IMG/VR virus record: IMGVR_UViG_3300043331_000999
Span: 1 to 44,753 of that record
Length of the DNA: 44,753 nucleotides
Strand: one strand, 5' to 3'
Source: a virus
The notes under the pieces are model-generated. The model saw nothing but the letters and a program-made list of their open reading frames with translations. It ran no database searches and was not told the DNA's origin. A program made the position numbers and the translations under genes. Shown one piece after another: positions 1 to 44,753 of this stretch (position 1 is the first letter of the stretch; each line of letters starts with the position of its first letter).

Positions 1-1
1 G

Positions 2-838
2 CGCGCCGATGGCTACCGCGAGAGCGGGATCGACCGCTACCGCAACCAGGTGCTGGCCTTCGCCCGCTGGGCGAGCGTCGCGGCCACGGTCGCCGAGTTC
101 TCTGAGCGGCGTATCCGCGCCTACAAGGTTGCGCTGGGAGCGCGCGTCGCTCCCGGCACGACGCGCAATGCGCTCTCAGCGCTCCGCACGTTCGGTGATT
201 GGTGTGTCCTGGAGGGCTATTTGGCGAGCAATCCAGCCATGCAGATCAGTTTACCGATCGTGGCCGATCCACCGCCCAACCCGCTTCGCCGCGACCAGAT
301 CGCGCAGCTGCTCGCCGCGATGGATCGAGCGGCCCAGTCGCACCGCATCACCTGGCGCCGCAACCGGCGGGCAATTATGCTGATGCTCTATGCGGGGCTG
401 AGGCGCATGGAAACGGCCAGGGTTATCTGGGGCGATATCGACCTGGCACGCCGCGAGATCATCGTGCGTGAGGGCAAGGGCGGCAAGAGCCGTGTCGTGC
501 CTGTGTGTGACGAGCTGGCCGAGGAATTGCTCATGGCCGACAGCCGCGAGAGCACCCATGCGGTGGTCGACCAGGGCGACGGGCGACCGCTCAAGAAAGG
601 CGGTATCGGGCATATCTTCGAGCGCTGGCTGCCGAGACGTGGGATTGTCGTGGCGCCGCACCAGCTGCGCCGCACGTTTGCGACCGAGCTCTATGCGCGC
701 GGCGAAGACATCATCACGATCCAACGCCTGCTCGGTCATGCGGATCCAAAGACCACAATCCGCTATATCGGCGCCAGCAGTGAGAAAGAGCATGCCGCCG
801 TGGCCAAGCTGACATTTCGAGCGGATGTGGAGCAATAA
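2..838 (+). CDS. int: Tyrosine-family site-specific integrase, 5' end cut by window edge
   Basis: Tyrosine recombinase that would integrate and excise the phage by recombining attP with attB. The frame is open to the first base of the window, so the N-terminus is missing. Counting from the GTG at 50, an N-terminal SAM-like core-binding domain (about residues 1-75) precedes the catalytic domain. The catalytic residues are visible: R118 in AGLRRMETAR, K146 in GKGGKSR, H204 and R207 in PHQLRRTF, H230 in LLGHADP and the nucleophile Y239 in TTIRYIG. The order and spacing are typical of the XerC/D-like phage integrases. It is followed by a long hairpin and faces a leftward small gene. The attachment site cannot be located without the host junction. 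Confidence 0.93.
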   Translation, partial: RADGYRESGIDRYRNQVLAFARWASVAATVAEFSERRIRAYKVALGARVAPGTTRNALSALRTFGDWCVLEGYLASNPAMQISLPIVADPPPNPLRRDQIAQLLAAMDRAAQSHRITWRRNRRAIMLMLYAGLRRMETARVIWGDIDLARREIIVREGKGGKSRVVPVCDELAEELLMADSRESTHAVVDQGDGRPLKKGGIGHIFERWLPRRGIVVAPHQLRRTFATELYARGEDIITIQRLLGHADPKTTIRYIGASSEKEHAAVAKLTFRADVEQ

Positions 839-871
839 AAAACCGCCGCCCGATGGTCTATGTGCCATAGG

Positions 872-942
872 AACGACGGTTTCGACTGGAGGTGGAGATG
901 GGGGCCAAAGTCCCCCCATCTCCACCAGTTTGAACCGTCGTT
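872..942. terminator. Long imperfect hairpin after the integrase
   Basis: Two arms of about 32 bases (872-904 and 912-942) pair almost completely, both beginning AACGACGGTT at the outside and ending in a run of G/C at a very short loop. It lies 34 bases after the integrase stop and before a leftward gene, so it fits a bidirectional terminator. There is no clear U-tract. Because it sits next to the integrase it could also be part of the attachment or arm-binding region. Confidence 0.55.
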
Positions 943-1074
943 TGTGTGTCCGCACAGAAACGACCTCATAGGACGCCCCAGGACGAATCACCCGATCGAC
1001 CCCTTGAGTCGAGCAATGCTGCGTTCTGATGGGCTAATCTGGGTATACGCCAAAACCCAGAGCGGTATCCCATA

Positions 1075-1269
1075 TCAAAATCGATCGAAGAGGCGCCTCA
1101 GCGCCCCGCGTAACCTCAGCCAGGGGCCGTGTAGCGCGGGCAGGCGCTGACGGTCGGGCGGGATTTGGGTGCGCGCCGAGTCATATGTCGGATCATCCTT
1201 GTGTGCGATCCACGCACGATAGCCGGCCTCGGTCATGTTCGGCGGTCGTTCGGGTGGTGGGTTCGGCAT
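1075..1269 (-). CDS. Small basic protein of unknown function
   Basis: A 64-residue protein, proline-rich at the start (MPNPPPERPP) and strongly basic at the end (LRLRGALRRLFDRF). I do not recognise a family. The start at 1269 is supported by an AAGGG ribosome-binding site eight bases upstream. It runs toward the integrase and the intervening hairpin. Its start is only 27 bases from the start of the rightward gene at 1297, which leaves little room for separate promoters, so at least one of this divergent pair may be transcribed from within the other. Confidence 0.5.
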   Translation of the reverse strand: MPNPPPERPPNMTEAGYRAWIAHKDDPTYDSARTQIPPDRQRLPALHGPWLRLRGALRRLFDRF

Positions 1270-1296
1270 CGTCGTTCCCTTCTCTATGGGGTGAAT

Positions 1297-1515
1297 ATGG
1301 CAACGTCAAGCTGTCCCAAGTGTGGTAGCACCTCGTTCGAGACCGCAACGGTCGAGCCCAGCGGTTCGGCGTTCAAGCTCGTTTTCGTTCAGTGTGCGGT
1401 GTGTGGCGGGGTCGTCGGTGTTGTCGAGTATAACAACGTCGGCTCGATGATCGACCGCCAGAACAAGGCAATCCGGGAGATCGCACGGAAAGTCGGCGCG
1501 CTCATCAATCTATGA
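1297..1515 (+). CDS. Small zinc-ribbon protein
   Basis: A 72-residue protein. A CPKCG near the N-terminus and a CAVCG about 30 residues on form a classic two-knuckle zinc ribbon. The rest is a short helical tail (IDRQNKAIREIARKVGALI). Such ribbons bind zinc and often nucleic acid or protein partners, but the specific role here is unknown. The ATG at 1297 was chosen over the longer reading from 1165 because it starts just before the ribbon, has GGGGTG directly upstream, and the extension overlaps the opposite gene. It precedes an exported protein gene by 63 bases. Confidence 0.75.
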   Translation: MATSSCPKCGSTSFETATVEPSGSAFKLVFVQCAVCGGVVGVVEYNNVGSMIDRQNKAIREIARKVGALINL

Positions 1516-1578
1516 TCTTCCAGTTTCGCGCGTGCCCCCGCCCGCCCCGCGCAGCATTGCGTTCGTGGAGGTGGGGGT

Positions 1579-2223
1579 ATGCGGGTGGTTGTGGCATTCA
1601 TTCTGCTGCTGGCGCTGGCCCTAGGCACACCGACACGGGCGCAGTCCTACGAGTGCACGACGTTTACCCCATGCTTTTACTATTTGCCGATCATTGGGAC
1701 CGAGCCGGCCCCGATGTCTGCGCGGACACTTCAGCAAGCCGACTTCTTGCCGGGGTATGCGGTCGATGAAAACCGCGAAATCGCAAACGCGGAGGCAGCC
1801 GAGAGCTACGTCGATCCCGCTGCCGCGCTGGCGGCCTTTGCGGCACAGGGGCGCGAGACCAGCTGGTACGTGCGCTACTCGTCAAGCCTCTACCCCACTT
1901 CGCACGCGATCGGCATCTCTGATCAGGTGGTGCGCTATACGACCGCAGCCGGCGCCGACGCGGGGATGGAGTATCTGCTTGCCGATATGCTCGCCCAACA
2001 CCCGGACTATCACACATCCGTGTATGGGAGCTATGGCGATCGGACGATTGCAAAGGTTCGATCGTTCACGGACGGTGGGATTGACTATGTGAAATATCAC
2101 GTCCTCATCCGCAAGGAGCGGTATCTGGCGATTGTGCAGATCATCGGTCGGAAGGGCGCGCTGAAGCTCCTGGAGGCTGACGACTTCGGGCGCAAGGCCG
2201 CCGATCGGCTCGTTCTTCCCTAA
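1579..2223 (+). CDS. Exported protein of unknown function with signal peptide
   Basis: A 214-residue protein with a clear Sec signal peptide: a hydrophobic stretch at residues 3-17 followed by TPTRAQS, with likely cleavage after the AQ region. The mature part has two early cysteines (ECTTFTPC) followed by YLPII, then an alpha/beta domain with no motif I recognise. The segments ADAGMEYLLADML and DGGIDYVKYHVLIRKERYLAIVQI look like a compact sensor or ligand-binding fold, but this is only an impression. GGAGGTGGGGG sits just before the ATG. In a temperate phage such a gene could be a lysogenic-conversion gene. Confidence 0.8.
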   Translation: MRVVVAFILLLALALGTPTRAQSYECTTFTPCFYYLPIIGTEPAPMSARTLQQADFLPGYAVDENREIANAEAAESYVDPAAALAAFAAQGRETSWYVRYSSSLYPTSHAIGISDQVVRYTTAAGADAGMEYLLADMLAQHPDYHTSVYGSYGDRTIAKVRSFTDGGIDYVKYHVLIRKERYLAIVQIIGRKGALKLLEADDFGRKAADRLVLP

Positions 2224-2489
2224 GCGCGAGCCAGGCGACGCACCCGCCCAGCTCGCGCAGTTGCGCCGGCCATCCGTGGTGCGTCCATGGGACGGCCGGG
2301 CCGATCCGCCGCTCGCCCGAAGATGCGACAGGCGACGGACGACAATCGAGTATCATCGCCCGCTCACCGACAGCGAGCAGGGCCGGCGGCTAGGGGCGGA
2401 AATTGCGCTCTTACTCTGAACTTTTTAAGGTGCGCTATCGCCCGTATGACAGGCGTGTCGGCCGTGGGGCCGGGAAGGTGTCAGTAGGT

Positions 2490-2744
2490 ATGGAGCAGTC
2501 GAGCCAAAACGCACTTGTTCGACTACGACCACAGATCGCGACGGCTGCATGCCCGATGTGTCAGGCGCACAACTGGAATGACGGCGTGATGGTCTGTGCG
2601 CCACGCGTCACGCTCAACAAGACGATCGATCTCAAAAATCCGTTCGAACATACGACCGTTCTCTTTTACGCCGTGTTTACCTGTCAGCAGTGCCACTACG
2701 CGGCGACGTTCGATCTGGGGGAACTTCCGCCGGATCTGCAATGA
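2490..2744 (+). CDS. Small zinc-ribbon protein
   Basis: An 84-residue protein with CPMC near residue 18 and CQQC near residue 69, separated by a predicted beta-rich segment (TTVLFYAVFTC). This looks like a second zinc ribbon, unrelated in detail to the one at 1297. I chose the ATG at 2490 over the longer reading from 2403 because GGAAGG lies upstream and the extension has no zinc-ribbon character. The last 68 bases overlap the leftward gene 2677-3078 tail to tail, which is uncommon in the compact late operon. Function unknown. Confidence 0.7.
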   Translation: MEQSSQNALVRLRPQIATAACPMCQAHNWNDGVMVCAPRVTLNKTIDLKNPFEHTTVLFYAVFTCQQCHYAATFDLGELPPDLQ

Positions 2745-3078
2745 CCTGGCGTGTTCCGTTTGAAAAGACCGCCACCAGCTGCCCGTCGATCACCTGGAGT
2801 TGCATCGTCTGGTTGGGCGGGTCGAAGCGCGCTTCCATCTCTTCGCGGACGATTTGGCGTACACGTTCAGTCCAGTCGGACTCGATCACAGGGAGTGATG
2901 CTGGGGAATCATCGGAATCCATATGTGTGATGCGTTCGGCGGCGCCGGCGGCTTCCACGTGACTGAGGCCCTCCCGCATCCGCGCCACGATAATCCGCAG
3001 CGCCTCATCGGTCGCCAGGAAGTCGCGGATCATCTGGTGGATAATCGCGGCGTCACCTGTGGTGAGTAGGAGACCCAT
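2677..3078 (-). CDS. Phage protein of unknown function
   Basis: A 133-residue protein. The N-terminal two thirds is helical (IIHQMIRDFLATDEALRIIVARMREGL and DWTERVRQIVREEMEARF), followed by a short beta segment (TMQLQVIDGQLVAVFSNG) and a charged tail. GAAAGGA lies eight bases before the ATG. No enzyme motif is seen. It converges with the zinc-ribbon gene and overlaps it by 68 bases. Its stop lies inside the neighbouring coding sequence, so the basic C-terminal 20 residues may be constrained by the overlap rather than by function. Confidence 0.7.
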   Translation of the reverse strand: MGLLLTTGDAAIIHQMIRDFLATDEALRIIVARMREGLSHVEAAGAAERITHMDSDDSPASLPVIESDWTERVRQIVREEMEARFDPPNQTMQLQVIDGQLVAVFSNGTRQVIADPAEVPPDRTSPRSGTADR

Positions 3079-3188
3079 AGCCTAATCCTTTCGGTGTCAC
3101 CGTTCTGACCTTGTAAGCGTCGAGCAAAGCGAGGGAGGAGCGTAGGACATAGAGTGGCTGTCAGCCGCCAAGCATAGTCAGCCACTAC

Positions 3189-3235
3189 AAAGCCCCAGCC
3201 TTGATGTCGTTAAGCAGCGACAAGGCTGGGGCTTT
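3189..3235 (-). terminator. Strong hairpin terminator at the end of the HTH gene
   Basis: A perfect 15-bp stem (3189-3203 with 3221-3235, arm AAAGCCCCAGCCTTG) encloses a 17-base loop. The stop codon of the leftward HTH gene lies inside the loop, and the leftward transcript continues into TTTGTAG. This fits an intrinsic terminator for that gene. The stem overlaps its last codons, so the C-terminal residues may be dictated by RNA structure. Confidence 0.75.
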
Positions 3236-3467
3236 GCATTGCATCTTCGATTGTATCATCACCGACAAGATCGCCCTCGATAGCCTTCTCATTGATCCCG
3301 TACTGAGCTAATAAACGCTCGACTTCAGCACGCGGGATACGCCACGCCCGCAGCCCCGGCCGTACAGCTTTGATCTGGCCTGTGCGTGCCCACTCGCGGA
3401 TTGTCTGCTCTGAAAATCGAAGCAGATTCGCGACCTCAGCGATCGTGTAAACCTGTTTCGCCGCCAT
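3210..3467 (-). CDS. Excisionase/MerR-type helix-turn-helix DNA-binding protein
   Basis: An 85-residue protein with the winged-HTH signature of excisionase-family (HTH_17) proteins: VYTIAEVANLLRFSEQTIREWARTGQIKAVRPG, then RIPRAEVERLLAQYG. These small proteins bind direct repeats and act as recombination directionality factors or as repressors. The start at 3467 has AGAGGGGG upstream. A longer reading from 3515 would start inside the predicted -10 region, so it cannot lie on that transcript. The gene is divergent from the SWIM gene. Two near-identical operator-like motifs lie in the shared promoter region, so autoregulation and control of the SWIM operon are likely. Confidence 0.85.
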   Translation of the reverse strand: MAAKQVYTIAEVANLLRFSEQTIREWARTGQIKAVRPGLRAWRIPRAEVERLLAQYGINEKAIEGDLVGDDTIEDAMQSPSLVAA

Positions 3468-3505
3468 TAGTTTGGCCCCCTCTCGCTTGGTTAGTGCCGT
3501 GTCCA

Positions 3506-3535
3506 ATACTAGCATATGCTAACGTATGTTGTCAA
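3506..3535 (-). promoter_or_regulatory. Sigma-70-type promoter for the HTH gene
   Basis: Reading leftward, TTGACA (3530-3535) is followed after 18 bases by TAGTAT (3506-3511), preceded by TG at the extended -10 position. Transcription would begin near 3499, upstream of the ATG at 3467. Confidence 0.7.
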
Positions 3536-3581
3536 TACCCAAAATCATGTATTGACATTTAGCGAAACTAGTGTATACTAA
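3510..3581. promoter_or_regulatory. Two matching operator-like motifs in the divergent promoter region
   Basis: TAGCATATGCTAA (3510-3522) and TAGTGTATACTAA (3569-3581) share the pattern TAGYRTATRCTAA, and the first contains the perfect palindrome AGCATATGCT. One motif overlaps the leftward -10 element and the other overlaps the rightward -10 element. A protein bound to both would shut both promoters. The obvious candidate binder is the adjacent HTH protein, but this is inferred only from position. Confidence 0.6.
3552..3579 (+). promoter_or_regulatory. Near-consensus sigma-70 promoter for the SWIM gene operon
   Basis: TTGACA (3552-3557) and TATACT (3574-3579) are separated by 16 bases. The predicted transcript starts near 3586, about 40 bases before the ATG at 3628. 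Confidence 0.75.
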
Positions 3582-3627
3582 TGTTAGCTTAGATACAGCA
3601 GTGATATAGATACCAGGAGCCCACATC

Positions 3628-4407
3628 ATGACCCGCAAGCCAGCCACCACCGCCGCCGACTACACCGAGCGCACCCGCGACGAGAACAAGGCCCGCGAGC
3701 TGCACCCCTCGGATACTGGCGCCCTCGACCTCGACGCCTTCAGCGCGCTGCCGCAGAACGAGCGCCGCCGGGCCTGGTCACTCGCGAGCGACGATGACAA
3801 GCGCGGCCTGGCGCTTCAGATGCTCCGCCGGAACAACCACGGCCCCGACGAGGCTAATATCGCGCTCTACCTCGACGTGTTCGAGGCCAAGTTCGGCAGC
3901 GATCTGGCGATCCCCCCGGCCGCTGATATCCTCGACGTGGTCAAGGATCGCTACGACATCGCCCGCGCCTACGGCGACCCCGACGCCGGCCAACTCGACC
4001 GGGTGCGGGCCAATCTGCTGCGCGGGGCGCGCCTCTCCTGGCACGCGGGCGATCTGCTGATCCAGAGTGTCAACAACCCTGGCGCGGTCTACAGCGTGAA
4101 TGCGCGCGGCTGCACCTGCCCGAATGGGCGGGCCGGCAAGACCAGCTGCTGGCACGTCGCGCTCTATGACATCCTGCTGGACATGCAAGAGGACCGGGCG
4201 GCCGACGCCGACGATGCAGACCAGGGGCCTGGCCCGATCGTCGTCACCACGTCGATAGATGGCCTGTCTCTGAGCCGGGGCGACGTGGCGATCGACTGCC
4301 GCGCGCCCACAGAGGTCGCGCAGGCGATCGAGACCTTCACCCGGCGGCCGGCGGACCTGGGGCGGCGGCTGGCGCAGGCGCGGGCCTGCCACCTACTCGC
4401 GGCCTAA
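3628..4407 (+). CDS. SWIM zinc-finger protein
   Basis: A 259-residue protein. At about residues 167-182 lies CTCPNGRAGKTSCWH, a CxC-x8-CxH SWIM zinc finger, a module that binds DNA or protein partners. The N-terminal half is charged and helical (LPQNERRRAWSLASDDDKRGLALQMLRR), and the tail is acidic and then arginine-rich. No catalytic domain is evident. AGGAG lies upstream and the promoter ends about 40 bases before the start. As the first gene of the rightward left-arm operon it may be an early DNA-binding or recombination accessory protein. Unknown partner; the SWIM call itself is firm. Confidence 0.85.
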   Translation: MTRKPATTAADYTERTRDENKARELHPSDTGALDLDAFSALPQNERRRAWSLASDDDKRGLALQMLRRNNHGPDEANIALYLDVFEAKFGSDLAIPPAADILDVVKDRYDIARAYGDPDAGQLDRVRANLLRGARLSWHAGDLLIQSVNNPGAVYSVNARGCTCPNGRAGKTSCWHVALYDILLDMQEDRAADADDADQGPGPIVVTTSIDGLSLSRGDVAIDCRAPTEVAQAIETFTRRPADLGRRLAQARACHLLAA

Positions 4408-4465
4408 CGATTGGCACCACCGGCCCGCTGTGGGCCGTGGGCAATATATCGCAGGAGAACGACCT

Positions 4466-4552
4466 ATGAAGTGGCTCATTGACGACGACGAGGACACGGG
4501 CGGGGACGATGACAAGGGCGGCATTTGGACTGGGCGGAGCCCGACCATCTAG
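4466..4552 (+). CDS. Very small acidic protein
   Basis: A 28-residue reading frame, MKWLIDDDEDTGGDDDKGG then IWTGRSPTI. GCAGGAGAAC sits directly upstream at ideal spacing, which is the main support. Nine of the first 18 residues are acidic. It lies 58 bases after the SWIM gene and before a hairpin, so it may be the last gene of that transcript. Acidic micro-proteins of phages often act as DNA mimics or modulators, but that role is not shown here. Confidence 0.5.
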   Translation: MKWLIDDDEDTGGDDDKGGIWTGRSPTI

Positions 4553-4590
4553 CAGCGAGGGCTGAGGTTTGCACCCCAGCCCCCACACGA

Positions 4591-4630
4591 CCAGCCGGCG
4601 GTCTCGATTGGACCCGTGTCCGCCGGCTGG
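4591..4630. terminator. Perfect hairpin after the SWIM operon
   Basis: CCAGCCGGCGG (4591-4601) pairs perfectly with CCGCCGGCTGG (4620-4630) around an 18-base loop. No U-tract follows. A second, weaker stem (GGGCTG with CAGCCC) lies just before it. It may be a terminator, or a leader structure for the next gene. Confidence 0.5.
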
Positions 4631-4648
4631 TACCAGGATTATAGCATC

Positions 4649-4954
4649 GTGGCACAACTTCGTATTCTCGGCCCCGTGATCTACGGGGTCGTCGGCGGCC
4701 ACACCGTCGAGGTCGCCCGTATCGACCCACAGACGGCAACGCGGGTGCTGCGCGAGCTGGGCTACCGCGACGAGTGCGCGGTCCTCATCGCCCATCACAA
4801 GCTCGACACGGCCGCCGCGCTCCGGCTGGGCCGCCGGTATGGACTGATCGCCGCGCCGGAGCCGATCCCGCTTTTGGCCGCTGACACCGATGGACAGGCG
4901 AAGGCCGATGTGATGCTGGTCCACCTCACGGAAGGAGTCGCCCTGACACACTGA
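4649..4954 (+). CDS. Hypothetical phage protein
   Basis: A 101-residue protein of unknown function. It starts with a beta-rich segment (QLRILGPVIYGVVGGHTVEVARI), followed by helices (PQTATRVLRELGYRD and LDTAAALRLGRRYGLI). GTG at 4649 is preferred because AGGAT lies ten bases upstream; a GTG at 4616 in the same frame would start inside the right arm of the preceding hairpin. No homologous domain is recognised. Confidence 0.6.
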   Translation: MAQLRILGPVIYGVVGGHTVEVARIDPQTATRVLRELGYRDECAVLIAHHKLDTAAALRLGRRYGLIAAPEPIPLLAADTDGQAKADVMLVHLTEGVALTH

Positions 4955-5126
4955 GATCGAGCCGTGGACTGCTGCCGAACCATCGCCCCAGCGCGGCGAC
5001 GGCAGCGAGAGCTAAGGCAGGCTCGCGACGCGGGCCGCGCGCTGCTACCAGCACGAACACGAGCAGACCTACCAGACGACGGAGGGGCGGGTAACGGGCT
5101 CGCCCCCATCATCACAGGGCAGATCC

Positions 5127-5849
5127 ATGATCGAGCTTCCTCTCACACGCGGCTACACTGTCCAGGTCGAAGACAGCGACGCCGAGTCGCTTCGCGCCTG
5201 GAAATGGACATATATGCCCCGATCGAACGGGCGCGGCGGCTATGCGGTACGTTGGGCGACGGTGGACGGCAAGAAGCGCACGATCTACATGCACCGCCAC
5301 ATTATGCAGGCGCGGCCGGGGCAGCTGGTCGACCACGAGGATGGCAACGGGCTGAACAATCAGCGCTACAATCTTCGCCTTTCGACCGACACCCAAAACA
5401 GGGCAAACAGTCAGGCACCGGTGCGCACGATTCCCTATCGCGGCGTGTATGCCGAAACGCGCGGGCAAGGACGCACACCGTACTTCGCACAGATCAAGGC
5501 GTTTCGTAGGTGCTGGCGATTGGGCGGCTTTGTGTGCCAGGAGGATGCGGCGCGGGCCTATGACCGGGCGGCTCTACACTTCTTCGGCTCGTTCGCCCGA
5601 TTGAACTTCCCCGATGAGCGCGAGCAGACCCGCGCGCTTCCACTGGCTCCCGTGATCGTCCGTCGCCTTGAATCGCAACCGATGCTGCCGCACCTTGACG
5701 GCACCGAGCCATGGCCAGCGGGGTTTGAGTTCCCCGCGCCGACGTTGCTCCGGCCGGTGTGGGCCGAGATCCAGGCGGAGCAAGCCGCACGCCGGGCGGC
5801 AATCGTGCCGGCCGTGCTGGCCGATGACTGGGACGAGGGGCTGCTGTAA
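5127..5849 (+). CDS. HNH homing endonuclease with AP2 DNA-binding domain
   Basis: A 240-residue free-standing homing endonuclease. The HNH core is at about residues 52-95 (YMHRHIMQARPGQLVDHEDGN then NLRLSTDTQNRAN), and an AP2-like DNA-binding domain follows (YRGVYAET through GGFVCQEDAARAYDRAALHFFG). This pairing is characteristic of phage-borne selfish endonucleases that nick a target lacking the gene and spread by repair. The last 70 residues are not part of either domain. The 170 bases before it hold fragments that read like protein in the same frame but lack a start, which may be debris from insertion. Confidence 0.9.
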   Translation: MIELPLTRGYTVQVEDSDAESLRAWKWTYMPRSNGRGGYAVRWATVDGKKRTIYMHRHIMQARPGQLVDHEDGNGLNNQRYNLRLSTDTQNRANSQAPVRTIPYRGVYAETRGQGRTPYFAQIKAFRRCWRLGGFVCQEDAARAYDRAALHFFGSFARLNFPDEREQTRALPLAPVIVRRLESQPMLPHLDGTEPWPAGFEFPAPTLLRPVWAEIQAEQAARRAAIVPAVLADDWDEGLL

Positions 5850-5863
5850 ACTGACAACTGACA

Positions 5864-5915
5864 ATTGAGACCCATGGGTCTCAATCTTTGGAGTTTCGAT
5901 TCTCCAATTGGAGAA
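5864..5915. promoter_or_regulatory. Two perfect palindromes between genes
   Basis: A perfect 22-bp palindrome (5864-5885, core GAGACCCATGGGTCTC) is followed 14 bases later by a perfect 16-bp palindrome (5900-5915, TTCTCCAATTGGAGAA). Both lie between the HNH stop and the next ribosome-binding site. They have no loops, so they look more like dimer-binding operators than terminators. The region is AT-rich relative to its surroundings. Confidence 0.5.
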
Positions 5916-5960
5916 ATGTGCAAATTCATTGTTTGTCATCGTTCATAAAGGAGAACTCCC

Positions 5961-6830
5961 ATGAGTATCCCCCGCAACACCCCCCAGGCCGTCCAAGACT
6001 GCCCGGTCCTCCAGTGGGCCAGCGGCCGCACCGAGGCCCGGCCCATCTCTGGCGGGCGTTTTCAGGGCTTCGTCGGCTTCCACGTCGAGCGCGGCAAGGA
6101 CCAGGCGCTCGACGCCACCTGTGAGGCGGCCAGCGTCGCCCAAATGGAGCTGCGCCACCCACGTCCATCAGGCACGCCGGTCGTCGTCACCCACTGGGCG
6201 TTCGGCGAGCAGCTGCGCTTCTACCCGATCACCGCCGGCCCACCGGCGACGACCATCAGCGGCTGTTTGCGCCTCGCAGACGCGACCGCCGCGTCCGGGC
6301 TGGGGCTGGCCTGGCCAGCAGGCGAGAAATCCCGCCTGGCCGTGCGGGGCTTCATTCTGGTCGGCGAGACGCCGATCCTCGTGCAGCTCTCCGTCCGCAG
6401 CACAATGACCACCTACCTGCTCTCGGCGCTCGTCGATCACTATCGCGTCTGTGATACTGCCGATAGTATCATCGACCGCGCCAAACACCCCGATCCCGTC
6501 ACGCTCCACGAGCTGGCGCTGCCACTTTCCGCCGGCACAGAGATCAGCGTTGGCCGCGACGAGACGACCCTGATCACCCCGCTGATGAGCGCGCACCCGG
6601 CTGAGCTGTCGAAGGAGTACATCACGAGCTGCTGGCGGTCGAAGGCCGTGCATGAAGCGGCGCTCGCGGCCTGGCCGGGGATCGTCGTGTGGGCGGCCGG
6701 CTATCGGTCGGGCGAGACGAACGGCGACAGCCACCTTGATCAGCCGCCGGCTGAGGAGCGTGAGACAGAGCGGCCGCTGGCGAAGGGGGTCACGCGGACG
6801 CGGCGGCCGATTGCCGATCTGCCGCTCTGA
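5961..6830 (+). CDS. Phage protein of unknown function
   Basis: A 289-residue protein with an excellent ribosome-binding site (AAAGGAG). Most of it is predicted alpha/beta (VVVTHWAFGEQLRFYPI, LAVRGFILVGETPILVQLSV). It ends in a disordered charged tail (PPAEERETERPLAKGVTRTRRP). I see no catalytic motif. Position next to homing endonuclease and repeat-rich DNA, and a large single-domain look, suggest a DNA-processing or replication accessory protein, but this is a guess. It may be transcribed from its own promoter within the palindrome region. Confidence 0.8.
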   Translation: MSIPRNTPQAVQDCPVLQWASGRTEARPISGGRFQGFVGFHVERGKDQALDATCEAASVAQMELRHPRPSGTPVVVTHWAFGEQLRFYPITAGPPATTISGCLRLADATAASGLGLAWPAGEKSRLAVRGFILVGETPILVQLSVRSTMTTYLLSALVDHYRVCDTADSIIDRAKHPDPVTLHELALPLSAGTEISVGRDETTLITPLMSAHPAELSKEYITSCWRSKAVHEAALAAWPGIVVWAAGYRSGETNGDSHLDQPPAEERETERPLAKGVTRTRRPIADLPL

Positions 6831-7198
6831 GGGGCGCCTGAGCGGTCGATCTGACACTTCCGATGCAGCGATCTCCGCTGCTCTCGGCGCGGTGTCAGGG
6901 CTTTTCAGCGCATTCTCGCGCGCTCGGCCAAAATCGCTTGACAGATTGATTAGGGGGTGGTTTGGAAGGGGATCTGTCAAGGGTTTCGGCGGACCGCATC
7001 AGGACGCGCTAAAACGCTCAAAACAACATTTGATACCATAATGAACATTTGATACCATAATGAACATTTGATACCATAATGAACATTTGATACCATAATG
7101 AACATTTAAACACTGGTGTATCTAAGGGTCAGGCAGAAGGTCAAAAACAGCCGCTTGAAGGTCGGTTTCCGATGGATGTGGGGCTGCGGTGATACAGC
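6831..7198. other. Noncoding region with inverted repeat and iteron-like array
   Basis: About 370 bases without a credible gene. It holds a 10-bp perfect inverted repeat (CTTGACAGAT at 6937-6946, ATCTGTCAAG at 6972-6981) and then four tandem 19-bp repeats at 7025-7100. The AT-rich repeats stand out in a GC-rich genome. The layout resembles an iteron origin or a multi-site operator. No replication initiator gene was recognised. Confidence 0.6.
7025..7107. repeat. Four perfect 19-bp tandem repeats plus a partial fifth
   Basis: The unit AACATTTGATACCATAATG occurs at 7025-7043, 7044-7062, 7063-7081 and 7082-7100 without a mismatch, followed by AACATTT at 7101-7107. Unit length near two helical turns is typical of iterons bound by a replication initiator or regulator. 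There are no spacers, so this is not a CRISPR array. Confidence 0.9.
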
Positions 7199-7432
7199 GT
7201 GGTAGCGATGATTCTTGATCCCGATCCCTTCGACCGCCCGGCCGTCCTGGCCGCGCTGCGAGAGAAGCGCGACGACGTCACCCGACGCCAAAGAAACGCT
7301 GTGGGCGACGAGCGGCGCCGTCTCTGGGCCTACGCGCTCGATCTGCAAGATGCGATCTGGGAGATCGAACAGGAGCTGGGCCTCATCAGTTTCCCACTCG
7401 GCTGGCCTGGCGACGCTCCTCAAAGTGGCTGA
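7199..7432 (+). CDS. Small helical protein of unknown function
   Basis: A 77-residue protein, mostly charged helix (RPAVLAALREKRDDVTRRQRN and WAYALDLQDAIWEIEQELG) with a proline-glycine tail. GTG at 7199 has GGTGA six bases upstream; an ATG at 7208 is the alternative. It is the first gene after the tandem repeats and runs tail to tail into the sigma factor gene, overlapping it by 47 bases. A repeat-binding or transcription-control role would suit the position, but no DNA-binding motif is visible. Confidence 0.6.
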   Translation: MVAMILDPDPFDRPAVLAALREKRDDVTRRQRNAVGDERRRLWAYALDLQDAIWEIEQELGLISFPLGWPGDAPQSG

Positions 7433-8273
7433 GGCAGAGGCTACGGACGTGGCGTGGACGCTCGCACCCCGGCACAGAGCAGGGTCTGACCGCCACCCTC
7501 TGGCGCTGATAGTGCAGCGTGCAGTATCCATGGGAGCGGGCAGGGCGCGTGCATCCCTCCGCCGCGCACGGCCGGCCCGCATTGCGAAACCGATCGGCCA
7601 CGTCACCATGGGCTTGAAAACGCGCGTGATGCTTGAAGCAGTAGCCGTCGCGAAAGCGCGCCCGTTCCTGGCACCCAGAGGCCGCGCAGCTGCGGCTGTT
7701 CGCCGGCGGCTCCTTGGGCCGGGGCTGCTTTTTGGGCTGAAGCGGCGTGGCTGCGGCGAATGCGACCATCATGCTGGGCATATCGTCGGGTGCGGTGGCA
7801 AGGCGGAGCCTGGCGACGGCGCGGTGTTGCAGTGACTTGACCGCACCCTCGGTCGTCTTGAGGTGTGCCGCCGTCTCGGCGAGCGTCTGGTCCTCGACAA
7901 AGCGCAGCCAGATCACCCGCCGCTGATCGTCTACGAGGCAGCGCATGATACAGTCCCGCAGCCATGCGTGCATCAGCTCTCGGCCGATCTGCTCCTCTGG
8001 CCCATCGATGCGCGCATGCGCCGGGAGCAGGGGGATCGCCTGGTCGCGGAGGTAGCGCCTTCTCTGATCGATGGCCTTTGAGCGGGCGATCGTGTAGAGC
8101 CAGGCCGAGAGCTGATGGCCGCGATCCTCGTAGCTCGCGCGATGTCGCCAGGCGCTCTCGAAGACATCCGAGAGCGCATCCTCCACGTCGTCCGCGCGCA
8201 CCAGGTGGCGCAGATAGCGACGTAGGCGGTCGGCATAGGCGATGAACGCGGCGGCAAGATCAGGCTCGTTCAT
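7386..8273 (-). CDS. ECF-like sigma factor with three C-terminal zinc-knuckle repeats
   Basis: A 295-residue RNA polymerase sigma-70 family protein. Region 2 (about 10-75; DDVEDALSDVFESAWRH, LSAWLYTIARSKAIDQRRR) and region 4 (about 105-158; TLAETAAHLKTTEGAVKSLQHRAVARL) are standard ECF. A proline/lysine linker then leads to three repeats of the form C-x4-C-x9/10-C-x2-H: C196/C201/C212/H215, C236/C241/C251/H254 and C265/C270/C280/H283. ECF factors usually end at region 4, so this zinc-binding tail is an unusual fusion that may add DNA binding or an anti-sigma-like control. The gene is divergent from the late operon and is a candidate activator of it. Confidence 0.9.
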   Translation of the reverse strand: MNEPDLAAAFIAYADRLRRYLRHLVRADDVEDALSDVFESAWRHRASYEDRGHQLSAWLYTIARSKAIDQRRRYLRDQAIPLLPAHARIDGPEEQIGRELMHAWLRDCIMRCLVDDQRRVIWLRFVEDQTLAETAAHLKTTEGAVKSLQHRAVARLRLATAPDDMPSMMVAFAAATPLQPKKQPRPKEPPANSRSCAASGCQERARFRDGYCFKHHARFQAHGDVADRFRNAGRPCAAEGCTRPARSHGYCTLHYQRQRVAVRPCSVPGCERPRHVRSLCLSHFEERRQASRVGN

Positions 8274-8280
8274 GGCCGGG

Positions 8281-8309
8281 AGGATAGCACAGGCGTACGC
8301 GGTTGTCTA
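8281..8309 (-). promoter_or_regulatory. Candidate promoter for the sigma factor gene
   Basis: Reading leftward, TAGACA (8304-8309), 17 bases, then TATCCT (8281-8286) with a TG extended -10. Seven bases separate the -10 from the ATG at 8273, and no Shine-Dalgarno is present, so the transcript would be leaderless. Confidence 0.5.
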
Positions 8310-8344
8310 CATATCGTACCTCGTAGCTCTGGAAGCTACTAGAC

Positions 8345-8374
8345 TTGACGCCCCTCGCACCGATGTGCTACACT
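8345..8374 (+). promoter_or_regulatory. Candidate late-operon promoter
   Basis: TTGACG (8345-8350), 18 bases, TACACT (8369-8374). Transcription would start near 8381, at the first base of the switch-like leader before the amidase gene. All genes from 8434 to 33745 are on this strand with few gaps. Confidence 0.65.
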
Positions 8375-8382
8375 TTTCTCAC

Positions 8383-8432
8383 GGGAGCCTTGCCACACAC
8401 CGTCAGGCAAGGCTTTGTGTTGTGAGGCTCCC
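8383..8432 (+). promoter_or_regulatory. Leader with two mutually exclusive hairpins
   Basis: An inner perfect 9-bp stem (AGCCTTGCC at 8386-8394 with GGCAAGGCT at 8406-8414) is followed by TTTGTGTTGT, terminator-like. An outer 7-bp stem (GGGAGCC at 8383-8389 with GGCTCCC at 8426-8432) shares bases 8386-8389, so both cannot form together. The outer stem covers part of the GAGG ribosome-binding site (8424-8427) of the amidase. This is the shape of an attenuator or translational switch. No ligand-binding aptamer is recognised. Confidence 0.6.
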
Positions 8433-8433
8433 G

Positions 8434-9462
8434 ATGACTGATGCGACCGCTATCCCCTACCTCCCCCATGATGCCGATGCCGCGCGCCCCGAGGATATCG
8501 CGCGGAAGCGCACCCCACCACTCTCGCCCGCCGTGCTGGGCGCCGAGGCCGCTGCTTCCCGCTGGCCCCAGGTCGACCCCAGCGCGGCCCCATTCATCTA
8601 CATTGGCGCTGCCCTCACCCCCACCGAGTTCCGGGATTACTGCCTGGAGTATGACTTTGGCTCGATCCCGCCATCGATGTGGATCTGGCACCACACATGG
8701 AAACCGGACGCCTCGTGGGCACCGATCAATCCGGCCGATTCGTCCACCTGGTGGGATCGGAACGAGCAGGGGATGACTACGCTCCAGAAGAAGGCCAAGC
8801 GCAAGCCGCAGTGCGACGGCATCATGCGCTACTACCGCGATACGCTGCACTGGCCGGTCGGCTTCCATCTCCTGATCGACGACCTCTTTATCTGGTTGTT
8901 CACCCCGCTCTACGAAGTGGGCATCCACGCCAATGAAGGCAACTCCTGGCGGAAGAACGGGAGGCTGCGCTACTCGGTCGGCTGTGAGGTGGTCGGCGAC
9001 TTCGACAACCTGGCGTGGCCGAGCCAGATTCAGGCCATGGCCGGCTGGGCCTGCGCGTGCGTCCGTGCGCGGCTGGGCTTCGAGCTGATGTATCGCACCG
9101 CGCCTGAAGATCGCCCTGATTTGCACGACGGCAGCCTGAGCGGGCACCGCGACTACTCGCTCAAGACCTGCCCCGGTACAGGGATATCGAACGAGTTCTT
9201 TGTGCAGGTCGCACGCGATGGCTGGGCCGCCTATCAGGCGAACACGCCGCCCGGTACGACAGGCGCCGGCACCTACGCCGTGCGGCACACCCAGGCCATT
9301 TTCGAGGCCCCCCGGCCCGATGCACGCATCGCGCTCGCCGACACGGCCGAGCTGACGGAGGGCGAGCGGATCGCTATCGATGAGGTTGCCCATACCGGCT
9401 GGGCGCACCTCGCCGATGAGCGCGGCTTTGTACCTGTCGGTATTTTGACGAGGTTGCCATGA
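8434..9462 (+). CDS. Endolysin, N-acetylmuramoyl-L-alanine amidase (PGRP/Amidase_2 type)
   Basis: A 342-residue peptidoglycan amidase that would cut the bond between MurNAc and the stem peptide to lyse the host. Zinc ligands are visible as H86 or H87 (WIWHHTWKP), H238 (SGHRDYSLKT) and C246 (TCPGTG), with SVGCEVVGDFDN at 181-192 in the usual strand. An SH3-like wall-binding domain probably occupies about 298-340 (ALADTAELTEGERIAIDE through GFVPVGILTRL). There is no signal peptide, so release needs a holin or similar. The ATG at 8434 was chosen over an upstream extension to 8242, which would start inside the sigma gene and precede the promoter. Confidence 0.88.
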   Translation: MTDATAIPYLPHDADAARPEDIARKRTPPLSPAVLGAEAAASRWPQVDPSAAPFIYIGAALTPTEFRDYCLEYDFGSIPPSMWIWHHTWKPDASWAPINPADSSTWWDRNEQGMTTLQKKAKRKPQCDGIMRYYRDTLHWPVGFHLLIDDLFIWLFTPLYEVGIHANEGNSWRKNGRLRYSVGCEVVGDFDNLAWPSQIQAMAGWACACVRARLGFELMYRTAPEDRPDLHDGSLSGHRDYSLKTCPGTGISNEFFVQVARDGWAAYQANTPPGTTGAGTYAVRHTQAIFEAPRPDARIALADTAELTEGERIAIDEVAHTGWAHLADERGFVPVGILTRLP

Positions 9463-9902
9463 GACGCTTACCCTTCGCCCTTGCCGCGATCTTCCTCTTC
9501 CTGCTGGGCATGCGGGCGCAAGCCGTCGCCCCGAGCGCGCTGCAACTGCCCGTCGTCGGCGCACAGGTCGCAGCCGGCACGTCGCTTGTGAAGCTCGTCG
9601 ATCAGGACTGCGGCTTTGTGAGCGCCGTGAATGTCGGCGGGCGCTTCTTCGTCGGCTATCAGACGCGCCCCGATGGGCATGTGCATATCGCCGAGGATAC
9701 CGGCGAAAAGCTGGTACCTGTCACTGACCCGACGCTTGTGCGCGCACTCAGCCCGGCGTTTGAACTGCCCGGCCCGAAGCAGGGCAGCTTGTCGCTCGTC
9801 GGCGACGGCACATACATCCGCGCCTACTATACCGGCCGAGACGCCAGCGACCCAAGCGGGCCGTTCTTTGTGTGGCGGCTACGGTTCCCGGAGCCCGCAT
9901 GA
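9459..9902 (+). CDS. Exported protein of the lysis cassette
   Basis: A 147-residue protein whose start overlaps the amidase stop (ATGA). Residues 4-17 (LPFALAAIFLFLLG) form a signal peptide ending near RAQA. The mature part is beta-rich (LVDQDCGFVSAVNVGGRFFVGY, GSLSLVGDGTYIRAYY). It may be a spanin-like or periplasmic partner of the amidase, but no lipobox or coiled coil is visible, so the role is unknown. Confidence 0.8.
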   Translation: MRRLPFALAAIFLFLLGMRAQAVAPSALQLPVVGAQVAAGTSLVKLVDQDCGFVSAVNVGGRFFVGYQTRPDGHVHIAEDTGEKLVPVTDPTLVRALSPAFELPGPKQGSLSLVGDGTYIRAYYTGRDASDPSGPFFVWRLRFPEPA

Positions 9903-10276
9903 ATGACGCCGCCTACATCGAATGGCTCGACACGCTCACACCAGAAACCCGCGACCTGGTGCAAAAAATCATGGCGCGCATCGGCGCCCTCCTCAACACC
10001 GATCGGCGCGGCCATATCGACGATATTCAGCGCATCGAGCGGCGGCAGGCCACCAACAGCGGCCGGGTCGCGGAGCTGCAACTGCGCCTCGACCAGTATG
10101 AGGATCGGCAGTGGAGCGCGGCCAAAGAGGCGATCGAGCAGTTCGCCGCGACGCAGCTGACGGAGGACGAGCGCACCAAACTGATCGAGGCGCTTTACCG
10201 CACGATCACCGATGTGAGCGCGCTCAAGGCCGAGGTCGAGCGGCTGAAGGTCAGGGCGGCCGGCGATGCTCGTTGA
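9899..10276 (+). CDS. Coiled-coil protein of the lysis cassette
   Basis: A 125-residue, almost entirely helical protein (RVAELQLRLDQYEDRQWSAA, VSALKAEVERLKVRA). The ATG at 9899 overlaps the previous stop, and a longer reading from 9872 is unsupported. It has no membrane segment. It overlaps the next, membrane-anchored gene by 11 bases, so the two may form a complex. Function unknown. Confidence 0.75.
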   Translation: MNDAAYIEWLDTLTPETRDLVQKIMARIGALLNTDRRGHIDDIQRIERRQATNSGRVAELQLRLDQYEDRQWSAAKEAIEQFAATQLTEDERTKLIEALYRTITDVSALKAEVERLKVRAAGDAR

Positions 10277-10646
10277 TGACGATATCGCCGCGATCGAGCT
10301 GAAGCGGCTCGGCGAACTAGAGAAACAGGCCGCGCTCTTTGGCCCGCAGACGGAGCCGGCCGTACTGGTCGAGATTCAGGATCTGCGCCACCGGCATGGG
10401 ATCTCGGCCGGACGGCGAGTCCGCACCGATCGCACCCGCGAGTCGCTCGACTATGACTTTCTCATGAACACGGTCGCCGCCGCATTGCAGCGCCTGACCG
10501 CGGTCGAGTCGCATCAGACGGCAGATGGGCAAAAGCGCGGTCGGCGGCAGATGGTCCTCAATATCTGGCTCGGCGCGATCACCGCCGTGGTAGTGTTCAA
10601 TACGCTGCTGACGCTCTGGTTTATGAGTCGCCTGTTTGGGGTCTGA
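10266..10646 (+). CDS. Membrane-anchored protein, possible holin or accessory
   Basis: A 126-residue protein with one C-terminal transmembrane helix (residues 97-121, VLNIWLGAITAVVVFNTLL). The first 50 residues contain ELEKQAALFGPQTEPAVLVE then IQDLRHRHG. From memory this resembles short helical modules at the end of NTPase and signalling proteins in Chloroflexota and cyanobacteria. A cytoplasmic domain plus a C-terminal anchor is uncommon for a holin, but the position in the lysis cassette leaves that possible. Confidence 0.75.
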   Translation: MLVDDDIAAIELKRLGELEKQAALFGPQTEPAVLVEIQDLRHRHGISAGRRVRTDRTRESLDYDFLMNTVAAALQRLTAVESHQTADGQKRGRRQMVLNIWLGAITAVVVFNTLLTLWFMSRLFGV

Positions 10647-10732
10647 TGTACTACCTCTTCCAAACCTGTCTGATCGTGCTGGGCATCCTCGTGCTGGGCT
10701 GGGCGCTCGCCGGCCTCGTGGTGCGCAGGTGA
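10646..10732 (+). CDS. Tiny single-pass membrane protein
   Basis: A 28-residue protein, MYYLFQTCLIVLGILVLG then WALAGLVVRR. It is essentially one transmembrane helix with a basic C-terminus. The ATG overlaps the previous stop (TGATG). Such proteins in phage lysis cassettes are often holins, pinholins or small spanin-like units. Support comes from overlap on both sides, since the next gene starts as GTGA at its stop. Confidence 0.65.
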   Translation: MYYLFQTCLIVLGILVLGWALAGLVVRR

Positions 10733-10833
10733 GCGGGGCGCCCGATCCGCCCTATTGGCTACTCGCGGCCTGGTGTCGGGTCTATTTTCTGATCGTGCGG
10801 CGGTTTGGATGCACGCGTGGACAGCCGCTCTGA
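10729..10833 (+). CDS. Very small protein of the lysis cassette
   Basis: A 34-residue frame from GTG at 10729, overlapping the previous stop (GTGA). It is hydrophobic in the middle (YWLLAAWCRVYFLIV) with a basic tail (RRFGCTRG), so it could be membrane-associated. It ends one base after the left arm of the inverted repeat begins downstream. A chance frame cannot be excluded because of its length. Confidence 0.5.
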   Translation: MSGAPDPPYWLLAAWCRVYFLIVRRFGCTRGQPL

Positions 10834-10997
10834 TCTCAGGTTTTCTCAGGGTACCCATGGCACTCACCGCAAAGCAACGCGCATTCGTGGCCGCCTACTG
10901 CGCGACGTGGAACGCATCAGAGGCAGCGCGCAGGGCCGGCTACCGCGGCAAGCGCCCCGATCAGGCGGGCTACGACTACCTGAGAAAACCTGAGATC
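10832..10997. repeat. Perfect 19-bp inverted repeat spanning the TerS start
   Basis: GATCTCAGGTTTTCTCAGG (10832-10850) and its exact reverse complement (10979-10997) lie 128 bases apart. The left arm ends seven bases before the TerS start codon and the right arm is within the TerS gene at about codons 41-47. A packaging initiation (pac) site is often in or near the TerS gene, so this is the best candidate site. Confidence 0.85.
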
Positions 10998-11399
10998 GCC
11001 GCCGAGATCGAGCGCCGCATCACGGAGATTATGCCAGCAGGCGAGGTCATCAGCCGCCTGGCCGCTCGCGCCCGTGCCACGATCGCCGACGTGCTGGCCC
11101 TCACGACCGCCGACAATGCGGCGAGCTGGCGGCTCGATCTCGTCAAGGCGCAGGCAACTGGCGCGATCCACCAGATACGTAAGATCAAGAGCGGCAAGTA
11201 CGGCGACGAGGTCGAGGTGTATGATGGGCTGCCGGCGCTGGAGCTGCTGGGGAAGCGACTCAAGCTTTTTGGCGACGATACCACGCTGAAACATATCGAC
11301 CTCTCCAAGCTGACGCCGGAGCAATTGCAGCGCCTATCTGACGGAGACGACCTGATTGCTATCCTCCTCGACACAATTACAACTCCGGGCGCGAGCTGA
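10857..11399 (+). CDS. terS: Terminase small subunit
   Basis: A 180-residue DNA-recognition subunit of the packaging motor. An N-terminal HTH of the terminase small subunit type is visible (LTAKQRAFVAAYCATWNASEA then ARRAGY), followed by YDYLRKPEIAAEIERRI. The middle is coiled coil and the C-terminus (LDLSKLTPEQLQRL-like) probably contacts TerL. The ATG at 10857 has CAGGG upstream, and longer readings begin inside the preceding gene. The inverted repeat around its start is a likely own binding site. Its 3' end overlaps TerL by 44 bases. Confidence 0.88.
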   Translation: MALTAKQRAFVAAYCATWNASEAARRAGYRGKRPDQAGYDYLRKPEIAAEIERRITEIMPAGEVISRLAARARATIADVLALTTADNAASWRLDLVKAQATGAIHQIRKIKSGKYGDEVEVYDGLPALELLGKRLKLFGDDTTLKHIDLSKLTPEQLQRLSDGDDLIAILLDTITTPGAS

Positions 11400-13080
11400 G
11401 CTGGAACTGAGGAGGCGCGGCCTTTCGGGTGTCTCGCCCTTTGCGCGCTACCGCTTCACGCCGCACGCCTACATCCGCGCCAAGCTCGGCTGGTCGCCGT
11501 GGATGGGCGACGGCGATCATGTGGGTCAGGCCGAGATTATCGATGCCTACGCGCTGGCCCTCAAGCAGCAACATGAGCGGCGCGACTATGAGGCCGATCG
11601 GCTCGACGCCTCGCAGCTGACCACATGGTCACCAGGTCAGGTGATCCAGAATCAGATTCGGGTCGAGGCAGGCCATACTGTTGGTAAAACGACGCTGGCT
11701 GCTGGCCTGGTCAGTCACTTCTTCGACTGCTTCAGCCCCGCGATTGTTTACTGTTTCGCGCCGGGGCATGACCAGATCAACGATCTGCTGTTCAAGGAGA
11801 TCAGGAAGCAGCGTTCTGGCAAGGGGCTGCCGGGCCGGGTGCTAGAGACGCCCGAGATCAAGGACCGCGGCGATCACTTTGTGAAGGGCCGCGCGACCAA
11901 TAACGCGCACGGCCAGGGCACGGAACGGGTGCAGGGCCAACACGAGCAGTACCTCATGTTCGTGATCGACGAGGCCGAGGGCGTGGCCGAGTATGTCTTC
12001 GACGCGATCCGCTCCATGACATCAGGCGGCATCAGTATTGTGCTGATGCTGGCCAACCCGCGCACGCGCACGAGCCGCTTCCATAAGGCGGCGGCCTCCG
12101 ACCGAGTCGCCAGCTTTCGCATCTCGTGCATCCATCACCCCAATGTCCTGGCCGGGCGTGAGATCGTCCCTGGCGCTGTAATGCGCGACTACGTCGAGAC
12201 CATGATCGATGATGGCGAGACGCAGCACGCGGAGGTCGTCGAGGCGCACGACGCGGACGCGCACACCTTCGAGCTGCCCTGGCGGCCCGGTATCATTTAC
12301 CGCCCCGATCCTGAGTTTATGTTCCGCGTGCTCGGCATCGCACCGTCGAATATCGCCGACGATGTGTTCGTGCCCGTGGGACGCTATGAGGCCGCCAAGA
12401 AGCGCGCGCCCGAAGATCATGAGCCGCATATCGCGCGGATGGGTGTGGACGTGGCGCGATTTGGCAAGGATGAGGGCCGGCTCTACATCCGCCACAATGG
12501 CCGGCTCTGGCGCGCGGCCAGCTTCGCGCAATTGGACACGAACGTCTACGCGCGCGGCATCAAGAGAGAAGCTATGAAACTGCGCGACGCCGGCGTGACC
12601 TCGCTGCATATTCGGATCGATGGCGGCGGCGGGTATGGCGGCGGCGTGGTCGACAAGCTCAAAATCGATACAGAACTGCTGACGGCCTTCACCGATTTCC
12701 AGGTCCAGGAGGTGCATTTCAACGCCAATCCGCATGATGACGAGGCCTACGCCGATCTGGCGACCGAGATCTACGGGCATGCGGCTGAGGTGCTCAGGTG
12801 GATTGCGCTCATCAATCCACCCGGCGCGCTGGAGGGCGATCTCTGCGAGCGCACATTCACATGGGTCTCACCCAAGCGCGACGACGTGAAAAAAGACGTG
12901 AAGAAGCTGGAGGACAAAAAAACCTTTCGCAAGCGGATGCATCGTAGCCCGGACGATGGTGATGCTCTGGCGCTGGCGGCCGCGCCCGATCGGGTGTTCG
13001 GCGGCGGCCCCGCCGCGGCGCCGGCAGTGCGCGGAAGCCGGCCGCTGATTCAGGCGATGCAGCGAGGGCTGAGGCGGTGA
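11356..13080 (+). CDS. terL: Terminase large subunit
   Basis: A 574-residue ATP-driven packaging motor with nuclease. The Walker A-like motif GHTVGKTT lies at 106-113 and Walker B with the catalytic glutamate at about 201-206 (MFVIDE). The nuclease half has D365 (GVDVARFG), D422 (IDGGGGYGGG) and DDGDA at 533-537. I chose the TTG at 11356 because GGAG lies nine bases upstream and no ATG or GTG falls before the conserved region. It overlaps TerS by 44 bases and the next gene by 4. Confidence 0.92.
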   Translation: MLSSSTQLQLRARAELELRRRGLSGVSPFARYRFTPHAYIRAKLGWSPWMGDGDHVGQAEIIDAYALALKQQHERRDYEADRLDASQLTTWSPGQVIQNQIRVEAGHTVGKTTLAAGLVSHFFDCFSPAIVYCFAPGHDQINDLLFKEIRKQRSGKGLPGRVLETPEIKDRGDHFVKGRATNNAHGQGTERVQGQHEQYLMFVIDEAEGVAEYVFDAIRSMTSGGISIVLMLANPRTRTSRFHKAAASDRVASFRISCIHHPNVLAGREIVPGAVMRDYVETMIDDGETQHAEVVEAHDADAHTFELPWRPGIIYRPDPEFMFRVLGIAPSNIADDVFVPVGRYEAAKKRAPEDHEPHIARMGVDVARFGKDEGRLYIRHNGRLWRAASFAQLDTNVYARGIKREAMKLRDAGVTSLHIRIDGGGGYGGGVVDKLKIDTELLTAFTDFQVQEVHFNANPHDDEAYADLATEIYGHAAEVLRWIALINPPGALEGDLCERTFTWVSPKRDDVKKDVKKLEDKKTFRKRMHRSPDDGDALALAAAPDRVFGGGPAAAPAVRGSRPLIQAMQRGLRR

Positions 13081-13280
13081 GCAAGCCACTGGACAAACGT
13101 GCTACAATGCAGCCAGCACCGGCGCTCGTGCCGCTGCGCGGCCCATCGGGCCGGCTCTGGGGGATGTTCGATCCGCGCACACAGACCCTGGAGTTCCGCC
13201 ACGGCCGCCACATCGAGCGGATCGATCTGACGGTCTACACACAGACATTGCGGCCGAAAGACAAGGCCAGCGGCAGCTAG
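13077..13280 (+). CDS. Small phage protein of unknown function
   Basis: A 67-residue protein starting with GTG overlapping the TerL stop. The middle is beta-rich (PLRGPSGRLWGMFDPRTQTLE then FRHGRHIERIDLTVY). It resembles the short DNA- or RNA-contacting proteins found between terminase and portal genes, but I recognise no family. It ends before a long leader region. Confidence 0.65.
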   Translation: MSKPLDKRATMQPAPALVPLRGPSGRLWGMFDPRTQTLEFRHGRHIERIDLTVYTQTLRPKDKASGS

Positions 13281-13532
13281 GGGGCAGACTACTGTCCCCA
13301 CACAACCATGATTCGCACATGTGGATAGGGGGTGCGGCTCGATCAGGGGGCTGCGAGTATGCGGAGATATGCCAGGTAGATGCTCCGAGGTACATTCCCT
13401 GGACGAACCTGATTGGCGGTAGCAGGGCCTGAGACTGGCCCGGCCGCACCCCGAGCACAACCCTATACGAGAGCGCGTGACGCCAGGCTGGAGGGACAAA
13501 TCGCCCCCTCCCTCCTGGCGTTTTCTTATCTT
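13281..13532 (+). other. Leader region before the portal gene
   Basis: A 252-base gap in an otherwise gap-free operon. It begins with a weak GGGG/CCCC hairpin right after the previous stop and ends with a strong terminator-like hairpin at 13481-13524, seven bases before the portal ATG. A 13-bp direct repeat has one copy inside. The portal reading frame is open through much of it from a TTG at 13413, so translation from further upstream is possible. I see no other gene in it. Confidence 0.5.
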
Positions 13533-13561
13533 ATGACCGACCTTGCCACACAACCCTATAC
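13456..13561 (+). repeat. 13-bp direct repeat flanking the hairpin before the portal gene
   Basis: CACAACCCTATAC occurs at 13456-13468 and again at 13549-13561, 93 bases (31 codons) apart and in the same reading frame (both encode QPYT). The second copy is inside the portal gene. The segment between holds the terminator-like hairpin. It could be a duplication bracketing an inserted hairpin cassette. Confidence 0.7.
13481..13524 (+). terminator. Intrinsic terminator-like hairpin directly before the portal start
   Basis: CGCCAGG...GGAGGG pairs with CCTCCC...CCTGGCG and is followed by TTTTCTTATC, a clear U-rich tail. It would stop transcription between the terminase and head genes unless read through or antiterminated, so it may adjust the ratio of the two groups. 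Confidence 0.65.
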
Positions 13562-14990
13562 CGCGGTCCTCATGCGCGAGCGTGTCGTCGGCAGTGCGGT
13601 GTCCACCATTGGTCGGCAGCTCCGGGGCCTGCCCTGGGCCTTCGATGACTTGACCCGCGATTTCGGCGATGACATCTATGAGCGCATGCAGCTCGACGCG
13701 CAGGTCACTGCGGTCGTCAACATCCTGCGGGCGGCGATCATCGAGGAGGGTGTTAGGCTGGCCTGTCCCGTGATGGACGAGGGCGCCGACGGTTATGAAC
13801 TGGGGCAGGAGATCGCCGCCTTCTGCGAGTCGGTCCTGGCTGATTTGCAACTGCCGCTCGACGACGTGCTGTGGGACATGCTCGGCGCCATCGCGCTGGG
13901 CAGCCGGGTGGCCGAAGAAGTGTGGAATCTCGTCCCCGCGACCTCCTACGCGCTCCCTGGCACATCGCCCGTAAGCAAAACGCAGGATCTGCTTGTGCTC
14001 TCTGCGCTGAAACCGCGCCCGCGCAGAAGTACCGCCTTTGTGGTCGATCCCTATAACAACGTGCAAGGGCTGCTCGCGCGCCAGGTCGGGAGCGGCGGCA
14101 CGATCACCGCCACGGTCGTGGCCGAGACACCCAGCCAGATCCCCAACCTGATCCCCCGCGACAAGTTCGCCGTGCTCACCTTCCGCCCAAAGGACGCCGA
14201 CCCGCGCGGCAGCCCATGTCTCCGCAGCGCCTACACGCCCTGGTTCTCCAAGATGGAGATCTGGCAGGAGTTTCTCAGGTATCTCGCCCAGTTCGCCTCA
14301 GCCTCGATCTACGCCGTCGCCAGCGAGCAGGCGACCAACAAAGGCATTGAGGTCACGCTCGACGACGGGTCGAAGGTCGTCAAGAGCGCCGTCGAGGTGC
14401 TGGCGGATACGCTGCTGGCCTATCGCAACGGATCAGCGCTGGCCGTGCCCTACGGGACGATCCTAGGCGCCCTAGCGGTCAGCGGGAATGGCGAAGCGTT
14501 TCACGCCGGCTTCACGTTCTGCGACAACCAGATCACGATCGCCGTCCTCAACCAGACGCTCGCGACCCGTGAAGCGCAGTACCAGGCCAAGGCATCCTCC
14601 GAGACGCATCAGAACACGCTCACGACCCTCCAGAGGCAGGCCAAGCGCAGCGTCTGCACGATGCTGCGGCGCGATGTGCTCAGGCCCCTGGTCGAATACA
14701 ACTACGGGCCGGAGGCCGCGCGGCAGCTCTGCCCGATGGTCAGTCTGGGCGAGGTCGAGCAGTGGGACTTCGCCAAGATGGCGACGGCGATCGCCGCACT
14801 CGCCAAGTCGAGCTATCTCGACCCGAGTCAGTACGCTGGCACGGATAAAATGCTCAACTTGCCGCCACGCGCCGCCGAGCCAGCCACGCCCGCCACGCCA
14901 GGCGATGGGGCGGACGAAGCCGACGACGAGGACCAAGCGGATGAGGCCGCCGACGATGCGAGGGACCAGGAGGACGAGGGCGATGAGTAA
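13533..14990 (+). CDS. Portal protein (DUF935/Mu gp29-like)
   Basis: A 485-residue dodecameric portal through which DNA enters the capsid and the tail attaches. The order DLTRDFGDDIYERMQLDAQV, MLGAIALGSRVAEEVWNL, RGSPCLRSAYTPWFSKMEIW and VASEQATNKGIEVTLDDGS is typical of the DUF935 portal family. The C-terminal 50 residues are an acidic disordered tail (ADEADDEDQADEAADD). No Shine-Dalgarno precedes the ATG at 13533; instead there is a hairpin with a U-tract. A longer reading from a TTG at 13413 adds 40 residues but lacks homology-like features. The stop overlaps the protease start. Confidence 0.88.
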   Translation: MTDLATQPYTAVLMRERVVGSAVSTIGRQLRGLPWAFDDLTRDFGDDIYERMQLDAQVTAVVNILRAAIIEEGVRLACPVMDEGADGYELGQEIAAFCESVLADLQLPLDDVLWDMLGAIALGSRVAEEVWNLVPATSYALPGTSPVSKTQDLLVLSALKPRPRRSTAFVVDPYNNVQGLLARQVGSGGTITATVVAETPSQIPNLIPRDKFAVLTFRPKDADPRGSPCLRSAYTPWFSKMEIWQEFLRYLAQFASASIYAVASEQATNKGIEVTLDDGSKVVKSAVEVLADTLLAYRNGSALAVPYGTILGALAVSGNGEAFHAGFTFCDNQITIAVLNQTLATREAQYQAKASSETHQNTLTTLQRQAKRSVCTMLRRDVLRPLVEYNYGPEAARQLCPMVSLGEVEQWDFAKMATAIAALAKSSYLDPSQYAGTDKMLNLPPRAAEPATPATPGDGADEADDEDQADEAADDARDQEDEGDE

Positions 14991-16434
14991 CCACCTCTAC
15001 AATTTGGCGCTGACCATCCCCTGGCAGATCACTCCTGACGCGCTGGAGGCCATGCTCTCGCTGGCGATTGACGAACCGCTGCCTGAGGAGGAGTTCAAAC
15101 GCCGGATGCACGGCCCGCGCAGTCTCGCGCTTCGCGATGGGAAGCGCCGCGACGACAGAGGCACGATCCTGATGCGCGACAACGTGGCGATCCTCTCGGT
15201 CGACGGCCCGATCTACCGCTACGCGGATTACTTCACCCAGGTCTCAGGCGGCGTGACGACCGAGCAGCTGGGGCGCGACGTGCAGACCGCGCTCGACGAC
15301 AGCGCGGTCGGCGCGATCCTCTTCGTGGTCGACTCGCCCGGCGGAGAGGTGACCGGCATCGGCGAGCTGTCCAATGTCATCTACAACGCGCGGGGCGTGA
15401 AACCAATCGGGGCCTATATCGAGGGCTATGGCACAAGCGCAGCCTTCCGAATCGGCGGCGCGGCCGATGTGGTCATTGTCGATGCCGAGGCGATCGTCGG
15501 CTCGATCGGCACGATTATGGGCGTCGCTGATCCGACCAAGCGCCCCAGCTACCGGATCGACATCGTCTCGACGCAGTCGCCCAAGAAGCGGCCCGATGTG
15601 ACCACGCCGGAGGGCCGCGCTATCCTCCAGGCGACGGTCGACCGTCTGACCGATGTGTTCATCGCTGAGACCGCGCGCAACCGCAACATCTCGGTTGAGG
15701 CCATTCTGGCGATCGCGGGCGGCGTGCTTGTGGGCCAGGACGCGATCGACGCCGGCCTGGCTGACCGTTTGGGATCGGAGGAGGGCGCTATCCGCGATCT
15801 CGCACAGCGCGCGGCCAGGCGCAAGCTATTTCCCGTTCGGCTTCCGAACGGCGTTCCTATTACGGCACAGGAGGAAGGTATGAAGGTATCACAATTCATC
15901 GCCGGGATTTTCAAGGGGGCCGAGGATGCGGGGATCGAGCTGGAGCCGGACGTGGCAGCCGAGGCGCCGGCCCAGACCACGCGCGCCGAGAGCGCCACCG
16001 CAGCGGCCAACACGGAACCGACCCCCGAGCAGGCCGCCCAGTCGGCGCGCCTGGCCGAGCTGGAGAAAAAGCTCGCCGAGCAGCGTGAACAGGCGATCGC
16101 GAGTCAGGCCGCCGCCTTCGCGGTTCGAGCCGTGCGCGAGCGCCGCGCCTACCCCGCGGAGCACGCCTCGCTCATCGCGCTCTACGTCCAGGCCGCGCAA
16201 GACGACGACAGAGCGCCGATGAGCGAGGCGCAGAAGAGCCGCATCGCCCAGATCGAGGCATCTATCGCGGCGCGCCCCCAGCACAGCCTCTCAGCCGAGC
16301 TGATCGCCTCCTCAAGCGGCGGCGTGCTGGAAACGGGCGGCACGGGGCCGATGAGCGAGGAGCGGCGGCGTAGTCTGCTACAGGTGACGCCGCTCGGCCA
16401 GGCAGCAATCAGCAGGCGCGCCAAGAGCGCCTAA
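14983..16434 (+). CDS. Head maturation protease (S49/ClpP-like) with C-terminal scaffold
   Basis: A 484-residue protein in the style of lambda C. The S49 protease part (about 1-290) shows ILFVVDSPGGEVTGIGEL and GAYIEGYGTSAAFRIGG (the catalytic serine is expected within GTSAAF), then VGSIGTIMGVAD. From residue 300 on the sequence is alanine/glutamate-rich with a coiled coil (LAELEKKLAEQREQ), a scaffold. An internal in-frame start (15880) makes the scaffold alone. The ATG at 14983 overlaps the portal stop. The end is RRAKSA. Confidence 0.88.
   Translation: MSNHLYNLALTIPWQITPDALEAMLSLAIDEPLPEEEFKRRMHGPRSLALRDGKRRDDRGTILMRDNVAILSVDGPIYRYADYFTQVSGGVTTEQLGRDVQTALDDSAVGAILFVVDSPGGEVTGIGELSNVIYNARGVKPIGAYIEGYGTSAAFRIGGAADVVIVDAEAIVGSIGTIMGVADPTKRPSYRIDIVSTQSPKKRPDVTTPEGRAILQATVDRLTDVFIAETARNRNISVEAILAIAGGVLVGQDAIDAGLADRLGSEEGAIRDLAQRAARRKLFPVRLPNGVPITAQEEGMKVSQFIAGIFKGAEDAGIELEPDVAAEAPAQTTRAESATAAANTEPTPEQAAQSARLAELEKKLAEQREQAIASQAAAFAVRAVRERRAYPAEHASLIALYVQAAQDDDRAPMSEAQKSRIAQIEASIAARPQHSLSAELIASSSGGVLETGGTGPMSEERRRSLLQVTPLGQAAISRRAKSA
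15880..16434 (+). CDS. Internal in-frame scaffold protein (lambda Nu3 type)
   Basis: A 184-residue protein starting at an internal ATG with a perfect AGGAGGAAGG ribosome-binding site directly before it, in the frame of the protease. It begins MKVSQFIAGIFKGAEDAGI, then has an alanine-rich linker, a coiled coil and a conserved C-terminal helical end. Lambda C/Nu3 uses exactly this arrangement to make free scaffold in excess. The strength of the site makes dual expression likely. Confidence 0.75.
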   Translation: MKVSQFIAGIFKGAEDAGIELEPDVAAEAPAQTTRAESATAAANTEPTPEQAAQSARLAELEKKLAEQREQAIASQAAAFAVRAVRERRAYPAEHASLIALYVQAAQDDDRAPMSEAQKSRIAQIEASIAARPQHSLSAELIASSSGGVLETGGTGPMSEERRRSLLQVTPLGQAAISRRAKSA

Positions 16435-16492
16435 CGAGGAGCAGGCGCGAGAGGACGGGCGTGTGACGCCCACAAGCAAAGCGAGGACAGGT

Positions 16493-16906
16493 ATGCCCAC
16501 AACCCCAAGTCTCACCTTCACGGTCGCCAAGCTGGAGCCGGCCTACGCGCCGGAACTGGCGAAGACCGATGCGTTCAAGATCGGCGCCGGCGCCCACGTC
16601 GCCGGCGAAATCCTGGGCTTTGTCGCCGCGACCGGCGCGGTCGACACCTATGCGACGGGCAATTCGGACGGCACCGAGACCGCGGCCGTGATCGCCGTCT
16701 ACGACATGTACTCGGACGGCACGAACGTGAGCCTCACCGCTGACAGCGCGCTACTGCCGGGCGAGACGGCGACGACGGCGCCGTGCTATGTCATGGGGTT
16801 CTTTGACTGCGCAGACCTCACCGGGCTGGATGCGGGCGCAATCACCGACATGAAGGCGCGCCTGATTGGCGCCAATACCGTCTCCGGCGTGCTGGCGCTG
16901 TTCTAG
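16493..16906 (+). CDS. Head decoration protein (HDPD/lambda D-like)
   Basis: A 137-residue capsid decoration protein placed, as usual, between scaffold and major capsid genes. It shows a beta-rich pattern (HVAGEILGFVAATGAVDTYA, AAVIAVYDMYSDGTNVSLTA, TAPCYVMGFFDCADLTGLDA). Decoration trimers clamp the expanded capsid. The ATG at 16493 has GAGGACAGG before it. The upstream 58-base gap includes a small GGGCGT/ACGCCC hairpin that may adjust expression. Family call is by order and pattern. Confidence 0.8.
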   Translation: MPTTPSLTFTVAKLEPAYAPELAKTDAFKIGAGAHVAGEILGFVAATGAVDTYATGNSDGTETAAVIAVYDMYSDGTNVSLTADSALLPGETATTAPCYVMGFFDCADLTGLDAGAITDMKARLIGANTVSGVLALF

Positions 16907-16963
16907 CGCCCGTGATCTCGTTAGGCCGTCCGGACGAGGGCGGCATTCGTGTGAGGACAGACC

Positions 16964-17983
16964 ATGACTGTGTATCAATATCCGACCAACAGCGAGCTGC
17001 AGGAGATCGAGCGCGATTTGCTGCCGGTGCTGACGATGGACGACCCGATCTTCACTGTCATGCCGATGGTCGACGTCGACGCGGATCTCGTCGAGTGGGA
17101 CCAAGAGGATGACTACGTTGGGTTGCAGGCGATTCGCGGCATCGGCGGCCAGCCGGGCAACGTGGCCGCCACGGGCGCGAAACGCTACACCGCGCGGCCG
17201 GGCGTGTATGGCGAGTTCGCCACAATTGATGAGCAGGAGCTGACCAGCCGCGGGCGGCTGGGCGCCTACAATGTGCCTGCCAACATCACGGATCTGATCC
17301 GTGGGCGGCAGGATCAGCTCCTGCACCGCCGCATCAACCGGCTGCGCAAGATCGGCTGGGACGTGCTGCAAGGTACCTACAGCGTCGCCAACAACAACGG
17401 TGTGATTGCGACCGACACCTTCAGCGTGCAGACGTACAACGCCTCGACCTGGGGAACCCCCAGCACCGCCACGCCGCTCGCGGATTTCCGCGGCGCGCAG
17501 CTCCTCAGCCGCGGGCATAGCGTCTCATTCGGCGCCGGCGCGGAGGCGTTCACGAACCGCGCGACCGCCAACAATCTGCTCGCGAACACCAACGCCGCCG
17601 ATCTCGGCGGCAAGCGCACCAGCGGCCTGGCCAATGTCCTCTCCATGGCCGACGTGAACAATGTGCTGGGCGGCGAAGATCTGCCCATGATCCGCATCTG
17701 GGATGATGGCTACAAAGATGACAGCGGGAACTTTCAGCTCTTCATCCCGGCCAATGTCGTGATTATTGTCGGGCGGCGGAGTGGCGGCGCGCGGATCGCC
17801 GACTTCGCCCAGACGCGCAACGCGAATAATCCCAACAGCGCGCCGGGGCCGTACACGTTCGTGGATGACCGCACGCAGGGCGATAACAAGACTGTGCCAC
17901 CCCTGATCGCCGTGCATTCGGGGGTCAACGGCGGGCCACGCATCTATTTCCCGTCGGCGATCATCAACATGGACGTGAGCTAG
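16964..17983 (+). CDS. Major capsid protein (phage_cap_E family)
   Basis: A 339-residue capsid shell protein, HK97 fold of the lambda E type. Conserved-looking segments include RGRQDQLLHRRINRLRKIGWDVL, SVNGV-like FADFRGAQLL, TSGLANVLSMADVNNVLGG, and RIWDDGYKDDSGNFQLFIPANVVI near the C-terminal third. Length matches the family. GTGAGGAC precedes the ATG. A perfect hairpin follows the stop at 18005, which may cut transcript levels after the most abundant product. Confidence 0.9.
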   Translation: MTVYQYPTNSELQEIERDLLPVLTMDDPIFTVMPMVDVDADLVEWDQEDDYVGLQAIRGIGGQPGNVAATGAKRYTARPGVYGEFATIDEQELTSRGRLGAYNVPANITDLIRGRQDQLLHRRINRLRKIGWDVLQGTYSVANNNGVIATDTFSVQTYNASTWGTPSTATPLADFRGAQLLSRGHSVSFGAGAEAFTNRATANNLLANTNAADLGGKRTSGLANVLSMADVNNVLGGEDLPMIRIWDDGYKDDSGNFQLFIPANVVIIVGRRSGGARIADFAQTRNANNPNSAPGPYTFVDDRTQGDNKTVPPLIAVHSGVNGGPRIYFPSAIINMDVS

Positions 17984-18004
17984 TCCAGCCGAGTCGCTCT
18001 GTGC

Positions 18005-18027
18005 GGGCGGCGAACCACTCGCCGCCC
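18005..18027 (+). terminator. Hairpin after the major capsid gene
   Basis: GGGCGGCG (18005-18012) pairs perfectly with CGCCGCCC (18020-18027) around a 7-base loop. No U-tract follows. It probably attenuates transcription or stabilises the upstream mRNA end. Confidence 0.5.
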
Positions 18028-18046
18028 CCATGTGTGGGGAGATCGT

Positions 18047-18281
18047 ATGCCGAACCTACCCAAGCCCAAAGTTGCCGAGCAGGAGCCAGAGGTGGCGCCG
18101 CCTGAGGGCCAGGAGCCTGAGGCGACACCCCTGATCGCCAGCGCGCGATAGCGCGCTGGCCGCGCTGACTGGAAGCGGCGGGGTCGCGCGTTTCGCTGGC
18201 GATGTGCTGACCGCCGAGGAGATCGGCAATCGGGAACGGATCGACAAGCTGCTCGCAAAGGGCGCGATCGAGGCTGTATGA
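18047..18281 (+). CDS. Small head/neck protein encoded in two frames (frameshift)
   Basis: The frame from ATG 18047 runs for 34 residues (a P/E-rich start, MPNLPKPKVAEQEPEVAPPE) and stops at TAG 18149-18151. A second frame, open from 18135, continues as ALAALTGSGGVARFAGDVL then TAEEIGNRERIDKLLAKGAIEAV and ends at 18281. The two make a natural 77-79 residue protein when joined. The change happens in an alternating GC run (18141-18147). A ribosome paused on GCG at 18143-18145 can slip back two bases and re-pair perfectly with GCG at 18141-18143, giving ASA-RDSALAAL. Small proteins ending IDKLLAKGAIE-like are common just after major capsid genes. Either a -2 programmed shift or a lost GC unit (or a sequencing error) explains it. 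Confidence 0.6.
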
Positions 18282-18694
18282 CTGAGGACGAGTACATCGC
18301 GCTCATTATCACCGAGATCGGCGGCGATACGAGTGATGGGTTGCTCGCGGCCAACCTCCCAACCTACTGGGCGCTACATGCGAGTGTGGCCGATCTGACT
18401 CTGCGCGCGCTCCTTACCAAGATCGACGGGATTCGGCTGCTGCTCGGCCAGACCTGGCGGCAGGTCAATTTCAAGGCGCTCGACGGCGCGACGGTCAATC
18501 TCTCGGATATGTTCGAGCATCTCACGAAACTGCTCGAGCTCGCCGAAGGCCAGGCCGCAGCGGCCACGAGCGCGGCGGGCGGGATCGCCATTGGGGCGCT
18601 CACAACCACCGCGCCGATCATGCGCGATAGGTCGAGCCAGCCCAACCCGAACAGCCGTCGCATCCGGGGCGATCCACTCAGGAGACCGCGATGA
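18278..18694 (+). CDS. Probable head-tail adaptor protein
   Basis: A 138-residue protein. The N-terminal half is helical (DEYIALIITEIGGDTSDG, LPTYWALHASVADLTLRALLTKIDGIRLLLGQTW) and the rest is alanine-rich with a basic tail. Helix-rich adaptors just after the capsid gene bind the portal ring. The ATG overlaps the preceding stop (ATGA). It is followed immediately by the glycosyltransferase island, which separates it from the other neck genes. Function inferred mainly from order. Confidence 0.65.
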   Translation: MTEDEYIALIITEIGGDTSDGLLAANLPTYWALHASVADLTLRALLTKIDGIRLLLGQTWRQVNFKALDGATVNLSDMFEHLTKLLELAEGQAAAATSAAGGIAIGALTTTAPIMRDRSSQPNPNSRRIRGDPLRRPR

Positions 18695-19875
18695 GACTCC
18701 TGCTTGCGGGCGACTTCACATGTCACAGCGGCTTCGCGCGCGTGAACGAGGCGCTGGCCGCCCATCTGCATGCTCTCGGCTGGGATATCGCCGTGCTGGC
18801 GGTCAACTACGACGGCGACTATCACCCGCTTGGGCAGCAGTACCGTCTGTGGCCAGCCGTGAATGCGGGCGATGTGATGGGCGTCCGCCGCCTCGCCGAT
18901 CTCATCGCCCGCGAGCGGCCCGACGTGGTGCTGATCGTGAACGATCCCTGGATCGTCAGGCGCTACCTGGCCAGCCTCGCCACAGTGGACGATGCCGGGC
19001 CGCCGATCGTCGCCTACATGCCCGTGGACGCGACCGCACTCCGGCGGCGCGACGTGGAGCCGCTAAACGGCCTCGCGCACGCCATCGCCTATACCCAGTT
19101 CGGGTTGACGGAGCTGCGCCGCTCCGGCCTCGATATCGACGCGAGCGTGATTGGGCACGGGATCGACACCGATGTGTTCTTTCCCGTAGACCAGGTGGAG
19201 GCGAGAAACGCCGCGGGTATGGGGATGGACATCTTCGCCGTGCTGATTTTCGACCGCAACCAGGCGCGCAAGCGGCTCGACATCGCCTTCGACGCCTTCG
19301 CCCGCTTCGCCAAAAACAAGCCGACGACGGTCAAACTGGTCTACCACGGGAGTTTAGCCGACGAGGCGCGCACGGGTTGGGCGATCGAGGACATGGCCGC
19401 CGACCTCGGCATCGCCGACCGCCTGATTCTCACGGCGCGCGATATTCAGCCGCTGCGCGGGGTCGCCACCGATCAGCTGAAGGTGATCTACAGCATGTGC
19501 GATGTCAAGCTCTCGACCTCCAGCGGGGAGGGCTGGGGATTGACCACGATGGAGGCCATGGCCTGCGGTCTGCCGAACGTGCTGCCGAACAACTCCGCGC
19601 TGGCCGAGTGGGCGGCCGATGCGGCACTCATGGTCGATTGTCCGATCCCGGTGCGCCACGCCGGCGGCATCAACACCGTGGGCAGTGTACCCGACGCTGA
19701 AACGGCGGCCGAGGCATTGGAGCAGCTCTACCATCATGCTGAGTGGTGTGGTGAGTACGCCGCGCGCGGCCTGACTCTGGTCGATCAGGAACGCTTCCGC
19801 TGGCCCATCATCGCGCGCCAGTTCGACCATGTGCTGCGCCAGGCGGCGGCGCAGCGTGCGGAGGTGGCTGCATGA
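18691..19875 (+). CDS. Glycosyltransferase family 4-like
   Basis: A 394-residue GT-B fold glycosyltransferase. The N-terminal Rossmann domain starts MRLLLAGDFTCHSGFARVNEA, and the donor-binding C-terminal domain has LVYHGSLADEARTGW, ADRLILTARDI and SGEGWGLTTMEAMACGLPN with the E280-x7-E288 pair diagnostic of GT4 retaining enzymes. It would transfer a sugar from a nucleotide donor. Its ATG overlaps the adaptor stop, placing it inside the virion assembly operon rather than in a separate transcript. The acceptor may be a virion protein or a host surface glycan. Confidence 0.88.
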   Translation: MRLLLAGDFTCHSGFARVNEALAAHLHALGWDIAVLAVNYDGDYHPLGQQYRLWPAVNAGDVMGVRRLADLIARERPDVVLIVNDPWIVRRYLASLATVDDAGPPIVAYMPVDATALRRRDVEPLNGLAHAIAYTQFGLTELRRSGLDIDASVIGHGIDTDVFFPVDQVEARNAAGMGMDIFAVLIFDRNQARKRLDIAFDAFARFAKNKPTTVKLVYHGSLADEARTGWAIEDMAADLGIADRLILTARDIQPLRGVATDQLKVIYSMCDVKLSTSSGEGWGLTTMEAMACGLPNVLPNNSALAEWAADAALMVDCPIPVRHAGGINTVGSVPDAETAAEALEQLYHHAEWCGEYAARGLTLVDQERFRWPIIARQFDHVLRQAAAQRAEVAA

Positions 19876-20471
19876 GCATCATCAGCACGCCGCACCAGGA
19901 GCGGGATACGCTGTACTTTCATAGTACCCCGACGCCCGTGCCGATCTTCCAACGAGAGTGGGAGTTCGCCCAGCTCCTCAGGATTTACGAGGCCAGAGCG
20001 CCCGGCGCCGCGCTGGAGATCGGAACGTTTCACGGCGGGACGCTCTATCACTGGCTCAGGCTCGCGCGGCCAAATACCATTGTCGTGAGTGTCGATAGCT
20101 ACGCTGCCGGCGTCGATAACCGCCACCGCTATGCGCACTGGACACCCGCCGGCGTGACGCTGCATACGCTTGCGGGGAACAGCCGCGACCCATCCATCAT
20201 CGCGCAGGTGCGCGCGCTGGGTCCATTCGACTTCGTCTTTATCGACGCCGGGCACCTGGAGCACGAGGTACAGGCCGACTGGGAACATTTCGGCGCGATG
20301 TGCGTGTCGGGCGGCGTCGTCGCGCTGCACGACATTATGCCGGCGGCGGTCGATTGGATCGAGGTCGATCGCGTGTGGGAGCGCATTCAGCACCAGGGCT
20401 ATATGACCCAGGAGCTTGTTTGCGCGCCCGATCTCGACTGGGGAGGCATTGGATGCGTCTTCATGCGCTAA
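19872..20471 (+). CDS. SAM-dependent methyltransferase (Methyltransf_24 / CmcI-like)
   Basis: A 199-residue class I methyltransferase. Motif I is EIGTFHGGT (49-57), and FIDAGHLEHEVQADWEHFGA with GGVVALHDI follows at about 123-150, as in the Methyltransf_24/cephalosporin hydroxylase-like family. These often methylate sugars or peptides in glycan pathways. The ATG overlaps the GT4 stop. The enzyme makes sense together with the flanking glycosyltransferases as a cap or methylated sugar step. The substrate is not predictable. Confidence 0.85.
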   Translation: MSIISTPHQERDTLYFHSTPTPVPIFQREWEFAQLLRIYEARAPGAALEIGTFHGGTLYHWLRLARPNTIVVSVDSYAAGVDNRHRYAHWTPAGVTLHTLAGNSRDPSIIAQVRALGPFDFVFIDAGHLEHEVQADWEHFGAMCVSGGVVALHDIMPAAVDWIEVDRVWERIQHQGYMTQELVCAPDLDWGGIGCVFMR

Positions 20472-20977
20472 CCGCGATCACGCGGTGTGAGAATCTGCCA
20501 CACCTGGCGCTGTCACTCGATGCGGCCGTGCGCTCTGGTGTGGATCTGACCTGGCACTGCCGCTTCGACCCCGACCGAAAACACGTCGGCGGGCAAGCGC
20601 TCAAAAATCAGATGCTCGATCATATCACTGATGGCTGGGTCTACATCCTCGACGATGATAATCTGCTGCACCCGGACCTAATGGGCACGCTTGCGGACTA
20701 TCTGACCGACCGAGTCGATGTGGCCCTCGTGGTCTGCGCGCAGCAGCACCCGAGCGGCTTCATCAGACGGCCGCACCGCCGCATGCTCCGGCAAACCCAT
20801 GTGGACGCCGGGCAGGTGCTGTTTCGGCGCGAGGCGCTGGGCGATCTGCGTATCCCGCTGCATTACTGCGGCGACGGCGAAATGATCGAACGATTTGCCA
20901 ATCAACTGCACGAACACGAGATTATCTATATCAAAGAAGCTGTAACCTACTATAACTGGCTGCGGAGCGACCCATGA
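20453..20977 (+). CDS. Short GT-A type glycosyltransferase
   Basis: A 174-residue protein, shorter than usual for family 2. It has TAITRCENLPHLALSLDAAV, ALKNQMLDHITDGWVYILDDDN (the DDD motif for metal-nucleotide binding) and HYCGDGEMIERF. The ATG at 20453 overlaps the methyltransferase by 19 bases; longer readings to 20300 lie within that gene. The small size and missing C-terminal region suggest a minimal catalytic domain. Confidence 0.78.
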   Translation: MRLHALTAITRCENLPHLALSLDAAVRSGVDLTWHCRFDPDRKHVGGQALKNQMLDHITDGWVYILDDDNLLHPDLMGTLADYLTDRVDVALVVCAQQHPSGFIRRPHRRMLRQTHVDAGQVLFRREALGDLRIPLHYCGDGEMIERFANQLHEHEIIYIKEAVTYYNWLRSDP

Positions 20978-21171
20978 GAGAAGATGATGAGCATATGACC
21001 GTCGATCCGCTGATGCTGCACTTGCGGCTGCCGGCGACGTGGTATGAGAAGGCGCTGACACCAGAGAGCACTCTCGAGCTTGAGAAAATCTTGTTTCTGA
21101 TTCTGGCGATGCTCGATTGCGGTGTGAGCCTCTATGAAATTCAGTTGCGCATCACGAAGGGCGACGAATGA
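20974..21171 (+). CDS. Small protein in the glycosylation island
   Basis: A 65-residue protein between two glycosyltransferase genes and overlapping both by 4 bases. MTVDPLMLHLRLPATWYEKAL is followed by helices (STLELEKILFLILAMLDCGV, LYEIQLRITKGDE). No domain recognised. Its position suggests an accessory or chaperone for the adjacent enzymes, but this is inference only. Confidence 0.65.
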   Translation: MREDDEHMTVDPLMLHLRLPATWYEKALTPESTLELEKILFLILAMLDCGVSLYEIQLRITKGDE

Positions 21172-21827
21172 TCACACTCGGCATACCCTCATTCAATCGC
21201 TTCGATCTGCTCGTGCGCTGCATCGATAGTGCGCTGGCCTCTCGTGTCGCGCCCGATGTAATCTACGTGGTCGATAACTCGGGCCATCAGTACCCGGCAA
21301 AATGGCAGGATCGGTATGCGGGGCGCGTGCTCGTCCATGTGGCGCCAAGCAACTATGGCGTGGCGAAGAGCTGGAATATACTCATAAGCATTGCACCGGG
21401 CGAAGACATTATCCTCTCGAATGATGATATTGCCTTCGCTCCCGACACGATCCAGCTGCTGCTGGCTGAGGCTGAGCGGAATAGGCGCGCGGGCATCGTG
21501 AGCGCGATCGAAGGCCAACGCTTCGCCCTCTTCTGGCTGAACCGTACCGCCTATGAGGAGGTCGGGCCGTTTGACGAGCAATTTTACCCGGCCTATTTCG
21601 AGGACAACGACTATCACCGGCGGCTGACGCTGGCCCACTGGGAAAGCCCGATTGCGTTTTCAGCCGTCGCGCACGAGACCAGCGCGACCTACAAGGCGAA
21701 AGACCAAGCGGCGCAATCTCAGCATCACCAGGACTTTCGGAGATGCCGGGAACTGTACATCCGCAAATGGGGCGGGCTGCCCGGCGAAGAGATCTACACG
21801 ACGCCCTACGGAGAAAACCGTGTTTGA
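21168..21827 (+). CDS. Glycosyltransferase family 2
   Basis: A 219-residue GT-A enzyme. It opens with the family 2 core (LGIPSFNRFDLLVRCIDSAL, IYVVDNSG), has the metal-binding NDDI at about 86 (IILSNDDIAFAP) and later GPFDEQFYPAYFEDNDYHRRL. Such enzymes add sugars from nucleotide donors. The gene completes a block of four sugar-modifying enzymes. The next gene starts at GTG 21820 overlapping its stop, so the island is translationally coupled to the neck genes. Confidence 0.88.
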   Translation: MITLGIPSFNRFDLLVRCIDSALASRVAPDVIYVVDNSGHQYPAKWQDRYAGRVLVHVAPSNYGVAKSWNILISIAPGEDIILSNDDIAFAPDTIQLLLAEAERNRRAGIVSAIEGQRFALFWLNRTAYEEVGPFDEQFYPAYFEDNDYHRRLTLAHWESPIAFSAVAHETSATYKAKDQAAQSQHHQDFRRCRELYIRKWGGLPGEEIYTTPYGENRV

Positions 21828-22236
21828 TCTTAGTGCCGCCCAAATCGAACAGATGCGTGATGCGGCGAAGGACGCCAACATTGCCGCCGCGCGCGCGTTC
21901 GGCTTCGGCGGCGAGGTCTGGACGGTCGCACGGCCGGAGGGTGCGGGCATTGCGGCGAAAACGCTGACCGCGCAGGGAACGACCGAGCTGTTGGCGTTTC
22001 GGCAGCGGCCAGGCCAGCAGGGGGCGGCGGGCGGCGGCACGCCGGTCCTTGCTGACATCTGGCGCTATATCCAGCTCAGCCCGGCGTCAGGCGAGGCGCT
22101 CGCGGTCGGCGATGTCATCGTGAGCGAAGCAGGTGACGCCTATGTGTTCGCGATCGCCAACGCCGAGCCGTGGTACGAATACGTCCGCGGCGACCTGGAG
22201 CGCGTGCGCGGCCCGATCGAGATCGCGGGGCTGTGA
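21820..22236 (+). CDS. Probable head-tail connector/stopper protein
   Basis: A 138-residue protein from GTG at 21820, with GGAG six bases upstream; it overlaps the glycosyltransferase stop. The sequence is beta-rich (VWTVARPEGAGIAAKTLTA, TELLAFRQRPGQ, LAVGDVIVSEAGDAYVFAIAN), like stopper or FII-type neck proteins. In a long-tailed phage this place (after adaptor, before HK97 gp10-like) is held by the stopper that closes the head. Identification is mostly from gene order. Confidence 0.68.
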   Translation: MFDLSAAQIEQMRDAAKDANIAAARAFGFGGEVWTVARPEGAGIAAKTLTAQGTTELLAFRQRPGQQGAAGGGTPVLADIWRYIQLSPASGEALAVGDVIVSEAGDAYVFAIANAEPWYEYVRGDLERVRGPIEIAGL

Positions 22237-22253
22237 TGCCAGGTGAAGATCAG

Positions 22254-22697
22254 ATGATCGCCAATCTCAGACGCCTCATGGCGAACACACGCGCACAGAT
22301 CCGGCCCGGCCTCGAGCTGGGCGCGGCCGTCATGCAGGCCGATATGGTCGCCACCACCGCCTATCAGGGCATGTCAGGGGCGACCCGCGTGTCATCGATC
22401 GCCTACGTCGCCGACGAGCACAACACTGGCGCCTCGGAGATCCAGGCCGCCTACAATGCGGCGGCCGGCAGATTGCAGGGCTTCACGGGGCATGATGGCA
22501 AACCCTCCCTGGCCTCAGCGCCGGGGCCGGAGCCACAGGCGTCAGCGATCGTCGCGACCGTGCCGACTGACTATATTCTCGATCTGGAGCTGGAGAACGG
22601 CGGCGAGAAGGCGTTTCTGGCGGACGCGGTGCTGCAGAACGCGCCCGAGGCGTTTCAGTTGCTCGTGCAGGCGCTGCGCGGTGGGTGGCGGCTGTGA
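22254..22697 (+). CDS. HK97 gp10-like neck/tail protein
   Basis: A 147-residue protein with helical beginning (IANLRRLMANTRAQIRPGLE LG) and a mixed end (YILDLELENGGEKAFLADAVLQNA, FQLLVQALRGG). This matches the length and order of HK97 gp10-type proteins between stopper and tail terminator. The start at 22254 has AGGTGAAG upstream; the ATG at 22236, overlapping the previous stop, is the alternative. It overlaps the next gene by 4 bases at GTGA. Confidence 0.65.
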   Translation: MIANLRRLMANTRAQIRPGLELGAAVMQADMVATTAYQGMSGATRVSSIAYVADEHNTGASEIQAAYNAAAGRLQGFTGHDGKPSLASAPGPEPQASAIVATVPTDYILDLELENGGEKAFLADAVLQNAPEAFQLLVQALRGGWRL

Positions 22698-23131
22698 TCG
22701 ACCTCTACGCATTGACCGATGCGGTGTTCGAGCGCTTGAAAAGCGATGCCGAAGGCGCGGCCGTGCGTACTGCGCTGGGGGATGGGGCCACGTCGGTGCT
22801 GCTCGTCGAGGATCTGCGCCTAGAGGCCCAATTGGGCGCGCAGCAGCACCCCGCGCGGCCGATGCTCGCGCTCCGGCGCGGCGCGGCGCCGACGGTCGAC
22901 CGGGTGATCAACCGCCCGACCTACACCTGGTTTCTCTATGATGACATCCCGGTCGGCTACGGGCGGATCGAGGCGCTCATTCCGCTCGTCGCGGCGGCCT
23001 ACGCCGAAGGGCTGCTGAGTGTCCCCACCGTGGGGGTGGACGATATCACGGTGAGCGCGCTCGCCCAGACGCGCGACGACCGGCTGAAGTATCTGCTCTG
23101 TCCTATCAGCGTCGTGATTGGCGCGATTTAA
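22694..23131 (+). CDS. Probable tail terminator protein
   Basis: A 145-residue protein. Its core segments (IDLYALTDAVFERLKSDAEGAAVR, VLLVEDLRLEAQLG, TYTWFLYDDIPVGYGRIEALIPLVAAAYAEGLL, KYLLCPISVVIGAI) follow the mixed alpha/beta order expected of gpU-like tail terminators. The GTG at 22694 overlaps the previous stop; a GTG at 22685 is equally possible. It ends 11 bases before a strong ribosome-binding site for the tail tube. Confidence 0.6.
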   Translation: MIDLYALTDAVFERLKSDAEGAAVRTALGDGATSVLLVEDLRLEAQLGAQQHPARPMLALRRGAAPTVDRVINRPTYTWFLYDDIPVGYGRIEALIPLVAAAYAEGLLSVPTVGVDDITVSALAQTRDDRLKYLLCPISVVIGAI

Positions 23132-23142
23132 GGAGGAACCTC

Positions 23143-23715
23143 ATGTCCGACATTACCGCACAGGGACCGGCGTTTGGCTTGGCGGTGGCGCGCGTGCTGA
23201 TCGTGGAGGCCGACACGATCGTCAAGATACCACTGTACTATCCGCGCGTGAGCGCCTTCAGCCCACAGGTCACGACCCTCTCGTTCGAGGGTCAGGATAC
23301 CAGCCAGACCGTGGATGTCCTCACCCGCGTGGATATCGCACTCACGTGCGACAAGCGCAATCTGCCGTCGATCCAGCGCATCTTCGCGAAAACGCGGCTC
23401 GACGCGCCGGGGTCGGGCGAGGCGGAGGGGCTGTGGATGGGCGATGAGACCGAGGTTGCCGGCGTCACCTGCGGGCTGGAACTCGAGGCGACCTTCAAGG
23501 ATGAGAGCCAGTCACCCGCCGAGGTGACACGTGAGCGCCTGACCTTCCCCTACGGCCAGGTCAAGGCGGTGCAGCCGCAGCAGATGGAGTACCAGGCCAA
23601 GTGGGTAACGGTGCTGAATTTTAGCTTCCAGCGCACCGAGGTCGATATTTTGGGCGATCCACTCGCGAACGTCCCCGCCGGCGGCGCGGTCTACCGCGAC
23701 AGCATTCTGACGTAG
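23143..23715 (+). CDS. Major tail tube protein
   Basis: A 190-residue tube subunit. It is beta-rich (SFEGQDTSQTVDVLTRVDIALT, AGVTCGLELEATFKDESQS, KWVTVLNFSFQRTEVDILGD), as in the tail tube fold shared by siphophages and gpV. The AAGGAGG ribosome-binding site before the ATG is among the strongest in the window, fitting a highly expressed structural protein. The gene precedes the tail assembly chaperones. Confidence 0.82.
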   Translation: MSDITAQGPAFGLAVARVLIVEADTIVKIPLYYPRVSAFSPQVTTLSFEGQDTSQTVDVLTRVDIALTCDKRNLPSIQRIFAKTRLDAPGSGEAEGLWMGDETEVAGVTCGLELEATFKDESQSPAEVTRERLTFPYGQVKAVQPQQMEYQAKWVTVLNFSFQRTEVDILGDPLANVPAGGAVYRDSILT

Positions 23716-23722
23716 AGGAGCT

Positions 23723-24172
23723 ATGGCCAAGACAGACACCAAAAGTGCCGCGCCGACGAGCGCCGCCGAGTGGCGGCGCACACGGATCGAGGGCGAGCTG
23801 ATCCGACTGCCCGGCTCGGGCAACGTCGCGAGATTGCGACGGCCCAGCCTCACGGCGATGGCCGCTACAACCAATGGCGTGCCCAACCCGCTGTCCCATG
23901 AGGTCATGCGGCTGCTCGCATCGGCGCCGGCCGCGACCGAGGCAGAGCGCATCGAGAATGTCAAGCGCAACAGCCGCGGCATGGTCGAGGTGGCCGCGCT
24001 CTGCCTCGTCGAGCCGCGCCTCAGGCTCGTGGGCGATCCACTGGAGGGCGAGATCGCCCCGGAGGATCTCAGCGATTACGATCTATCGTTCCTGTACTAT
24101 ACTTGGGTGGAGGGTGCGGCCTCTGATGTCGCGCCCTTTCGTGTCGTCGCTGAGCGGTTGGCAGGAGACTGA
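23723..24172 (+). CDS. Tail assembly chaperone, frame-0 product (G-like)
   Basis: A 149-residue helical protein (RTRIEGELIRLPGSGNVARLR, LSHEVMRLLASAPAATEAER then IENVKRN) between tube and tape measure genes, where chaperones of this type bind the tape measure. It ends at TGA 24170. A downstream reading in the +1 (or -2) frame (24126-24380) looks like the T extension, so a frameshifted G-GT protein is expected. Function inferred from order and the overlapping T frame. Confidence 0.78.
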   Translation: MAKTDTKSAAPTSAAEWRRTRIEGELIRLPGSGNVARLRRPSLTAMAATTNGVPNPLSHEVMRLLASAPAATEAERIENVKRNSRGMVEVAALCLVEPRLRLVGDPLEGEIAPEDLSDYDLSFLYYTWVEGAASDVAPFRVVAERLAGD

Positions 24173-24380
24173 CGCGCTGGCGAGACGCTACGGCACGACG
24201 CCGGCCGCACTCCTGGGGGAAGCGGACCCCTACCGCGCCTACTGCGTCAACCAGGCGTGCGCGCTCGCAGGCCAGGCCCTGGAGACAGCGCCACATACCG
24301 ATGGCGAGAGCGGCGCGAATGACCCCTTCAGCCACATGATGCGGCAGTTAGGTCGAGGCGCACGAGGACGCCTGCTATGA
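24126..24380 (+). CDS. Tail assembly chaperone, frameshifted T-domain extension (GT-like)
   Basis: This frame overlaps the G gene and continues 208 bases past its stop (WQETDALARRYGTTPAALLGE, YRAYCVNQACALAGQALE, DPFSHMMRQLGRG). An internal ATG at 24126 exists but has no ribosome-binding site, so the main product is probably a G-GT fusion made by frameshifting near 24134-24140. The frame ends at 24380, overlapping the tape measure start. Confidence 0.72.
   Translation: MSRPFVSSLSGWQETDALARRYGTTPAALLGEADPYRAYCVNQACALAGQALETAPHTDGESGANDPFSHMMRQLGRGARGRLL
24134..24140 (+). other. Candidate +1 frameshift site (CCCTTTC)
   Basis: The frame-0 codons GCG CCC TTT CGT include CCC-TTT, and a +1 slip re-pairs CCC with CCT or TTT with TTC, each read by the same tRNA. 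A +1 shift here enters the downstream chaperone frame. A -2 shift would do the same but no repeated dinucleotide is available. Confidence 0.55.
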
Positions 24381-26863
24381 CTGAGGTGCTCGTCGGCCGC
24401 GCCTACGGCCTGATGGAGCTGCGGTATCAGCAGTTCACGCAGGGCGTCAGCGCGGTCGAACAACAGATCAATCGCCTGCGGCAGCTCACCGCCCGCCCGA
24501 TCGTGGCCCAGATTGGCGCGAGTGGCGCGAGTGGCGTGGGCGGCGCATCCGCCGCGCCCGCTCAGCTCGACGCCGCCCAGTCGCGCGCGGCCCTCAGCGC
24601 CCAGCGGCTCGCGACCGAGCAACAGCGCACCGCTCTCGCCGCGCAGCGCCTCTCGACCGAGGAGCGCCGCACCGCGACCGCGACCGCGCAGGCCGACGCC
24701 GCGCAGTCCAGGGCCAGCGCCTCAGCCCTTCGACTTGAGCAGGCGCAAACTCGCGCCAGCCGGGGTGGCAGTACGCTCGGGGGCGTGCTGCGCGCGATCC
24801 CGACCGCCGTCGGCGCGCTGGGCATCTCTCTGGGCGTGCAGCAGCTCGTCTCATTCGGCGTCGAGTCGGGGAAAAGCGCGATTGCGCTGCGTGAGACGCA
24901 GAACAGTCTCCGCGCGATTGCCCCCAGCGCGCACGCCTACGCGGAAGCCATCGCCACGGCCAAGCGGCAGCAGTTGCTCTTCGGTGGTTCGCTTCGAGAG
25001 AACATCGAAGGGCTGAGCGGGCTGACTATCACGGCCCGGCAGTCGGGCGCGAGTCTTCAGACCCTGGTCGATCTCAGTCAGCGTCTGAATGTTCTCTCCC
25101 CAGAGCAGGGCGTCGGCGGCGCACGCATCGCACTCTCAGAAGCCCTGTCCGGCAATATCAGCAGCCTGTCCAAGCGCTTTGAGATCCCCCGCTCAGCCCT
25201 CAAGGGCCTCTCCGACGAGTCCAAGTCGGTCGAGGAGCGGCTGGCGATCCTCGATGGGTTTTTGAACAAGGTTGGCGTGACATCCGCCGCGATCGCGGGT
25301 AAGGTCGATCAGGACGCGCTTGCCTTCCGCCGATTGAATGCCGAGCTGGAGACCACGCAGCTGCGCGCGGGCGATCAGCTGGCGACCGCGTTCAGCCGCA
25401 GTGCGACCGGGCTCGCGCGGCTGCTGGGGGTGATCAATCAGAACCCACAAGCAATCGCCGAACTCAAAGCACTCCTCAGCGGGCGCGGCGTTGTCACCCA
25501 GGCCGACCTGGACGCGGCCACGCGCGGTGTTGCGGCGCAGCAATCGCGGGATCTCCTGGGCGGCAGCCGCGGCGCTCCCGAAGTGAGCCGGCGGCTGGGC
25601 GGCGGCGAACAGTACGCGGCCGTTGTCAAGCAGTTGACTGATCTCAAGCTCGCCGGGGGTGACGCCGCCGACTCGGCCGAGCGGCTGACCCGGCAATTCC
25701 TCGACGGCCAGATCCCAGCCGATCAGTACCACACCCTGCTCCGGGCGATCAACGAGCGCGCGCGCGAGGGCGACGGCATTGAGGCGCAGCGCGCGCAGTC
25801 ACTTGCCCGATCGAGTGATGCGACCCGCGAGAGTGCGAACGCGCTCTCAGAGGAGACGCGTGAGAAGCTTGCCGACCAGGTCGCCACGGCGAAACTCAAC
25901 GAGGAGCAGCGCCAATTGGCCGCCGACAGTGCCCTGGCCGCGCAGGGGCTGCTGGGAGCGGGCGATCAGGCGCTCATCCTGGCCGAGAAATATGGCATCG
26001 CCGCATCGCAGGCGCAATTCCTGATTAATCAGCAGCAGCAACTCACCAACGCCGAGGGCCTCGCCGATCAGCGCGCCGGCGAGCGCACGGGCGGTCGGGT
26101 CAAAAGTGCCAAGGAGCTGCAAACCCAGTCCGACCTGGCCCGGCAGAAGGCCCAGCGCGACCGTGAGGAGGCGGCCCGTGTCGCGCAGGCGCAGACCGCG
26201 CTGGACCTCTCGCGCGCCCGCACCGCGAGCGAGCGGATCGCCATTCTCCGACGTGAGCAAGCCGCGACGACGGACCAGGCGGAAAAGCTGCGCATCCAGG
26301 CCCAGATCGAGGCCGAGCGCAACAGCGGCGCGCGGTCGCACACGAAGGAGCTGAACACGCAGCTCAGCCTGAACGAGCGCATTCGAGACAGCGTCGAAGC
26401 GCAGTACAAGGCGCGTCTTGATGCGCAGGAGCTTGCGATCCGTGACCGGATGGAGCGGCGCAAAGAGGACCAGGAGATTAGGCAGGCGCAGCGCATTCTG
26501 GCCTCAGGCCGGGCCAGCCAGGCATTCAAAGACGCCGCGGCCGACCGGCTTGCGCTGATTGCCGTCGAGCGCGAGCAGCGTGCGCAGGCCATCCGCGAGA
26601 AGCAGGCCACGGCCTCAGGCAGTCTCATCGGCGGGCGCATCTTCCAGAGCCAGCCAGGTATCAGTGGGGGCGGGGTGGGTGCTGGGACGCCCCCCACTGC
26701 GCCAGGGGCGCCAGGGGCGCCTCTCGCGCCTGGCGGGGGCCTCACGATCCAGTTCCTGGTCGACGGCAAGCTGATCGCCAACGCGATCATCCCCGACATC
26801 ATGAACGCGCAGCGGGCCAGTCTCGCGCGGGTGGACGCGGCCGGCGGGGGGCAGCAGGCATGA
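24377..26863 (+). CDS. Tape measure protein
   Basis: An 828-residue tail length ruler. It is dominated by helix and coiled coil, with long alanine/arginine/glutamine-rich repeats at 70-130 and 500-720, and a central hydrophobic patch (GALGISLGVQQLVSFGVESG at about 150-170, followed by a helix-rich phage TMP domain). The C-terminus has a proline/glycine linker (GTPPTAPGAPGAPLAPGG) and a predicted alpha/beta end. At about 1.5 angstrom per residue it predicts a tail near 120 nm. It overlaps the chaperone frame by 4 bases. Confidence 0.88.
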   Translation: MTEVLVGRAYGLMELRYQQFTQGVSAVEQQINRLRQLTARPIVAQIGASGASGVGGASAAPAQLDAAQSRAALSAQRLATEQQRTALAAQRLSTEERRTATATAQADAAQSRASASALRLEQAQTRASRGGSTLGGVLRAIPTAVGALGISLGVQQLVSFGVESGKSAIALRETQNSLRAIAPSAHAYAEAIATAKRQQLLFGGSLRENIEGLSGLTITARQSGASLQTLVDLSQRLNVLSPEQGVGGARIALSEALSGNISSLSKRFEIPRSALKGLSDESKSVEERLAILDGFLNKVGVTSAAIAGKVDQDALAFRRLNAELETTQLRAGDQLATAFSRSATGLARLLGVINQNPQAIAELKALLSGRGVVTQADLDAATRGVAAQQSRDLLGGSRGAPEVSRRLGGGEQYAAVVKQLTDLKLAGGDAADSAERLTRQFLDGQIPADQYHTLLRAINERAREGDGIEAQRAQSLARSSDATRESANALSEETREKLADQVATAKLNEEQRQLAADSALAAQGLLGAGDQALILAEKYGIAASQAQFLINQQQQLTNAEGLADQRAGERTGGRVKSAKELQTQSDLARQKAQRDREEAARVAQAQTALDLSRARTASERIAILRREQAATTDQAEKLRIQAQIEAERNSGARSHTKELNTQLSLNERIRDSVEAQYKARLDAQELAIRDRMERRKEDQEIRQAQRILASGRASQAFKDAAADRLALIAVEREQRAQAIREKQATASGSLIGGRIFQSQPGISGGGVGAGTPPTAPGAPGAPLAPGGGLTIQFLVDGKLIANAIIPDIMNAQRASLARVDAAGGGQQA

Positions 26864-27216
26864 ACCTCTCTGACAGCTACGATGGCAGTTTCGGCGGGAC
26901 CGGCTTCCTCGAGATCTTCGATGGCCAGCTGGGCGTCGAGCCGGATACCGGCGTCGAGTACAGCGTGACGCACATCCCCGGCGGGAGCACCACGATCGTG
27001 CAATCCTCCGGGCAATCCGCCGATACCATGGATCTGCCGATCGCGGTCGAGGCGGCGGAACTCTCCGCGCTGCGCACGAAGGCCCGATCGGCCACGCGCG
27101 CAACCCTGGTGTGGCACGGCGGCAGTCAGCAGGCGCGGCTGATGAAGGTCAAGCAGGTGCGCAAGGCCAGCGTGGCGGACGCCTACAAGGCGACGCTGGA
27201 ACTCATTATGGGCTAG
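26860..27216 (+). CDS. Probable distal tail or baseplate protein
   Basis: A 118-residue protein of mostly beta strands (GFLEIFDGQLGVEPDTGVEYSV, STTIVQSSGQSADTMDLPIAV, ATLVWHGGSQQARLMKVKQVR). Such a short beta protein directly after the tape measure is the usual place for a Dit-like distal tail protein. The start overlaps the tape measure stop by 4 bases. A weak hairpin and an 84-base gap separate it from the hub gene. Function inferred from order. Confidence 0.62.
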   Translation: MNLSDSYDGSFGGTGFLEIFDGQLGVEPDTGVEYSVTHIPGGSTTIVQSSGQSADTMDLPIAVEAAELSALRTKARSATRATLVWHGGSQQARLMKVKQVRKASVADAYKATLELIMG

Positions 27217-27246
27217 CGGCGAGAAAGCCGCGGACATCAGGGGTCA

Positions 27247-27270
27247 GCGCCAGGTGTGGGGCGCCTCTTT
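27247..27270 (+). terminator. Weak hairpin in the gap before the hub gene
   Basis: GCGCC (27247-27251) pairs with GGCGC (27260-27264) followed by CTCTTT. The stem is only five pairs, so termination is doubtful; the gap is otherwise empty. Confidence 0.3.
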
Positions 27271-27300
27271 CGTCGTCCATACTGCACGTAGAGCATAGCC

Positions 27301-30300
27301 ATGCCAGTCTCGAACAGCGACATCAACGCAAGCTTTCAGAAGATCACGCTGGCTGTCAGAATCGACGGCGGCGAGGTCGGCCGCGTCGTGGGCGTGACGG
27401 TCAGCGAGGGGCTGAGCCAGGTCAATGCGCAGGCGACGATCAGTTTTACCGAACGGCCCGGCAATGCGGCCGTGCGCAAGAAGGTCGAGATCTATGCCGG
27501 CTACAATGGCAACACCGATCTGATTTTCTCGGGCGAGCTGTCAGGGCGCGACTGGCGCTATTTCCCCGGCGAGGTGGCGCTCGATGCGCGCGACCTCTTT
27601 GCGCGGCTGCGCCTCAACTGGGGCGGCGAGGACCGCGAATACACGAGCCAGGACGATGCGGCGATCATCCAGAATCTCGTCGAGGCGATGGGCATCCCCT
27701 CCTCACTCACGCACATCGAATCGTCCGCATGGACATTGGGCGTCGTCGAAAGTGTGATTGCCCCCTCGGGCCGCGCGTTTCAGCCGCTCATCGCCGAAAT
27801 TGACGATCTCGCCGGCATGAAGACCTTTACCCGCGCGGGCGTGATCTATCGCCAGGCGGTGGGGTCGAACATCGGCATCGGCGCGGCATGGACCTACGAA
27901 GAAGGGGTCAACATCATCAACATCGAGCGGCGCGAGACCGATGAGATCGTCAACCGCTGCGTGGTGACAGGCCTCGAGTACGAGGGGCTGCTCGTAGGCG
28001 GACCAGGCGTGGCTGAGGCGCAGGCCGACAACCCGTATGTCCCCGATCCGCCGCGCTATGTGTCCGAGGATAAACAATCAAACCTGGTCGAGGATGACGC
28101 CAAGGCGCTCGAAATCGCTGTCAGGACCGTACGCGACAAGAATAGGTTGCCCACGATCTATGAGATCGAGGCGATCTTCAACCCCAAAATCAAGCCGCGC
28201 AGTGTGATTCGGGTGATCAGCAGCAAGGTCGAGACCGGCTCAGCGTCCCTGATTGTCGATCGCGTGCAGCACACCATCCGCGCCGCCTCCGCGCGCACCC
28301 ACATCACGACCCTGCCGGGCACGGTGGACGCGACCGCGCAGAACATCCCGCCGCTCGCGGCCTTCGACGTGAAGCTGTTTCGGGAGGGCGAGGACACCGG
28401 CGCGGGCGTCACTGCGCTCGTCGTCGGCGTGGCCGATGGGTCGAGTAGCAGCGACCCGGACGGCGACACCCTGACCTACGAATGGGCCTTGTCGGTGGAC
28501 GCTGGGAGTGTGACACCCACGAGCGGCACAGCGGCGATCATTCGCTTTGTGATCGACGGCGCCGCGACCGAACTGACGATCAGCCTCACGGTGACAGATG
28601 CGGGCGGCGCCGAGGCGACGGTCGAGCGTGTTATCCCGCTGAGCGCGAGCAATATGTTGACCGAGCCGCTCTACACCGCGGAGGACGGCCTGATCGCGGC
28701 CTCGGCCGATGGCGAGCAGACATGGAGCGAGTTTACCGTCTCAGGCGATGCCTACACCACCCCGATTGCCCCGGCCTGGGGCACGATCTGGGGTGCGGGC
28801 GATGGGCACATCTGGGCCTCGATCGACAAGCTCGCGACGCCAGCCGTCGATCTGGGCGCGCCGCACGGCGCGGTGGCCTGTACCGCGGTCTGGGTACATG
28901 AGGTCGATCAGACGCGCCTCTGGGCTGCGTTCGATGACGGCGCAGTCGTGAGCGGCGTGATGGATCCGATCGGCGTCGCGGCCACATGGACCGCCGTAGG
29001 GACCATCCCCGACGGCCCGGTCATCGAAATCCGGGAGAGTGTTGGGTCTATTGGCGATCTGCGCGCGACCGCCGGACAAGGCTACTACCATTCAGGCGAC
29101 GGCGGATCGAGCTGGGAGCTACTCCACACCTTTGACACTGCCTGGCGGATGGCGGCCGGCTTCGGCCTGAATCTCGCAAGCGGCCTGAACGATGCCGCGC
29201 CGCTGTTTGCTGAGGAGGGCAGCGCACCGACGGTACCGGGCGGGGTCGAGCACATGCGCGGTCTGACCTTTGGCTGGCAAACCCAAGCGCTCTACGCGAC
29301 GGATGAGGCGGCCAATCTCTACACCACCGATGACACCTTCGCTAGTTTGACTGCGCACGCGGATACCCTGCCCGCGCAGGGCAACCAGATGATCCGCTCG
29401 GGCAACGTCAACGGCGTGATCTACATCGCGTGTGGGGACGGCACCGGTGTCAATAACGGCGCGGTGAAGTGGCTTCCTGACACGAAAGCCCCCTGGTATA
29501 TTCGGAAGACGACCGCGCGCCGCGTGAATATGATCGGCTACGGGCCGGCCGCGCCGCCGTTCGCGCCCGTCGCGGTGCTGCTGATCCCGTATGGCGGCAG
29601 TGGCGCGACCGATAAGGTCTGGCGCTACGCGCCGGGGGTGGGGTGGACGGGGATCGATCCGCCACAGGCAGGCTGGTACTGGCAGGGCATTGTTGCCAAT
29701 CCCTACAATCGCGAGCAGTGGCTGCTCTGGGGGTCGTCGAGCACCAATTTTGTGGAGTGGTTTGTCGTCAGTGGGCGGATCGTGGAGTTGAGCGGCGAGA
29801 CGCCGCTCTACCTCACGAGCGACGGCGGCGCCACATGGGCGCCGATCGATCTGATGATCGGCGGCAGTAAAGACGCGGCGAATGGTCGCCTCACGGTGGC
29901 CTGGTCGGATACATCACCCGACTCCTGGGCGGCGACGATCGCGGAGACCGAGACGGGCAAGGAGAACGCGGCGCTCTACCGTGGGAGTAGCGCCTCGACG
30001 GAGGAAAGCCCGATGCTGCTTGGGCCGGAGTTTGGCACGGGGGTCGAGGTGTATGGCCTTGCGCCGGGGCTGGCGGGCGATTGGATCGTGAGCTTTTCCT
30101 ACATTTTCCCGTCAGACCGCGTGCATGAGATTATGTATGTGACCGCGACGCAGTTTTCACCGCCCGCCTTTGGGCAGCAGGTTGTCCAGGGGCCGGGCGC
30201 CGCGCTCGATCGCAAGCTCGATAGCCGCCTGATGGTGCTCCTCGGCGGCGGCCTGGCCGCCGATGATATGCTCGTGCTCGCGGATTACCGCAATGTCGGC

Positions 30301-30672
30301 ACGGGCGGAACCTATACACACGAAAATCTGGAGGGGGTCGGCTTCGCGCAGTCCTTTGCGTTGGACGCCGTCTTTGTCGGCTTTCGGGGCAACGGCGTGG
30401 CGCAAGTTGTCGATCCGCACGGGGACACGGGCGACCCGCAAGTCAGTGTCGTGCCAGGGACCGAGGGGATCGCGGTGGGCGCCGTGCGCGCCGGGCGGCA
30501 GACGCGCACGGCCGTGGCGGTGGTCAAGGGCAACAGCACGGCGCCGGCGTCGCCGCTGGAACTCTTTATCCGCTCGAATGGGGTCTGGTCGACGCTCGCG
30601 GGGCCAGCGGCGACGACGAACGACAAGGTGGTCAACTACGTCGAGGTGCTCGACCAGGTCGAGGAAGCATGA
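27301..30672 (+). CDS. Large tail hub/receptor-binding protein with PKD and Asp-box propeller regions
   Basis: A 1123-residue protein. Residues 1-330 are a gpD-like tail hub (QKITLAVRIDGGEVGRVVGV, FAEGIEIY-like GNTDLIFSGELSG, INIERRETDEIVNRCVV). A PKD-like Ig domain follows at about 376-448 (SSDPDGDTLTYEWALSVDAG, ISLTVTDAGG). The remaining 660 residues carry Asp-box (SxDxGxTW) motifs, for example ADGEQTW near 469, GDGGSSW near 598 and DGGATW near 838, so a beta-propeller is likely. The combination would give the tip both attachment and glycan recognition. The start has only a weak ribosome-binding site. It overlaps the fibre gene by 4 bases. Confidence 0.85.
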   Translation: MPVSNSDINASFQKITLAVRIDGGEVGRVVGVTVSEGLSQVNAQATISFTERPGNAAVRKKVEIYAGYNGNTDLIFSGELSGRDWRYFPGEVALDARDLFARLRLNWGGEDREYTSQDDAAIIQNLVEAMGIPSSLTHIESSAWTLGVVESVIAPSGRAFQPLIAEIDDLAGMKTFTRAGVIYRQAVGSNIGIGAAWTYEEGVNIINIERRETDEIVNRCVVTGLEYEGLLVGGPGVAEAQADNPYVPDPPRYVSEDKQSNLVEDDAKALEIAVRTVRDKNRLPTIYEIEAIFNPKIKPRSVIRVISSKVETGSASLIVDRVQHTIRAASARTHITTLPGTVDATAQNIPPLAAFDVKLFREGEDTGAGVTALVVGVADGSSSSDPDGDTLTYEWALSVDAGSVTPTSGTAAIIRFVIDGAATELTISLTVTDAGGAEATVERVIPLSASNMLTEPLYTAEDGLIAASADGEQTWSEFTVSGDAYTTPIAPAWGTIWGAGDGHIWASIDKLATPAVDLGAPHGAVACTAVWVHEVDQTRLWAAFDDGAVVSGVMDPIGVAATWTAVGTIPDGPVIEIRESVGSIGDLRATAGQGYYHSGDGGSSWELLHTFDTAWRMAAGFGLNLASGLNDAAPLFAEEGSAPTVPGGVEHMRGLTFGWQTQALYATDEAANLYTTDDTFASLTAHADTLPAQGNQMIRSGNVNGVIYIACGDGTGVNNGAVKWLPDTKAPWYIRKTTARRVNMIGYGPAAPPFAPVAVLLIPYGGSGATDKVWRYAPGVGWTGIDPPQAGWYWQGIVANPYNREQWLLWGSSSTNFVEWFVVSGRIVELSGETPLYLTSDGGATWAPIDLMIGGSKDAANGRLTVAWSDTSPDSWAATIAETETGKENAALYRGSSASTEESPMLLGPEFGTGVEVYGLAPGLAGDWIVSFSYIFPSDRVHEIMYVTATQFSPPAFGQQVVQGPGAALDRKLDSRLMVLLGGGLAADDMLVLADYRNVGTGGTYTHENLEGVGFAQSFALDAVFVGFRGNGVAQVVDPHGDTGDPQVSVVPGTEGIAVGAVRAGRQTRTAVAVVKGNSTAPASPLELFIRSNGVWSTLAGPAATTNDKVVNYVEVLDQVEEA

Positions 30673-32051
30673 GTGACGCTATTGCTGACCTCTATCATGC
30701 GGAGCTGCGCAGGCGCGTGGACGCCATGATCGCCGAGCGGCTCACCTTCTACCGCCCGAATCTCGGTCAGACAACGGGCACGCTGCCGCCCGTGCAGTTG
30801 CCGCCACCGGGCGGCTCATCCGATCCGGGCGGCGGCAGTCCGGGCGGGGTCGTGCTCTCGGACGACGATCCTGAGGATGTGGGGACGGCGGCCGACTCGG
30901 GCGACAGCAACCACGCAAGCCGGGCCGATCACGTCCACGCGCTGCCCGCCACGGGTGTCACGCCGGGTGAGTACGGCGACGCGACCCATGTGCCCGTCAT
31001 CACCTTCGATGCGCAGGGGCGCGCGACCGTCGCGAGCGAAGTGGCCCTAAGCGGCGGGCCGCCGTCGGGCGCGGCGGGCGGCGACCTCGACGGCACCTAC
31101 CCCAACCCGATCGTCGATGGATTGCAGGGCGTGCCGATTTCCTCAGCGACCCCAGCGGATGGGGACGTGCTGCTGCTGAGCGGTGGCATATGGACGCCGG
31201 CGACGCTGACGGACGCGGAGATCACCTTCAATACGCAGACGGCCAACTATGTGTTCGCCGGGCCACCATCCGGTGGTGCGGATGTGCCGACGTGGCGGCT
31301 GCTGGTCGAAGCTGATATTCCCAGTATCAACGCATCGAAGATTGGGGCCGGGCAGCTCAGCCCCGCGCGCGGCGGCACGGGCGTCAACAACGGCTCGAAT
31401 ACGCTGACGATCCCCGCCAGCGGGACAGCGGCGCTGCGCGCGTCGGCGGCCACGGCGGGGCGCATCGCGTTCTGGTCGAGCGCGGAAGAAATCAGCCATT
31501 CAGCCGACCTGACCTACGACAACAGCGGCAAGGTGTTTGCGGCGACGGGGATCGCCTACTTCCGCACGACGGCGTCCGGCAACGGCTACGGTATCCGGCT
31601 CTGGGACGGTAGCGCGGAGTTCGGCAACTGGCAGTCGCTCGATCTCTCCAGCACGACCTATATCTTCTTCTCGACCAACCGCCAGTACGATGGGTCAGCC
31701 TGGCAGCAGCTCAACAGCCGCGCCGGCGCGACGCTGCAAATCGCCGCCAACGACACGCTGACCTTCTCAACCTTCCCGGCCAGCTCGACGACGCCAACGC
31801 TGCGGTTTCGCACCGGCAACGTGGGGAACGTCTGGATCAACAAAACCAGCGGCCTGACCGGGGCGGGTGATCTGGATGTGGCGGGCATTATCGCCAGCGA
31901 CGCGCACATTCGCCTTGCGGAGATCACGGCGCCCGCCGCGCCAAGTGCGAATCAAGGAGTTCTATTCCTTCAGGACAGCGGCGCGGGGAAAACCCAGTTG
32001 GCAATCCGATTCAATACCGGTGCTATTCAAATCATTGCGACACAACCATAA
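30669..32051 (+). CDS. Tail fibre protein
   Basis: A 460-residue phage fibre. The N-terminus is helical, then a proline/glycine linker, then characteristic fibre modules: ASRADHVHALP, GGDLDGTYPNPIVDGLQG and INASKIGAGQLSPARGGTGV, which form collagen-free beta-helix shafts. The C-terminal domain (LRFRTGNVGNVWINKTSGL) ends with AEITAPAAPSANQGVLFLQD and IRFNTGAIQIIATQP, a receptor-binding tip seen in many phages. Base composition falls sharply in the last 100 bases and continues low into the HNH gene, consistent with a recombination junction. Confidence 0.85.
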   Translation: MSDAIADLYHAELRRRVDAMIAERLTFYRPNLGQTTGTLPPVQLPPPGGSSDPGGGSPGGVVLSDDDPEDVGTAADSGDSNHASRADHVHALPATGVTPGEYGDATHVPVITFDAQGRATVASEVALSGGPPSGAAGGDLDGTYPNPIVDGLQGVPISSATPADGDVLLLSGGIWTPATLTDAEITFNTQTANYVFAGPPSGGADVPTWRLLVEADIPSINASKIGAGQLSPARGGTGVNNGSNTLTIPASGTAALRASAATAGRIAFWSSAEEISHSADLTYDNSGKVFAATGIAYFRTTASGNGYGIRLWDGSAEFGNWQSLDLSSTTYIFFSTNRQYDGSAWQQLNSRAGATLQIAANDTLTFSTFPASSTTPTLRFRTGNVGNVWINKTSGLTGAGDLDVAGIIASDAHIRLAEITAPAAPSANQGVLFLQDSGAGKTQLAIRFNTGAIQIIATQP

Positions 32052-32084
32052 CAATATAGTAATATCACAGATATAAATATATGA

Positions 32085-32090
32085 TATAAT
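32085..32090 (+). promoter_or_regulatory. TATAAT box before the HNH gene
   Basis: A perfect TATAAT lies 29 bases before the ATG at 32120, in an AT-rich stretch. No good -35 was found at normal spacing, so this is a weak or extended promoter, or simply AT-rich filler. Confidence 0.3.
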
Positions 32091-32119
32091 GGTGGCACCA
32101 ACTTATAAAGAGGTGCACC

Positions 32120-33040
32120 ATGCCACACGAATCACTACTAAATCAGCGCTTTGGCCGATGGATAGTGATTGCATACGAAGGAATCTATCGTGTCAACGGG
32201 GAACACAAAGGGCATTTGTGTCGTTGCCGCTGTGATTGCGGCAACGAAAAAGTATTGCAGGTAGGTGTACTTCGTAGAGGATTAAGTAGAAGCTGTGGAT
32301 GTTTGCTGCGTGAAACGGTCGGTAAGTCGCGGCGCTTTGTTGGTAAGCGTTTTGGGCGGCTAACCGTTCTGAAGCGCACCGATCAAAAGCGCGGGGCCGC
32401 CTATCTTTACCAATGCCGGTGTGATTGTGGTAACGAAGTTATTACCCCTGGTGCGCCGCTTACCAGCAGCGCAACGCGAAGTTGTGGGTGCTTAAAACAG
32501 GATGCCGCGCAGCATCGTGTGCGCGACCTTACGGGGCTTCGCTTTCATCGTCTTGTGGTGCTGCGACAATCCGAAGAGCGAAAATCGAACAGAGTGACAT
32601 TTCTTTGTCTCTGTGACTGTGGGACAGAGATATTAGTAGCGGGCAATGCACTTGTTGAGGGTATTACTCAGAGTTGTGGTTGTTATCGGCGCGATCGTAG
32701 CGCACAACCCCATGGCGTAGCTGCTTTCAACAACGTGTACGGAGAATATAGAAGAGGTGCTCAGGGGCGTGGATTTACCTTTGATCTGACAGAGGATACA
32801 TTTCGTTCACTCACACAACAACCATGTCATTATTGCGGTGGACTTCCGAGTACAGTGTCGAAAAAAAGTCCGAGGGGTGATTTTATCTACAATGGCATCG
32901 ATCGTGTCGATAACACGCAAGGTTACACGCTCGCCAATTGTCTTCCGTGCTGTCAGCGTTGCAACGTCGCCAAAGGCACGCTGACCTATAACGATTTCAT
33001 CGCAATGGCCCGCGCCATTGCAGCGAGGCACCCCGAATGA
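32120..33040 (+). CDS. HNH endonuclease with three zinc-finger repeats (mobile)
   Basis: A 306-residue homing endonuclease of low GC content. Three repeats read RFGRLTVL-like, then CRCDCGNE, then SCGCL (residues about 10-60, 75-125, 140-190), giving the CxCDCG and SCGC zinc-knuckle array of this phage family. The HNH part is near the end (HYCGG, then IDRVDNTQGYTLANCLPCCQRCN). A strong AGAGGTG site precedes the ATG. It sits between the fibre gene and the next short gene, and its stop overlaps the next start. It is probably a later insertion, as the codon and base use differ from the surrounding genes. Confidence 0.9.
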   Translation: MPHESLLNQRFGRWIVIAYEGIYRVNGEHKGHLCRCRCDCGNEKVLQVGVLRRGLSRSCGCLLRETVGKSRRFVGKRFGRLTVLKRTDQKRGAAYLYQCRCDCGNEVITPGAPLTSSATRSCGCLKQDAAQHRVRDLTGLRFHRLVVLRQSEERKSNRVTFLCLCDCGTEILVAGNALVEGITQSCGCYRRDRSAQPHGVAAFNNVYGEYRRGAQGRGFTFDLTEDTFRSLTQQPCHYCGGLPSTVSKKSPRGDFIYNGIDRVDNTQGYTLANCLPCCQRCNVAKGTLTYNDFIAMARAIAARHPE

Positions 33041-33390
33041 GCGAGCAGACACGAATTTACCAGGCCGCTGATGGTTCATGGATCTACTTCGACGGCACGG
33101 TGAAGCACACCGGCCTGATCGAAAGCGAGGCATGGCAGATGTCACGAGAGCAGGACTACATCACGAAGGTGCGCGAAGCGAATCGCGCAATCTGGGAGGG
33201 CGTCAATCAGCTCAAGGCGTTGCAGCGTGAGTGGAACGCATTAAATTATACAGAGGAGTTGGACGACGGCGAGGGGGCGAACGCCGGCATCACAGCAGCA
33301 CAAATCGGCTCGGTCGTCTTTGATACGACCGACGCCTTGATTGCGCTCCTCGATCAGGGCCACGCAACCAACATCGCGAGGCTCCTATGA
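33037..33390 (+). CDS. Small phage protein of unknown function
   Basis: A 117-residue protein. The start overlaps the HNH stop (ATGA). It begins with a beta hairpin (YQAADGSWIYFDGTVKHTG), then a long helix (YITKVREANRAIWEGVNQLKALQREW then NAL), then an acidic segment and a final helix. The N-terminal hairpin resembles small capsid or tail accessory modules. It is the first of three genes at the very end of the late operon. No family recognised. Confidence 0.7.
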   Translation: MSEQTRIYQAADGSWIYFDGTVKHTGLIESEAWQMSREQDYITKVREANRAIWEGVNQLKALQREWNALNYTEELDDGEGANAGITAAQIGSVVFDTTDALIALLDQGHATNIARLL

Positions 33391-33653
33391 CGAGCCCCTA
33401 CGCGCCCGACACCGCGACCCAGCGGAGGATCATCGAGCAGGACCTGCGCCTCTGCCACAACACCCTTGCGCAGCTTGAGTATCAGCTCAAAGTCGAGCGG
33501 CGCATCGCGAGCGTCGTGGGTGAGGCGAGCGCGCAGCAGATCACCGCGATCGAGCAGGCACTGCGCGTCATGGCGGCCCGGATCGAGGCGTATCAGGAGC
33601 TGCTCGCCGAGTTGCCCGCCGAGGCCGCACTAACAAACGGGGTGCATGGATGA
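33387..33653 (+). CDS. Coiled-coil protein
   Basis: An 88-residue protein that is almost entirely coiled coil (TQRRIIEQDLRLCHNTLAQLE, AQQITAIEQALRVMAARIEAYQ). It overlaps both neighbours by 4 bases. It could be a small structural or lysis regulator, but nothing specific can be said. Confidence 0.7.
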   Translation: MTSPYAPDTATQRRIIEQDLRLCHNTLAQLEYQLKVERRIASVVGEASAQQITAIEQALRVMAARIEAYQELLAELPAEAALTNGVHG

Positions 33654-33745
33654 CACAGCGGCGCTGGATGATGCTGGGAATCCTCAGCCTCCTCGTGGGG
33701 GTGGCGATCGGGGCGCTGCTGATCGCGCGCGGTTTGTGGTGGTGA
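33650..33745 (+). CDS. Tiny single-pass membrane protein
   Basis: A 31-residue protein, MTQRRWMMLGILSLLVGVAI then GALLIARGLWW, one transmembrane helix with a basic N-terminus. The ATG overlaps the previous stop. It is the last rightward gene before the shared terminator. It could be a holin-like unit apart from the main lysis cassette. Confidence 0.6.
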   Translation: MTQRRWMMLGILSLLVGVAIGALLIARGLWW

Positions 33746-33750
33746 GCATG

Positions 33751-33787
33751 AAAAAGCGCCCGCGAGTCTCGAGACTCGCGGGCGCTT
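33751..33787. terminator. Perfect 34-bp palindromic terminator between convergent operons
   Basis: A perfect 34-bp palindrome (33754-33787, core GCGCCCGCGAGTCTCGAGAC) sits between the rightward late operon and the leftward membrane-gene operon. On the leftward strand it is followed by a run of five Ts, so it is an intrinsic terminator in that direction and probably bidirectional. Confidence 0.88.
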
Positions 33788-33795
33788 GATCGTTC

Positions 33796-34038
33796 CTATC
33801 GGCTCATAGCCCGCCCCTTCCGCCAGCGTGTTTCCCGCCACCCCCACAGCAGCACATTGCTCATCAGCGCGGCCTGGCGCAGCGCGATCGAGAGCAAAAA
33901 GCCGATCGTCAGCCACAACAGCGGGCCGCCACTGACCAGGCCGGCGAGTGCCAGGCCGATGATCGCCAGGAGCAGCAGGCACGCGCCGATCCCGTAGCGC
34001 CAGGCGAGCCGGTAGAGGGGTGTGTTTGTGTCGTTCAT
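33796..34038 (-). CDS. Small two-helix membrane protein
   Basis: An 80-residue protein with two transmembrane segments (about 17-37 and 41-60) and a basic end (RETRWRKGRAMSR). The start at 34038 has GGAG upstream and overlaps the preceding stop; the longer reading from 34158 is arginine-rich and unlikely. It is the distal gene of the leftward membrane cluster and stops beside the shared terminator. Function unknown. Confidence 0.72.
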   Translation of the reverse strand: MNDTNTPLYRLAWRYGIGACLLLLAIIGLALAGLVSGGPLLWLTIGFLLSIALRQAALMSNVLLWGWRETRWRKGRAMSR

Positions 34039-34820
34039 CGGCGGCTCCGATCGAGCGTCGGCGTCGGCGCGTCGGCGGCGTCGGCCGTGGCCGCCCTCGA
34101 TCGCACCTGGTCGGCCAGCGCATCCGCGTTCGCCTGTGCCTCGTCCTGGCTTACACATGACACGCCCGTCGCGCTGCCCAACGGCTCGCCGCGCGGGCCA
34201 AGCACGGCAATCTTGACCACGTAGGCCGGGTTGACGGTCACATCGCAGGCTGGGGCCGCGGCGGGCGCGGCCGCCGGCTCAGCGGGGAGCGTGGGCGGCC
34301 GTGGCGCTGCGGTTGGGGGCGGCGCCAGATCGGGGAGCTGCGCGAGCTGGGCCGGGTCGGCCTCGACCCACACGATCGCGCCCTGCCACGCCACCCCACC
34401 CCAGCCGGGGTAGCTGCTGTGCTGGTAGGCCAGCGTCGCGGTCAAGGGGATCGTGCCGAGCTGCGCGCCGTCTGGGGCTGCGTAGGCGTCCTGCTGCTGC
34501 GGCGTCGGCCGCGGCGACGGGGCCGCAGTCGGGGCCACGAGTGCTGTGGGCATGGTGCGCGGCGCGGGGGCTGGGCTGAAGGCGTTCAGCGCCGCGATGG
34601 CAGCCACCGCCAGAAGTAGGCCGCACACCATGCCCACCAGCTCCAGCCTGCCCGGCCGCCAGCGCGCTCGTTCGGGCGCGGCGGCTGGCTCGTCCTCGTG
34701 TTCCGTCGCGCCCATGGCGGTCATCGTCTCGGCCAGCGTCCGCGCGAACAGCGTGCCGTCGTTTGGCTGCATGCCGACGATGCCGCCCTCCTCGTCGCGG
34801 ATCGGTGCGAAGCTGCTCAT
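34035..34820 (-). CDS. Membrane protein with proline-rich exported region
   Basis: A 261-residue protein with a cytoplasmic N-terminus, one transmembrane helix at about 60-80 (VGMVCGLLLAVAAIAALNAF) and a large exported part. That part has a proline/alanine stretch (AAPSPRPTPQQQ, then PPPTAAPRPPTLPAEPAAAP) and a C-terminal domain with two cysteines (CDVTVN, SCVSQDE). GGAGG precedes the ATG at 34820, which overlaps the next gene's stop. The layout looks like a periplasmic or surface-spanning adaptor. Family unknown. Confidence 0.75.
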   Translation of the reverse strand: MSSFAPIRDEEGGIVGMQPNDGTLFARTLAETMTAMGATEHEDEPAAAPERARWRPGRLELVGMVCGLLLAVAAIAALNAFSPAPAPRTMPTALVAPTAAPSPRPTPQQQDAYAAPDGAQLGTIPLTATLAYQHSSYPGWGGVAWQGAIVWVEADPAQLAQLPDLAPPPTAAPRPPTLPAEPAAAPAAAPACDVTVNPAYVVKIAVLGPRGEPLGSATGVSCVSQDEAQANADALADQVRSRAATADAADAPTPTLDRSRR

Positions 34821-35986
34821 TGGCCCCTCCACTCGTAATGGTCTTTTGGTTCTGTCAAGCGAGTCAACTCGCCTGAGACACACCATGCCGTGATGTACTC
34901 CAACGCCTGCGTTTTGCTAATACTGAGCGCCTCCTCAAGGTCACGACGCCTCCATGCCCCACTGAGCGCGCGGCGAGCGACCGGCAGCGCCCGGTCGCTC
35001 GGGAGTTCGGTCGCCCGGCCCACTAGCGGCCCCCCAGCGGGCCGGGCCGGTCGGTCGGTCGGAACCGAACGGACGTGATTTACTGTATCCTGATGCGGCG
35101 CGGTCGGTCGGTCGGTCGCTGTCGGATAGCGGTCGATCACCCGTTCGGTCGGTTCGGGCAGCGAACGCACATCGGCCGCGTAGGCCACGCTACTTGACAT
35201 GGCTTCGGCGCCCTCGGTGAGCAGTCCGGCGACCTGACTGTACCCATCGAGCAGTTGCTGATCGGGGATGGTCGCGAGTTGACACTCGACGCCGTACATG
35301 TCTTTCCACGACGATGCGATCTGCACCAGGCTGTGCTGCTGCATCCGGGCGAAGCCGCCCAGGATGCCGGCCAGCTCGCGCCGCTGTTCGATCGTGAGGT
35401 TGGTCAAGTCAGCATGCAGGAGCGACACCGCGCGGGCGTAGGCGGCGCGCATCGCGGCCTCCTCCATCTTCATCGCGTGCTCGATGCGCTTGACGTGCCG
35501 GGCCTGCTCGATCGCCGCGATCCACTGCTCGGGGGTGGTGACACACCAGGCCAGCGCCGGGACCAGCACGCCGGCGATCAGACTCGTGATGGTCAAGAAC
35601 AGGTCTTGACCGGCTTCGACCGCGCCCGGCTGGGCCTGCCACCACAAGCGCAGCCACGTCCCGGCCATCCAGGTCAAGAAACACGCGGCGGCGCTGGTGG
35701 CCACATAGCCAGGCGTCGCCCAGGTCTGTTTTTGGAGCAGGCGGCCAGCGGGCGAGCTGGGCAGCAGCATCGACCAGAAGAGCGGTAAGATGAGGGCGAA
35801 GGCCACGATCGCCAGGCCCGCTTGCAGGGTCTGCGGACTGAGGATCGCGGACGGCGCCAGGATGTCGAGCATGAGCATGCCCCAAAAGGCGCCGTTGAGG
35901 ATGAGACAGGCCAGCGCGACCCAGCCCAGAGCGGATCTGCCGACCGTCGCGCGCTTGGCGGTCTGAAGGGTGGTATCGAAGTTCAT
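34817..35986 (-). CDS. Four-helix membrane protein with C-terminal winged-helix domain
   Basis: A 389-residue protein. Four transmembrane helices are predicted at about 18-40, 53-75, 92-112 and 130-150. A long cytoplasmic helical region (about 160-270) leads to a disordered arginine/threonine-rich linker, and then a wHTH-like end (about 335-386; PVARRALSGAWRRRDLEEAL then SISKTQALEYITAWCV). Membrane-anchored DNA-binding proteins with this layout are rare. The layout is reminiscent of plasmid-spread (DUF2637-like) proteins, but I cannot confirm kinship. GGGGAG precedes the ATG. Confidence 0.72.
   Translation of the reverse strand: MNFDTTLQTAKRATVGRSALGWVALACLILNGAFWGMLMLDILAPSAILSPQTLQAGLAIVAFALILPLFWSMLLPSSPAGRLLQKQTWATPGYVATSAAACFLTWMAGTWLRLWWQAQPGAVEAGQDLFLTITSLIAGVLVPALAWCVTTPEQWIAAIEQARHVKRIEHAMKMEEAAMRAAYARAVSLLHADLTNLTIEQRRELAGILGGFARMQQHSLVQIASSWKDMYGVECQLATIPDQQLLDGYSQVAGLLTEGAEAMSSSVAYAADVRSLPEPTERVIDRYPTATDRPTAPHQDTVNHVRSVPTDRPARPAGGPLVGRATELPSDRALPVARRALSGAWRRRDLEEALSISKTQALEYITAWCVSGELTRLTEPKDHYEWRGQ
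35048..35118. repeat. CGGT tetranucleotide clusters in a coding region
   Basis: CGGTCGGTCGG runs occur near 35048-35062 and 35100-35118, encoding the DRPTAP/TDRPARP linker of the leftward membrane-HTH protein. They look like a slippage-prone coding repeat rather than a regulatory element. Confidence 0.45.
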
Positions 35987-36013
35987 GTAGCTCCCCTGTT
36001 CTAGTAGTGCAGG

Positions 36014-36031
36014 GGCGCTATAATAGGCGCC
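36014..36031 (-). promoter_or_regulatory. Inverted repeat around a TATAAT-like box
   Basis: GGCGC (36014-36018) and GCGCC (36027-36031) flank TATAATAG on the plus strand; leftward this reads TATTATA. A leftward gene starts at 35986, about 28 bases further. It is a plausible operator-overlapped promoter, but no good -35 was found. Confidence 0.4.
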
Positions 36032-36061
36032 GCCTGCAATGATTCGTCCATTGCGGGCACT

Positions 36062-36122
36062 GCGCCGGCGCGGGTTGTAGGCCCGGCCGGCGCTTTACGT
36101 TTTACGTTTACATTTACGTTTT
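36062..36122. repeat. Hairpin and tandem TTTACG repeats between the two membrane-HTH genes
   Basis: A perfect 8-bp stem (GCGCCGGC 36062-36069 with GCCGGCGC 36086-36093) is followed by four TTTACG/TTTACA units. On the plus strand this is hairpin plus T-rich tail; on the leftward strand it is just past the stop of the 36114-36881 gene. It may be a terminator for that gene, and the repeats may be a binding site. Confidence 0.45.
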
Positions 36123-36881
36123 GATCGCATGCCCATTCGCGGCGACCTTTAGCCAGCCGCGAACGGTCGACTCGCTGATGCCCAGTTCGCGCGAGATGTC
36201 CAGGAGGCTCCGCGATCCACTCGCGAGCTGGCCTTGCACATACGCGACGATCCGCGCCTGAGTCGGGGGCGGCTCGCGAACGATCGGCGGGCGCTCGCGC
36301 AACTTCGCGTTTTCGTCGCGGAGCTTTCGCGCCTCGCGCTCGTGGCTCGCAAGCACCTCGCGGAGCCCCGCGCTGTCCATCGTCGCGCTCGCGAGCATCG
36401 CATCTCTGCTCGCGAGTTGAGCCGCCATATCCGCGAGTTCGGCACGAGCAGTCACGAGCTGATCGCGAGCCTGCGCGGCCTCCTGCGTAGTGGCCGCGCG
36501 CCGCATGTCCGTCTCACTCAGGCGATGGAGTAGTACCGAGACCGCGTAGGCCAGTGTCGCCAGGGGGAGGCTTGCCACGATCGCCACGCCGAGCCGCAGC
36601 AGATCGAAGGTGTCACTCGTATAGTGCGCGATCGTGTTCATCAGCACGGCGGTCGCGACTGCGCACAGGCTCACGTTGCGGGCGTAGCGGCGCAGCTCGT
36701 CGCTCGCGATCACGAGAATGTTGACGCCGATGTAGAGCAGCTCGAAACCACAGGCGGCCAGCGCAGCGGCAACGGGGCCACTCGTGGGCGAGAGGAAGGT
36801 GTAGACCCCGACCGCGCTAGGGATGGCCAGCAGCGGGACGCTCATGAGCGCCAGCGCCTTGCGTTTCCAGGTGTTGATCAT
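36114..36881 (-). CDS. Four-helix membrane protein with coiled coil and C-terminal HTH
   Basis: A 255-residue protein with four transmembrane helices at about 10-29, 37-60, 70-87 and 97-118, a coiled coil at 125-195 (AQARDQLVTARAELADMAAQL, HEREARKLRDENAKLRE) and a C-terminal helix-turn-helix (about 224-245; SLLDISRELGISESTVRGWL). A membrane-anchored, probably dimeric DNA-binding protein. It shares the TM-helical-HTH layout with the next gene (34817-35986), though the two are not obviously homologous. GGGAG lies before the ATG. Its promoter was not identified with confidence. Confidence 0.75.
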   Translation of the reverse strand: MINTWKRKALALMSVPLLAIPSAVGVYTFLSPTSGPVAAALAACGFELLYIGVNILVIASDELRRYARNVSLCAVATAVLMNTIAHYTSDTFDLLRLGVAIVASLPLATLAYAVSVLLHRLSETDMRRAATTQEAAQARDQLVTARAELADMAAQLASRDAMLASATMDSAGLREVLASHEREARKLRDENAKLRERPPIVREPPPTQARIVAYVQGQLASGSRSLLDISRELGISESTVRGWLKVAANGHAIKT

Positions 36882-36937
36882 CTTCGTACTCCCATGCTAT
36901 GCTGTATGCAAGGCATGCGCCGTTCGTACTCCGGCGC

Positions 36938-36969
36938 GGCGGCGGCTGAGTGGATCGACAGCCGCCGCC
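36938..36969 (-). terminator. Perfect hairpin at the end of the leftward early operon
   Basis: An 11-bp perfect stem (GGCGGCGGCTG 36938-36948 with CAGCCGCCGCC 36959-36969) lies 18 bases past the stop of the last early gene (36987). No U-tract follows, so strength is uncertain. It separates the early operon from the membrane cluster. Confidence 0.55.
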
Positions 36970-36986
36970 AGCCCTCCGATCTATCC

Positions 36987-37388
36987 TTACTCCTGCCAGG
37001 GATTCTCCCCGCCTATCGCGACCACCAACGCCTTAATCTTTGCTGACAGCTCAGGCAGCGCGCGTTGAAGCTGTTGCAGATGGAAGGCGGGCGGCATCGC
37101 AAGCTGAGTCGCGCCGACAAAGTTGTCGATCTCGTCTGCCACCTCACCAAGCTCATTAAGTTGCTCATCGGTGATGTTCATGACTACTCCCAGCGCCCAA
37201 ATATTGGGCATATCGTCCCACTCCGCCAGATCCTCGTCGAAGTCGTTGTCTATTTCCTGCTCATCCCACCAGTCGCCTTCCGAGAGTGGGTTGTAGCTGA
37301 TGTGCCCACAGAGTGCGCAGCGCACATAGGTCTGCTCTTCGTCGTCGTCGAGTGGGCAACTGCATGCTGGACAATTCAGCACACTCAC
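36987..37388 (-). CDS. Zinc-ribbon protein with acidic middle
   Basis: A 133-residue protein starting at GTG 37388, overlapping the previous stop (GTGA). A zinc ribbon opens it (CPACSCPLDDDEEQTYVRCALCG). An acidic stretch follows (DEQEIDNDFDEDLAEWDD) and then a helical end (HLQQLQRALPELSAKIKALV). It is the last gene of the long leftward operon. The role is unknown; similar ribbons may bind nucleic acids or host proteins. Confidence 0.65.
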   Translation of the reverse strand: MSVLNCPACSCPLDDDEEQTYVRCALCGHISYNPLSEGDWWDEQEIDNDFDEDLAEWDDMPNIWALGVVMNITDEQLNELGEVADEIDNFVGATQLAMPPAFHLQQLQRALPELSAKIKALVVAIGGENPWQE

Positions 37389-37888
37389 GCTTGCGCTTCC
37401 TTCCGCTCCATCCGGCGACGATCGCGCCGGATCAGACAATCAAATTCACAATCCTCGCTGCCGGCCGCGCCGCACGTCTCGCCCCAGTCGCTGCTGAAGC
37501 AGTTCGTGAGCGCCTCATCCCACGGATCAGCGCGCGGCTCGTCCCAGTAGAAGCCGCCGCTATCGTCGTTCCAGTCGTCGTAGTCTGGCTCCTCGAACTC
37601 CGATGCGCAGTTTTCGCAGTAGCCCGTGCGGCTGAGGTCAAACGACTCGACCCCGGCCCAGAAGTTACCGCAGCCTGGGCAGTAGCCCGCGTCGCGCATG
37701 TGGCCATAGCAATACCACTCGGACGGCTGATCCATGTCATCGGGCAGCCAGCAGCCGTTGCCGTTCTCTTTGCAGCCACGCGCACCGCAGCGCACGCCGT
37801 AGATGTGGCGCCGCCGAATGCGGCCCGCGGAGTCGAGCGCGAGCGTGAAGCGGTGCGTTTCGATTGGCTCCTTGACCCGCCTCTTCAT
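37385..37888 (-). CDS. Multi-zinc-finger protein
   Basis: A 167-residue protein with many cysteines and histidines: CGARGCKENGNGCWL, WYCYGHMRDAGYCPGCGNFW, GYCENCASEFEEPDYDDW, then a tryptophan-rich acidic region and CFSSDWGETCGAAGSEDCEFDC. At least two metal sites are likely. GGAGTAAG precedes the ATG. No family recognised. Its arrangement suggests a protein or nucleic-acid binding role in the early operon. Confidence 0.72.
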   Translation of the reverse strand: MKRRVKEPIETHRFTLALDSAGRIRRRHIYGVRCGARGCKENGNGCWLPDDMDQPSEWYCYGHMRDAGYCPGCGNFWAGVESFDLSRTGYCENCASEFEEPDYDDWNDDSGGFYWDEPRADPWDEALTNCFSSDWGETCGAAGSEDCEFDCLIRRDRRRMERKEAQA

Positions 37889-37918
37889 AGCTTACTCCTG
37901 CGATGCTACCCGGATAGC

Positions 37919-38752
37919 TCACTCGCTTTGCTTCTCGTAGATCGGGCGCCAGCCCTGATCACGCCGCCACTGCGTGAGCCAGGCATGCGCAAGCTTCTGG
38001 CGCTCGCGGCTGCCGGATCGGTCGGTATAGGCCGACACCAGGTCGGCAACGAAGGCCGAGAGCGCATCGGCAAGCGGCGTTTCATGGAGCTGATCAACCT
38101 TCCCTCCAACGTAATAGCCGGCGTAATGCTCCGCGTAGCCACGCAACTCCACGTCCATCACCGGCACGGTGATGCTGGCGTTCGGGACGCCGGCCATGCG
38201 CTTGAGCAGGCGGAGCGTCGCCCGCGCGTCCCCTAATGCGGAATGATCTCCGCCCGGTAGTCGTTGAAATCTATATGACTGGTGGTAACTCGACCATTCA
38301 CCACAATACGCCGCATACTGGAGCATCGCGCACTGCCAGTCGTCCGCGCCGTCAATGTTTGGGCGGTCAACCCCCATGCTCAGGTGCATGCTCTGGAGCA
38401 GCATGGCGCGGTCAAAGCTGGCGTTATAAACGACGATCGTTTTCCCGCGCACCGCGTCACATAGCCGCGGATAGACACCAGCGAAGCCCGGCGCGTCGGC
38501 GACCATCGCATCGGTGATGCCGTGGATGCGGCGCGCGCCCTCCTCGATCTCGCGTGTCGGCTTGACAAGCGTATCCAGCAGCACATCGCCACGCGGATCG
38601 ATGATCGCCAGTTGCACAACCTCCGACCAGATGCCGAGTCCAGTCGTCTCGCTGTCGAGAATACACCAGTCCTGCCGGTTCAGGAGGCTGCGCGCCCACT
38701 CGGTCGCGGCGGCGCGGTCGCCCGCGACGTTCGGGAAACCGTCAACTGACAT
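37919..38752 (-). CDS. DnaQ-type 3'-5' exonuclease (DEDDh)
   Basis: A 277-residue exonuclease. Exo I is D33-x-E35 (ILDSETTGLG), Exo II is YNASFD at 109-114 and Exo III is H170-x4-D175 (GGDHSALGDA), the metal-binding residues of the DEDDh family. It would degrade single-stranded DNA 3' to 5', useful for proofreading, recombination or host DNA degradation. The C-terminal 100 residues are extra. The ATG at 38752 has GAGGAGC upstream and overlaps the preceding gene by 11 bases; longer readings are arginine-rich and unlikely. Confidence 0.85.
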   Translation of the reverse strand: MSVDGFPNVAGDRAAATEWARSLLNRQDWCILDSETTGLGIWSEVVQLAIIDPRGDVLLDTLVKPTREIEEGARRIHGITDAMVADAPGFAGVYPRLCDAVRGKTIVVYNASFDRAMLLQSMHLSMGVDRPNIDGADDWQCAMLQYAAYCGEWSSYHQSYRFQRLPGGDHSALGDARATLRLLKRMAGVPNASITVPVMDVELRGYAEHYAGYYVGGKVDQLHETPLADALSAFVADLVSAYTDRSGSRERQKLAHAWLTQWRRDQGWRPIYEKQSE

Positions 38753-39287
38753 TGGCTTGCTCCTCTGCAATCGCTTCCAACTCCGACTCGATCGGCCACG
38801 CCTCGTGGCCCGCGTCGTCGCGCCACAGCCAGAGCGCATCGTCCACCATCCCGACGAGTACGCCGACCTTGCCGCGCGCGTAGATGTCCTCTGGCTCCAT
38901 CGATCCGGGGAAGGCGTCCAGGCGGGTGCGCACCTGCTGGCCGGCGGTGAAGGTGGTCACATCGGCTCCTTTCGTGTCCAGTCTCGCACAACCTGTCGGT
39001 CCTGTGACAAGTTCCTTTAGCGCCAGGATCGCCGTGTCAAGCGCGTCGCGCCACTCCGCACAGGTTCCGGCCGGGTCGTAGTCCGCAAACTCCTCTTCAC
39101 ACTCGCCCAGCCTGTCCCATGTGTGGACGAGCCGCTCGGCAGCTGCGGCGAGCGCCGCGAGCGGAGCCTGCTTGGCCTCCACTTCCACGACCAGCTCCTC
39201 GGCGAGACTGAGGAGGTCGGCGAGCGCGCCGGGCCAGTGCAGGCGCGAGCGCAGGGCGTCGAGGCGCGCGCGGTGGGCGTCAGTCAT
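38742..39287 (-). CDS. Phage protein of unknown function
   Basis: A 181-residue protein. The first 110 residues are helical (RARLDALRSRLHWPGALADL, LAALAAAAERLVHTW), followed by a beta segment (GQQVRTRLDAFPG, KVGVLVGMVDDALWLWRDD) and a helical, acidic tail. No catalytic motif. The ATG at 39287 overlaps the preceding stop. In context it may be an early accessory gene. Confidence 0.68.
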   Translation of the reverse strand: MTDAHRARLDALRSRLHWPGALADLLSLAEELVVEVEAKQAPLAALAAAAERLVHTWDRLGECEEEFADYDPAGTCAEWRDALDTAILALKELVTGPTGCARLDTKGADVTTFTAGQQVRTRLDAFPGSMEPEDIYARGKVGVLVGMVDDALWLWRDDAGHEAWPIESELEAIAEEQANVS

Positions 39288-39712
39288 GTGTTGCTCGCTT
39301 TCTTGATCTCAGCGCGCAGCTGCCTGGCGGTCTGCTTCGCCGGCCCGAGCAGCTTGGCCTCGCTGATTAGCTCAAAGGCCATATCGCAGCGGCCGATCAG
39401 CTTCCACAGATCGACATGGAGCATGCGGTAGGCGGCGGCCTCGGCCTCGGCCTGCTCCGCCCGTTCTTGGAATGCAAACAGGCCGGCATTGATCGTATCC
39501 ATCCCGTCGCCCATATCCTTCAGAGACTGGCCGACCTCCATGGCGACACGCTGCCGCTCCACAAGCTCGGCGAGCAGCATCTTTGCGATGCCGCCGAGCT
39601 GGCCCACGGACTCAGGATCGGATGATTGCCGCTCGATCCTATCGATGGTGCGCTCAAGCTGATCAGGGTCGAGGGTGACGTGGCGCTGCTCGGGTGGTAT
39701 ATTCTGTGTCAT
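39284..39712 (-). CDS. Helical protein of unknown function
   Basis: A 142-residue helical protein (PDQLERTIDRIERQSSDPES, LLAELVERQRVAMEVGQSLKD, AAYRMLHVDLWKLIGRCDMA). The start at 39712 overlaps the ASCH stop. Heptad-like patterns suggest an oligomer. It sits among other small early genes; the function is unknown. Confidence 0.68.
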   Translation of the reverse strand: MTQNIPPEQRHVTLDPDQLERTIDRIERQSSDPESVGQLGGIAKMLLAELVERQRVAMEVGQSLKDMGDGMDTINAGLFAFQERAEQAEAEAAAYRMLHVDLWKLIGRCDMAFELISEAKLLGPAKQTARQLRAEIKKASNT

Positions 39713-40194
39713 ATTTTCAGTTCCCCTTCCCACTCCCACAGGCCCGGCATCCCGCGCGCCGTGATCGGCTCAGGCAGTGCGCGGACATCGGCGAGCAGCC
39801 AGGCGAAGCGGCCGGGTGAGTAATCGCCAAAGGCGCGCTCTTGGTCGGCAAGGCGCCAATCCCACGCGCGTTCAGCGTTGACGTAGCCGAATAGCACGGG
39901 CAAGCTAGCGGGGATGGGCCGCACATCGACCAGCTCGCACACTGCCACGATCGCGCCCTTGTCGAGGTTGCCCCAGTGGGTATAGCCAGCATCGAAGAGC
40001 ACCGAGCGGAACGGCTCGGACGCGCAGATGTCGATCAGCCCCTGCTCGCCACCGACGGGCCTCAGGTTCGATCCTTGGTGAATGAGCAGCGGCCCGCGGT
40101 AGTTGGTTGGCCAACCGCGGGCTTCGATCTTCTTCGCCCCGATCGCGACCAGCGTGCCCCAGGGCGGGGTCAGGGTCAGGACTTTGTACTTCAT
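39709..40194 (-). CDS. ASCH domain protein (RNA-binding)
   Basis: A 161-residue ASCH-domain protein. Diagnostic text: TLTPPWGTLVAIGAKKIEAR and WPTNYRGPLLIHQG near the start, with a beta barrel (IVAVCELVDVRPI) and W-E-x-E end. ASCH domains bind RNA or modified nucleosides and occur in phage and in coactivators. GAGGATTGAG precedes the ATG, which overlaps the preceding stop. It may act on tRNA or early mRNA. Confidence 0.82.
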   Translation of the reverse strand: MKYKVLTLTPPWGTLVAIGAKKIEARGWPTNYRGPLLIHQGSNLRPVGGEQGLIDICASEPFRSVLFDAGYTHWGNLDKGAIVAVCELVDVRPIPASLPVLFGYVNAERAWDWRLADQERAFGDYSPGRFAWLLADVRALPEPITARGMPGLWEWEGELKI

Positions 40195-40424
40195 CGCTCA
40201 ATCCTCGCAACGCACCGGGAGCAGATCCGCCCCTCTCGCCCCACCCAGTGACATGCGGGCAGGCACCCCCATGTATTCGTGCAGCCGCAGCCGCGACACA
40301 TCGCCACCCCCGGCGGCACGCCGTAGCGGAGCGTGTCCCAGCGGCCGTCCTGCACGAAGGCGCGGTAGACGCGGAAGCCGCCGTTTGGCGCGCGGATCAC
40401 GCGCGGTGGGCAAAGGGTGATCAT
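40191..40424 (-). CDS. Small zinc-binding protein
   Basis: A 77-residue protein with CRGCGCTNTWGCLPACHWVG followed by CSRC near the end, an unusual run of cysteines that I have seen described in many small phage proteins of the CxxCGC...CxxxCxW...CxxC type. The start overlaps the next gene upstream. Likely binds one or two zinc ions and a nucleic acid or host protein. Confidence 0.72.
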   Translation of the reverse strand: MITLCPPRVIRAPNGGFRVYRAFVQDGRWDTLRYGVPPGVAMCRGCGCTNTWGCLPACHWVGREGRICSRCVARIER

Positions 40425-40651
40425 GGCGTCACTCCCATCTCGCGGTTCCACGCCTCGATCGCCAGACGGCCGCGCTGCGGCTGACGAGCAAGGCGGCGCG
40501 TGTCCTCGAACAACTCGCGTACCTCGTGGTCATACCAGAGCGCCCCATCGAGGCCGCGCTCGGCGCCGAGCATATAGGCGGCGGCGAGGAGCTCGACGAG
40601 CGCTTGTCTGTCGGTCGCACAGAGTGCGTGGATCTGCGCGTTGGTGATCAT
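40421..40651 (-). CDS. Small helical protein of unknown function
   Basis: A 76-residue helical protein (MITNAQIHALCATDRQALVE then LLAAAYMLGAERG, then WYDHEVRELFEDTRRLAR). It overlaps its neighbours by 4 bases on each side. No domain recognised. Confidence 0.68.
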   Translation of the reverse strand: MITNAQIHALCATDRQALVELLAAAYMLGAERGLDGALWYDHEVRELFEDTRRLARQPQRGRLAIEAWNREMGVTP

Positions 40652-43515
40652 GCGGCGGCCTCACTTTCTTCCGCCTCGATGTCGAGCAGTGCCCAGCCGA
40701 CCGCGGCCCAGTGCGCGGCCTCGCTCCCCTCCTGGCACTCGTTCAGATTGCTGATCGCCATGCTCAAGCTCCCCTCATCCTCGGTTCGATACGCACCCAT
40801 AAGCGGCGCGAGCGTGGTGAGGAGGTGGATCGCAAAGGAACGCGCATCGCTCCGCGCGAGGAGCCGCCCGATCGCCTCCCAGTGCTGCCACGCCGCGATT
40901 TCGTCACTGGTCGCGCCGAGTGCGTAGGTGTGGCGCGCGACCGCGTTGTAGTCGATCGGCGGTCCTGCCGGGGCGGTCTGAACGGGTGCGGCGTTCGCTT
41001 CCCATCGTTCGACTTGCCGCGCCAGCTCATCGGCCGTGTAATTGAGTGGCCGTTGCTGGTAGCCGGGCGGTGCTGTGACCTGAACCTGCTGCGGATCGTC
41101 GAGCGCCAGGTAGTTGACCTGTGCCCCCAGCGCCTCGGCACGTTCGCACAGCGCGGCCAGGCCCGTGTCAGCGCGCTCGGCCTCAGCCCGATCCTGCTGC
41201 TCCTGCTCGGTCGCCTTGATCGTACAGGCATCGCAGCGGTGCGCGAGCATCCCGCCGATCGTGCGCTTGTTCGTAGATGGCAGTCCGCAGTCCTCGCAGG
41301 GCGGGGGGGTCGGATCGAACGGCGCGACCTGCGTGGGGGTGGTCACACCGTCGAGTTGGTCGGCGAAGGCGACAACGGCCGCCCAACTCTTCACGTTCTT
41401 CTGATCGCGCTCTTTCCCCAGGCGAACGAGCCAGATCGTCCCTGCGTGGCCGAAGTGCGATTGGATATGCCAATTGTGCCGCGTGAGCCGCGCCGCAATG
41501 GATGCACGATCGGGGTACTCAGGAACAAGACCATCAGGGGCGGCGGCAAGGGCGGCAGCCCCGCGCTCGCGCGTCTCGAGGGTATCGACGACCGTCGCCC
41601 AGTTCGGATCGACGATCCCGACGGTACGATCCCGTTGCCGCATGATGAAACCGCGATGTGCATCGTAGGTCAGGGTCGTGTCGAGGGCCGCAAAGCGGCG
41701 CTGTACGTCGTCGAAGTCGGGCGGCAGTGTATCGGCGGGCGATCCATCAGGGCGGTTTATCGCGCCCGGCTGATAGTGGACATTCGGCCGTGTGATGATG
41801 AGCCATTGCCCGGTCAGCACATAGTCTTTGCCGCCGGCTGAGGCGCGATCGTGGGTGTAGCTGCCGGGTCGGTAAGATCGGTTGGGCTCGCCTGGTGTGT
41901 ACGGCTCGCCCTCGACCACCACGCGCACACACGCACACTCGTCATGCGCACTGTAGGCACCGCCGTAGCCTCCGCCAACACCGATCCACAGCTTTCCGGC
42001 ATATTCGAACGGTCGTTTGATCTTGCCACGATTGAGATACCCGTCGCTGACTGAATAGGTCGCCTCGGCCCGATCGAAGAGGTCCGCATCCTCGACACGG
42101 ATGATCGGCTCGATCGCCCCTTGCTCGGGTGGTACGGGCACTGCCTGCGCACAGTCTCGGCACAGCTTGCCCTCACTTCTTACAACGCTGCCCGGCGCGC
42201 CCCACACGCCGCCGCACTTCTCACAGCGCATGGACGCCGCGCCTTCCTTGCGGGCGATATCGCGCTCAGCGTCCGCCCAGGTTTTGTAGGTTGCTTTGCC
42301 CTTCTTGGGGTGGTAGGCGGTCCAGCCGGCATCAGATCGGTAGAACTGCTCGTAGCCGAGCGCGTAGAAACGCTCGCGCATGGCGCGCACATCGTCGTCG
42401 CTGGGCTGGTTGCGGCCCGCATTCGCCGCCGTGATGCCGGCGGTGTTTGTTGTTCGGCCGTCCGCTCCCTGCCGCTCATCTGACTGGGGAATTTCCCCAG
42501 TCGCGACAAGCTGATCGCGGACATCGGCGACAGTCTTGTGATCGACCGCGCAGGCATCGGCGATTTTGCGGTTGCTCCACAGCCGCCATTCCTCATCCCG
42601 GAGCAGCGTCTCGACGGCGCGCCGCTTGTCGGCATTGGTCCGCCTGAGGCCGTGCGCGGCATTCGCCCCACAGGCGTAGAGCACCGCATCTCTGCGGGTG
42701 CCCTGGCGCACCTCGGCCATCAGGCCGCGCGGGGAAGCAGACGAATCGCAGCCGTCCACAAAGCGGGTGTAGGCCTCGACACGGTGGAAGCCGTCGGCGA
42801 GCCAGTAGTCACTGCCGTCGTAGTAGACCACGATCGGCGGCATCTGATCGAAGCCGTTCTGTCGATGCGAGAGGGTGAGCCAGGTCGCCGCATACTCCTC
42901 AACGGTTGTGGGGTCGAGCTGCGCGCGGGCCTGTGTGCCGCCATTCGTGTGGATGTCGTCGAGTGCAATGTACTGCACGGTCGGTGGGGGCGACGCCGGC
43001 GGCGCGGGCCTCTCGGCGCCGGGTGGTGTTTCGCCCGTCTCGGCGTAGAGCTGATCGGCGAGCTGATCGATCGCCAACTCACCCCCGGCTGCTTGCGCAA
43101 TTCTCGCGGCCAGTGCGAGGTCGTCAGGGCTGAGCGTCAAGATTCGATCGCTCCCGTCCTGGCGGACAATCCAACGCAGGCCATGCTCGCGGACCTTGAA
43201 TCCCCTGAGCCGGAGCCGTGCGGCCGCAGCGTCAGGGCTAATGGGCGGCCCTTCCTGCTCATCGTCCTCCGCAGGAGAGGGCTGCTCGGCCGCTGGCTTC
43301 GGCTGGGAGAGGGCCCAGCGCCGCGCCTCGGTGATCGCCTTGTCGGGATCGTGGTAGTGCTTTGTCGTGTAGATAGCCGGGTGCTTGGGATGCATCAGAA
43401 AATACTGGCCGGTCTTCGGATTGGTTGAGAAGCGCCATCCTGCCAGGTCGTCAGGAATAGGCGGCAGCGGCGGTGCGGGAGGCGCGCTAGTGCGTCGTTT
43501 GGTTGTTGTGGTCAT
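40648..43515 (-). CDS. Giant ParB-domain protein with two zinc ribbons and repeated beta-alpha modules
   Basis: A 955-residue protein. A ParB/Srx-like domain lies at about 180-265, with the catalytic-loop text DGFHRVEAY at 241-249, and a ParB-type HTH around 310-340 (LWSNRKIADACAVDHKTVAD). Zinc ribbons lie at 431-455 (CEKCGG...CRDC) and 740-764 (CEDCG...CDAC). Short beta-beta-alpha modules recur near 27-66, 104-140, 383-423, 600-645 and 675-720. It is far larger than a normal ParB and no ParA partner is seen. It could be a DNA-binding CTPase-like organiser or a regulator. The ATG at 43515 overlaps the methylase stop. Confidence 0.82.
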   Translation of the reverse strand: MTTTTKRRTSAPPAPPLPPIPDDLAGWRFSTNPKTGQYFLMHPKHPAIYTTKHYHDPDKAITEARRWALSQPKPAAEQPSPAEDDEQEGPPISPDAAAARLRLRGFKVREHGLRWIVRQDGSDRILTLSPDDLALAARIAQAAGGELAIDQLADQLYAETGETPPGAERPAPPASPPPTVQYIALDDIHTNGGTQARAQLDPTTVEEYAATWLTLSHRQNGFDQMPPIVVYYDGSDYWLADGFHRVEAYTRFVDGCDSSASPRGLMAEVRQGTRRDAVLYACGANAAHGLRRTNADKRRAVETLLRDEEWRLWSNRKIADACAVDHKTVADVRDQLVATGEIPQSDERQGADGRTTNTAGITAANAGRNQPSDDDVRAMRERFYALGYEQFYRSDAGWTAYHPKKGKATYKTWADAERDIARKEGAASMRCEKCGGVWGAPGSVVRSEGKLCRDCAQAVPVPPEQGAIEPIIRVEDADLFDRAEATYSVSDGYLNRGKIKRPFEYAGKLWIGVGGGYGGAYSAHDECACVRVVVEGEPYTPGEPNRSYRPGSYTHDRASAGGKDYVLTGQWLIITRPNVHYQPGAINRPDGSPADTLPPDFDDVQRRFAALDTTLTYDAHRGFIMRQRDRTVGIVDPNWATVVDTLETRERGAAALAAAPDGLVPEYPDRASIAARLTRHNWHIQSHFGHAGTIWLVRLGKERDQKNVKSWAAVVAFADQLDGVTTPTQVAPFDPTPPPCEDCGLPSTNKRTIGGMLAHRCDACTIKATEQEQQDRAEAERADTGLAALCERAEALGAQVNYLALDDPQQVQVTAPPGYQQRPLNYTADELARQVERWEANAAPVQTAPAGPPIDYNAVARHTYALGATSDEIAAWQHWEAIGRLLARSDARSFAIHLLTTLAPLMGAYRTEDEGSLSMAISNLNECQEGSEAAHWAAVGWALLDIEAEESEAAA

Positions 43516-44354
43516 AGCATCCTCATCTGCCGCGTCGCCGCGGCGTGTTCGTTGAGCCAGAGCACCTCTGTGCGGCTGTTGCCCTTTTCGGCGGCGGCCC
43601 GCCGCTCGACGCTGTGCCAATGAGTCAGGCGCGCGGTGTAGAGGTCGTTTCTGTAGCCAGAGAGCAGCACCGGGCCAGGGTGGACGCTGAGCACATCGAG
43701 CAGCTCGATGTGCTCAGCGTCCGTCATTTCGTGGCGGTAGAGCCGCTTGCGATGGCCCTCTGCCGTGTGGCGGACATAGGGCGGGTCGGCATAGATCAGC
43801 GTGTCGGGCGTGGCATAACGCTGAATAATCTCGCTCGCTGGCCGGCACTCGATCTCGGCGTCTTTGAGGACTGCCACAACCGCCGCCAGTCGCTCGGGGA
43901 GCGACTGCCACACCTCGTAGGTACCACCGAGCTGCCGTCCCGTCCGCTTGTGGCCCTTGTGCCGCCAGCCGTTGCGGGTGCAGATCGTCGTCCCATGGGC
44001 CTGCCATGTGGCGACGAGGAAGCGGCGCGAATCCTCGACCATCTCGCCCGTTTCGATCAATGTGCCAGATGGCCCAGTGACCGTCATGTACTCGGCACGC
44101 GACCAGGGTGTGAGCGTGACGGCGCGGATCAGCTCTTCTGCGCGCTCGCGGAGGCACCGAAACAGCAAATTGATGTATTGGTCCTGATCGTTCAGGACGA
44201 GGTGCTCGGGGCGGTAGGGGAGCGTCAATGCGAATGCCGCGCTGCCGCAGTAGGGCTCCACCACCCGCAGGCAGCGCGGGGCGTGGGCGTGGAGCCAGGG
44301 CGCCAGCCGCCACTTCGCGCCGGGGTATTTGAGGATCGGTTTGGCAGCAATCAT
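43512..44354 (-). CDS. DNA adenine methylase (D12 class, Dam-like)
   Basis: A 280-residue DNA adenine-N6 methyltransferase. KYPGAKWRL at 9-17 and VEPYCGSAAF at 32-41 bind SAM; DPPY at 190-193 is the catalytic motif, with the expected order for the D12 class. It could protect phage DNA from restriction or change regulation; the target sequence is not predictable. I preferred ATG 44354 (CAGGACT upstream) over GTG 44387, which would overlap the upstream stop, because the domain begins at the chosen start. It overlaps the ParB gene by 4 bases. Confidence 0.88.
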   Translation of the reverse strand: MIAAKPILKYPGAKWRLAPWLHAHAPRCLRVVEPYCGSAAFALTLPYRPEHLVLNDQDQYINLLFRCLRERAEELIRAVTLTPWSRAEYMTVTGPSGTLIETGEMVEDSRRFLVATWQAHGTTICTRNGWRHKGHKRTGRQLGGTYEVWQSLPERLAAVVAVLKDAEIECRPASEIIQRYATPDTLIYADPPYVRHTAEGHRKRLYRHEMTDAEHIELLDVLSVHPGPVLLSGYRNDLYTARLTHWHSVERRAAAEKGNSRTEVLWLNEHAAATRQMRML

Positions 44355-44383
44355 CTCAAGTCCTGTCTCGGCCGCCCGGCCGC

Positions 44384-44671
44384 TCACTCCGGCTGGGCCG
44401 TTTCGTTGCCTTCGAGTTGCGCGATCACGCGCATCCGGTAAGCGATCTGGCCCGCGATGCGCGCGGCGTGGCGGCGCGAGCGGCTGGCCTCCGCCTCGGC
44501 GAGCTGGCGCCTGAGGCGGGGCAGCTGCCGCTTGAACGTCTCGACCTTCGCCCGCTGCCGATCGATCTTTTCATCAGCGGTCATCCGTCTCCGCTCGGCC
44601 GCGGCCGCCTCCTCGCCCAGCAGCTCAGCCAGGCGCGCCCAGTGCTTGTCATAGGCGGATCGATGCGTCAT
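44384..44671 (-). CDS. Coiled-coil protein
   Basis: A 95-residue protein rich in arginine, glutamate and alanine (LGEEAAAAERRRMTADEKID then RQRAKVETFKRQLPRLRRQL). It is almost entirely coiled coil. GAGTGAGG lies before the ATG. It is the first complete gene of the leftward operon in the window. Function unknown. Confidence 0.68.
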   Translation of the reverse strand: MTHRSAYDKHWARLAELLGEEAAAAERRRMTADEKIDRQRAKVETFKRQLPRLRRQLAEAEASRSRRHAARIAGQIAYRMRVIAQLEGNETAQPE

Positions 44672-44680
44672 GATGTCGCC

Positions 44681-44753
44681 TCACTCCCGGTTCCGCCGGC
44701 GCCGCTCGTCTGATGAGCGGCGCAATTTGAACGGCCGGCCCAGGTGCGCGGAC
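44681..44753 (-). CDS. C-terminal end of an upstream leftward gene
   Basis: The last 24 codons of a gene that begins outside the window: GRPFKLRRSSDERRRRRNRE is the basic tail, and the stop is at 44681. The small fragment gives no family. It would be the head of the leftward operon. Confidence 0.4.
   Translation of the reverse strand, partial: SAHLGRPFKLRRSSDERRRRNRE
44699..44723. terminator. Perfect hairpin within the partial gene
   Basis: GCGCCGCTC (44699-44707) pairs perfectly with GAGCGGCGC (44715-44723) around a 7-base loop. It lies inside the coding frame of the partial gene, so it is more likely a codon-driven coincidence than a terminator; recorded because of its perfection. Confidence 0.35.

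Follow-up and report, generated by a model that had tools for sequence, protein, structure and literature searches.

A putative virion-glycosylation island between neck-position genes of an uncultured phage

Glycosylation of phage particles has been reported experimentally in few phages, mainly mycobacteriophages, in which the glycans reduce antibody recognition (PMC12363180). In cluster O mycobacteriophages (comparison genomes Catdawg, Firecracker, and FoulBall), coupled genes for a methyltransferase and three glycosyltransferases lie between portal and protease, and capsid modification has been proposed for this block (PMC4351075); PMC11600133 and PMC12363180, both citing Freeman 2023, report glycosylation of the capsid and the tail tube of Corndog. 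Both Synechococcus phage S-CBS4 and Pontimonas phage phiPsal1 hold a GT4, GT2, and methyltransferase trio in the head cluster: in S-CBS4 the GT4, the GT2 (phrog_29879), and a SAM methyltransferase are consecutive, and in phiPsal1 the order is major capsid protein (MCP), GT4, methyltransferase, GT2, and then a gp6-type neck gene. The IMG/VR phage L008 places GT2-like, methyltransferase, radical SAM, GT-B-like, and GT4 genes between its MCP and decoration-like genes and a gp6-type adaptor. Chlorovirus NY-2A B736L has GDP-mannose as its best ligand, and a part for it in making the virion glycan has been discussed (PMC4691112).

The window, by which we mean the whole stretch of 44,753 nucleotides analysed, carries a comparable block within its late structural genes:

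16463..16906, + strand: decoration-like protein adjoining the capsid gene, conserved with it across the lineage
16964..17983, + strand: major capsid protein, E family (PF03864, E=5.6e-9; phrog_29 major head protein)
18278..18694, + strand: conserved helical product of 138 aa at the head-tail adaptor position, flanking the island on the left (name from position and conservation)
18691..19875, + strand: GT4-family glycosyltransferase (GT-B fold), first island gene (394 aa; PF00534, E=1.9e-11; phrog_2170 glycosyltransferase, E=1.5e-34)
19872..20471, + strand: SAM-dependent methyltransferase, sugar O-methyltransferase type by domain score (199 aa; PF13578, E=6.1e-13; PF04989 RMNT_CmcI, E=6.5e-6)
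20453..20977, + strand: short GT-A (GT2-like) glycosyltransferase, DDD motif (174 aa; PF00535, E=7.3e-6, above cut-off)
20974..21171, + strand: small protein of no assigned function (65 aa, without family match)
21168..21827, + strand: GT2-family glycosyltransferase, NDD and EDND motifs (219 aa; PF00535, E=1.1e-14; phrog_29879, E=7.9e-37)
21820..22236, + strand: 138-aa product at the head-tail stopper position, read from a GTG and flanking the island on the right (name from position only)

A first-pass annotation had listed five reading frames in this order on one strand between neck-position genes, overlapping by 4–8 bases. All five are present on the + (late) strand at 18691–21827, with the adaptor-position gene, which follows the capsid gene, on one side and the next neck gene on the other. 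The six junctions from the adaptor gene to the next neck gene all overlap, by 4, 4, 19, 4, 4, and 8 bases, so that the range given holds for five of them and fails at the methyltransferase/GT-A junction, where the overlap is 19 bases and the GT-A start codon is an ATG served by a good Shine-Dalgarno sequence. A scan of the island for promoter- and terminator-like sites gave nothing above chance, and none of its five proteins has a transmembrane segment (maximum 19-residue hydropathy 1.72).

The first enzyme scores above the curated cut-off of Pfam Glycos_transf_1 and retains an intact E-x7-E motif, which places it in the GT4 family; its best solved relative is B736L (E=1.6e-16), which in contrast comes from a virus of a eukaryotic alga and whose acceptor and role are putative. 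The methyltransferase reaches 50 bits against a cut-off of 26.3 for PF13578 (Methyltransf_24) and 26.5 against 23.2 for PF04989 (Rhamnosyl O-methyltransferase/CmcI). Its best solved match, 6g7d, is weak, and a homolog (L008:4501-5163) lies inside the MCP-to-gp6 island of L008. Both the GT2 and the short GT-A exceed the PF00535 cut-off and keep an acidic metal-binding motif (NDD and DDD, respectively), as expected of GT2-family members. Relatives of the GT2 occur within the head clusters of S-CBS4 and phiPsal1. No phage relatives were found for the short GT-A, whose weak match to SunS (E=0.57) was set aside, or for the 65-aa protein, which also matches no Pfam or PHROG family.

The names adaptor and stopper rest mainly on position and are kept as positional because fold searches gave no significant match. 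Counting the window, 32 records of the capsid lineage keep the adaptor-position product at this post-capsid site, and its model contains four helices, with pLDDT 85–93 over residues 21–60; fold and family searches returned no named match. At the stopper position, the product has no detectable relative and no detectable homology to the stoppers of the lineage, and modelling from the single sequence gave a low-confidence structure (mean pLDDT 63), with an N-terminal helix and beta-strands that drew no named match in a fold search.

Like cluster O phages (Corndog, Catdawg, Firecracker), the window encodes glycosyltransferases and a methyltransferase within a structural operon, and Catdawg shares overlaps of 4 and 8 bases. 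In contrast, the cluster O block occupies a different insertion point and lacks a GT4, its methyltransferase is TylF-like, and its glycosyltransferases are GT2-like, GT25-like, or unassigned. Sequence similarity between the two is at most marginal: no homology was detectable between the methyltransferases (BLASTP E=3.0) and hardly any between the glycosyltransferases, with the GT2 and Catdawg gp35 at only 17 bits. Judged by gene content, the island appears to work like a cluster O cassette, and by sequence it is not a member of that group. The resemblance to S-CBS4 extends to 36% identity for GT4 and 32% for GT2, but there the block sits between portal and protease, the capsid is different, and the methyltransferase belongs to family Methyltransf_11/23. 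The phiPsal1 GT4 aligns to 59% of the query at 28% identity, while its methyltransferase lies on the opposite strand and belongs to another family, and its capsid is of HK97 type. L008 shares the homologous methyltransferase (the records of the related phages L019 and L020 lack their left ends) but differs in its HK97-fold capsid (PF05065), an insertion before rather than after the adaptor, and the extra radical SAM gene.

Relatives of the window were collected through the capsid protein. Searches with a single capsid sequence (viral and genome collections) or a two-sequence alignment (genomes) gave no match, and capsid alignments used as queries recovered 14 viral loci at first and 68 later. 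Related capsids are encoded at 69 loci besides the window, and 28 of these have the same adaptor and usable downstream sequence. An ordinary-sized gene comes next, usually directly, in all 28, and the island is therefore an insertion rather than normal spacing. Only one relative, L110, has a GT4 after the adaptor, joined by the same 4-base overlap, and the capsid tree pairs it with the window as sister (100/99). The two are 57% identical in GT4 (only its first half is present in L110, at the contig end) and 61% in capsid, which indicates an old, vertically inherited insertion; fourfold sites are near saturation while GT4 keeps this amino-acid identity, which points to purifying selection. Our best reading of these sequences is that a block entered between the adaptor and stopper genes in an ancestor shared by the window and L110 and was retained thereafter. 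The earlier description of the island as inserted or long-established is borne out in both respects, and the proposed search of related phages for the same insertion point yielded one filled site and 28 empty ones. Its premise that neck genes are usually contiguous describes this capsid lineage well, but other phages also have sugar genes in their head-neck clusters. The GT4 end of the island is probably the oldest. The GC content is 0.59 in the short GT-A and 0.525 in the small gene (the lowest of the island), against 0.63–0.69 in most neighbouring late genes, and by composition the GT-A, small gene, and GT2 seem to be the younger part. Elsewhere in the capsid lineage glycosyltransferases are rare, with a GT2 domain in 1 of 50 records and a GT4 C-terminal domain in 0 of 50. 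The post-capsid interval of relatives also holds other inserts, with products of 524 aa in L093 and 687 aa in L104.

Beyond this lineage, 82 IMG/VR loci were fetched by GT4 similarity alone, and 39 of them have the GT4-family gene no more than 3 kb from genes recognised as structural, across several phage groups with differing capsids and insertion points. PF05065 was tried as a capsid marker and matched only 1 of 49 GT4 records, so genomic context was assigned by local homology instead. Often accompanied by GT2, methyltransferase, or sugar-making genes, the family is found in head-neck clusters of S-CBS4, phiPsal1, and Mae-JY09. The junctions occupied by GT4-led cassettes are portal-protease, capsid-gp6, adaptor-stopper, before gp10, and terminator-tube, and some cassettes include a DegT aminotransferase, a hexapeptide-repeat protein (likely an acyltransferase), or radical SAM. 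Virion genes are not its only neighbours, since in 25 S-EIVl-like phages a GT4 relative lies beside primase, away from head genes. We give even odds to the proposition that such cassettes have repeatedly invaded the head-neck operons of tailed phages whose capsids are unrelated, in which case virion glycosylation would be widespread in environmental phages.

We favor, with a probability of roughly 0.6, the reading that the island is a virion-glycosylation cassette in a late structural operon. By analogy, its placement suggests that the phage decorates its virion with methylated sugars in the manner of a few mycobacterial phages. The island enzymes would be produced alongside the head and neck proteins. 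From host nucleotide sugars, the three glycosyltransferases (GT4, GT2, and short GT-A) would assemble a short glycan on one of the abundant virion proteins, with the capsid, decoration-like, or tail-tube protein as candidate acceptors, and the methyltransferase would add an O-methyl group to a sugar. Enzyme activity, donor sugar, acceptor, order of transfer, and benefit (shielding, stability, or adsorption) are all elements that we infer. The earlier proposal that the block is tied to virion assembly gains indirect support from the shared strand, the coupled junctions, and the lack of promoter- or terminator-like sites and membrane segments, as well as from the recurrence of the enzyme family in head-neck clusters with unrelated capsids, and cluster O offers a precedent in which a virion glycan has been reported by experiment. 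The virion reading also draws on the enzyme families and their motifs, the filled site in L110 against 28 empty ones, the purifying selection on GT4, and the scarcity of glycosyltransferases elsewhere in the lineage. Counting against it are the distance of the island enzymes from the cluster O set, the primase-side GT4 relatives of S-EIVl-like phages, the missing acceptor signature, and an L110 contig that ends within the GT4.

The major capsid protein is a possible acceptor, as is, by inference, the decoration-like protein; no acceptor signature was found. At 78% identity between the window and L110, against 61% for capsid, the decoration-like protein first looked unique among 852 pairs. In control pairs with capsid identity of 55–68%, the adaptor was equally raised and the portal partly so; the conservation thus reflects a truly co-inherited pair compared with mosaic pairs, and the argument was dropped. 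The capsid C-terminus was considered by analogy with mycobacteriophages, but the window capsid is one residue longer than most relatives, too little to build on.

Many phage glycosyltransferases target surface polysaccharides, and a lipid-linked sugar is a conceivable substrate for methylation and extension by these enzymes. The enzymes might alter a surface glycan of the host, whether late in infection or during lysogeny, and so block re-adsorption or superinfection; a tyrosine integrase lies at the left end of the window, and the phage may be temperate. We rank this less likely than a virion role, and on its own terms unlikely. The structural-operon position implies late expression, when a surface change would protect little, and the island has no promoter-like site of its own. 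It also does not resemble a serotype-conversion (gtr-type) cassette, as no flippase or membrane-anchored transferase family was found and its five proteins lack transmembrane segments, and recurrence of the GT4 family in head-neck clusters argues further against a host-glycan target.

Less probable again is a neutral passenger block, acquired, coupled, and harmless to assembly, with no role in the virion. Such a block would suit an interval that accepts the L093 and L104 inserts, and the atypical composition of the GT-A, small protein, and GT2, but not the intact motifs, the repeated independent placement in head-neck clusters, or a GT4 held at the same junction in L110 at near-saturated synonymous divergence. 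Slightly more doubtful still is modification of a secreted or intracellular small molecule or a host protein rather than the virion: the GT4, GT2, and methyltransferase families have a broad substrate range, but no biosynthetic partner genes were seen among the scanned window proteins, and recurrence in head-neck operons would be left unexplained. Glycosylation of the phage DNA as a hypermodification against restriction is very improbable, for although PMC12619734, citing Pyle 2024, notes that phage glycosyltransferases can modify DNA and the window encodes a D12 adenine methyltransferase, no base-hypermodification enzyme appeared among the Pfam-scanned window proteins (a subset of ORFs in a possibly incomplete record), the genes lie among neck rather than replication genes, and a sugar-type O-methyltransferase suits a glycan better.

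If GT4-led cassettes do glycosylate virions, particle glycosylation would be a common trait in environmental phages of other hosts and would extend beyond a mycobacteriophage peculiarity. In those hosts antibodies cannot exert the selection, and the question would become what the sugars are for: they might stabilise the particle, aid adsorption, or conceal it from predators or surface defences. Phages in which one junction is either filled or empty, together with the isolates S-CBS4, phiPsal1, and Mae-JY09 that carry related cassettes, make this question directly testable.

The sugar island in the window is real, as the first-pass annotation held, and it is older than it first appeared, its GT4 being shared with L110, a capsid relative of the window phage. 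The five genes lie where they had been placed, and four of them are assigned to families by matches; unlike these, the 65-aa protein has no family match. The island and its surroundings are as follows.

Upstream of the island: small terminase gene (PF03592)
Upstream: portal gene (PF06074)
Upstream: SppA-like protease gene, name taken from the L013 homolog
Upstream: decoration-like gene
Upstream: major capsid gene, E-family (PF03864)
18278-18694: adaptor gene, named mainly by position
18691-21827, plus strand: the island, comprising GT4, methyltransferase, short GT-A, 65-aa protein and GT2 genes
21820-22236: stopper gene, named mainly by position
Downstream: short genes occupying the stopper, neck and terminator positions, names inferred
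Downstream, after the short genes: tube and tape measure genes, inferred from position and size

None of the downstream stopper, neck, terminator, tube and tape measure genes has a usable family match. From adaptor to stopper, successive overlaps measure 4, 4, 19, 4, 4 and 8 bases; the 4-8 base overlaps proposed earlier hold for five junctions, and the remaining one is longer. Several island starts are preceded by ribosome-binding-like sequences. Scanning 16400-24400 for promoters and terminators gave site numbers no higher than in shuffled sequence, the sole promoter-like site being on the opposite strand. Together, these features make membership of the late structural transcript the simplest prediction for the island genes.

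In L110, a 12.6-kb contig, GT4 comes after the adaptor and overlaps it by 4 bases, as in the window; 212 residues of this GT4 are visible before the contig ends. The window and L110 are sisters in both the capsid tree (support 100/99) and the GT4 tree (100/98), with identities of 57% for GT4, 61% for capsid, 60% for portal and 67% for adaptor, while fourfold-degenerate sites are near random expectation. The GT4 has thus long been inherited together with the capsid genes and is under purifying selection, which makes an assembly chimera at the window's adaptor/GT4 junction unlikely. The GC content of the GT4 (0.66) and methyltransferase (0.63) genes is that of the operon. The GT-A (0.59), small (0.53) and GT2 (0.59) genes are lower and have a poorer codon fit, from which we infer that this distal half was probably added later. 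Between capsid and adaptor, a small gene at 18047-18281 is apparently split: the frame from 18047 runs 34 codons to a stop at 18151; a different frame, reaching to 18281, holds the conserved C-terminal part. The L110 counterpart is a single open frame; the split may be a frameshift, an assembly error or recoding.

A capsid alignment search of IMG/VR gave 68 related loci, near-duplicates among them, and iterated profiles were used to compare the window with 69 loci. Most have the portal, protease, decoration-like and capsid genes in common, and the adaptor was recognised in 32 records, counting the window and L110. In all 28 other adaptor records that extend 600 bases or more past the adaptor, the next gene (at least 100 residues) starts within 300 bases of the adaptor end, overlapping it by 4 bases in 13 and by one base in two, and is never a glycosyltransferase of the island's families. 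Across the whole records of 50 relatives, many of them fragments, a GT4 C-terminal domain occurs in none and a GT2 domain in one, L127, where it lies at about locus position 1100 and upstream of portal. Large ORFs are inserted in the post-capsid interval of two relatives that lack the sugar island (L093 6796-8370, 524 aa; L104 9492-11555, 687 aa), and the interval therefore accepts cargo more widely. Relative L119 likewise has an insertion close to the site used in the window, a smaller one consisting of a 104-aa gene (10901-11215) between the adaptor and stopper positions. Elsewhere in the window, the gene at 32120-33040 (GC 0.51, codon usage unlike other operon genes, three repeats of a C-D-C-G-like motif) looks like a recent acquisition. 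The left end of the window encodes a tyrosine integrase (50-838) and the right end a D12 adenine methyltransferase (43512-44387); the phage is possibly temperate and its record possibly incomplete.

GT4 loci were also fetched by GT4-family similarity alone and classed by neighbouring genes. With near-duplicates counted, 39 of 82 have recognised structural genes no more than 3 kb away; in 25 S-EIVl-like records (within L044-L092) the neighbours of the GT4 relative are a primase and an S-adenosylmethionine decarboxylase-like gene instead of head genes. The remaining 18 have other contexts, including S-CBS4-type order in L057, L065 and L084 and, in L066, a protease/capsid-type gene with a putative GT immediately after it and GT4 next in line. 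The structural loci take several forms, with GT4 ahead of or among the gp10, terminator and tube genes (for example L010 and L033), between capsid and gp6-type adaptor (L008), or between portal and protease (S-CBS4-like). Sample members were verified by PHROGs and Pfam (Neck1, connector, major tail protein, head-tail adaptor, tape measure, DegT), and other structural labels follow from homology to them. In several loci of the first form (L010, L015, L030, L033, L036), DegT aminotransferase and hexapeptide-repeat genes lie upstream of the GTs, with neck genes next, and these phages may therefore produce their own amino sugar. The L008 island also holds a radical SAM-like gene (5127-5969) with homologs in L020 and L039. 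In the GT4 tree the context groups form largely separate clades, so phages at each site mostly keep their own GT4 line.

Cluster O phages carry, between their portal and protease genes, an O-methyltransferase gene together with genes for two glycosyltransferases and a putative N-acetylglucosaminyltransferase, enzymes proposed to modify the capsid (PMC4351075). Citing Freeman 2023, PMC11600133 has these enzymes modifying capsid and tail-tube proteins, and PMC12363180, with the same citation, names Che8, Corndog and Myrna as phages with glycosylated proteins. In Catdawg, of cluster O, the block is coupled in the same style as the window's island, but the two sets of enzymes are not closely related; the island would thus work like the cluster O cassettes by architecture, and does not belong with them by sequence. 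The best solved match of the methyltransferase is weak (6g7d, E=7e-5), and is presumably a mycobacterial mannoside methyltransferase. Among solved structures the GT4 has its best relative in chlorovirus B736L, for which GDP-mannose is the best ligand (PMC4691112).

Produced concurrently with head and neck proteins, the island enzymes would use host nucleotide sugars as donors to decorate an abundant virion protein with a short O-methylated glycan. This putative glycosylation is the most likely role, and two sequence-based attempts to find the acceptor protein gave no result. Among four rivals, a host-surface target comes first in likelihood, followed by passenger genes and then a small-molecule target; DNA glycosylation is the least likely. 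A limited literature search found no description of the GT4-led version in unrelated phages, which is weak evidence of novelty. The island exemplifies a wider pattern, already known in its general form from the cluster O mycobacteriophages.
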